Program-made: the position numbers and the translations under genes
Part shown: positions 1 through 36,111 of the stretch, piece by piece
Layout of the letters: each line of letters starts with the position of its first letter
Numbering within the stretch: position 1 is the first letter of the stretch
The notes under the pieces: model-generated
Databases searched by the model: none
Seen by the model: only the letters and a program-made list of their open reading frames with translations
Told to the model about the DNA's origin: nothing
Origin: a virus
IMG/VR virus record: IMGVR_UViG_3300002053_000032
Coordinates: 1-36,111 of that record
Direction: 5' to 3' (one strand)
DNA: 36,111 bases

Positions 1-2
1 TG

Positions 3-3000
3 AATCAAGCACAGTTAAGACAAGCCGCTGCTCAAGATAGAATTGCTTCTAGAGAACAAGCTGCATTAAATAAACGACTGAATGCTTCAGGTAGAATTAT
101 TGAAGCAGAACGTAAATCAGCACAAGTTTCACAGCAAGCTTCAGCTACTGCTGTGAAAGGATTAAAAAATCAAGAAGCACAAGCAGGTAAAACTGCTAAG
201 GGTGTTCAAACTGTAACATTATCATGGCAGAGTATGGCACGTATTGTAGCCATACAATATTTACATAGAGCAGTAAGTGCGCTTACGCAAGCTATGGAGG
301 AAGCTTTTGATAGAGCTTCTCAATTAAGTATTAAGGTAGCTGAAATACAAACTATTTCACAAGATGCAAATGTTTCAACTAGAGAATGGCGTAAGGGTTT
401 ATTAGACTTATCTGCGTCGTTTGGTATTGATGTTCTTGACCAAGCTGAAGCTGCTTATCAAGCATTATCTAACCAAGTAACACAGGGTGCAGATACATTC
501 CGTTTCCTTGAGGAAACAAATAGATTTGCGGTAACGGCTGTCACATCTAGCACTAATTCAGTTAATCTATTAACTGCGGCACTTAATGCTTATAGACTGC
601 AAGCATCCGATGCCAATAGTGTAGCTGCAACATTATTCAAAACAATTGAATTAGGCCGAGTACGTGCTGATGAAATGGGACAGTCATTTGGTGATGTGGC
701 TGTTCTTGCAAATCAGCTTGGTATTGGCTTAGATGAACTTGGTGCTTCTATTGCAACACTTACAATTCAGGGTATTAAATATAATAAGGCTGGTACACAG
801 CTACGTGGTATATTCATCAAATTACTTAAGCCTACAAAGGAAATGAAGGATTTCCTTGAAGAGTTAGGATACTCTTCAGGTGAAGCAGCTATACAGGCTC
901 TTGGGCTTGGTAAATTCCTTGCATTATTGCAGGAAAGAACAAAAGGAAGCTCAACAGAACTTGCTAAGTTTGTTAGCCGTATTCGTGGTATTTCTGGTGC
1001 TCTTGCTCTTACTGGTAAAGGTCTTGACCTTTATAATAGAAACTTAGAACAAATTCAGAAGTCACAAGAAGACTATAATAATGCAACTGAAATCGCACTC
1101 AGTGCGTCTGGACGGCGTATTAAAATATTTAAGGAAGAGGTTAATCGTTTCACAACTGAAATTGCAACTTTCTGGTTAGATTTAGCCGCGCAAATAACTG
1201 ATGCATTGCGCGGTGTTGATAATGGTATTTCAACTACAGTTAAAATTATTGCAACATTATTAAAATATAGTAGTCCATTATTTGTAATGTTTCAAGGATT
1301 ACGCAATCTAATTGCAACCGGTAGTCTTTTTGATTCTAAAGATTTTGATGTACGTTTCAAAGAAGCACAAAAGCGTCAAGAAGCATTATTCAAGCGTGTT
1401 GAACGTGATGTCGGTGTATTACGTCGTGAAATTGATACATTATTCAGAAGTGCAAATAGAGAATTTTCTGTACTTGATGCTAATGTAATAGCGGGATTAA
1501 GTAAACAACAAAAGATTGCTATTGCAGCAGCAAAAGCTATAAGTAAAACAACTATTGAAGGTAATAAAGCTTCGTTAAAACTTATTGATGAATTAATCAA
1601 GAAACAACAAGAGGCTGCAAAGCAGAGTGAAAAGATTATTGAAGCAAATGAACGTGCTATTGAAGCAGCAATAAAACGTGCTGAAGCTTTCGCAGATGCA
1701 TTTATACTTGAGGAATTAGCTGATAGTCCTGTTGAGCAATTTAAGTATTTACAGGAACGCGCAGAAGAGTTAATTCTTGATGCTGTAAAATTATTTAATC
1801 TTGATGAAGCTGAAAAAGCTTTTGAAAGATTGAAGCAACGTGAAGATATTCTTATTGATTTAGTAAAGCGTGGCGGCGAACTTGAAAAGCGTAAGAATGA
1901 TTTAATAAAAGAGCGGGATAAAATTGAATTAGAAAGTGGTAAAACTGTATTACAACTTTCTGATAAAGAATATGCAAGATTACAAGAAATTAAAAAAGAA
2001 ATTGCTGCTATTAATGTACTAGAAACTGATAGAAAGAAACTTGCAGAACAAGTATTACTTGCACAAGAAGAGGAAGTACGATTACGAAATGAATTAATTA
2101 AGCAAGAGAAAGAGCAGCTTGCTTTAGCAAAACAGCGTGAAGCTAATTTAATATTGCAAAAAGCTGAATTACAGGCTCTTGCAAATGAGTTTGCAAAATT
2201 TGATATTAGCAAATTATTAGCGACAAGAGATGTTGATAAAATTAATGCTGCAATGAAACGGCAAGCGGATATTACTAATCGTATTTTAGCTATTAATAAA
2301 GAAATTGGTGTTGATGCAAAAACCCAACAAGCATTTGTTGATAGATTCAATGAAGAAAAGAAAGCTGCTGAAGCTGCTTTAGCTAAAATCAAGAAAGAAA
2401 ATGATAGAGAAGAGCTTAAACGAACACAAGATATTGCTAAGGAAAGAATTAAGTCTGTATTAGATTTACTTGAAGCAGAAAAGAAGCGTATTGAGTTACT
2501 TAAAACTGAACGTCTACCACAATTCATTCGTCGGTTAGGTGATTTAGACGAGCAAACAAAAGAAGTTAAAGAACTTCAACGTATACTTGCACAGGTTTCT
2601 AAAACTGGTATAATATCAGATGCTCAAATACAGGGCATCAAAGCACTAGCCGCAGCAGCAGAAAAAGAGTTAGGCCCAAAGGTTGTTGGGGCATTAGCAG
2701 GTATTGAAAGAACATTACAGGAATTACAATCTAATAGAATACCTGAATTGCAGAAAGCCTATGAAAATGCCAAGGAACAAGTAAAATTCTTTGGGCAAAC
2801 AGCAGAACTTACTGGTGCAAAAATTGTTGATATGTCTAAGAAACAAGATGTATTTACAGAGGCTATTAAAGCTTCAAATACAGCATTAGATAATTGGGGA
2901 GATGTACTGGTCAGAGTTACAGAAGCTACATTAAGAGCAAATGAAAAGATACAGGCTGCTACACAGGCATTACAAGTGCCCACACCTAGAATTCCTGAAG

Positions 3001-3305
3001 AACCAGAACGAGGTAGTTTATTTGAAGCAAGAGGGGGACAAATAGCTGCACACGGTTCTGATAGGATACCAGCACTTTTAGGTGCGGGTGAGTTTGTTGT
3101 AAATCAACGAGCAACTAGAAGATTCTTCAGTCAATTACTTGCAATTAATAGCGGGAATGTTCCCCGCTTTGGCGGCGGTGGAACAGTTACAAATGTTGGA
3201 GACATTCAAGTATCCTTGCAATCTTCAGGTAATGAACCTCTTGATATTGTTAGAATTGGCAAAGGCTTACGCAGAGAAATACGCAGAGGTCGCGTAAGGT
3301 TATAA
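3..3305 (+). CDS. Tail tape-measure protein (5' end outside window)
   Basis: This protein would set tail length and act as the scaffold inside the tail tube. The open frame runs unbroken from base 3, so the GTG at 153 is internal and the true start lies left of the window. About 1,100 residues are visible. The first third (to about residue 400) is Ala/Leu/Gly-rich and resembles the TP901-type tape-measure core. The middle (about 450-900) is a long Lys/Glu/Ala-rich coiled coil. The C-terminus has the motif GAGEFVVNQRATRRFF followed by a Gly-rich turn, as in many tape-measure proteins. It is followed after 2 bp by two small tail genes, which is the expected order. Family assignment is by size, composition and context; confidence is high for the role. 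Confidence 0.88.
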   Translation, partial: NQAQLRQAAAQDRIASREQAALNKRLNASGRIIEAERKSAQVSQQASATAVKGLKNQEAQAGKTAKGVQTVTLSWQSMARIVAIQYLHRAVSALTQAMEEAFDRASQLSIKVAEIQTISQDANVSTREWRKGLLDLSASFGIDVLDQAEAAYQALSNQVTQGADTFRFLEETNRFAVTAVTSSTNSVNLLTAALNAYRLQASDANSVAATLFKTIELGRVRADEMGQSFGDVAVLANQLGIGLDELGASIATLTIQGIKYNKAGTQLRGIFIKLLKPTKEMKDFLEELGYSSGEAAIQALGLGKFLALLQERTKGSSTELAKFVSRIRGISGALALTGKGLDLYNRNLEQIQKSQEDYNNATEIALSASGRRIKIFKEEVNRFTTEIATFWLDLAAQITDALRGVDNGISTTVKIIATLLKYSSPLFVMFQGLRNLIATGSLFDSKDFDVRFKEAQKRQEALFKRVERDVGVLRREIDTLFRSANREFSVLDANVIAGLSKQQKIAIAAAKAISKTTIEGNKASLKLIDELIKKQQEAAKQSEKIIEANERAIEAAIKRAEAFADAFILEELADSPVEQFKYLQERAEELILDAVKLFNLDEAEKAFERLKQREDILIDLVKRGGELEKRKNDLIKERDKIELESGKTVLQLSDKEYARLQEIKKEIAAINVLETDRKKLAEQVLLAQEEEVRLRNELIKQEKEQLALAKQREANLILQKAELQALANEFAKFDISKLLATRDVDKINAAMKRQADITNRILAINKEIGVDAKTQQAFVDRFNEEKKAAEAALAKIKKENDREELKRTQDIAKERIKSVLDLLEAEKKRIELLKTERLPQFIRRLGDLDEQTKEVKELQRILAQVSKTGIISDAQIQGIKALAAAAEKELGPKVVGALAGIERTLQELQSNRIPELQKAYENAKEQVKFFGQTAELTGAKIVDMSKKQDVFTEAIKASNTALDNWGDVLVRVTEATLRANEKIQAATQALQVPTPRIPEEPERGSLFEARGGQIAAHGSDRIPALLGAGEFVVNQRATRRFFSQLLAINSGNVPRFGGGGTVTNVGDIQVSLQSSGNEPLDIVRIGKGLRREIRRGRVRL

Positions 3306-3307
3306 TA

Positions 3308-3682
3308 ATGTTTACATTGAAATACCCTCCAATCTCACCGTCTGATACAGTGGTTCTCAGGAATCCTGAGATTGGTGATATACAACGTGTACATGGCGAA
3401 GGTATTGTACGCCGTACACGCGGGGGTGATTTAAAAATCTTTAGAGATAATGATTGGCCTCAAGGACAGACAAATGTTTATGAGTTCCGCGCACTAACTG
3501 CTGCTCAAAAAGACGATTTAATAAGTTTCTTGCAAGATTATGCTGGATTAGAAATAGGTATTGAAGACCATTTAGGTCAAGACTGGACAGGTGTTATTAC
3601 TTCTTCTCCAAATGAAATTGTTACTGTTAGAGATGCTTGCTCATATGATGCTAGTTTTGAATTTTATGGAGCTAAAGTCTAG
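3308..3682 (+). CDS. Small tail protein, paralogue of next gene
   Basis: A 124-residue protein, probably a distal tail or tail-tip component acting between the tape measure and the baseplate protein. It starts 2 bp after the tape-measure stop. It shares with the next gene a Pro-rich N-terminus, the motif LRNPEIGD (LRNPDLGD next door), a central 'LTAAQKDDLISFLQ' helix (LTKAKVDELIDFLH next door) and a late W-x-G-x-I-T-x-x-PNEI segment. The pair is therefore a tandem duplication. I do not recognise a named family with certainty; the role is inferred from position and from the beta-rich, compact sequence. Confidence 0.7.
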   Translation: MFTLKYPPISPSDTVVLRNPEIGDIQRVHGEGIVRRTRGGDLKIFRDNDWPQGQTNVYEFRALTAAQKDDLISFLQDYAGLEIGIEDHLGQDWTGVITSSPNEIVTVRDACSYDASFEFYGAKV

Positions 3683-3695
3683 AAAGGGTATTTGA

Positions 3696-4100
3696 ATGAG
3701 TGTAAAATTTGAATATCCTTATGCTTCTCCAACTGTGGAGCTAAATTTAAGGAATCCCGATTTAGGGGATTCTATGCAGCATGATATTAAATTGCAGTAC
3801 GGTAGAGTTATGAATGGAAACTTATTTACATATAAATACACACCGGCTACGAAAAGACTACTTATGACATTTAGACATTTAACAAAAGCTAAGGTTGATG
3901 AATTAATAGATTTTCTGCATCAAACATCTGGTCGTGAGATTAAATATACTGATTACAATAATGTTGTGTGGCGGGGCGCAATAACTACAGACCCAAATGA
4001 AATAACTACACTTGGGCCTGTACAGGGTAGTGATGGCAGTAGTGCAGCGTGTATCGAAGTTAGTGAAATTACTATTGAGTTTGATGGGGAAGAAGTCTAA
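3696..4100 (+). CDS. Small tail protein, paralogue of previous gene
   Basis: A 134-residue protein and second copy of the tandem pair. Shared landmarks are LRNPDLGD near residue 18, LTKAKVDELIDFLH near 65, and WRGAITTDPNEIT near 90. It has an extra acidic C-terminal strand (ITIEFDGEEV). An AGAAAGGG Shine-Dalgarno lies about 8 bases upstream of the ATG. Its TAA stop overlaps the ATG of the next gene (TAATG), so the two are translationally coupled. It is likely a tail-tip/baseplate subunit that forms a mixed or sequential ring with its paralogue; that arrangement is inference. Confidence 0.7.
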   Translation: MSVKFEYPYASPTVELNLRNPDLGDSMQHDIKLQYGRVMNGNLFTYKYTPATKRLLMTFRHLTKAKVDELIDFLHQTSGREIKYTDYNNVVWRGAITTDPNEITTLGPVQGSDGSSAACIEVSEITIEFDGEEV

Positions 4101-7100
4101 TGGTAAGAACTTTAACTGCTGCTGCTCAAACTAAGGCAAGTACCTTAAAAGGTACTGAGCCTATTATTGTTGTAAAGGTTGAGTGGGGTAGTGGTACAAT
4201 TTATTATGCGGATAAAGCTATAACAATTGGGGCGATAACTGCAAAGGGTGCAGTTATTGATTTAGGTGCAGTAAATAGTCAAGTAAAAACAGATAATATT
4301 GGGCAAGTTAGTAGTGTAAATATTGGCTTAGATGATACTGATGGAACACTCAAAACTCTTGTAGATAGGGATGCAATAGAAGGAACACGTTGTACAGTTT
4401 ATTTACATTTTGTTGGCCTCGGACAATCTGATTTAGTTAAGTTATTCTCCGGTAGAGTTGCTTCGGATATTGTATGGTCAGAAGGTGACCGTACATTATC
4501 CTTTAATATTGAAACACAAATTGAGGGGGATGAATTAGGATTTGCTCCAAAAGAAGGTGATATAACTAATCTTAATCCTGAAGCTGTTGATGTACCTTGG
4601 CCGTTATGTTTTGGTAAGCCATTACGTGTTCCGGCTGTACAAATACGTAAACAGATACGTGGCGCATTAAAAGATGAAGTAACACATGGGTCACCTTCAC
4701 CATTCTATGTTGAGAATGGTGAAAACTTTCCACAAGGTACTCCCATAACAATTGTTATTAATGGGATAGCTTTTACTGGTTCTTTCAATGGGCAAGCATT
4801 TACGCCAACTGGTTGGAACGTTGCAAGGCATACAAGTGTTGCATTAGCTGCAAGACCAATCAGTGACCCTGATAAAGATAATCATGCTGTAGCATGGTTA
4901 GCTAGTTCTTCAATCAGTATTCAAGGATTATATTGTATAGTTAATCGAGGCATACAATGGTTTGTTAATAGATGTATACGTCAAGAGGGCACTAAGTGTT
5001 GGTTCCAAAAAGACTGGATGTATGATATTGTAATTGATGGAAGTATCACAAAAGTATTACTTGATAATACTGATACAATTTATGAAACTGCTGGTCGCCC
5101 GCGTGGTGCATGGAATTCTACATATAAAGAATATAACTGGATTTGGACTATGGGGAGTGAGTGGTATAATGATGATAGAGTTATAGGCTTCTCTGAGACA
5201 CGGCTTTCTCCTGATTCATATACCTTAGCAGAAGGTACAGAAGTTCTTTATGATGGTGGCTTTAATGACTTATATGTTTGTAATTTAATTCAATCTATTG
5301 ATATTATTGAAGTATATGGTCATAGGAACTTTAATGGTGAAACTATATTTGCACCAATACCATCAAGTTATTATACAGTCAACAAGAATCATTTACTTGC
5401 TGGTCAGAATTGTACAACCTTAGAATTTGATAAGCCATTAATTGATTATGAATGTGAAGGTTGGGAAGGCGATGTTTATGTATCGCTTGAATCAAGTGCT
5501 GACCAAAATGTTTCTAATATCATAAAGTGGATACTGGAAGCTTACACAGATTTAACAGCCGACCCAACTTCATTTGCTGTTGTTAAAGCAAAATTACGTT
5601 CAGGGGCAAGTGAAAAATATCCTGCTAATTTTGCTTACCTTGAGAAACGAGATTCTATAAAAGCATGTGAAGAAATTGCGTGGCAAGCACGTATCGCCAT
5701 GATAGTTGATGGCGATACAGTATACCTTAAATATCTTTCTGAAGTTCCTTCATCAGATTATACAGCAGATGAATCTGCTGTTGAAATGAAAACTCTTGAG
5801 CTAGGATTTACACCAACTGAAGATATTGTAACAACTATGATTGCCAAATGGCGCACCGAAATGTCCGGTGAAGAGGGAACTGAAAGGACTTTTGAATATT
5901 CTAATAATACATCACAGTATGGAGCTATTGAGCAAGAATATGATTTTTACATCTATAATATAGAAAGTCTTGTAAAGTTAAGCGCGGCATTTTGGGGGTA
6001 TCGTTATTCTAATTCATGGCGTAAATCAGCTTTTAATACTTTCTTACCGCCGCTTAAATTAGAAGCATTTGATACTATTGCACATGATTTAAACATCATT
6101 GGAAGCAACACGCTACGTGGCGTTGTACAAACATTTAATCTTGAAACCGATGATAAGCGTATTGGACTTGAAACAATAATTGCATCAAAGGCAGGTGATG
6201 ATGTTGCTGGACAACCTGTTGAAGATACCAAATATTGGACGGGTGACCCTTCTTATTCTATTAATGGTAATCCTGTCCCAACCGACCCTTCTACCGGGCG
6301 GGATGAAACAAATTATGTTCCTGCACAAGATACTGAATGTTTAGAGCGGCTACGTGAGGGGGAAGGTGGAGGTACTGGCGGCGGCGGTGGTAGTGACCCA
6401 AATGAACCAGACGACCCCTTTGATAGACGACGCTTAGGATTAAAATTCAGACAGGGTGCTGATAGTGTTAATCGTGGCGAGAATTTTGCTGTTCAAATTG
6501 ATTTAATAAATCTTGATACTTTTATGACAGTATCAAGAACTATTGATGTTGAAATTACATTCAATAATGGTGGTAGTGGTGATTCACTTAATATTGCTGG
6601 CGTGGGTGCGGCACCGCAAACAGTTAGACTTAATAATGGTACGTGGCTTGGTAATGTTAATATTGATGGTGGCGCGGGTGATGCTCAAACAACTATAACT
6701 GCTTCTCCTGTACCTGCTGGCTATGGTCCTGATATACAAATGCCTGTACGTATTGCAGAAGGTAATGGATTACAATTACAAATTAATCAGAATCCTATAG
6801 TTAATGGTACAGCATTTAGTGTTAGTGGGACCGGTACACCTAGCACAACTTGGAATATTACTTGGGAAAGTAGTGATGGTTCTGGTTCATTAAATCTTGG
6901 AACATTATCAACAGACGGCGCTGGTGATATTATTGACCCCGGTAATTTAACATTGACTGGTGGTACAGAAGGTAGTAGTGGTCGCATTATTGCAGAATTA
7001 GCTGGCGATAATAGTACATCTAATTCTGTGCGTGTTGGAACAGATGATGAGGTCGCAGGAACTGTAAACTTTGGTGATACAATCCCGATTATTGTATCAA

Positions 7101-8116
7101 AAGCAGGTACTAAGGGTACATCAAAGAAAGCTAGACGCGATGATTTAATACCCGGTTTAAAACTTGATGGAAACGCTGCTGATAGTGCATCCAATGGTGA
7201 CCCAACATTAGGATTTGTAACCAGTGATGGTGGCTTAAAAGTATTACTAGGTACTGGTTATACTTCTACACTTGGTAAATTAACAACTGATTCAGATGGG
7301 TTATATGTATTAGTTAAAGCAGATGCTGGCTTAGAGAATTCTGGTGATGGTCTTGGTCTTATTGGCGATACTAAGGGTGAGTTACTTCTTCATACTGGTT
7401 CAGCATGGACAGTATTAAGTATTGGTACAACTGACCAAGTTCTTACTGTTGAAGGCGGTACAGCGGTTTGGAAGGATGCGGCTGGCGGTGGTCCTGACCC
7501 TTATAATAGTACGCCAACAACTGTATTAGATGCTACAGGTTACAAGGGTGATTCTGACCTTTATTCACGCGGTGACCATGAGCATGGTTTCAATGGTTAT
7601 CTTTTTGCAGGATGGGGATTAAGTTGGTATTATGGACAATTTATAGTTGACTATACTGCTATATTAGATGGTAGTGGCGTCCGTAAAGTTGACACAACTG
7701 GTAATGCGCCCGGAGTAGCTACTGTAGCGGCACCAGCAGACCATAAACACGGATTCGATGGAACATTATTTGCTGGCACAGGAATTAGTTGGTACAGCGG
7801 GGCCTTCCATGTAGCGGATGTCCCGGCCAGTGGTACTACTGGAGATATGCTATATTATAATGGTGGATGGATTGCGCTTGGAATAGGTTCAAGTGACCAA
7901 TTCCTAAAGGTATCAGGCGGTGTGCCGGTATGGTCTGACCCAATTAGTCCTCTTAGTGCTGGTGATGGTATTGATATTACAAGTAGTGTTGTATCAGTTG
8001 ATTTAGTAACCACAAATCCGGGTCTTCAATTTGTGTCAGGAGAACTTGATGTAAAACTCAAATCTGGTGGCGGTCTTGCTAAGGACTCTAGCGGAATGTA
8101 TGTAGTTTGGGCGTGA
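4100..8116 (+). CDS. Large baseplate/tail-fibre fusion protein
   Basis: A 1,338-residue structural protein. Residues 1 to about 740 are a mixed alpha/beta region of the kind seen in siphophage baseplate or tail-hub proteins. A glycine-rich linker (GEGGGTGGGGG, about residue 753) separates this from a beta-rich half. About 780-980 looks like Ig-like beta sandwiches (ITWESSDGSGSLNLG). About 1,030-1,338 is fibre-like, with repeated units (GLSWYYGQFIVD and GISWYSGAFHVA) and the motifs HEHG and HKHG, the HxH type of metal-binding site seen in tail fibres. It probably joins the tail tip to a receptor-binding fibre. The start overlaps the upstream stop. Domain limits are by eye. Confidence 0.75.
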   Translation: MVRTLTAAAQTKASTLKGTEPIIVVKVEWGSGTIYYADKAITIGAITAKGAVIDLGAVNSQVKTDNIGQVSSVNIGLDDTDGTLKTLVDRDAIEGTRCTVYLHFVGLGQSDLVKLFSGRVASDIVWSEGDRTLSFNIETQIEGDELGFAPKEGDITNLNPEAVDVPWPLCFGKPLRVPAVQIRKQIRGALKDEVTHGSPSPFYVENGENFPQGTPITIVINGIAFTGSFNGQAFTPTGWNVARHTSVALAARPISDPDKDNHAVAWLASSSISIQGLYCIVNRGIQWFVNRCIRQEGTKCWFQKDWMYDIVIDGSITKVLLDNTDTIYETAGRPRGAWNSTYKEYNWIWTMGSEWYNDDRVIGFSETRLSPDSYTLAEGTEVLYDGGFNDLYVCNLIQSIDIIEVYGHRNFNGETIFAPIPSSYYTVNKNHLLAGQNCTTLEFDKPLIDYECEGWEGDVYVSLESSADQNVSNIIKWILEAYTDLTADPTSFAVVKAKLRSGASEKYPANFAYLEKRDSIKACEEIAWQARIAMIVDGDTVYLKYLSEVPSSDYTADESAVEMKTLELGFTPTEDIVTTMIAKWRTEMSGEEGTERTFEYSNNTSQYGAIEQEYDFYIYNIESLVKLSAAFWGYRYSNSWRKSAFNTFLPPLKLEAFDTIAHDLNIIGSNTLRGVVQTFNLETDDKRIGLETIIASKAGDDVAGQPVEDTKYWTGDPSYSINGNPVPTDPSTGRDETNYVPAQDTECLERLREGEGGGTGGGGGSDPNEPDDPFDRRRLGLKFRQGADSVNRGENFAVQIDLINLDTFMTVSRTIDVEITFNNGGSGDSLNIAGVGAAPQTVRLNNGTWLGNVNIDGGAGDAQTTITASPVPAGYGPDIQMPVRIAEGNGLQLQINQNPIVNGTAFSVSGTGTPSTTWNITWESSDGSGSLNLGTLSTDGAGDIIDPGNLTLTGGTEGSSGRIIAELAGDNSTSNSVRVGTDDEVAGTVNFGDTIPIIVSKAGTKGTSKKARRDDLIPGLKLDGNAADSASNGDPTLGFVTSDGGLKVLLGTGYTSTLGKLTTDSDGLYVLVKADAGLENSGDGLGLIGDTKGELLLHTGSAWTVLSIGTTDQVLTVEGGTAVWKDAAGGGPDPYNSTPTTVLDATGYKGDSDLYSRGDHEHGFNGYLFAGWGLSWYYGQFIVDYTAILDGSGVRKVDTTGNAPGVATVAAPADHKHGFDGTLFAGTGISWYSGAFHVADVPASGTTGDMLYYNGGWIALGIGSSDQFLKVSGGVPVWSDPISPLSAGDGIDITSSVVSVDLVTTNPGLQFVSGELDVKLKSGGGLAKDSSGMYVVWA

Positions 8117-8119
8117 TAT

Positions 8120-9154
8120 ATGGCTTGGGCCGATATAGCTGCATTAAGTCCCGGCGACCCTATGCAGCTTCAACATTTCTTAGATATTAGATTAGCCCTT
8201 ATTGAACGATGTGAATGGGCCGGTAATGCCACACAGAAAGCTGCTGCTCAAGCTCTTTCTACAACTAATCCTTTTAATGCAGCTTGGTTAAATAGCGCGC
8301 GAGCTATTTGCGAAGCTATTGACCAAGAATTCTATCGTGGGTCTGCCTATTGGCAAGACTCAGGTTTTCAAGGATATGGTAACCGTAAACAAGTATTATA
8401 TAATACCTATGGGGAAGCTAGTGGTTTCGGTTTAAGTGGAGGTACATACAACTGGATACTTAGACCAACACGCGCAGGGTCATTGGTGCTTGGTCAAACC
8501 ATGCCACAAAATACTTATCATCCTTTCCTTGAACATCTTATGGGGTTATATTATTATATTAATGATACTATGCGTTGGATTGGTACTACTATAATAACAG
8601 GTTCATCTATGACTAAACGTAAACGAGGTAGTGCTTCACCAAGTGATAATGAAGCTTGGACATCTATGAAGGGAGCAACACCTGAACATTATGCTTATGG
8701 TGTTGCGGCATTACTCGGTATTTATTGGTGGAACAATCTTACTCCGCCTAATATTTATCGTTATTACGATTATAGACGGCTAGAATTTAGACAATGGTTG
8801 AATACACCGCTTGCAACTTTAGCAGGTTTTGATGCTTGTTCATTTATTTATAAAATACGAGCAGGTGAAAGTCTTGGTCCTTGGAAATTATGTTCTGGAG
8901 CAACTGGAACGGATGCAGGAGCATATGCAGGTCCTCCAGTATTACATTCAAGTTTTACATTTTCAGCATGGAATACTTACAATAAATTTGATTGTGATAA
9001 CCCCGGTAATCTTGGTGGTGCGGCTTCTGCTAATTGGTATGATTTAATATATAATCCAGCATATGATGGTGGTGCAGGGCCGGGAGCTATGAGGCGAGCT
9101 TATTTTGATGTAGGAGGTATGATAGCAAAACCACAAACAAGCTACGGTACTTAG
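8120..9154 (+). CDS. Unassigned late protein, probably structural
   Basis: A 344-residue protein that I do not recognise. It begins 3 bp after the fibre gene, in the same operon. It is rich in Trp, Tyr, Asn and Gly, has no signal peptide or membrane segment, and shows no clear enzymatic motif. The N-terminal 70 residues are helical with several Ala pairs; the rest is aromatic-rich and compact. Its position between the fibre and the lysis cluster suits a tail-fibre accessory or tip protein. A lysozyme-like role was considered because of the neighbours, but no catalytic Glu/Asp or amidase motif stands out. Confidence 0.6.
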   Translation: MAWADIAALSPGDPMQLQHFLDIRLALIERCEWAGNATQKAAAQALSTTNPFNAAWLNSARAICEAIDQEFYRGSAYWQDSGFQGYGNRKQVLYNTYGEASGFGLSGGTYNWILRPTRAGSLVLGQTMPQNTYHPFLEHLMGLYYYINDTMRWIGTTIITGSSMTKRKRGSASPSDNEAWTSMKGATPEHYAYGVAALLGIYWWNNLTPPNIYRYYDYRRLEFRQWLNTPLATLAGFDACSFIYKIRAGESLGPWKLCSGATGTDAGAYAGPPVLHSSFTFSAWNTYNKFDCDNPGNLGGAASANWYDLIYNPAYDGGAGPGAMRRAYFDVGGMIAKPQTSYGT

Positions 9155-9165
9155 GAGGAATGGCG

Positions 9166-9348
9166 GTGGGTAAAAGACGATGGATACAAGGAGCAATTAA
9201 GAAACCGGGGTCATTACGTAAATCATTAGGCATTAAGAAAGGACAAAAGATTCCACTTAAAACATTGAAGTCGGCTGCCAAGAAGAAAGGCAAAACGGGC
9301 AAACGTGCAAGACTTGCTTTAACGTTACGAAAACTTAGAAGGAGGTAA
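9166..9348 (+). CDS. Small highly basic phage protein
   Basis: A protein of about 60 residues, over one third Lys/Arg. The pattern (WIQGAIKKPGSLRKSLGIKK at the N-terminus, then a KTGKRARLALTLRKL end) matches a widespread class of short basic phage proteins whose function is not established. An ATG at 9160 is in frame, but the AGGAGG at 9153-9158 would then be only 1 base away. The GTG at 9166 has a normal 7-base spacing, so I prefer it. It could bind nucleic acid or an acidic partner. It sits between the structural genes and the holin-like gene. Confidence 0.65.
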   Translation: MGKRRWIQGAIKKPGSLRKSLGIKKGQKIPLKTLKSAAKKKGKTGKRARLALTLRKLRRR

Positions 9349-9354
9349 TCAATC

Positions 9355-9765
9355 ATGGTAGAGTCAGGAGCACCCACAGAAGTATTAGCGCAAGGATGGT
9401 GGGTACCGGTTGTAGTTTCTTTATTACCGGTATTGGGTGCGTTATTGCTTGGACTGCTTAAACATTATGCAGGTAAGTTGATGGAAAGAATCAAGGCTAG
9501 TGATGCTGAGAAAGAAGCTATCCAATGTCTGCTTGAAGGTATGGCTAAGACTCAAGAAGAATTTGTCCGTGAAACTAAAAAGGCTGCTGCTGATGGTAAG
9601 TTGAGTAAGACTGAAATTGAACAAGCTAAGAAAATGGCTATTGCACACGCAATTACTGTTGCTAAGGGTCCGGCTCTTGATGTTCTTAAGGCGATGGGTA
9701 CAGAGCGGCTTGGCAGTCTTATCAAGCAATTACTTGCCAAGATGAGTAAGAAAAAGGATAAGTAA
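9355..9765 (+). CDS. Holin-like single-span membrane protein
   Basis: A 136-residue protein with one N-terminal hydrophobic segment (about residues 14-36, VVVSLLPVLGALLLGLLKHY) and then a charged, helical cytoplasmic-type domain ending in a Lys-rich tail (KMSKKKDK). This layout suits a class III-type or LLH-like holin or another lysis-cluster membrane protein. A strong AAGGAGG precedes the ATG. The stop overlaps the next start (TAATG). No endolysin is recognisable in the window, so the lysis role is inferred from topology and from the lipoprotein two genes downstream. Confidence 0.5.
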   Translation: MVESGAPTEVLAQGWWVPVVVSLLPVLGALLLGLLKHYAGKLMERIKASDAEKEAIQCLLEGMAKTQEEFVRETKKAAADGKLSKTEIEQAKKMAIAHAITVAKGPALDVLKAMGTERLGSLIKQLLAKMSKKKDK

Positions 9766-9938
9766 TGTGGGCTGGAATATTCGCTTGGCTTGGTAAGATT
9801 TTTGCATCAGTATTTGCGGAGGTTGCAAAAGATGTTCTTAAGACTCCTGCAAAAGAAATTGAAGTTACAGAAGTACGCGGTGATGTTGATTTGCCTCCCA
9901 CTCCTGTTGATGAATTGCTTGCTGATTACGGGATGTAG
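9765..9938 (+). CDS. 57-residue membrane-associated protein overlapping the lipoprotein gene
   Basis: A short ORF starting MWAGIFAWLGKIFASVF and ending ELLADYGM. The ATG overlaps the stop of the holin-like gene (TAATG). The first 17 residues form a short amphipathic or hydrophobic helix; the remainder is acidic with a Pro-rich stretch. Its last 56 bases are shared, in another frame, with the start of the downstream lipoprotein, which recalls the overlapping inner/outer spanin gene pairs of other phages. The hydrophobic segment is short for a true inner-membrane spanin, so that identity is tentative. Confidence 0.55.
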   Translation: MWAGIFAWLGKIFASVFAEVAKDVLKTPAKEIEVTEVRGDVDLPPTPVDELLADYGM

Positions 9939-10152
9939 TATAGGAGTTAAAGAGAAACAAACTGTGATTTATTCATCATTTGCTAAAGACCCTGAAATTA
10001 AAGGGGCAATTAAGGTAGCAACTAACAAAAAGATTCCTGTAACTGTTGAAGGAAAGTCGGATGTTGTAACAATGTTTGATGCCGGTGGTTATTACTTAGT
10101 ACATGAAAGAGACTTGAGGGCATTCTTAAATGCTATACGGAAAGTTCCGTAG
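9883..10152 (+). CDS. Lipoprotein, possible outer-membrane spanin-like protein
   Basis: The preferred start is ATG 9883, or GTG 9880 one codon earlier. It gives a textbook lipoprotein signal: MLICLPLLLMNCLLITG followed by the lipidated Cys at residue 18 (lipobox LITGC). The mature part is about 71 residues and ends YYLVHERDLRAFLNAIRKVP. The open frame extends back to a TTG at 9790, but that upstream part is Arg/Lys-rich and is the out-of-frame shadow of the preceding gene. The start lies inside the 57-residue gene. Overlap, lipobox and lysis-cluster position suggest a spanin or a lysis/immunity lipoprotein. Confidence 0.65.
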   Translation: MLICLPLLLMNCLLITGCSIGVKEKQTVIYSSFAKDPEIKGAIKVATNKKIPVTVEGKSDVVTMFDAGGYYLVHERDLRAFLNAIRKVP

Positions 10153-10414
10153 GCTTACGGCTGATACAATTTGTGCTCCCCGTCGGGGGCGGCCTCCGGT
10201 CGCCCCCGATGGGTATGAACCTGAAGCGGGGGACCCCTATGTTTTTCATATTAAATTACCTCCATGTGATAAACGTGAAGAAAGGATAGTTAAACGGCCA
10301 TGTTGTGACAAATTAATTATATGGTGTTTACTAATTGATACACCTGTTAGTCGGTGGAGTTGTGTGAATAGGTGCCCTAAAAATGTTGAAAACAATAGTA
10401 ATGACAACGTTTGA
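10130..10414 (+). CDS. Small cysteine-rich protein
   Basis: A 94-residue ORF whose second half carries six Cys spaced C-x(11)-CC-x(6)-C-x(11)-C-x(3)-C, suitable for metal binding or disulfides. The ATG lies in the last 23 bases of the lipoprotein gene, with a GAGGG about 10 bases upstream. The 3' end overlaps the first glycosyltransferase by 32 bases. The early part runs through a GC-rich hairpin (10181-10211) that encodes an Arg/Pro-rich segment, unlike the rest. The Cys half looks genuinely coding; the start and the first 30 residues are less certain. Function unknown. Confidence 0.45.
   Translation: MLYGKFRRLTADTICAPRRGRPPVAPDGYEPEAGDPYVFHIKLPPCDKREERIVKRPCCDKLIIWCLLIDTPVSRWSCVNRCPKNVENNSNDNV
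10181..10211 (+). other. Strong GC-rich hairpin
   Basis: An 11-bp stem (CGTCGGGGGCG pairing with CGCCCCCGATG, one G-T pair) with a 9-base loop, in otherwise AT-rich DNA. No T-run follows, so it is not a standard intrinsic terminator. It lies between the lysis genes and the glycan operon and could attenuate transcription or stabilise mRNA ends. That is inference. Confidence 0.55.
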
Positions 10415-11114
10415 CCGCGACTGCTTATTGCAGTTAGGTCTTGAATCAATACGCAGACACAATCCTGTTAGTATTGATTTAGAAATCTTAGTGGTTAATG
10501 ATGGCATACCGGGGAATGTTGAAAATATTTGTAGACTATTTAAAGCTAGACATATTTTTACAGGCTACCGCAATAAAGATAAAATGCACTGGAGGATACC
10601 CGGCTTTGCTATTAATATAGGTGTCAAGAAAGCTAAAGGGGATATAATCTTTTTAACATGCGCAGAAATGTGGCATGTTACAGATTGTGTGAATCCTATG
10701 GCTGATGCTATTGAAGCAGACCCTTGGGCATTAGCTATACCTGAAGGTAAAGATGATATGAATAATCGTTATTTACCCAATCTTGATAATGAACAAGTGT
10801 ATGCTGAATGTGTACCACTTAAGACCGAACTTCCTTTCCTAATGGCAATGCATAAAGATAGATTTATGGAGATAGGTGGGTATGATGAAGATTTTCTTGG
10901 ACAGTCTTATGACGACGATGATTTAGTTGAAAGACTACAAGCTCATGGTTGTCATTATAAAAAGGTAGATGCTAGGTGTGTTCATTTATATCATCCACGT
11001 TATTGCCACGATAAGCGTACTATGGGAAGACTACAACTAAATAAGAAACTATTTGAGGAACGTAAAGGACAAATAGTTCGTAATATTGGACGAGAGTGGG
11101 GTGTAATGTGTTAA
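10383..11114 (+). CDS. Glycosyltransferase, GT-A fold
   Basis: A 243-residue enzyme expected to transfer a sugar from a nucleotide-sugar donor. Seen: the N-terminal strand IVMTTFDRD, VVNDG near residues 37-41, and a late motif GGYDEDFLGQSYDDDDL near 178-194. The late motif resembles the acceptor-side motif (GGYDE..GGED) of GT27/chondroitin-type enzymes. The invariant-type DxD is not obvious; TCAEMW near 92 may take that place. It has no membrane segment. It is the first gene of the glycan island and its start overlaps the Cys-rich ORF. The substrate cannot be read from sequence. Confidence 0.75.
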   Translation: MLKTIVMTTFDRDCLLQLGLESIRRHNPVSIDLEILVVNDGIPGNVENICRLFKARHIFTGYRNKDKMHWRIPGFAINIGVKKAKGDIIFLTCAEMWHVTDCVNPMADAIEADPWALAIPEGKDDMNNRYLPNLDNEQVYAECVPLKTELPFLMAMHKDRFMEIGGYDEDFLGQSYDDDDLVERLQAHGCHYKKVDARCVHLYHPRYCHDKRTMGRLQLNKKLFEERKGQIVRNIGREWGVMC

Positions 11115-11689
11115 AAGATTATTGGGATGAACAACATAGACAACAAAATAAGAAAGCTCTTACTGGCTCAACATTAGACCAGTATTGTGAATTATTTGGC
11201 ATAACTAAAAAGTTTCTAAAAGATAAAAAGATTCTAGAAGTGGGCGTTGGATTAGGTAAAGCTACTAGAGAACTTGGGACACTAACGGATAATCTAGATG
11301 TTTTGGATATTTCATTAGTTGCATTAAGCAATGTTGCGGGGTGGGTTGCAAGAGGGTATGATACTGTAAAAGAGCTACCATTAAACTATTATGATGTTGT
11401 TTTATCTCATTTAGTAGCACAACATATGAATGATTCAGATTTAATAATACAGATGGAACATATTATTAAATCGTTAGTAGACAATGGAGTATTTTATATG
11501 CAGTGGGCAGATGCATACACACATAATATACCTGTAGATTTTATTATTGAGAAGGGTGGGGGCGTATTACGGGATATTGAAGAAATGGATAAACTTGTTA
11601 ACTATGCTGGTGGTGATTTAAAAATCGTAACAGTAAAAGGTATAACTGGTGCTGTTACTTGGTATGCTGGTGCTATAAGGAGGAAGTAA
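11108..11689 (+). CDS. Class I SAM-dependent methyltransferase
   Basis: A protein of about 193 residues. Motif I ILEVGVGLGKATREL binds S-adenosylmethionine; LDVLDIS is the acidic motif II region; YYDVVLSHLVAQHM is motif IV-like. Such enzymes often O-methylate sugars in glycan clusters. The frame is open from a GTG at 11096, but GTG 11108 gives the more usual overlap with the previous stop (TAA at 11112-11114). The TAA stop overlaps the ATG of the radical SAM gene. It is short for a small-molecule methyltransferase but has the complete Rossmann core. Substrate unknown; DNA methylation is unlikely because no DPPY-type motif is present. Confidence 0.75.
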   Translation: MLKDYWDEQHRQQNKKALTGSTLDQYCELFGITKKFLKDKKILEVGVGLGKATRELGTLTDNLDVLDISLVALSNVAGWVARGYDTVKELPLNYYDVVLSHLVAQHMNDSDLIIQMEHIIKSLVDNGVFYMQWADAYTHNIPVDFIIEKGGGVLRDIEEMDKLVNYAGGDLKIVTVKGITGAVTWYAGAIRRK

Positions 11690-12771
11690 TGTCATTAGAT
11701 AGCCCTAATTGCTATGCAACAGATAAAGTAATTTATCATCCAAGAATAGTGCAATCTTTTATGGCACACTGTAGCCATGAAATGTTTCCAGTATTTGTAC
11801 ATTTGATGCCTCAAAACTTTTGCAATCAGAACTGTGAGTTCTGTAGTTATAGAATGCAAGACTGGAAGAATTCTCAAAACTTTGATGCTCGTAGCCATTT
11901 ATCATGGGAGCGATTGCAAAAATTATTACATGAATTTCATGATATGGGAGTTAATGCACTTGAAATAACTGGTGGTGGTGAACCATTAGCGTACCCTGAT
12001 ATCCATAAACTTTTTGATGAATTATCGACTATGCCAATTGAAACAGCTTTAGTAACTAATGGTACTTTATTAAAAGAACGCACTGCTGATTTACTTTATC
12101 GGACACATTTACAATGGGCAAGAGTTTCAATTGACGCCGGTAATAAAAAGAATTACTGCAAAATACGTCGTTGTCCTGAATCCCATTGGGATATGGCATG
12201 GCGAGGAATTAGTAGGCTAGTTAGTCGTCAAACGCATCAAACAATTGGAATTGGTTTTGTTGTAACTGAACATAATTATATGGACATATTTGAATTATGT
12301 TCACGCGCAAAGAATGCAGGTGTTGATAATGTAAGAATATCTGTAGCTTTTACAACTAAAGGAGCGGATATATTAAGTCAAGAACAAAAGATGGAAGCAC
12401 GTAAGCAACTAGAAGAAGCTAGTAAACTTAATTGTAGAGTATTTAAAGTAGTAGACTTATTTGATGAGCGATTAAATAATCTTCGTCTATCGGCTGAAAA
12501 ACAAGATTATGATTATTGTGGAATAAAAGATTTATTATGTGTAATTGAAGGACAAGGAAATGTATACACATGTTGCACATTGACGGGTATGAAAGCCGGT
12601 TTCATTGGGAATATTATGGAACAATCTTTTGATAAATTATGGTCAGATAGAGTAAAATGGCGTGAAGAATTTGACCCGCGTAAAATGTGTAAATGTACTT
12701 GTCTATATGAAAAACGTAATCAAGTGATACTTGGATTACGTAATCCACCAGAGCATATTAATTTTATCTAG
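11689..12771 (+). CDS. Radical SAM enzyme with SPASM-like C-terminus
   Basis: A 360-residue enzyme that would cleave SAM at a [4Fe-4S] cluster to drive radical chemistry. The cluster-binding CxxxCxxC is CNQNCEFC at residues 45-52. EITGGGEPL is the GGE motif for SAM binding. Later Cys residues (a CC pair in YTCCTLTG and MCKCTCLYEKRN near the end) resemble a SPASM/twitch auxiliary cluster domain. The ATG at 11689 follows AAGGAGG and overlaps the previous stop; an upstream in-frame ATG (11659) is a shadow. Inside a glycosyltransferase operon it may epimerise, deoxygenate or cross-link a sugar or peptide substrate; which of these is unknown. Confidence 0.85.
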   Translation: MSLDSPNCYATDKVIYHPRIVQSFMAHCSHEMFPVFVHLMPQNFCNQNCEFCSYRMQDWKNSQNFDARSHLSWERLQKLLHEFHDMGVNALEITGGGEPLAYPDIHKLFDELSTMPIETALVTNGTLLKERTADLLYRTHLQWARVSIDAGNKKNYCKIRRCPESHWDMAWRGISRLVSRQTHQTIGIGFVVTEHNYMDIFELCSRAKNAGVDNVRISVAFTTKGADILSQEQKMEARKQLEEASKLNCRVFKVVDLFDERLNNLRLSAEKQDYDYCGIKDLLCVIEGQGNVYTCCTLTGMKAGFIGNIMEQSFDKLWSDRVKWREEFDPRKMCKCTCLYEKRNQVILGLRNPPEHINFI

Positions 12772-12780
12772 GAGCCAACA

Positions 12781-13521
12781 ATGTCGAACCCATTGGTTAC
12801 GATTTTTACATCCTGCCATAATCAAGGTGGGTATCTAAAGGAGGCTATTGAAAGTGTCCTTTGGCAAACCTACCCCGATTTTGAATACTTATTGTACGAT
12901 GATGGTAGTAGCGACGATACTCTTGATATTATGCGGCATTTTGCTAAACTTGATGATAGAATTAAAATCCTCAGTCTCCCAAAACAGAAGAATGTTGGTG
13001 TTGTTATTAATAAAAGTTTTTGCGATGCTCGTGGTAGTTTTTGGGTGTGGTGTCCTTCTGATGATGTACTTATGGATACTCTCGTTGAGCGGAAAGTAAG
13101 ATTAGCTAAAAAGCATCCTAATGCTGTCATATATGATAATTGGTATGTTATGAATGAAGTAGGTAAATTAGACCATCCAGTTGATGTCCCACCTATGACA
13201 CCTGTAGAATTTGCTGAAGAGGTTTGGCGTAGTAGTCCAATAGGGTTTACAGGTATATGGATACCAATGTCTGTTGTTATGGATATGGATTTAAAATTTC
13301 CAGAACATCTTCACTTTTCAGAAGATTTCTACTGGATGATTAAAGCTACAGTCCACGGTGTAGAATTCCGTGGATTACCGGATAGATTACATTATAAACG
13401 GAAACATCTTAATGCTTTAACTGCACAAAATATTGATGCTATATTAGACCAGATACCGCGTATACGTAAAGAATTAGCTGAGTATAAGGAATGGTGGGAG
13501 AAACAACATGTCAATACCTAA
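12781..13521 (+). CDS. Family 2-type glycosyltransferase
   Basis: A 246-residue inverting-type glycosyltransferase. Features: VTIFTSCHNQGGYLKEAI at the N-terminus, YDDGSSDDT at 39-47 (nucleotide binding) and CPSDDVL at 91-97 in the DxD position. A candidate catalytic-base motif is HFSEDFYW near residue 180. It is soluble with no membrane helix. An AGGAG lies 8 bases upstream of the ATG. The 3' end overlaps the next gene by 14 bases. It probably adds one residue to the glycan built by this operon; donor and acceptor unknown. Confidence 0.87.
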   Translation: MSNPLVTIFTSCHNQGGYLKEAIESVLWQTYPDFEYLLYDDGSSDDTLDIMRHFAKLDDRIKILSLPKQKNVGVVINKSFCDARGSFWVWCPSDDVLMDTLVERKVRLAKKHPNAVIYDNWYVMNEVGKLDHPVDVPPMTPVEFAEEVWRSSPIGFTGIWIPMSVVMDMDLKFPEHLHFSEDFYWMIKATVHGVEFRGLPDRLHYKRKHLNALTAQNIDAILDQIPRIRKELAEYKEWWEKQHVNT

Positions 13522-14368
13522 ACGCATATTTTTCTTTTGGGGCAATAATACAATGTCATGGATGAGATACATGACATTGAAAAGTTTTCGATTTTTAAAT
13601 CCTGATTGGCAAATTATACTATATGTGTCAAAATGTTCCAAGGATAAGAAACCGTGGATGGATGAAGTTGAGCAGGATTTCTTTGCTTTCAGAGGCAAGG
13701 ATTATCTGTATAAAGTACATGAACTAGGAGTGGAAATACATGAATGGTCGATGCCAGAGTTCCCCGATATTGGTGCCTCACATCTATCTAATTTTTTAAA
13801 GTGGTATAAGCTTCAAGCACACGGCGGCGTGTATGCAGATATGGATATTTTATGGATGCGAAGTATGGATGAGTTGTATAATGAAATGCAAAAATATGAT
13901 ACAGCCATATGTTCAACTAAGTATCTAAGTATCGGGTTACTTGGGTCATGTATTGGTAACAGAATGTTTCAATCTTTCTTCGACCATGCTCGTAAACATT
14001 ATGAACCTCATAGATACCAATGTGTAGGAGTAGAAAATATTTATGCGTTACTATATAATGATGATGCATTCTTGGCTAGTGGAGATGTTAATTGGGATTA
14101 CTTAGCTACTCGTAATATCCTACAAGATTTAAGGGATATGTTTCCTGATTTAAAAATCTTCAATATTCCATTTGGTCAAATATACCCATTCGGGTGTACT
14201 GAAGTAAATAAGATTTTTGAAGCAACTTATAGATTACCACCACATGTAGTAGCAATACATTGGTACGCTGGACACCCGATAGCACAACATTATAATGGAT
14301 TCATGCACGAAGATAATGTAAAGGATATCCGTAATACTTTTTCGGAGGTTGCTAATAGATATGTATAA
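13508..14368 (+). CDS. GT32-like glycosyltransferase (DxD sugar-binding)
   Basis: A 286-residue enzyme. It opens with IPKRIFFFWGNNTMSW and has NPDWQIILYV near residue 31. The DxD signature GGVYADMDILW places metal-binding Asp at 111 and 113. This is the pattern of Gly_transf_sug / GT32 capsular-polysaccharide-type enzymes. It overlaps the genes on both sides by 14 and 8 bases. It is homologous to the next gene: both have WG near residue 10, FLNPDW or FNPDW near 30, DxD at 111/113 and a late HW-x-x-GHP motif. The pair therefore looks like a duplication that diverged in acceptor or donor. Confidence 0.83.
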   Translation: MSIPKRIFFFWGNNTMSWMRYMTLKSFRFLNPDWQIILYVSKCSKDKKPWMDEVEQDFFAFRGKDYLYKVHELGVEIHEWSMPEFPDIGASHLSNFLKWYKLQAHGGVYADMDILWMRSMDELYNEMQKYDTAICSTKYLSIGLLGSCIGNRMFQSFFDHARKHYEPHRYQCVGVENIYALLYNDDAFLASGDVNWDYLATRNILQDLRDMFPDLKIFNIPFGQIYPFGCTEVNKIFEATYRLPPHVVAIHWYAGHPIAQHYNGFMHEDNVKDIRNTFSEVANRYV

Positions 14369-15155
14369 GATAGCACATTTCTATTGGGGCGGCAATCCTT
14401 TATCATATCTACGTTTTCTTACGGTAAAGAGTTTTATAGTATTTAATCCTGATTGGGAGGTTAGATTCTATGTCCCAAAAGTCCATAATACAAAGCTTCC
14501 ACAATGGGTATCCCATTCACATAAGATTAGATATACAGGCCATGATTATATGGCCGACCTTCGAAATCTTGGAGTCGAACCCCGTATATTCGATTTTCAT
14601 GCCGCGGGTTTCCCCAATGATATCCATGAAGCACAGAAATCAGACTTTCTGCGTTGGCACTTGCTCTATCATTCAGGAGGATTCTGGTCAGATACAGATG
14701 TAATATTCTGTAAGCCATTAACATATGAAAAATTTGACCAAGGTGATTTATGCATCACTGCTGATTTAGACCCTGTTGTATATTATATTGCTTATATTTA
14801 CTCTGTAAAACATAATATATTTATGGGACAAATACTTCGTGCCGCAAAACGTGAAAGTAATTTTGATAAATTAAATTATCAATGTCTTGGGAATGTACTT
14901 GTTAAGAAATGCTTCCCAAATCCTAAAGCACTTAATTGGATTGACCCTGTTGTTAATTTACCAGTTAAACGTGTACGGGATATTAGTAATATATTTGAAA
15001 AACGTAATGCCGTTGATATGTCGCGCAGTGTAGGATTACATTGGTTTGGTGGGCATCCTATGTCAACTAAATGGGAGAATATATTAACGCCGGAAGTAAT
15101 ACCTCATTGTAATACATCACTCTGTAATTTAATAAGGGAGGTTGGCTTATGCTAG
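14361..15155 (+). CDS. GT32-like glycosyltransferase, paralogue of previous
   Basis: A 264-residue enzyme starting at ATG 14361, about 12 bases after GGAGG; an in-frame TTG at 14349 is less likely. The start MYKIAHFYWGGNPLSY and NPDWEVRFYV mirror the previous gene. GGFWSDTDVIF carries Asp 111 and 113 as the DxD. LHWFGGHPMSTKW near the C-terminus parallels IHWYAGHPIAQHY next door. No membrane segment. It overlaps the following gene by 7 bases. Likely to act in the same glycan pathway; substrate unknown. Confidence 0.82.
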   Translation: MYKIAHFYWGGNPLSYLRFLTVKSFIVFNPDWEVRFYVPKVHNTKLPQWVSHSHKIRYTGHDYMADLRNLGVEPRIFDFHAAGFPNDIHEAQKSDFLRWHLLYHSGGFWSDTDVIFCKPLTYEKFDQGDLCITADLDPVVYYIAYIYSVKHNIFMGQILRAAKRESNFDKLNYQCLGNVLVKKCFPNPKALNWIDPVVNLPVKRVRDISNIFEKRNAVDMSRSVGLHWFGGHPMSTKWENILTPEVIPHCNTSLCNLIREVGLC

Positions 15156-16522
15156 TTGTAGCGTTCTATACAGAAAATACACCATACGAACATGAGATTG
15201 ACCATCTACGTGCTAGCTGCCATAAGTTAGATTTAAAATATCATTTTGAAGGTTATCAGAATCGTGGAGCTTGGGTACAGAATTGTGGTATAAAGCCTGA
15301 GTTTATTTTAGAGATGTTAACACGTTTCCAAGATGATTTACTTTATGTTGATGCAGATGCAGTAATTATGAAGTATCCAAAATTATTAGATATATTTGCT
15401 GGTGATATAGCTGCACATATAATGAAAGGTGGAGTCCTACTTAGTGGTACAGTATTCTTCCGTAACAATGAACGTGTTAAAAACTTAGTTAAAGAATGGG
15501 TAAAGAAGCAACAAAAAGATTATAATGTGTGGGACCAAAAAACATTACATGAAACTATCGTAGTTCATGGCCCACGTTTTGGTATAGAATTTGGGGAATT
15601 ACCGGCTACATATTGTAAGATTTTTGATAAGGATTGGGGAGAACCAGTTATCCAACACAATCAGAAAAGCCGGGAGTACAGGGAGAGAGTACACATGAGT
15701 ACATTAGATGGTGTTCCTGCTGAAATCCACAAGCAACGTATTTTTGTACATGGTGATGGGTCATTTACAATTCCACGTAAACACAAAGAAGCTGAAGCAT
15801 TCCTTGATTTAAACTTCAGACGTATTGCTGGTGAATTACGATGGGTGAAACGAGCATTTGAACCAGAAAGTCTTGATAGCTTAAAGCCATTGTTTAATGG
15901 CAAGAAGTGTTATATTATTGGAAAGGGTCCAAGTTTAGATAGATTAACACGTAATGCTTTTGCTGAAGAAGATGCTCCAGTTATTGCATTGAATGAAGCA
16001 ATACATAAAGTTGAAACATTAGGATTAAAAAATCCTTTATTTGCACTCCAACAAGATGCCGGCTTACATGCCACCTGCCGCCCAAAAACTGCATCAATAT
16101 TAGTATCGACAAATGCTCAACACTGGTATGCTGATGCTAGAAATAAGTATATATTTGATAGTCGTAAGATGGGATTGAGTGGTAGTCAACTTGCAGTTAT
16201 TTGTGCTATTGAAATTGCTAAGAGTCTTGGAGCAAAGTCTTTTGATTTAATATGCTTTGATGCATGTGTGAACAAAGAAATAGCCTATGCAAAATGCATA
16301 GGCTATGAACCTACTAGGGGTGGTGACCCGAAGAGATTTTTAAATCATCGTAAACACATTGAAAAACACATCAAAGGATTTGTTGTAAATTGGGTTATTC
16401 CAACAACCCGCCCATCCCCAACATCTTCTTATACACCTTTGAAGCAACAAGAGCATCCTGAAGAGCATCGTGAGCGCGTTCATGCGGAACCTTCAGGGTT
16501 GAAGCAAGATACACAAGATTAA
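15149..16522 (+). CDS. Bifunctional-looking glycosyltransferase plus DUF115/MptE-like domain
   Basis: A 457-residue two-part protein. Residues 1 to about 220 look like a GT-A nucleotide-sugar transferase, with LLYVDADAVI giving Asp 68/70. Residues about 250-415 contain KCYIIGKGPSLDRL, ALNEAI and SGSQLAVICAIEIAKSLGA, the Rossmann-like pattern of DUF115 (6-hydroxymethylpterin pyrophosphokinase MptE-like) proteins, often found with surface-glycan genes. AGGGAGG lies 8 bases upstream. The last 42 residues (from about 416) are Pro/Glu/His-rich and are encoded on the antisense of the exonuclease 3' end, so they look like a run-on extension. A 12-bp stem hairpin lies in the gene at 16280-16306. Confidence 0.78.
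   Translation: MLVVAFYTENTPYEHEIDHLRASCHKLDLKYHFEGYQNRGAWVQNCGIKPEFILEMLTRFQDDLLYVDADAVIMKYPKLLDIFAGDIAAHIMKGGVLLSGTVFFRNNERVKNLVKEWVKKQQKDYNVWDQKTLHETIVVHGPRFGIEFGELPATYCKIFDKDWGEPVIQHNQKSREYRERVHMSTLDGVPAEIHKQRIFVHGDGSFTIPRKHKEAEAFLDLNFRRIAGELRWVKRAFEPESLDSLKPLFNGKKCYIIGKGPSLDRLTRNAFAEEDAPVIALNEAIHKVETLGLKNPLFALQQDAGLHATCRPKTASILVSTNAQHWYADARNKYIFDSRKMGLSGSQLAVICAIEIAKSLGAKSFDLICFDACVNKEIAYAKCIGYEPTRGGDPKRFLNHRKHIEKHIKGFVVNWVIPTTRPSPTSSYTPLKQQEHPEEHRERVHAEPSGLKQDTQD
16280..16306 (+). other. Perfect 12-bp stem hairpin near end of glycan operon
   Basis: The arms ATAGCCTATGCA and TGCATAGGCTAT are separated by AAA. It lies in the last coding part of the GT/DUF115 gene, 89 bases before the convergent exonuclease stop. 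There is no T-run. It could act as a bidirectional pause or mRNA-stabilising element at the convergent boundary; that is inference. Confidence 0.6.
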
Positions 16523-17027
16523 TTTTTGAGAATGGTACTTTGATTGCTCTCATTGCTGCACGGTCATTAAGATAGTTGGCAGTAATCATAGTGTCAACAT
16601 AATGATAATCAAACCATTCATTGTATTGCTCAATACCTAGCCATGCTTGAATAAAACCTTTATCGAAACAATAGTTTTGACCTAACGGGATAATTCGCTT
16701 GGGCCTTCCGCTAGGTGTATGCGGGAGGCCCAATTTTTGTATCCAGTCATGTAATAATTGTTGAGCAGTTTCTTTATCAAAACCTTTGAAGATAATATCG
16801 TCTAGGCTGATTTTATTAACTTTCATTGCTTCAGCAGTAATGCGTTCTGGATGTTCAGGACGCATGTATATACAGAATGGTTGTACGTCTTTACGAGGTT
16901 CGATATTTGAATCAAGTGGAATAATTGCTAATTGTAAAATTTCGTCCCAACTTGAATCTAGTCCCGTTGTTTCACAATCAATTGCACACAATTGATTACC
17001 ATTCCAGTGAACCATTGAAGTTGCCAT
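16395..17027 (-). CDS. DnaQ/RNase T-like 3'-5' exonuclease
   Basis: A 210-residue DEDD-family exonuclease. ExoI is AIDCETTGLD (Asp 17, Glu 19), ExoII is GQNYCFDKGF (Asp 122) and ExoIII is HDALQDAL (His 186, Asp 191), so it is the DEDDh type. It would degrade DNA or RNA 3' ends, as a proofreading or nucleotide-recycling activity in addition to the exonuclease domain in the polymerase. GAGG lies about 6 bases upstream of the ATG. It is the last gene of the leftward primase operon and its 3' end overlaps the rightward glycan operon by 128 bp. Confidence 0.87.
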   Translation of the reverse strand: MATSMVHWNGNQLCAIDCETTGLDSSWDEILQLAIIPLDSNIEPRKDVQPFCIYMRPEHPERITAEAMKVNKISLDDIIFKGFDKETAQQLLHDWIQKLGLPHTPSGRPKRIIPLGQNYCFDKGFIQAWLGIEQYNEWFDYHYVDTMITANYLNDRAAMRAIKVPFSKINLVYLASTLKVPHERAHDALQDALVASKVYKKMLGMGGLLE

Positions 17028-17038
17028 TGTTACCTCGC

Positions 17039-17067
17039 TTAAGGCATTGGGTCGATTAAGGCATTGG
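17039..17067 (-). repeat. Two 12-bp direct repeats carrying ATG-CCT-TAA mini-cistrons
   Basis: TTAAGGCATTGG occurs at 17039-17050 and again at 17056-17067 (17-bp period). Read on the - strand each gives CCAATGCCTTAA, a Met-Pro-stop mini-frame, just upstream of the exonuclease ATG. A similar CGATGCCTTGA ends the gene at 17303. The repeats may be remnants of gene-end duplication or a leader element. Confidence 0.5.
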
Positions 17068-17077
17068 TAAATTTATA

Positions 17078-17290
17078 TTAACCTCCACCATGTATAAATT
17101 CTTCTTCACCACGATAAGGAGCAATTGCAATTTGAACTGTTAGAATGATTTTTGAATCAGTTGGCTCAATTGGGTCTAATAATACAGAAGCGTTTTCTTG
17201 GTGTAATACTTCTCGTTTGTCTGCCTTATAATTTTCTAAGGCTCGCTCAAATAATTTTCTAAATTGTTCTTCTTGTCTAGCTGTAAGCAT
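17078..17290 (-). CDS. Hypothetical 70-residue protein
   Basis: Unrecognised. The N-terminal half is a charged helix (RQEEQFRKLFERALENYK); the second half is beta-like (SKIILTVQIAIAPYRGEEEF). GGAG precedes the ATG by about 10 bases. The gene contains one copy of the dispersed 14-bp motif (17146-17159). It belongs to the leftward early operon; the small size and strand suggest an early accessory protein. Confidence 0.6.
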   Translation of the reverse strand: MLTARQEEQFRKLFERALENYKADKREVLHQENASVLLDPIEPTDSKIILTVQIAIAPYRGEEEFIHGGG

Positions 17291-17302
17291 CCATTACTCC
17301 AA

Positions 17303-17566
17303 TCAAGGCATCGACAATACTTTGTCTATTAACTCTAAATACCCGCAAGTGTCCACTCGATTATCGCGTTTAGCTTCGTGGTATTCGCGGGCAAGTTTTA
17401 CTGCTACCATAAACATCAAGCCCTGTGTAACTGATAATTTAACGCCGGTAAGTAATTCAAAAATATTGACGGTGCGTTGCCAATTATCTTTAACGTTGCC
17501 ATATGCGTCTTGACGTTCACCATTGATTAATTTATCAGCTTCTAATAGAATAGAAACTCTATCCAT
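17303..17566 (-). CDS. DUF6378-like phage protein
   Basis: An 87-residue protein starting MDRVSILLEADKLINGERQD and continuing AYGNVKDNWQRT. That signature (ERQDAYG then W, with a VAVKLAR helix and an RVDTCGYLELID end) matches the small phage family I know as DUF6378, whose role is not established. AGGAG lies 8 bases upstream of the ATG at 17566, which decides this start over the ATG at 17596. It sits in the leftward replication operon. Confidence 0.72.
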   Translation of the reverse strand: MDRVSILLEADKLINGERQDAYGNVKDNWQRTVNIFELLTGVKLSVTQGLMFMVAVKLAREYHEAKRDNRVDTCGYLELIDKVLSMP

Positions 17567-17596
17567 AGTTAATCTCCTAAAATGCACATTGTGCAA

Positions 17597-17767
17597 TTAA
17601 TCTTTTTCAAGATTAGCATTAATGGCTCTCATTTGTTTTAATGCCGCATCGCGTGAGTCATGTCCTCCACCATCCAACGGTGTTCCCGCCTTATTCGTCT
17701 CAATTTGTCGAGAGGCACAGTTCACTATGCGGTACTTCTTTCCACGCTTTTCGACGCATACCGGCAT
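17597..17767 (-). CDS. Small conserved-type phage protein
   Basis: 56 residues starting MPVCVEKRGKKYRIVNCAS, followed by a Gly-rich turn (LDGGGHDS) and a helix (DAALKQMRAINANLEK). The ATG at 17767 overlaps the previous stop (TGATG) and is preceded by GGGAGG, so it is preferred to the upstream ATG at 17782. Function unknown. The two Cys and a short basic strand might suit a small nucleic-acid or metal-binding protein, but nothing decisive is seen. Confidence 0.6.
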   Translation of the reverse strand: MPVCVEKRGKKYRIVNCASRQIETNKAGTPLDGGGHDSRDAALKQMRAINANLEKD

Positions 17768-17988
17768 CAGGCATCCTCCCAATCTATTGTAGGCTCAGTG
17801 CTCACGGTTCCGACTTTAACTACACTTAATTGATAAATTACAACATGTTCACCGTCTTCACATAACTCAAGAATTTTGATTTCTGCATCATCTAATGACT
17901 TGAAGGTTTCTATAATGTTTCCGTCTTTGTCAATAACTTCAGGAACAGGATTCTTACGACCGATTAAAAAATCTGTGTGCTTTGGCAT
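17767..17988 (-). CDS. Hypothetical 73-residue protein
   Basis: Unrecognised acidic protein (pattern VIDKDGNIIETFKSLDDAE, then ILELCEDGEHVVIYQ), probably a small alpha/beta fold. AAGGAGG lies 8 bases before the ATG. The ATG overlaps a TAA at 17988-17990 that closes an untranslated-looking in-frame extension of the upstream gene, and the stop overlaps the next start. It contains one 14-bp motif (17877-17890, - orientation). Confidence 0.6.
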   Translation of the reverse strand: MPKHTDFLIGRKNPVPEVIDKDGNIIETFKSLDDAEIKILELCEDGEHVVIYQLSVVKVGTVSTEPTIDWEDA

Positions 17989-18047
17989 TACTTTTCCTCC
18001 TTGAGAACATTTTCTAAAGTAGCCACAATGGCTTCTTCAGGGTTGTT

Positions 18048-18392
18048 TTAGCCACGATGTTGCTCCCGTTCTTCATTATCGAGTTTGATAGCTAATGCAA
18101 GCATACGTAGTGCCATATGTACTCTAGAAGATTGACCACCACCAACCATAGGTGTACAGAATTCTAAATCAATATGAAATTCTCCTTTTGTCATACCAAT
18201 ATGCCCGTCACCATCCTCACCAATAATAACTGTCAAATAACCATTAGGTGACATATCTTCATATCTACTATAGAATTTATGTGATTCGAGTGAAGGATAC
18301 CAAGCTGGCTCTTCAAGTAATTTAATAACTCGTTTTTCAAGTATGTCACCGGCTATAAATTCCATACCATCTAATGCAAGTTGTTCAGCCAC
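18048..18392 (-). CDS. Hypothetical protein, possibly truncated by an in-frame TAA
   Basis: A protein of about 114 residues. GTG 18392 has GGGGAGG 6 bases upstream and is preferred to TTG 18407. Seen: LEEPAWYPSLESHKFYSRYE and a Gly-rich middle (IIGEDGDGHIGMTKGEF), then a helix ending EEREQHRG. After the TAA at 18048-18050 the same frame stays open for 19 more codons with a plausible helix (NPEEAIVATLENVLKEEK) and stops at TAA overlapping the next ATG. The present stop may therefore be a recent nonsense change or a leaky stop. Function not recognised. Confidence 0.6.
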   Translation of the reverse strand: MAEQLALDGMEFIAGDILEKRVIKLLEEPAWYPSLESHKFYSRYEDMSPNGYLTVIIGEDGDGHIGMTKGEFHIDLEFCTPMVGGGQSSRVHMALRMLALAIKLDNEEREQHRG

Positions 18393-18582
18393 CTTTAACC
18401 TCCCCAATAGCCCAATCGCCGGCCTCTTCAGTAACCTTTAAATGTTTGATATGTTTAACATTTACACCAATAAATCTTCTATCAGCAAGCTCAACATGCT
18501 GAGTGATTTTATGCTCAAAGGCATACATGAGCAATCTACGTTGCTCATCAGAGAGTGAGTTTAATACTTCTTTTATACTCAT
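18385..18582 (-). CDS. Hypothetical 65-residue protein
   Basis: Starts MSIKEVLNSLSDEQRRLLMY, a helical N-terminus, then a basic stretch rich in His/Lys (VNVKHIKHLKVTEE). No clear Shine-Dalgarno is seen; instead a copy of the dispersed 14-bp motif (18588-18601) lies between the primase stop and this ATG. It overlaps the next gene by about 8 bases. Function unknown; by context an early replication accessory. Confidence 0.55.
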   Translation of the reverse strand: MSIKEVLNSLSDEQRRLLMYAFEHKITQHVELADRRFIGVNVKHIKHLKVTEEAGDWAIGEVKGG

Positions 18583-18587
18583 TGGTT

Positions 18588-18601
18588 TGATTTATTCATC
18601 A
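18588..18601 (-). promoter_or_regulatory. 14-bp motif at primase stop / next start
   Basis: Reads TGATGAATAAATCA on the - strand, an exact match to TGATK-N4-AATCA. It overlaps the primase stop and lies 6 bases before the next ATG. The same 14-mer (TGATTTATTCATCA on +) recurs at 9965 and 29862. Confidence 0.5.
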
Positions 18602-21285
18602 GCCGGAACTAAGTATCCATCCCTAATTATTAATTTAGAACTAGCTGGTTCTTCAGGCATTTGCACACCTGCCCAAGCAATATTACCAATAAAGAACTGT
18701 CCAGTTTTCCGGCAACGTCCTTTCGGGTATTGTGGTGGTAATTCTCTACCTACACGTATCTTACTCCATTTATGAATCTCATTTGGTTCAAGCCATTCTA
18801 TATATTTTTCATAAAGTTCTGAGAATTTGATTCTATGCCCATAACTATGAGCACATTTTTCTCTTAAAAATCTTTCCAACTCTGTTTGATTAAGTTCTTG
18901 TGCAATAACCTTATCTTCCGTGGCAAGTACCGGAACATTGAGTCGGTCATATGACGGTGGAATTTCCAAGCGCATAATCTCCGCAAGGAAATCCGGTGCT
19001 TCTTTCTCCAATAACGTGATAAGTTGCTTTTTAGGAATAAGCTCTGTTGGGTCGATAAGTTCAACATACGACATCGTGATTCTTGTATCACCGGTGAAGA
19101 TGGGACAACTTTGATGGTCGTTACTACACTGAATCCAGTGGGTCGAGTTGGGTATATGATACGGTGTCTTACCTTTACAATGAATGAGCAGCTCCCTACT
19201 GGTAACCCAATCCTTAATTCTGTTATAGGCTTGACGGTTACGTCGCAGGTCAGTTTCTTCAACAACACAAATTATAGCTCCTTCAAGTTCGGCATTGAAT
19301 CCTGCTTGAGAAATCAAAGCGGCATCTGCTCTCTTGTATCCTTTTGTTAGAAGGATATTGAGAGCTTCATGGAATATAGACTTACCGCTATTTTGTGGCC
19401 CGTAGAAGAATAAATAGGGTAAAGGTTCAAGTGGCTCTTGGAATAGTGAAGCTATCCAACACTTAAGATAGTCTCCACCTGTCAAGATTCCATTGGCTTT
19501 GCACCAAGGATTTGACTTGACTGTATCATCAAGACCTTTACCACAATGGTCAAGAATTCTTTTCCATGTTGGATAGTTTAAAGATTCTTTATTCTGTGTT
19601 GGTGTATAACGGAATTGAGCCGCATTCCGGTTCCATTCCCTATCACCGGGATATTCCGTTTGAAATGGCTTGTTAACTACTTTCCAACATTTGAAGACAC
19701 TGGCTCCAAGTATTGTAGTTATTTCTTTGTTACTTAATCCAAGTGAAGCTAGTGCCACACGAATATGCTGTAAAGGTTCGTGACGCCACTTGGCGTCTGA
19801 TTTAATCATCCAACCATAGTCTTCATTTGTTTCAGTAACAAGATGTCTGACTAAATCATCATAGTTTCCAACTTCCTGCTCAACAGGAGCCGAAACTTGA
19901 GTATTAAATATTTTTATCCATTCACTTTTCTTCGGCAACCACCCTTGCATTTCATCGGCGCGGTCGGCTTCTTTCCGCTCGACAACGGCAATAAGCCTAC
20001 CGTCTTTGTGCTGTTTGAGTTTTGCTTCACGGGACTTGAGAGGCGCACCGACATCAAGTGTGACGCCAAGCAACTGCGCCGATTTTTCGGCGACTTCAGC
20101 TTCTCTAAAAATAAAGCCGCCTTTAGGGTCTTCAAGCGCCCCAAACGCTTTGCTTGCAGTACGAAGGTCCGCCTCCCGATTAAGGTAACACCGGGTCCAA
20201 CCTTGACCGTCTTGGTCCCATGATTCATGTTCTTGTACTCCCGGTGTATAACGTCTTATTGTCCATGCACCTTTACGCATAGGGAATGCAAAACAGTTTT
20301 GTTCATTTGGGTTAGTTGCCTTGGTGTTTGATTCAAAAAATCCTTTGAAGTCTAATTCTTTATGAGCTTTCTGTAACCAATAAGTATGTGTTACAAGCAT
20401 ATGATGGTCTTGGTCCCACCACCAAAATGCATTCTCATTCTTTAAATACTCAATTAACTTTTTGTGTTCTTCATCAAGCGGGACTCGCGGTCTTTGTCCA
20501 GCAAGTTCTTCAAACGAATCCCCGCGTCCGATTGCTTCGATAAGTTGTGGGAGATTCTTGCGGCGTGAACCAGTAATAACTTTAACATGGTCACGCCAAT
20601 TCGGAGGGATTTCATCAAGGACTGTACCTTGTTTAATAAGTCTAAGACCATCTGTTCCCTCCATCTTGCGGTGCCATACCCACATGTTACCACCGCAGAT
20701 GTCAACTTTGCTATGAAAATCAAAACCAGTTAACGCAGACATCTTGCCAAGGATTGCCCTAGCAAGTGCTGCATGTTCATTATGATTCTTTGTTGGAATA
20801 TCTTTCAGGAATACATACAAATGTATGCCAGTTCCTGAAGTAGATTTACGGACTGTGACCCAAGGGATTTTTGAAGCAGCATCCCTAACAGCTTCTAATT
20901 CTTCATTAGTTAGTTTACCACCATGTTTATCACTGTGTCCAATTATGGCATCAAAATCAAATGCTACCCACTTGGAGCATCTATGTAACCAATCCCAACC
21001 GGTCATGCCTATTGCTTCAGCATGTTCAGCTAAGTCAAACTTGATTTCTTTATCAGAGTATTCAGGCTCGGTAGAGGCTTTATAAGGTATCCTAAAACTT
21101 TTCCAAGTAGTTAAGCCGTCGGTCCAACCATGCCAACGCCTACCTTCAAATTCAGCGTCAACACGTTCGCCGCCGTCTTGGGCGACATTGACTTGGCATT
21201 CTATATGCAAGCCGTACAAATCGGCTAAATCTTTGTGTGTCTTTGCTGATAAGAATCGTTTGATTGCCTCTGACCGCGTTGGCAT
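18592..21285 (-). CDS. Primase (AEP) - SF3 (D5-type) helicase
   Basis: An 897-residue replication enzyme expected to prime and unwind phage DNA. N-terminal archaeo-eukaryotic primase-like part: VAFDFDAI (Asp 110/112, metal site) and SGTGIHLYVF at 150-159 (the sGxHxxF nucleotide-binding motif). C-terminal SF3 helicase: Walker A GPQNSGKS near residue 628, VVEETDL as Walker B, and motif C WIQCSND near 717. It starts at the ATG ending at 21285; AAGGTG lies upstream, and a 14-bp motif copy occupies the space between it and the ATG. It is the first gene of the leftward operon, divergent from ParB-like 1. Confidence 0.9.
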   Translation of the reverse strand: MPTRSEAIKRFLSAKTHKDLADLYGLHIECQVNVAQDGGERVDAEFEGRRWHGWTDGLTTWKSFRIPYKASTEPEYSDKEIKFDLAEHAEAIGMTGWDWLHRCSKWVAFDFDAIIGHSDKHGGKLTNEELEAVRDAASKIPWVTVRKSTSGTGIHLYVFLKDIPTKNHNEHAALARAILGKMSALTGFDFHSKVDICGGNMWVWHRKMEGTDGLRLIKQGTVLDEIPPNWRDHVKVITGSRRKNLPQLIEAIGRGDSFEELAGQRPRVPLDEEHKKLIEYLKNENAFWWWDQDHHMLVTHTYWLQKAHKELDFKGFFESNTKATNPNEQNCFAFPMRKGAWTIRRYTPGVQEHESWDQDGQGWTRCYLNREADLRTASKAFGALEDPKGGFIFREAEVAEKSAQLLGVTLDVGAPLKSREAKLKQHKDGRLIAVVERKEADRADEMQGWLPKKSEWIKIFNTQVSAPVEQEVGNYDDLVRHLVTETNEDYGWMIKSDAKWRHEPLQHIRVALASLGLSNKEITTILGASVFKCWKVVNKPFQTEYPGDREWNRNAAQFRYTPTQNKESLNYPTWKRILDHCGKGLDDTVKSNPWCKANGILTGGDYLKCWIASLFQEPLEPLPYLFFYGPQNSGKSIFHEALNILLTKGYKRADAALISQAGFNAELEGAIICVVEETDLRRNRQAYNRIKDWVTSRELLIHCKGKTPYHIPNSTHWIQCSNDHQSCPIFTGDTRITMSYVELIDPTELIPKKQLITLLEKEAPDFLAEIMRLEIPPSYDRLNVPVLATEDKVIAQELNQTELERFLREKCAHSYGHRIKFSELYEKYIEWLEPNEIHKWSKIRVGRELPPQYPKGRCRKTGQFFIGNIAWAGVQMPEEPASSKLIIRDGYLVPADE

Positions 21286-21298
21286 GATTAAAAAATCA
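21285..21298 (-). promoter_or_regulatory. 14-bp motif covering the primase start
   Basis: On the - strand TGATTTTTTAATCA; its last A is the first base of the primase ATG, and it fills the space after the Shine-Dalgarno. This is a position where a bound protein or an mRNA fold could control translation or early transcription. Confidence 0.55.
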
Positions 21299-21412
21299 CC
21301 TTTCTTGGGCTTGATAAAATTATCAAAACTTAAAAATCAAATCATTTTTCAGGGATTCAAGAATCCGCCACTAGGCTTTACGGTTATTTACTGGAAATTT
21401 TAACTGAAATCT

Positions 21413-21438
21413 GTAAGTTACGTAATTAGGTCACTTAC
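21413..21438. promoter_or_regulatory. Imperfect 26-bp palindrome (operator-like)
   Basis: Half-sites GTAAGTTACGTAA and TTAGGTCACTTAC, symmetric except for two base pairs. Same family as 21538-21565, 33033-33058 and 33107-33130 (consensus half TAAGTSACSTAA). Confidence 0.65.
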
Positions 21439-21452
21439 TGTTTTACCTACTG

Positions 21453-21473
21453 ACTGTAGTAAAATCCTACAGT
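21453..21473. other. Short inverted repeat
   Basis: ACTGTAG - 7-base spacer - CTACAGT, perfect 7-bp arms, between the two large palindromes. It could form a hairpin or be a binding site. Confidence 0.5.
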
Positions 21474-21537
21474 AATAATAATATATTAAGGAATATCCTA
21501 TTATAATATAGCGCGGGAGAGAGTCAGTCATATCGAA

Positions 21538-21565
21538 CGTAAGTCACGTAATTACGTGACTTACG
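21538..21565. promoter_or_regulatory. Perfect 28-bp palindrome (operator-like)
   Basis: Half-site CGTAAGTCACGTAA followed by its exact reverse complement. Length and perfect symmetry suggest a high-affinity site for a dimeric or tetrameric DNA-binding protein. Confidence 0.75.
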
Positions 21566-21625
21566 GATTTTGGTTAAATTTTCCGGTAAATATCCGTAAA
21601 ACCGTGTGAGGGACTATAGACTTTC

Positions 21626-21649
21626 AGGAGGGAGGTGCCTATGCGTTAG
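21626..21649 (+). other. Strong Shine-Dalgarno with two-codon minigene
   Basis: AGGAGGGAGG is followed, at good spacing, by ATG CGT TAG (21641-21649), a Met-Arg-stop frame, about 75 bases before ParB-like 1. It may be a leader minigene or an accidental start. No longer frame begins here. Confidence 0.4.
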
Positions 21650-21680
21650 TTTTGATTTGATTTCTGTTTATCGGTCGGTT

Positions 21681-21694
21681 TGATTTTCTAATCA
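21681..21694 (+). promoter_or_regulatory. 14-bp motif upstream of ParB-like 1
   Basis: TGATTTTCTAATCA. Directly next to it, 21694-21707 (AGATGCAAAAATCA) is a one-mismatch copy ending in the Shine-Dalgarno AAGGAG. The two lie in tandem just before the ParB-like 1 start. Confidence 0.5.
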
Positions 21695-21722
21695 GATGCA
21701 AAAATCAAGGAGAGAATGGAAG

Positions 21723-22697
21723 ATGGGACAGCTAACTACTATTAAACTGGCAGAAATCCGCGAGAACCCCGTTGCCCTTCGTTCGGTCAATAAGGACTCT
21801 GAGCAGTATCAGGGACTTGTTGATTCAATCAGACAGAAGGGCTTTTTCGGCGCTATCACTGTCCGTCAGCAGGAGGACAAGGAAAGCGGCGATACCTATT
21901 ACGAGTTGGTGGACGGTCTGCACCGTTTCTGTGCCGCCAAGGATGCTGGCCTTGAGGAAATTAACTGCGATATCGTCACTTATGGCGATGATGCAGTTCT
22001 TGAGGCACAAATCATGGCGAATATTCACAAGGTGGAGACTCGCCCCGTTGAGTATTCCAAGCAGTTGACACGCATCCTTACCCGTAATCCGCTTATGACT
22101 GAGGCCGAGCTTGCGACTAAGCTTGGCAAGTCTCCGCAGTGGATTCAGCAGAGGCTTGGACTGACCAAGATTTCCGATGAGGGAATCATCAAGTTGGTCG
22201 ATGAGGGAAAAATCAAACTGGCAAACGCCTATGCCCTTGCCAAGCTTCCGCCTGAGGAAATGGCGAATTTCGTTGACAGGGCTATGACTCAACAGCCTGA
22301 CGAGTTTGTTCCGGCTGTCAACGCCCGCGTGAAGGAGATTCGTGAGGCCAAGAGGGCCGGGCAGGATGCCGCTCCCGCCGAGTTCCAGCCTGTTGCTTTC
22401 ATGCAGAAGCTTACTGACATCAAGACAGAGCTTGAGAGTGGTGCGGTCGCTAAGGTGCTGTGTCAGGGCCTTAAGACTCCCGCTGACGGCTTTGCTATGG
22501 CTGTCAAGTGGGCACTGCACCTTGACCCGAAATCCGTTGAGGCTCAGAAGGCCAAGGACGAGGAGCGCAAGCAGAAGGTTGAGGAGCAGAAGAAGAAGCG
22601 TGAGGCGGAGAAGGCCAAGAAGCGTGCTGAGAAGGCCAAGGAGAAGGCCGAGGAGGCCGCGAAGGCTGCCGCCGAAGCTGCTGCAAATCTTGAGTGA
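21723..22697 (+). CDS. ParB-like nuclease-fold/HTH protein 1
   Basis: A 324-residue protein. An N-terminal ParB/Srx-type domain carries ELVDGLHRFCAAK (residues 61-73, in place of GERRxxA) and NIHKVETRPVEY (100-111). An HTH follows (ELATKLGKSPQWIQQRLGL). The last 60 residues are an Ala/Lys/Glu coiled coil. It may bind DNA sites for partition, replication control or transcription. The AAGGAG to ATG 21723 spacing (about 9) decides the start over ATG 21696. Codon use is strikingly GC-rich (GCC, GAG, AAG, CGC) against AT-rich neighbours. The stop codon TGA is the first part of a 14-bp motif copy (22695-22708). Confidence 0.85.
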   Translation: MGQLTTIKLAEIRENPVALRSVNKDSEQYQGLVDSIRQKGFFGAITVRQQEDKESGDTYYELVDGLHRFCAAKDAGLEEINCDIVTYGDDAVLEAQIMANIHKVETRPVEYSKQLTRILTRNPLMTEAELATKLGKSPQWIQQRLGLTKISDEGIIKLVDEGKIKLANAYALAKLPPEEMANFVDRAMTQQPDEFVPAVNARVKEIREAKRAGQDAAPAEFQPVAFMQKLTDIKTELESGAVAKVLCQGLKTPADGFAMAVKWALHLDPKSVEAQKAKDEERKQKVEEQKKKREAEKAKKRAEKAKEKAEEAAKAAAEAAANLE

Positions 22698-22708
22698 TTT
22701 CTAAATCA
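22695..22708 (+). promoter_or_regulatory. 14-bp motif between ParB-like 1 and next gene
   Basis: TGATTTCTAAATCA, beginning with the TGA stop of ParB-like 1 and ending about 20 bases before the Shine-Dalgarno of the next gene. Confidence 0.45.
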
Positions 22709-22733
22709 TCGAACATAGAGAAAGGAACCAACA

Positions 22734-23393
22734 ATGCCTGAGAATGAAAATGCCATGATACCGGCGGAAGTGGCCGGTGGCCTTGCAAAGTTCGATGATG
22801 ATGTATTCGCCAAGATGAAGTCGGGGGACTTCCTTCCTAGACTTCAGCTTATGACGGCCAACAGTGATAAGTGTAAGGAAGGGCAGTTCCCCATTAATCA
22901 CTATGCCTTTATCCGTGACCAGAATTTTCAGGACTTGGGTGAAACCGTTGATGTTTTAATCATCACTTGGAGGCCAAAGGCTCTTGAAATTGGTGATGAT
23001 GTTACAAGCGTGTTCGACCCTGAGCATGAAGAGTTCGCACGGATACAGGAGAAATCTGCGGAGGCCAATTCCGGTTGCATGTACGGGCCGGAGTTCCTTG
23101 TCTATATTCCTCAAATCAATGAGTTCGCAACATTCTTCTGTGGCTCCAAATCATCGAGGCGGGAGGCCCCAAACATCCGAGCATTAATGACGAAACCTGC
23201 AACATTGAAGTCAAGGTTTGTTGAAACCAAAAAGTATAAGTGGTATACTCCCGCTGTCACTCCTTGTTCCACTCCGTTCAATCCTCCTGATATGGACGCA
23301 CTGAAGAAGATTGTTGATAAATTCAACAATCCTCCAAAGTTCGAGAAGGAAGTTGCGGACGGCGCCGACGAAAAGGATGGGCGCGAACGGTAA
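22734..23393 (+). CDS. Conserved phage replication-region protein, possibly ssDNA-binding
   Basis: A 219-residue protein. It has FLPRLQLMTANSDKCKEGQF near 33, DVLIITWRPKAL near 73, an SGCMYGPEFLVYIP strand pair and GSKSSRREAPNIR near 137, then an acidic tail (FEKEVADGADEKDGRER). It resembles a phage protein often found beside DNA polymerase and helicase genes. Beta-rich content plus an acidic C-terminus suits a single-strand-binding protein, but I cannot prove that. GC-rich like ParB-like 1, and directly downstream with an AAAGGA site. It contains one 14-bp motif (22949-22962). Confidence 0.6.
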   Translation: MPENENAMIPAEVAGGLAKFDDDVFAKMKSGDFLPRLQLMTANSDKCKEGQFPINHYAFIRDQNFQDLGETVDVLIITWRPKALEIGDDVTSVFDPEHEEFARIQEKSAEANSGCMYGPEFLVYIPQINEFATFFCGSKSSRREAPNIRALMTKPATLKSRFVETKKYKWYTPAVTPCSTPFNPPDMDALKKIVDKFNNPPKFEKEVADGADEKDGRER

Positions 23394-23403
23394 TCGCGTT
23401 CAA

Positions 23404-23435
23404 GGGTGGGACCGGTCGGGGGACCGGTCCCACCC
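23404..23435 (+). terminator. Very stable hairpin, terminator-like
   Basis: A perfect 14-bp GC-rich stem (GGGTGGGACCGGTC with its complement) and a GGGG loop, 10 bases after the preceding stop. What follows is ACTATTAATT rather than a T-run, so termination may be partial or the hairpin may protect the mRNA 3' end. It separates the GC-rich ParB/SSB-like pair from the AT-rich genes. Confidence 0.6.
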
Positions 23436-23458
23436 ACTATTAATTAGGTAAGGCTAAA

Positions 23459-23971
23459 ATGGATTATAAAGTCTACCCGTTAGCAATAACGCAAGTTTCT
23501 TGGCAGACCTTTATACAGGTTTGTCAAGAAACATTAGGTTTCTCACCGACTCGCGGCCTTGATAAACAAGGTTTGTCGGTCGAGAAACCTTCTGCATTTT
23601 TGGCTTGTCTTGATTTAGAGAACAAACCACTAGACAATTTACGTAATCGCTTAAGTCTTACGTTTGAGCATTTTAGTGTTAGTTTTATAATCAAAGGTAA
23701 TGAGAAGTTACTTAAGCAAATTGCATTTCTTGGTACTTTGCACATTGTGCATAAGCAGCAAAATGATGATTTTTTAATCATCGTTTCCGGCACAATGGAT
23801 AAGTGGTATAGCACAGTTTTAAGAGCTTGTCAAGAACACAGACCAAAAGAATTACGTTGGGTATTTAATGTAATCTTTGCATTCTTCAAAGACGCAGGAT
23901 TCGGGGATGTTTGGCATGGCAAAGAACGTAAAACATTGCCCGATAATACATTTGTGTTTGTTTTCAGGTAG
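23459..23971 (+). CDS. Hypothetical 170-residue protein
   Basis: Unrecognised. Mixed alpha/beta, rich in Phe and Leu, with an N-terminal YKVYPLAITQVSWQTFIQVC and a C-terminal aromatic cluster ending TLPDNTFVFVFR. FAFFKDAGFGDVWHGKERK near 140-160 looks like the best-conserved part. No signal or membrane helix. It contains a perfect-armed 14-bp motif (23767-23780). The stop lies inside the first hairpin of the RNA cluster, so the mRNA end and that structure overlap. Early/middle gene by position. Confidence 0.6.
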   Translation: MDYKVYPLAITQVSWQTFIQVCQETLGFSPTRGLDKQGLSVEKPSAFLACLDLENKPLDNLRNRLSLTFEHFSVSFIIKGNEKLLKQIAFLGTLHIVHKQQNDDFLIIVSGTMDKWYSTVLRACQEHRPKELRWVFNVIFAFFKDAGFGDVWHGKERKTLPDNTFVFVFR

Positions 23972-24036
23972 GGCCGATTTAGGGGTTTGCTTCGTTTTTC
24001 CTCTAATCGGGGTAACTGCCTAGCCAGCACCCTACC
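23967..24036 (+). ncRNA. Unclassified structured RNA element A
   Basis: A 70-base element closed by a perfect 7-bp helix (GGTAGGG with CCCTACC). Inside is an 11-bp helix CCGATT-AGGGG with CCTCTAATCGG (one bulged T, one G-U) and a 14-base U-rich loop, then about 19 single-stranded bases. It overlaps the stop of the upstream gene and precedes the tmRNA. It matches no family I know; it could be a processing signal, a regulatory RNA or a decayed tRNA-like element. Confidence 0.4.
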
Positions 24037-24044
24037 ATATACTT

Positions 24045-24112
24045 TTAGGGAGTGGCTGAAATGTACAGACCGTTGCACCGGCGCGCGGCTTGCAGAGTAG
24101 GTCACTCCCTAA
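24045..24112 (+). ncRNA. Unclassified structured RNA element B
   Basis: A perfect 10-bp closing helix (TTAGGGAGTG with CACTCCCTAA) around 48 bases that include an inner TGCA-CCG stem with CGG-CT-TGCA. The 7-bp GGGAGTG/CACTCCC and the following GGCTGAAATG recall a tRNA acceptor and D-arm, but there is no T-arm or CCA and it is too short. It ends where the palindrome upstream of the tmRNA begins. Possibly a decayed tRNA or a leader processed with the tmRNA. Confidence 0.4.
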
Positions 24113-24126
24113 TGATTTTAAAATCA
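24113..24126. promoter_or_regulatory. Perfect-palindrome copy of the 14-bp motif before tmRNA
   Basis: TGATTTTAAAATCA is fully self-complementary (16 bp with the flanking A and T) and ends 1 base before the tmRNA 5' end. It could be a regulatory site or a processing-related hairpin. Confidence 0.55.
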
Positions 24127-24220
24127 TGGGGGCGAAATGGTTTCGACGGTGTAGAGGAGATAGTTTCTGCGTGTCGAGGTTGGTCGGTGGGCCTCGTAAA
24201 AAGCCGACTAAAACTAAACT

Positions 24221-24247
24221 GCCGCTCCGCGGCGCATGGCTGCTTGA
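24221..24247 (+). other. tmRNA tag reading frame (AAPRRMAA)
   Basis: The resume codon GCC follows AAACTAAACT. Eight codons encode Ala-Ala-Pro-Arg-Arg-Met-Ala-Ala, then TGA in the loop of helix 5. With the tRNA-borne Ala the tag would be A-AAPRRMAA. The Met-Ala-Ala end resembles the Leu-Ala-Ala that ClpXP recognises; Pro-Arg-Arg replaces the usual polar/acidic middle. Frame chosen by the position of the resume codon and the stop in helix 5. Confidence 0.8.
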
Positions 24248-24306
24248 CGCAGCCACGTTCACCGATAAGATTGGTGTGGTAGTCGGATGAGCGTCATACA
24301 ACACCG

Positions 24307-24344
24307 GACAGTGGGAAAGACTACTGACAGTGGGAAAGACTACA
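24307..24344 (+). repeat. 19-nt tandem duplication inside the tmRNA
   Basis: GACAGTGGGAAAGACTAC occurs at 24307-24324 and again at 24326-24343 (period 19; the 19th base differs). Each copy ends in GACTAC, which can pair with GTAGTC at 24279-24284, so two alternative helices are possible in the pseudoknot domain. Confidence 0.85.
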
Positions 24345-24468
24345 AACCAATGCCGAGTTGGCGGTGACTGGATACCGTAAATACCAGTACACACGTAGAC
24401 GAGACTATTAAATCTAGGCCGGACGCGGGTTCGATTCCCGCCGCCTCCACCAAGTTTGGGGGTATATT

Positions 24469-24804
24469 ATGGGCGACCATGCTAATGACGCTATAGATTC
24501 TGCTCTTGATGATTGGGTCAATGAGCATGATGATGAGCGTGATGATTATGATGATGTTTTAATCAAGCACGGAACGCCGTCGTCCAACGGTAGGACTGTG
24601 GATTTTGGGTCCACCAATCGGGGTTCGAGTCCCTGCGGCGTTACCATTGAGTTTAAAATCAAGATAAAGCATAAGTGGACTGACAATGATTGGGAAACAA
24701 TGCTTCATCATGATTTAAATGCTATGGCGTTAGCTCGGTTTCTTTTTGTAGCCGACATGTTTGACCTTGATGAACACATTCCATTTGACAGCGAGGATTG
24801 GTAA
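24469..24804 (+). CDS. Small acidic ORF with a tRNA gene embedded in it
   Basis: The frame encodes 111 residues. The first 35 (MGDHANDAIDSALDDWVNEH, then a run of Asp) look like a known type of small acidic phage protein. The middle (about residues 36-59) is simply the tRNA-Gln read through. The last 50 (HKWTDNDWETMLHHDLNAMA, ending DEHIPFDSEDW) again look protein-like. Either one protein really contains tRNA-encoded residues, or two short genes were joined when the tRNA landed between them. GGGGGTA lies about 7 bases before the ATG. The stop is 2 bases before the helicase ATG. Confidence 0.45.
   Translation: MGDHANDAIDSALDDWVNEHDDERDDYDDVLIKHGTPSSNGRTVDFGSTNRGSSPCGVTIEFKIKIKHKWTDNDWETMLHHDLNAMALARFLFVADMFDLDEHIPFDSEDW
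24552..24565 (+). promoter_or_regulatory. 14-bp motif just before tRNA-Gln
   Basis: TGATGTTTTAATCA ends 7 bases before the tRNA. A one-mismatch copy TGAGTTTAAAATCA (24648-24661) begins 1 base after its CCA end, so the tRNA is bracketed by the motif. Confidence 0.5.
24573..24646 (+). tRNA. tRNA-Gln (anticodon TTG)
   Basis: 74 bases with encoded CCA. Perfect 7-bp acceptor stem (AACGCCG with CGGCGTT), D-arm GTCC-AACGGTA-GGAC, anticodon arm GTGGA-TTTTGGG-TCCAC giving anticodon TTG (reads CAA), T-arm CGGGG-TTCGAGT-CCCTG with one G-U. All stems are intact, so it looks functional. It probably supplements host translation of CAA-rich late genes such as the tape measure. Confidence 0.93.
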
Positions 24805-24806
24805 TC

Positions 24807-26744
24807 ATGGTTAAAGGTACAGGTTTCCCTGAAATGGTCAAGTTTAAGGCTGGCCGGTATCTTGAGCCAGTACAAATGATTGTTGATTCAAAAGTCATTT
24901 GGCTTAAATTCAAGTATAATAAGAAAATCATAGCTGAAGTAAAAGTTATGGAAGGTGCTAAGTGGCATCCAAATGTACGTGTTTGGAGTATAAAGAATTG
25001 TTCACGCAATTGGTTCCAGCTTAAATATTTAATGCAAGATAATCCTTATGCTCATTATGATAAGCCATTAATAGAATTCCATAGTCAAAGACCCTTAATG
25101 CCTCACCAAATCGAAATGGTGCAACATGCTTTGACTAGGCATTATTGTATCTTTGCTGCTGAAATGGGAACAGGTAAAACTTTAGCAGCAATTGAGATTA
25201 TGGAAGCTATTGGCGTTGAAGATTATGAAGCTTGGTATATTGGGCCGAAGTCAGGTGTTAAGGCTGTTAATCTTGAATTAGATAAATGGGCTAGTAAAGT
25301 ACGCCCAAGAATGTTTACGTATGAAAAAGTTGTTAGACACCTGAAAGGATGGAATGATTCAGAAATCATCCCACGAATAGCAATACTTGATGAGTCTAGT
25401 AAAATTAAAACACCTACAGCGCAACGTTCACAAGCTGCAATGTGGGTAGCTGAAGCTATCCGTGAGGAGTATGGTGATGAAGGATTCGTCATTGAAATGT
25501 CAGGAACACCGGCCCCCAAGTCTCCTGTTGACTGGTGGCATCAATGTGAAGTTGCCTGTCCGGGTTTCATCCGTGAAGGAAATATACATAAGTTCAAAGC
25601 GCGTTTGTGCCTTATCGAGCAACGAGAAAGTACAATTACAGGGGGAGTTTACCCTCACATTGTCACATGGTTTGACGATAGTAATAAGTGTAAGGTCTGT
25701 GGTCAACCGAAGGAAGATTCAATCCATTCTCAAATGGCTCAAATCTCAGGTGAAGGACATGAGTGGGTAGAATCAGTAAATGAAGTTGAAAGATTATACA
25801 AGCGCATGAAAGGGCTTGTGCTTGTACAGTTTAAAAAGGATTGCTTGGGCCTACCTGAGAAACGATATGAATTAGTTACAGTTAAGCCAACAGTGGATAT
25901 GATACATGCTGCTAAATTAATAACAAGGAATAGCCGTAGAGCAATCACGGCTTTAACTTTGTTAAGAGAACTAAGTGACGGTTTCCAGTATAAAGATGTT
26001 GAAGTAGGTGAAAAGGAATGTGAGAATTGTTTAGGAACTGGTAAGGTAAAAATAAAGGTTCCAAAAGATGATATAAATATCATGGAACCACAGGAAATTA
26101 ATCCTGAGGATTTCATTGAGAAAGAAGTCATTTGTGATACATGTGGTGGATGTGGTCAGTCACCAAAATTTGAACGTAAAGCTGATGTAGTTGGTAGCCC
26201 AAAAGATGCATACTTCAAGAATGAACTTGAGAACCATGAAGAAGTAGGAAGATATATTGTATGGGGAGGTTTCCAAGGCACAATTGATAGATTAATCAAT
26301 ATTGCTTTAGAACAAGGTTGGACCGTGTTAAGTGTTGACGGTCGTGGATACAGAACTTTCTCTCCAATAGCCGGTGAGAATCCAAATCCAAATGAATTAC
26401 TTATTGGTATGGATAGGAAGCATCCACAGTACAAAGAAATAATGATTAAATATCCAAAGGTATGTTTCATAGGGCATCCTCAAGCGGGAGGGATGGCCCT
26501 AACACTACATGCCTCACCAACAGAATTGTTTTATTCAAATTGTTTCAATGGCGAAGCACGGATGCAAGCTGAAGATAGGGCGCATCGTATAGGCATGGAT
26601 GAGAATAGGGGGCTTATAATTAAAGACTTGATTATGTTACCAACTGATAAGTTAGTATTGGACAATTTAAGAGTTAAGAAAAAGATGCAAGATGTAACTA
26701 TGGGAGAACTAAATACTGCATTTAAGGAGTTAGAAAATGAATAA
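24807..26744 (+). CDS. SNF2/DEAD-like helicase with zinc-knuckle insertions
   Basis: A 645-residue SF2 ATPase. Motif I AAEMGTGKTLAAIE near residue 113; motif II ILDESSKIK (DESS, as in many phage SNF2-like helicases); motif III MSGTPAPKSP; motif VI QAEDRAHRIG near 595. Between the two RecA halves lie CKVC (about 294) and the pair CENCLGTGK (about 404) and CDTCGGCG (about 442), DnaJ-like CxxCxGxG zinc knuckles. It likely remodels or unwinds DNA at replication forks or recombination intermediates. ATG 24807 is chosen over TTG 24798 because the latter lies inside the previous frame. Overlaps ParB-like 2 by 8 bases. Confidence 0.85.
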   Translation: MVKGTGFPEMVKFKAGRYLEPVQMIVDSKVIWLKFKYNKKIIAEVKVMEGAKWHPNVRVWSIKNCSRNWFQLKYLMQDNPYAHYDKPLIEFHSQRPLMPHQIEMVQHALTRHYCIFAAEMGTGKTLAAIEIMEAIGVEDYEAWYIGPKSGVKAVNLELDKWASKVRPRMFTYEKVVRHLKGWNDSEIIPRIAILDESSKIKTPTAQRSQAAMWVAEAIREEYGDEGFVIEMSGTPAPKSPVDWWHQCEVACPGFIREGNIHKFKARLCLIEQRESTITGGVYPHIVTWFDDSNKCKVCGQPKEDSIHSQMAQISGEGHEWVESVNEVERLYKRMKGLVLVQFKKDCLGLPEKRYELVTVKPTVDMIHAAKLITRNSRRAITALTLLRELSDGFQYKDVEVGEKECENCLGTGKVKIKVPKDDINIMEPQEINPEDFIEKEVICDTCGGCGQSPKFERKADVVGSPKDAYFKNELENHEEVGRYIVWGGFQGTIDRLINIALEQGWTVLSVDGRGYRTFSPIAGENPNPNELLIGMDRKHPQYKEIMIKYPKVCFIGHPQAGGMALTLHASPTELFYSNCFNGEARMQAEDRAHRIGMDENRGLIIKDLIMLPTDKLVLDNLRVKKKMQDVTMGELNTAFKELENE

Positions 26745-27558
26745 GAATGTTGAAATGAAAGTTGAGCATATCCCGCTGGATAAGATTATTGCCGACGAAG
26801 AATTCAATTGTCGTGGACAGATAGCGCCAATTGATGTTGTTGACCTCGCAAAAGATATTGAACGTAATGGTCTTATTCAGCCAGTAGTTGTGTGTCCTGT
26901 TGAAAATAGTGATAAGTTTAAACTTATTGCTGGTTTCCGCAGATACACAGCTTTTAAAGTTCTTGAGCGTGACACAATACCTTGTGTTGTCCGCTCAGAT
27001 ATGATGAATGATATTGATGCTAGATTTTTTAATCTAGCTGAAAACTTAAAGCGACGTAATCTTGATACACTTCAAGAAGCTAAAGCATTAAATAAATTGC
27101 GTGGGATTGGTGTAACTGAAACAGATGCTGCTGAACGTCTTGGTAAATCTAGAGCATGGGTGCAAGTTAGATATATGGTTCTTGCTTTGCCTCCTGATAT
27201 TCAATTGCTCGTTGGACTTGGAACAATTAAACAAACACAGATTCGTGAACTTTATACATTGATGAATGAGGCAGGTCGTGATGCTGTCTATGAAGCTGCA
27301 AAGAAAATCAAAGAAGGCAGAGCAAAAGGACTTGCTGTATCAGTAAATACAAAAAGGACTAAGGCTAGTTCAAAAGTTCATCGTAAGCGCGCAGAGATTT
27401 TTGATATGATGGAACATATACAGTCAACAGGTATTGGCAATGGTCTTTGGACACGCTGCCTTGCTTGGTGTGCTGGTGAAATTAGTAACAATGAATTATA
27501 CTTTAGCCTTGAACAATACGCAAGAGAAAGAGAATTAAATTATACAAGGCCAGTGTAA
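26737..27558 (+). CDS. ParB-like DNA-binding protein 2
   Basis: A 273-residue protein closer to classical ParB/Spo0J: IPLDKIIADEEFNCRG, LIAGFRRYTAF at 63-73 (CTP-binding GERR-like motif), NLAENLKRRNLDTLQEA at 99-115 (ENLKR motif) and an HTH (ETDAAERLGKSRAWVQ) at 127-142. A basic linker (KRTKASSKVHRKR) precedes a short C-terminal domain. AAGGAG is upstream. ParB proteins bind parS sites and load as CTP-gated clamps; in lytic phages they often serve as transcription or replication regulators. No ParA partner is visible. Sits between helicase and polymerase. Confidence 0.85.
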   Translation: MNKNVEMKVEHIPLDKIIADEEFNCRGQIAPIDVVDLAKDIERNGLIQPVVVCPVENSDKFKLIAGFRRYTAFKVLERDTIPCVVRSDMMNDIDARFFNLAENLKRRNLDTLQEAKALNKLRGIGVTETDAAERLGKSRAWVQVRYMVLALPPDIQLLVGLGTIKQTQIRELYTLMNEAGRDAVYEAAKKIKEGRAKGLAVSVNTKRTKASSKVHRKRAEIFDMMEHIQSTGIGNGLWTRCLAWCAGEISNNELYFSLEQYARERELNYTRPV

Positions 27559-27567
27559 GGAAAAGTA

Positions 27568-29949
27568 ATGATATTTCTAGACACTGAAACCTGTGGCCTA
27601 CACGGTCCTACTGTATTAATACAGTGGGCTGAAGATAATGGGCCTATTAATCTTCATTCGGTTTGGACAGAGCCGATAAAAGATACTATTGAATTGATTG
27701 AAAAATTTGTAGCCAGTGATATTTGTGGTTTCAATTTGAGTTTCGACTGGTTCCATATTTGTCAAACATACACAACGTTGATACAGTTTCCTGATTGGAA
27801 TGTGTATCCTGAGGACCACATAAATCAATATGCAATCTACGAGGAACAGGCAAGATTTGGGCCGTGCCTTAAGCCGCAGGGTGCATTGGATTTAATGTTA
27901 CATGCCCGTAAAGGTCCATATCAATCGTTGATGGATAGGAATGATGTAAGAATCAAAAAGGTTCCAACTGCCCTTGCAAGAAAACTTGCTATTGAACTTG
28001 ATACACGCATCCCAATAAAGGATGTGTATTTCGCTAAAAGAGTTAATCGTAAAAGACGTTGGCAAGTTCAAGATATAACTGATGAAGCAGGTAACATTGA
28101 TGTAGACTTCAAAGATGTTGTATTGAAATTTGCACCATCAAGTGCATTAAAGGCTCTTGCTCAGGATGCACTTGGCTATAAAACTGAAGAAGTTAAGATG
28201 TTTGCAGAAGTAGAGCCTCCTAAGGAATCGATGCCAATTGAACTTGGCTATGCTCCTTGGGCATTAGCTGTTGGAAAACCGGGGGATTGGAAGGGTGCTT
28301 GGCCGGATGTTGGAAAAATCAGTGTCCACATTTCCCATTGGGGATATAATAGACTCGCTAGAGAATATGCCTCTGACGATGTTAAATACACGCGAGAACT
28401 TTATGAGTTCTTCGGCAGACCATTCATTAATGACGACGATAGCGTCCTTGCCTGTATGGTCGGAGCCGTTAGATGGCGGGGCTTCGCAATTGACTTGGGG
28501 GCGATAGAAGCACTGAAGCAAACAGCATTGGAGAAACTCAACAGTGTCAAATTCAACTTCAACTCGCACGATGTTTGTCGAAGATACATGGAACAAGTTT
28601 TATCCGAAACAGAAAAACTCGTCATGCGAGTTGATGGTAAAATCACTACTAAGGGACCTATCCTTGAACAGATTGCGCGATGGAAAGAATCCGAAGTACA
28701 CGATGCTTGTAATGGACAAGGGTGCCATGACTGCGAAGACGGGCTGATTCAAAAATCAGACACTCCACATCCAGCCGCGGTACGCGCTCAAGAGATTCTT
28801 GATGCAAGACATGCGAAGAAAGAGATAGAACTATATGACAAACTACTCCGTGCCGGTCGCTTTCATGCTGACCTTAATGTCATTGGTACTCGCTCTAGTC
28901 GTATGTCGGGAACTGGTGGACTTAACGCACAAGGCATTAGACGTGCGAAGGAAACGAGAAGTTGTTTTCCTCTTGCTGATAGGGGCCTTGTGTTGTGCGG
29001 TGGGGACTTTGCTGGCTTTGAAGTTGTTTTGGCTGATGCTGTTTACAAAGACCCCGTGTTGAGAGAAGATTTAACAACCAAACGTCCATGTCCAAAATGC
29101 AAAGGTGTTGGTTGCGACGATGAAGATTGCAAAGATGGACAAGTTGATACAAAAATCCACGGACTGTTTGGAGTATTCCTGTTTCCCGGTATGACGTATG
29201 ATGAAATCCTTGCAACGAAAGGATTACCCGGTGAACAAGACAAGTATGTTAGGAGCAAAAATGGGGTATTTGCAAAGCTTTATGGAGGGGAAGCTTACAC
29301 GCTCGTTAATAGAGTCGGCATTACTCAAACAGCCGCCGATGAAGCAGACCGCGAATGGAATAAGAAATATAAAGTTTGGGGAGAGGAGCGAAAGAAAATC
29401 TTCGACATGTTCTGCTCCATGCGACAGCCCGGAGGAATTGGTACAAAAGTTGAGTGGCATGAACCAGCCGATTATATCGAAAGTCTTTTCGGGTTTAGAC
29501 GATACTTTACTCTTGAAAATCAGATTTGTAAGGCGCTCTTTGAGCTTGGAGAAAACCCTCCCGAAGAATGGCAAGGACTTAATATTAAAGTTACTAGACG
29601 AGATAGAGAACAGACTGCTTGTGGTGCTGTTAGGTCAGCTTTATTCGCCGCCGCTTTTGCCGTGCAAGCGGCGAACATGCGCGCCGCAGGGAATCATGTT
29701 ATTCAATCTAGTGGTGCCCAAATTACTAAAATGTTACAACGTAAACTTTGGGATTTACAACCATCTGGAATCTATGCTTGGAGAATTCAACCTTTAAATG
29801 TTCATGATGAAATCATGTGCCCACATCATTCCAGCATTAAAATGGACATACGAAATATTGTTGATTTATTCATCATTGAAATGCGTCCGCATGTGCCATT
29901 AATTGCAATTGACTGGAGTGATAGACTTAAGAATTGGGCGGAGAAATAG
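27568..29949 (+). CDS. DNA polymerase, family A, with 3'-5' exonuclease
   Basis: A 793-residue replicative polymerase. Exonuclease: FLDTETCGL (Asp 5, Glu 7), GFNLSFDWFH, and YASDDVKYTREL (third motif). Polymerase: GTRSSRMSGTGGLNAQGI, motif A GGDFAGFEVVLAD (Asp 480), motif B RSKNGVFAKLYGG (Lys 564, Phe 568, Tyr 572), motif C NVHDEI (His 746, Asp 747, Glu 748). Phe 568 aligns by eye with E. coli Pol I Phe 762. Cys clusters C381/C386/C389 and C508/C511/C516/C521 are inserted before and after motif A, not usual for this family. No 5'-nuclease domain. Two 14-bp motifs lie at 28632 and 28745, and one at 29862. Confidence 0.93.
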   Translation: MIFLDTETCGLHGPTVLIQWAEDNGPINLHSVWTEPIKDTIELIEKFVASDICGFNLSFDWFHICQTYTTLIQFPDWNVYPEDHINQYAIYEEQARFGPCLKPQGALDLMLHARKGPYQSLMDRNDVRIKKVPTALARKLAIELDTRIPIKDVYFAKRVNRKRRWQVQDITDEAGNIDVDFKDVVLKFAPSSALKALAQDALGYKTEEVKMFAEVEPPKESMPIELGYAPWALAVGKPGDWKGAWPDVGKISVHISHWGYNRLAREYASDDVKYTRELYEFFGRPFINDDDSVLACMVGAVRWRGFAIDLGAIEALKQTALEKLNSVKFNFNSHDVCRRYMEQVLSETEKLVMRVDGKITTKGPILEQIARWKESEVHDACNGQGCHDCEDGLIQKSDTPHPAAVRAQEILDARHAKKEIELYDKLLRAGRFHADLNVIGTRSSRMSGTGGLNAQGIRRAKETRSCFPLADRGLVLCGGDFAGFEVVLADAVYKDPVLREDLTTKRPCPKCKGVGCDDEDCKDGQVDTKIHGLFGVFLFPGMTYDEILATKGLPGEQDKYVRSKNGVFAKLYGGEAYTLVNRVGITQTAADEADREWNKKYKVWGEERKKIFDMFCSMRQPGGIGTKVEWHEPADYIESLFGFRRYFTLENQICKALFELGENPPEEWQGLNIKVTRRDREQTACGAVRSALFAAAFAVQAANMRAAGNHVIQSSGAQITKMLQRKLWDLQPSGIYAWRIQPLNVHDEIMCPHHSSIKMDIRNIVDLFIIEMRPHVPLIAIDWSDRLKNWAEK

Positions 29950-29956
29950 GTGACTT

Positions 29957-30178
29957 ATGGATGAATTAACACAGCTTTGGATTGCAATCATACAATACGG
30001 ACATCAGTTAGGCGTGAAGTCTATTGCAAAAGCCTTATCTGAAGATGAGGCAATGGCGTATTACGCCATTTGTAGATTTATTCGGATAAAAATGGCTGTG
30101 GACGCTTACGTGTTGGAACAACACCTAGAGGAAAGAAAGAATGAAAGGTCTAGTGAAACTGAGAGAGGAGGTACATAA
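29957..30178 (+). CDS. Hypothetical 73-residue protein
   Basis: An all-helical sequence (MDELTQLWIAIIQYGHQLGV, then ALSEDEAMAYYAICRF) with a charged tail (LEERKNERSSETERGG). Starts 7 bases after the polymerase, with GGTG upstream. Unrecognised. Overlaps the next ORF by about 38 bases. Confidence 0.6.
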   Translation: MDELTQLWIAIIQYGHQLGVKSIAKALSEDEAMAYYAICRFIRIKMAVDAYVLEQHLEERKNERSSETERGGT

Positions 30179-30485
30179 CCGTGCTATGACATTTAGAACT
30201 ATTGAAAACATTGTTCTGCGGCCAACTTTCACTAGGCTGTGGATAGATTCAACAGATGAAGAAAAAGAAGCTGTTGAAGATATCATAACGCGGGGGGATA
30301 GAAAACAACTTAACCAATGGATGCGTGACCATCCATCGGTTAATCTCGGTGAAAGACCATTCCGAAATCTCAGAGAGATTGGTAAAAAGTTAGGAATAAC
30401 AAACTACTCTCGGTTGAGTAGGACTGACCTTATCTCGGCAATTATTGAAAAGGAGACAGAGCATGGACAGGCTGCAAAAAGTTGA
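30141..30485 (+). CDS. Small protein with Rho-N/SAP-like helical end
   Basis: 114 residues from ATG 30141 (GAGGAAAG 5-8 bases upstream); ATG 30186 with a distant GGAGG is an alternative giving 99 residues. The C-terminal segment FRNLREIGKKLGITNYSRLS, followed by RTDLISAIIEK, matches the LxxxAxxLGIxxxxxLxKxELI pattern of Rho-N/SAP helix-extension-helix nucleic-acid-binding domains. The rest has a WIDSTDEEKEAVEDII helix. Possibly a DNA- or RNA-binding accessory of the replication operon. Confidence 0.6.
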   Translation: MKGLVKLREEVHNRAMTFRTIENIVLRPTFTRLWIDSTDEEKEAVEDIITRGDRKQLNQWMRDHPSVNLGERPFRNLREIGKKLGITNYSRLSRTDLISAIIEKETEHGQAAKS

Positions 30486-30909
30486 ACGTATGCGGGTGAT
30501 GTTGTTGGAAATGAGTTTGTTGATTCAAAAATCAGGAGTATCGGGTGACTATCTTACTGTGCCGAAGGATTCCGAAAAGCTGAGAGCAGCATTTGTTGAT
30601 GATGGACTCAAGTGGCTTGAAGACCTTCACAAGAAAGAGTTCCGTGATGCACAAAGAATCAGGGCATTGCTCCCTGAAGAACTGTGGACTCGTTATGAGA
30701 ATTGGGGCGACTTTACAGAACACCGTGAAGTACAGCTTTTGAATGAGGCATTGGCGACATTGAAGAAAGCTATTCGCCGTAAGAGTCGCCCTGATTTCTT
30801 TAAGAAGGGTAAGATTAATGGGGAACTCAAAAGGCTACACGAGAAAGGAACTGGAAAACGCAGTAAGAAAACTGTTCAACGACACACAGAAGGTGATACA
30901 GACAGTTGA
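30463..30909 (+). CDS. Hypothetical 148-residue protein
   Basis: The start MDRLQKVERMRVMLLEMSLL follows GGAG by about 8 bases, so ATG 30463 is preferred to 30445. Mostly helical and charged, with a basic tail (KRLHEKGTGKRSKKTVQRHT). It overlaps the genes on both sides (23 and 92 bases). Carries one 14-bp motif (30521-30534). Not recognised; the tail suggests nucleic-acid contact. Confidence 0.55.
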   Translation: MDRLQKVERMRVMLLEMSLLIQKSGVSGDYLTVPKDSEKLRAAFVDDGLKWLEDLHKKEFRDAQRIRALLPEELWTRYENWGDFTEHREVQLLNEALATLKKAIRRKSRPDFFKKGKINGELKRLHEKGTGKRSKKTVQRHTEGDTDS

Positions 30910-31177
30910 TGATTTACTCCAACGATTTGAAAATGTTAATCGATTGATGAAAGAAATGCTTGGTGTTATTCTTGTATTAAAGAAGAAAGGTTTGGTGTTC
31001 GATGATGAAATTGCTCAAGCCCTCACTGACGCGCATAAGGCGGCTACTCAAAAAGATAGTGTTCGACCCCAAGAAACCGGGTCCAATGAAGATAATAGCG
31101 GCAATGGAGGACACAACGTATTACGAGAGGAGGGCACAGGTTCTGATAGAGGAGGCAAGAGCAATCCGTCTGAGTGA
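30818..31177 (+). CDS. Hypothetical coiled-coil protein
   Basis: 119 residues: a helical N-terminal 70 (YTRKELENAVRKLFNDTQKV, then DDLLQRFENVNRLMKEML) and a low-complexity polar tail (TGSNEDNSGNGG). It overlaps the previous gene by 92 bases and the next by about 90, an unusually heavy overlap. AAGGG lies about 7 bases before the ATG. No family recognised. Confidence 0.5.
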   Translation: MGNSKGYTRKELENAVRKLFNDTQKVIQTVDDLLQRFENVNRLMKEMLGVILVLKKKGLVFDDEIAQALTDAHKAATQKDSVRPQETGSNEDNSGNGGHNVLREEGTGSDRGGKSNPSE

Positions 31178-31253
31178 TGATGCCAGCGGTGACTATGAGC
31201 AAAGAATCATTCAGGCAATTCAAATGCTTGTGCTTGCCGGTTTGAATAAATGA
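31086..31253 (+). CDS. Small helical protein
   Basis: About 55 residues (MKIIAAMEDTTYYERRAQVL, then RIIQAIQMLVLAGLNK). The frame is open from 31002 but the upstream part is a shadow of the preceding gene. ATG 31086 or 31104 are the likely starts. The stop overlaps the next ATG (ATGA). Unknown function. Confidence 0.45.
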   Translation: MKIIAAMEDTTYYERRAQVLIEEARAIRLSDDASGDYEQRIIQAIQMLVLAGLNK

Positions 31254-31609
31254 AACCATTTAATCCTAAACGGACAGGTAAAGCTGCTCCTGAAAGGAAA
31301 ATACAGAATGCAATAAAAGATTTTTTACTCATTAAAGGTTGGTACATTATGGAAACACATGGTAATATGTATCAATCAGGATTCCCCGATTTGTTTTGTT
31401 GTCATAGTAAGTATGGGCAACGATGGGTCGAGGTAAAATTGCCGGGCGGTAAAGGCTCTAAATTTACACCAGCGCAACTTGAGTGCTTTCCAAAGATTTG
31501 CGCTAATGGTTCGGGAGTTTGGGTGCTAACTGGTGCAACAGAACAAGAGTATGAAAAATTGTTTAGACGCCCAAACTGGTACGAGTATCTAGGTGTGTGG
31601 AAATCCTAG
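31250..31609 (+). CDS. VRR-NUC domain nuclease
   Basis: A 119-residue PD-(D/E)XK-type nuclease of the VRR-NUC family. ERKIQNAIKDFLLIKGWY (Glu 15), SGFPDLFCC (Asp 47), WVEVKLPGG (Glu 61, Lys 63) and FTPAQLECF give the complete catalytic core. In phages such stand-alone domains cleave branched DNA or act as resolvase-like nucleases in replication and recombination. Overlaps the preceding gene by ATGA. Confidence 0.88.
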   Translation: MKPFNPKRTGKAAPERKIQNAIKDFLLIKGWYIMETHGNMYQSGFPDLFCCHSKYGQRWVEVKLPGGKGSKFTPAQLECFPKICANGSGVWVLTGATEQEYEKLFRRPNWYEYLGVWKS

Positions 31610-31619
31610 GGGGAAAATA

Positions 31620-32219
31620 ATGTCTAAAAGGATTGGGGTATTTGTAGATATTTCCAATATTTATTATTGTATCGGAAAGAAGTTCGACCAACGTAAGTTA
31701 GATTACCGCAGATATTTAGAATTTTTGAAAGATATGGGAGACATACAACATGCCATTGCATACGGTGCACAAATTAATAATGAGGCGAGAGGATTTATTC
31801 ATTGTTTGAGACAAGTTGGTTTTGAGCCAAAATACAAAACACCAAAAGATTATCATAATAAAGATAACTTTAAGCGTAAGGCTGATTGGGATGTTGGTAT
31901 TGCTATGGATATCGTTCGGCTCATTGACCGCCTTGATTTAATAATCTTAGGTACAGCCGATGGCGACCTTACTCCAGTGGTGGAGTGGGCCAAAGAAAAG
32001 GGCGTGGAGGTCGTTGTATTTGCTTGCGGCATTTCGAGAGAATTAAAGAATGTCGCAACTAAGTATATCGAAATCCCTGAGTCTATGTTGGAGAGTCCCA
32101 AAGATGATAAACAACCAACCATTGAAGGTCAGCCCGACGCCCGAGGATTTAATGGAGAACAAGAAGTGGAAGACAGCAGTGAAGGAGAGGAGGATAGGGA
32201 CGTTTCGGATTCCGATTGA
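31620..32219 (+). CDS. NYN/LabA-like (PIN-fold) nuclease
   Basis: About 199 residues. RIGVFVDISNIYY (Asp 10, Asn 13), KADWDVGIAMDI (Asp 91, 97) and ILGTADGDLTPVV (Asp 114, 116) form the acidic active site of NYN-domain RNases. The last 45 residues are acidic and low in complexity (EVEDSSEGEEDRDVSDSD). ATG 31620 with GGGGGAAAATA upstream is used; an open frame from 31593 is not needed. It may act on RNA during takeover. The gene carries a separate downstream start in another frame. Confidence 0.82.
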   Translation: MSKRIGVFVDISNIYYCIGKKFDQRKLDYRRYLEFLKDMGDIQHAIAYGAQINNEARGFIHCLRQVGFEPKYKTPKDYHNKDNFKRKADWDVGIAMDIVRLIDRLDLIILGTADGDLTPVVEWAKEKGVEVVVFACGISRELKNVATKYIEIPESMLESPKDDKQPTIEGQPDARGFNGEQEVEDSSEGEEDRDVSDSD

Positions 32220-32478
32220 ATTAATTAGACAATGGCCGGCTTTTGCTAGAGACATTTTACATGATAAATTAATCGTTAGAGCCGAAACTAAGTTTGCTTA
32301 TAATGCTGTGGAATATGAAGCGTTTTGCATACAATTTGAACCTACTCCAAACTCTGAGATTCCACCTTACTATGACCTACAATTTGTGTACGCAGAAATA
32401 CACGATGAAGAAATAAAAGAGTTAGCAGAATGTGAAATATTACCGTGGGACTGGAGCCTAATTAAATGCGTCTTTTAA
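32152..32478 (+). CDS. Hypothetical acidic protein
   Basis: About 108 residues beginning MENKKWKTAVKERRIGTFRI, with FEPTPNSEIPPYYDLQFVYA and an end LAECEILPWDWSLIKCVF. Start chosen at 32152 because GAGG lies 6 bases upstream; longer starts run inside the NYN gene. It overlaps the NYN gene by 68 bases and the next by 13. A single alpha/beta fold is likely; no family recognised. Confidence 0.55.
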   Translation: MENKKWKTAVKERRIGTFRIPIELIRQWPAFARDILHDKLIVRAETKFAYNAVEYEAFCIQFEPTPNSEIPPYYDLQFVYAEIHDEEIKELAECEILPWDWSLIKCVF

Positions 32479-32921
32479 GAATGGACAAACATAATTGCTT
32501 GTTATATGCTGCTGCTATGGTGCTTGACTGTAGTGTTGATGAATTAATCGAAGAGATTGGGCATGATGGAATGGACGTAGTTTGGCCGCAACTTATACCA
32601 CCCCTATGTTTTCAAGGCCACCATATTCAAGAGATAATAGATTGTTTTGTAGCTAGAGGTTTTGGATTAATGCTTGTGGAAAGAGAATGTTTTCAAGCAC
32701 CGGCTGAAGATGTATCGCCATTACAAACATTTGAACATTTTGAAGAAAGATTCTTGCATCATGTAGAAGGTAAAGAAGCCATAATGGTAGGTAGACACAA
32801 ACAAAAACAATGCGGACATGCATGGGCATGGGATGGTGAAAGATGCTATGACCCTAATGGATTCTTAGCAGAACTAAAAGAATATGAAGTCAGAGAGGCG
32901 TGGATTAAAACATCACTTTAA
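32466..32921 (+). CDS. Papain/C39-like cysteine-peptidase fold protein
   Basis: 151 residues. HNCLLYAAAMVLDCS places Cys 11 at the start of a helix, HDGM near 33 and a GHHIQEII segment follow, and GHAWAWDGERCYDPNG supplies His 118 and Asp 129. This Cys-His-Asp layout is that of small papain-like/C39-like peptidases, a type found in phages without a settled role. It could process a host or phage protein, or be an inactive fold. Overlaps the previous gene by 13 bases and is the last gene before the second regulatory region. Confidence 0.6.
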   Translation: MRLLRMDKHNCLLYAAAMVLDCSVDELIEEIGHDGMDVVWPQLIPPLCFQGHHIQEIIDCFVARGFGLMLVERECFQAPAEDVSPLQTFEHFEERFLHHVEGKEAIMVGRHKQKQCGHAWAWDGERCYDPNGFLAELKEYEVREAWIKTSL

Positions 32922-33011
32922 CCGGATTACTTACACAAATTTACAAGTTTTGATTTGATTTTTATGCTTTTTGAATCGGTCGGTATATCGAATGTTACGG
33001 TTACGGAACAT

Positions 33012-33031
33012 GCGTTACAGTTAAGTAACGC
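33012..33031. repeat. GTTAC-N6-GTAAC inverted repeat 1
   Basis: GCGTTAC - AGTTAA - GTAACGC, perfect 7-bp arms, 1-2 bases before palindrome 33033-33058. The second copy (TGTTAC-N6-GTAACA) is at 33067-33084. Confidence 0.6.
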
Positions 33032-33032
33032 G

Positions 33033-33058
33033 CTAAGTCACGTAATTAGGAGATTTAC
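33033..33058. promoter_or_regulatory. Imperfect palindrome of the TAAGTSACSTAA family
   Basis: The left half CTAAGTCACGTAA matches the family well; the right half TTAGGAGATTTAC is degenerate. Probably a weaker site than 33107-33130. Confidence 0.5.
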
Positions 33059-33066
33059 GAAAAACA

Positions 33067-33084
33067 TGTTACGCCCCGGTAACA
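33067..33084. repeat. GTTAC-N6-GTAAC inverted repeat 2
   Basis: TGTTAC - GCCCCG - GTAACA, perfect 6-bp arms with the same 6-base spacer as repeat 1, 54 bp downstream of it. Confidence 0.6.
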
Positions 33085-33106
33085 ATGATATGCAAAGCTA
33101 TATAGC

Positions 33107-33130
33107 TAAGTGACCTAATTAGGTCACTTA
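33107..33130. promoter_or_regulatory. Perfect 24-bp palindrome (operator-like)
   Basis: Half-site TAAGTGACCTAA followed by its exact reverse complement. Same family as 21413-21438 and 21538-21565; lies about 88 bp upstream of the sigma-factor start. Confidence 0.75.
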
Positions 33131-33217
33131 AGCTTGGCACGGGTTTTGCTATTCAACATTATTGCGCCGCAAGCGGAGGCCAGGCGGCGGGGAGAAATCA
33201 AATCAAAAAAGGCTAAA

Positions 33218-33886
33218 ATGATGCAAAAATCAAGCCACGATTTGTCAGAGAAATCTGACCTTTCTTTGTTGGTAGAGCGGCTACGTGCGGGGGACCGTAC
33301 CGTAGCCGAATTGATTATTGAATCAAACATCACTGTCGCAAAACGTATTGCGAAGTATTACTCAAAATGGTATCCTGATAAATCCGACGACATAAGAGGC
33401 GCGGCTTTCGTAGGACTCACGCAAGCGGTTACGTGGGCATACGAGGGACGCATGTACGATAATAACATTATACCGTACATAGCAAAAACAGTTGATAGAT
33501 TCATCAAGGATTTCCTTGAGAAAGACCACTTGATTCGGATACCTCGTTCTGCCTTCCGTGAAATGATTCAACGCATGGAAGCAATACAGTTTCTTCCTAT
33601 CGCATTCCCGCTACACATACGTAATGATGATGAAGAAAACTCGGCTGATGAAGAAATCATCGAGCCGGCGGCTCCTGTTGATACTGACCCATTGGAACTG
33701 ATGGAGTTCTTCGACAGACTAGCACTAACTGAATTCGAGAAGATTGTGTTGACTCAAAAATCAGAAGGGAGGACATTACATGAGATAGCTGAAATGACAG
33801 GCAAGTCGCATGTGTGGATTTACAAGACTCTGGAGAATATCCGCGAGAGGGCGGATAGACTGAGAAGGAGCAAGTACGATGAGTGA
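33218..33886 (+). CDS. Sigma-70-family RNA polymerase sigma factor
   Basis: About 222 residues; would redirect host RNA polymerase to phage promoters. Region 2: KSDDIRGAAFVGLTQAVTWA then IPYIAKTVDRFIKDFLEKDH (about residues 62-105). Region 4 HTH: LTEFEKIVLTQKSEGRTLHE then EMTGKSHVWIYKTLENI (about 172-210). Between them is an acidic linker. Start at ATG 33218 (AAAGG 4-7 bases upstream) rather than TTG 33134, since the extra 28 residues are basic and lie in the operator region. A 14-bp motif overlaps the start codon (33219-33232), with others at 33312 and 33646. Overlaps the next gene by 8 bases. Confidence 0.82.
   Translation: MMQKSSHDLSEKSDLSLLVERLRAGDRTVAELIIESNITVAKRIAKYYSKWYPDKSDDIRGAAFVGLTQAVTWAYEGRMYDNNIIPYIAKTVDRFIKDFLEKDHLIRIPRSAFREMIQRMEAIQFLPIAFPLHIRNDDEENSADEEIIEPAAPVDTDPLELMEFFDRLALTEFEKIVLTQKSEGRTLHEIAEMTGKSHVWIYKTLENIRERADRLRRSKYDE
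33219..33232 (+). promoter_or_regulatory. 14-bp motif on the sigma-factor start codon
   Basis: TGATGCAAAAATCA begins at the T of the first ATG (ATGATG). Also found at 35855 as an identical 14-mer; the ParB-like 1 leader copy (21694) differs by one base. Confidence 0.5.
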
Positions 33887-34259
33887 TGAAAACATCAATC
33901 CTGAAACCGGCGTTGACGAGGGAGAGCCGGTCAACGTGGCGAAGATGAAAGCCGCCAGCGACATCTGCAAGGCGGCGAAAGCCTACGAGCGGGGTGTCCT
34001 CAACACCAGCGAGTTGATTGAAATCGCAAGCCGCAAACCGCAGTGGATTCCGGCCAGTGACCACAACAACCACGGCTACTACAAGCTGTACGCCCGTCAG
34101 GGTACGCAGGAGTGGTGGCTCATGTCCCTGCACGACCACATGGGTTTCGACAGTGCGCGCATGTGTGCGAGAATCCTCAAGATGCATCACGGTGTGATGG
34201 AAATCACCATTGTCCACACCACTCCCATCGGGCACGTACTCAATACGTGGGCGGTGTAA
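33879..34259 (+). CDS. Hypothetical GC-rich protein
   Basis: 126 residues. Acidic N-terminus (MSDENINPETGVDEGEPVNV), helix KMKAASDICKAAKAYERGVL, then a His/Trp-rich domain (SDHNNHGYYKLYARQGTQEW, MSLHDHMGFDSARMCARILK). The His and Cys might bind metal, but no standard finger is visible. Codon use is markedly GC-rich, like ParB-like 1. Coupled to the sigma gene by an 8-base overlap. Confidence 0.6.
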   Translation: MSDENINPETGVDEGEPVNVAKMKAASDICKAAKAYERGVLNTSELIEIASRKPQWIPASDHNNHGYYKLYARQGTQEWWLMSLHDHMGFDSARMCARILKMHHGVMEITIVHTTPIGHVLNTWAV

Positions 34260-34260
34260 C

Positions 34261-34725
34261 ATGAGTAACTACTCAAGCCCGACAACTGACATCGAAGTCA
34301 AGGTAGGCATCTGCGAGAATCCCGGTCCCTGCTGGCAGTGTGGTAGAAACATCAGAAAGGACGAGCGTTACGTCCTGATTGCTTGCTACGACAAGGAAGC
34401 AGACATGCACTTCGGACAGGGCTACTGCTCAATCGAGTGTCTGCAAGAGGACTTCGCGGAAATGATGGCTGAGAAAGATGAAGAAATCATTTACCCGAGA
34501 CTTCAGCCGCAGGAGAAAGGTAAGAAGTGGGTATTCATCACACAGAATGCCTACGTTGGCGGAATCAAATTCGCCGCAGAAATCCATGAGATACCTGATT
34601 CACACGCAGGAGATTCAAACAAGGCAGCGTGGTGGTTCCTGAATCGGATTTCTGCATCAGCTTGCCTTGAAATGAAGGCAATCCCAATCGAGCAGTGGCT
34701 CGGCGTGAAGGAAGGTGTTGCCTAA
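34261..34725 (+). CDS. Protein with treble-clef-like zinc finger
   Basis: 154 residues from ATG 34261. CWQCGRNIRKDERYVLIACY and GYCSIECLQEDFAEMM give a CxxC...CxxxC zinc site of treble-clef type near residues 24-60. The second half (KKWVFITQNAYVGGIKFAAE, then AAWWFLNRISASACLEMK) is a separate domain, unrecognised. Frame upstream of 34261 is inside the previous gene. GC-rich codon use. Confidence 0.62.
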   Translation: MSNYSSPTTDIEVKVGICENPGPCWQCGRNIRKDERYVLIACYDKEADMHFGQGYCSIECLQEDFAEMMAEKDEEIIYPRLQPQEKGKKWVFITQNAYVGGIKFAAEIHEIPDSHAGDSNKAAWWFLNRISASACLEMKAIPIEQWLGVKEGVA

Positions 34726-34761
34726 CCTGAGAAACAAGCGCAATGCTTGTGGAGGAAACAC

Positions 34762-34941
34762 ATGACCCTCGAAGAGAAACTTGATGAAGTAGCCAATTTC
34801 ATCGAAGGACACAAACAGGGAGAAATCAGCTTAGAGGCTGTGATGGCTACAGTCTTTGAACTGATTGAAATCTACAACTGCAACCATCCCGGTGTTTTCC
34901 GCGGTAGCACTTGTCCCAAGTGCGGGGAGTATGTCACATGA
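34762..34941 (+). CDS. Small zinc-ribbon-like protein
   Basis: 59 residues starting MTLEEKLDEVANFIEGHKQG. The end NCNHPGVFRGSTCPKCGEYV has C, H, C and C as a possible zinc site. GTGGAGG 7 bases upstream supports ATG 34762 over 34747. The stop overlaps the next ATG. Confidence 0.6.
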   Translation: MTLEEKLDEVANFIEGHKQGEISLEAVMATVFELIEIYNCNHPGVFRGSTCPKCGEYVT

Positions 34942-35078
34942 GTAGGTGTGCATGGTGTGGTAAACCCGGTGGCAAGATGATGAAGGATGATAAGGGCGTT
35001 CCTTATCATCCAAAGTGTTACAATGCAATGGCACGGAGGGAAAGGAGTAAGCCCGATGAAGTGCGTAAAGAACGTTGA
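34938..35078 (+). CDS. 46-residue zinc-finger mini-protein
   Basis: A short gene: MSRCAWCGKPGG, then VPYHPKCYNAMARRERSKPD and a basic end. CxxC...HxxC is a LIM/treble-clef-type zinc site. The ATG overlaps the upstream stop (ATGA) and the end overlaps the next gene by 23 bases, a tight coding context. Confidence 0.6.
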   Translation: MSRCAWCGKPGGKMMKDDKGVPYHPKCYNAMARRERSKPDEVRKER

Positions 35079-35208
35079 TGAAAGCATCATTGTTAGAGTC
35101 AAGGATGATACCGCTGTCAAGATGGTTGACAGTGGCAAGTGGCAGTACGCCAAGAAGTCTGAATGGAAGGCGGCTGGCCGTCAGTATGGGCCGATGAAGG
35201 TGCGCTGA
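35056..35208 (+). CDS. 50-residue conserved-type phage protein
   Basis: MKCVKNVDESIIVRVKDDTA then KMVDSGKWQYAKKSEWKAAG. The pattern 'V-x-D..A..(L/M)V-S-G-x-W-x-Y-x-x-K-S-E-W' is one I associate with small phage proteins of unknown role. AAGGAG about 9 bases upstream of ATG 35056. The stop TGA overlaps the next ATG. Confidence 0.62.
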   Translation: MKCVKNVDESIIVRVKDDTAVKMVDSGKWQYAKKSEWKAAGRQYGPMKVR

Positions 35209-36014
35209 TGAATACACCAAAACCGGCTGAAGAATGTCAGTGTACCATCCAAACAGAACTTTTTAACGGAGGGGGAGATTCCGTTGGAATGTTTTGTGAT
35301 ACCTGCCATAAATTTCATGGCAAAGTAAATACAAGACCTTGTGATATATGTTCACATCATTACATAGATAACAGGGGCAGTGGATGCGGGATTAGTAATC
35401 CGCCAATGGCTAAGGATGGTCAATGTGAGAAATATAATCACGGTATGCCTCATATTGACCCACATGGGAATATAAATTTTCCTGTATGTCAATATGTACC
35501 AAGTACCCCGTGCCCACAATGTGGGCATACAAAAGTTGATATCGAGTTTGCTGATGCATGTGGAATGCAGGTGGAATGTCAAAGGTGCCACCACATGTTT
35601 TATATGCAAAATCCTTCAATAGAAAAGACTTGCATGACCTGTGCAAACTTTTCTAATGGAGAATGTATTGTAGGTCGTCTTGAGGAAGTCAAGGGCTATG
35701 ACTGTGATTACTGTGGCAACTGGTGTACGGAACGAATCTTCTACGTGAATGCTTATGAAGTTACTCGGAACTACGGTGGTCCCGAGGAAGGTGGTTGGTG
35801 GTATAATCTTCATGTTCCAATCGCAAGTGTGCCGGTTATTGCATCAAGTAGGGATGATGCAAAAATCAAGGAGAAGGTGAAAGAACTGGAGGAGTTCTTC
35901 AAGGACAGGTCATACGGAAACATCTACTCCATGAAGGGTGGTCAGGAGTTGAATGTCTATGTCGAGGACAAGTTTGCGGAGCTTGAACCAAAAGAGAGGC
36001 CGCATTATGAGTAA
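35208..36014 (+). CDS. Multi-zinc-finger cysteine-rich protein
   Basis: 268 residues from ATG 35208 (TGATG coupling). It has around 20 Cys in CxxC-type pairs: CQC, CDTC, CDIC, CPQCGHTKVD, CQRC, CMTC, CDYCGNWC, so at least three or four zinc ribbons in residues 10-190. The C-terminal 80 residues are a mixed domain with RDDAKIKEKVKELEEFFK and NVYVEDKFAELEPKER. It may bind nucleic acid or a host polymerase. Carries one 14-bp motif (35855-35868). The AT-rich first half and more GC-rich end suggest a mosaic. Confidence 0.62.
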   Translation: MNTPKPAEECQCTIQTELFNGGGDSVGMFCDTCHKFHGKVNTRPCDICSHHYIDNRGSGCGISNPPMAKDGQCEKYNHGMPHIDPHGNINFPVCQYVPSTPCPQCGHTKVDIEFADACGMQVECQRCHHMFYMQNPSIEKTCMTCANFSNGECIVGRLEEVKGYDCDYCGNWCTERIFYVNAYEVTRNYGGPEEGGWWYNLHVPIASVPVIASSRDDAKIKEKVKELEEFFKDRSYGNIYSMKGGQELNVYVEDKFAELEPKERPHYE

Positions 36015-36111
36015 TAAAGAAAACGTAACGTGGATGCAGTACAAAACACTGCACAATTTACTACTCGCTGGAGTAGTAAGGATTGAACGCGACCAATACG
36101 TAGGAACAGCC
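36007..36111 (+). CDS. Unidentified protein, 3' end outside window
   Basis: An open frame of 35 codons from ATG 36007 to the window edge (MSNKENVTWMQYKTLHNLLL then GVVRIERDQYVGTA). The ATG overlaps the end of the zinc-finger gene (8 bases), as with neighbours. Too little is visible to name. Confidence 0.5.
   Translation, partial: MSNKENVTWMQYKTLHNLLLAGVVRIERDQYVGTA

Follow-up and report, generated by a model that had tools for sequence, protein, structure and literature searches.

A variable site in a group of related phages holds a putative glycan-assembly cassette with a radical SAM enzyme

The IMG/VR record IMGVR_UViG_3300002053_000032 carries an island of seven genes on its plus strand, at 10383-16522. 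The window analysed here (36,111 bases, linear) is this whole record, a genome fragment that starts inside the tape measure gene, within which it was cut. A second record, IMG/VR 3300002052_000169, represents the same phage, with 99.99% identity over 9,380 bases (window 14140-23519). All seven open reading frames were confirmed to be intact, and the names given to them by a sequence-only reading were roughly correct, in that Pfam supports each of them, P2 and the DUF115 domain with matches below the cut-off. The genes and the two edges of the site are the following:

10130..10414, plus strand: w8, small cysteine-rich protein of 94 aa, left edge of the variable site, present even without the cassette
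10383..11114, plus strand: P1, GT-A glycosyltransferase of the Glyco_tranf_2_2 / GalT-7C type (Pfam; alignment of five relatives)
11096..11689, plus strand: P2, class I SAM methyltransferase, optional (weak Pfam match; site comparison)
11689..12771, plus strand: P3, radical SAM enzyme of 360 aa with a SPASM/twitch-like C-terminus (Pfam; invariant cysteines; model)
12781..13521, plus strand: P4, GT2 glycosyltransferase, no membrane segment (Pfam; PDB search; hydropathy)
13508..14368, plus strand: P5, GT32-like glycosyltransferase with DMD motif (Pfam; alignment)
14361..15155, plus strand: P6, GT32-like paralogue of P5 with DTD motif (Pfam; alignment)
15149..16522, plus strand: P7, fusion of a GT-A domain with DADA motif and a DUF115/MptE-like domain with GKGPSL motif (Pfam; alignments; Foldseek)
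16395..17027, minus strand: dnaQ-type exonuclease, right edge of the variable site (Pfam RNase_T; PHROG 192; conserved boundary)

The tight overlaps described earlier exist at most junctions, which overlap or abut, with the exception of P3/P4, where the genes are separated by a 9-bp gap. P1 and P2 overlap by 19 bp when P2 starts at GTG 11096, a start that is ambiguous as a second in-frame GTG occurs at 11108; P2 and P3 meet in TAATG, and the P4/P5, P5/P6 and P6/P7 overlaps measure 14, 8 and 7 bp. P3 starts at ATG 11689, at the TAATG junction and preceded by AGGAGG, and because of this upstream AGGAGG a start at TTG 11659 was rejected. For P6, ATG 14361 is probably the start rather than TTG 14349, at which the open reading frame begins. 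The cassette shares the strand of the genes for tail and fibre and lies where this tail-gene strand ends, and the late timing of its expression is read from gene strand alone. Upstream of it are encoded a 136-aa protein with one transmembrane segment, a 120-aa lipoprotein-like protein and w8, none with a clear family match, and no endolysin was identified among the upstream genes; of the flanks proposed earlier, the convergent boundary (dnaQ) was thus recovered and the lysis genes were not. Elsewhere in the window, the fibre gene is preceded by a pair of small paralogues (3308-4100), the first of which corresponds to the C-terminus of a 489-756-aa protein in some relatives. Most relatives read retain the two ParB-like genes (21696-22697 and 26737-27558) that border the helicase region.

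P1 matches Glyco_tranf_2_2 (7e-10) and Glyco_transf_7C (7e-8), and its C-terminal part resembles a beta-1,4-galactosyltransferase. In the alignment of five relatives, CAE stands in place of the usual DxD, conserved as TCAE[MI][WY]H, together with a second conserved motif, GYDEDF.GQ.[YF]DD[DN]D. P2 matches Methyltransf_12 at 3e-5, under the curated cut-off; it is missing from the closest relative (G001), and in two others (L167 and L170) an unrelated methyltransferase-like gene occupies its slot after P1 and ahead of the radical SAM gene. P4 matches Glycos_transf_2 at 3e-23 and is chondroitin/heparosan synthase-like in a PDB search, while P5 and P6 each match Gly_transf_sug at about 3e-7. Hydropathy analysis detected no membrane segment in P1-P7. 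All six genes shared by the window and G001 (63-73% amino acid identity) have dN values of 0.20-0.32 and a saturated dS (at least 1.7), which points to purifying selection on six of the seven genes (not P2).

P7 matches Nucleotid_trans (7e-6) and MptE-like/DUF115 (PF01973; 5e-4, 20 bits, below the 34.6 cut-off), and alignments showed that its DADA and GKGPSL motifs are kept across relatives. Since its model, built with 8 sequences, is of modest quality (pLDDT 77), its fold matches are interpreted domain by domain only: in Foldseek, the modelled N-terminal part resembles GT6/GT8-type enzymes and the PBCV-1 glycosyltransferase 2p72, and the C-terminal part the DUF115 M. jannaschii HPPK 8sd5. The conserved core stops near residue 425 and the later tail is antisense to the dnaQ 3' end, with an overlap of 128 bp (window 16395-16522); several relatives' P7 genes stop before or within this tail, so that the overlap length varies. 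Stop-codon recoding, considered on account of stops inside the P7 of relatives, was rejected, because the inspected stops fall in the dnaQ-overlapping tail.

P3 matches Radical_SAM at 2e-21 and SPASM at 1e-5 (26 bits, above the 21.5 cut-off). The cluster motif CxxxCxxC (C45, C49, C52) is invariant in 36 homologues, as are C277, C295, C296, C334 and C338 in the C-terminal part, and the presence of five C-terminal cysteines, not about seven, suggests that this part probably holds a single auxiliary Fe-S cluster. The P3 model (pLDDT 94) resembles SuiB, DesII, SkfB and BlsE, with the peptide enzymes SuiB and SkfB ranking as high as the sugar enzymes; in a profile search BlsE is the top match. As these matches span sugar and peptide enzymes, structure alone gives no verdict and genomic context decides.

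A scan of viral contigs with the single P3 sequence yielded no match, and a scan with a profile of the P3 family found relatives in at least 589 viral contigs, mostly beside glycosyltransferases. Among 80 viral loci with a radical SAM gene, a glycosyltransferase lies within four genes at 62, and the other 18 have no recognised glycosyltransferase nearby. Across these 80 loci, glycosyltransferases make up 124 of 594 near genes compared to 39 of 625 farther genes, and methyltransferases 15 compared to 2 in the same two sets. GT2 and methyltransferase families also top the Pfam tally of 140 radical SAM neighbours. Some viral cassettes (L103, L151, L156) hold two radical SAM genes with glycosyltransferases between or beside them, and in one contig (G013, 1607-2674) a radical SAM gene about 34-36% identical to P3 lies near head genes, off the cassette site. 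Bacterial relatives of P3 adjoin epimerases, C-methyltransferases and split transketolases, in clusters of the sugar-nucleotide/polysaccharide type. In four loci with such bacterial relatives (L273, L256, L259 and L268; Helicobacter cinaedi, Geotalea and others) the same kind of cluster recurs. It contains methyltransferases and more radical SAM genes, in some cases also a split transketolase, and may represent a branched-sugar pathway that has not been described.

Related viral contigs, 22 in number, were found via the DNA polymerase, which, like P1 and P5, has no named relative among isolated phages; the primase is weakly similar to that of siphoviruses such as BcepNazgul. The relatives share the layout of fibre gene, variable block, convergent dnaQ, primase and replication genes, and the small one-transmembrane and lipoprotein genes after the fibre gene occur in only part of them. 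The w8 family, with conserved cysteines, is found directly left of the block in every relative with a readable site; in one of them (G018, 33681-33986) a second copy exists elsewhere. With w8 (left) and dnaQ (right) as anchors and duplicate contigs removed, 29 sites were obtained; in a few cases, G005 among them, one anchor lies beyond the contig or was uncalled. Their contents range from empty (2 of 29; G018, G021) via DUF115 alone (3 of 29; G009, G010, G011) and P1-radical SAM-P7 (G014, G016, L179, L181) to long cassettes (window, G001, G004, L167, L170). Of the 29 sites, 27 include a DUF115 gene, at nearly all of them as the final cassette gene, and the contents are almost exclusively glycan-type or methyltransferase genes. 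Another cassette type (G007, 14421-15236; G012, 14523-15344; L172, 6166-6996) has GT2 and methyltransferase-like genes, and before P7 a protein that by eye resembles a phosphoribosyltransferase/HAD fusion. From these comparisons, phages seem to swap such sugar-building cassettes in and out.

Nine sites have both P1 and the radical SAM gene, and the other 20 have neither (Fisher p 1e-7, uncorrected for relatedness), the nine representing perhaps four or five lineages. The radical SAM proteins fall into two groups, one (window, G001, L179) with 52-68% and the other (G004, G014, G016, L167, L170, L181) with 47-74% identity, and only about 28% (26-32%) between them; a quick tree that included three members of group two placed these far from group one. 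P1, with identities of 36-73%, has no matching split (window vs G014 55%, window vs L179 50%), nor does DUF115. Since two radical SAM lineages occupy the slot with P1 and DUF115 homologous throughout, the pairing looks functional, and from the sequences it looks as if the radical SAM enzyme was replaced while its partner P1 stayed. Such a replacement would be the best evidence that the slot needs this enzyme type.

Conservation, synteny and neighbourhood statistics support the earlier view of the island as a glycan-modification cassette. We propose that it is one allele of an exchangeable phage glycan-assembly cassette at a fixed w8-dnaQ site, with soluble enzymes, radical sugar chemistry and a virion protein as target, a proposal that we judge to have about equal chances of being right or wrong. 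Soluble cytoplasmic glycosyltransferases would assemble a short oligosaccharide from host NDP-sugars: P7 would attach or start it, P1 would handle the sugar that serves as substrate of P3, which would epimerise, oxidise or deoxygenate it before or after transfer, P4, P5 and P6 would extend the chain, and P2 would cap it. The acceptor would be a virion protein synthesised in the cytoplasm, so that particles would vary in a serotype-like manner. The lack of membrane segments favours a cytoplasmic acceptor and, with the strand shared with tail and fibre genes, makes a virion protein the likeliest one. Among the relatives compared, no cassette-linked change was seen in the capsid C-terminus and only a slight change in that of the putative tail tube, so that neither signal is convincing. 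A more tentative extension, which we hold to be rather doubtful, is that P1-type glycosyltransferases and radical SAM enzymes are obligate partners in many phages, making a radically altered virion sugar, and that the swapping of radical SAM lineages yields coats of different chemistry, so that radical chemistry would underlie a kind of phage serotype switching. Phage-encoded glycans shape particle recognition and phage-phage competition. With two lineages in one slot, the pair can be put to a concrete biochemical test with two genes, and the bounded site supplies natural empty-site controls.

Against a virion target, a cytoplasmic glycosyltransferase could also use a host lipid-linked sugar, and during infection the cassette might instead act on a glycan of the host surface (O-antigen, capsule or lipid-linked precursor), altering it so as to exclude rival phages. 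This explanation, which we consider unlikely while giving it a real share, fits the resemblance of P4 to polysaccharide synthase glycosyltransferases, the bacterial clusters around P3 relatives and the similar interpretation of pelagimyophage glycosyltransferases in PMC7029224; it is countered by the lack of a flippase, a GtrA/GtrC-like or any other membrane protein in the cassette, and by its location among virion and fibre genes where the tail-gene strand ends, which would be late for surface exclusion. Where GtrABC systems have membrane-bound GtrA/GtrB/GtrC, P1-P7 have no transmembrane segment, which argues against Gtr-type serotype conversion. That the enzymes hypermodify phage DNA, as in T4 or TET-type phages, is improbable: phage glycosyltransferases able to do so are on record (Pyle 2024, as cited in PMC12619734), but here the tail-gene strand carries the cassette, at a distance from the replication genes, and two relatives retaining the replication module have an empty site. 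Furthermore, the thymidylate synthase/hydroxymethylase family was found in 0 of 15 relatives with a positive control, the window and several relatives being fragments, and TET/JBP dioxygenase gave no match, with a control that was equally silent.

We likewise see only a slim chance that P3 is a maturase for a ribosomal peptide which the glycosyltransferases then glycosylate, even though the modelled P3 structure has SuiB and SkfB among its best matches and the cysteine-rich w8 lies immediately upstream. w8 occurs in all relatives with or without a radical SAM gene, no other small open reading frame tracks the enzyme at the sites compared, and the about 44 residues ahead of CxxxCxxC are too short for a leader-binding domain; the peptide product entertained earlier is thus disfavoured, as no precursor follows the enzyme. 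Finally, a tolerant site that takes varied genes and may be empty could have gathered unrelated passengers by chance. We regard this as very improbable, and from the sequences the strict pairing of P1 with the radical SAM enzyme and the dN/dS values already refute it for the most part; the catalytic motifs are conserved and nearly all site genes are of glycan type or methyltransferases. Passengers with broken active sites, named beforehand as what would overturn the cassette, are very unlikely given conservation, synteny and neighbourhoods.

To our knowledge, no radical enzyme acting on phage glycans has been characterised, and we found none in the literature searched. The proposed cassette resembles capsid glycosylation of chlorovirus PBCV-1 in its virus-encoded soluble glycosyltransferases, with the modelled P7 GT domain close to 2p72, and differs from it in that PBCV-1 has a eukaryotic host. 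We know of no radical SAM enzyme in that system. BlsE, DesII and NeoN/HygY share with P3 a radical SAM fold with an auxiliary domain and act on sugars (NeoN and HygY; PMC10991966), as proposed for P3, but they belong to antibiotic biosynthesis and are at most about 20% identical to P3 in structure alignments. Clustered glycosyltransferase and methyltransferase genes, as in phage virion glycosylation systems, are present in the cassette. In mycobacteriophages, phage enzymes glycosylate capsid and tail tube (Freeman 2023, cited in PMC12619734 and PMC10955285), and the excerpts of these two articles mention no radical SAM enzyme. The pelagimyophage host-recognition hypervariable region is, like the cassette site, a glycosyltransferase-rich variable region next to tail-fibre genes, in which radical SAM cassettes were noted in passing, but it belongs to T4-like myophages, and the portion of the article seen describes no obligate glycosyltransferase-radical SAM pair or single bounded site (PMC7029224). 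A co-occurrence of radical SAM, glycosyltransferase and methyltransferase genes has also been described for marine viromes (PMC7150976). We found no description of a bounded swap site, an obligate P1-radical SAM pair or a lineage exchange in one slot, whereas radical SAM cassettes among phage glycosyltransferases are already on record. The combination was called unrecognised at the outset, but neighbourhoods of radical SAM, glycosyltransferase and methyltransferase genes are common in viral contigs and were noted in pelagimyophages (PMC7029224), and a similar set occurs in Caudoviricetes sp. ctQWt234 (MW202801). The latter is a podophage with its cassette between capsid and stabilisation genes and a radical SAM enzyme only about 22% identical, but it likewise carries radical SAM, glycosyltransferase, PhyH, methyltransferase, NodB-like and glycosyltransferase genes consecutively.
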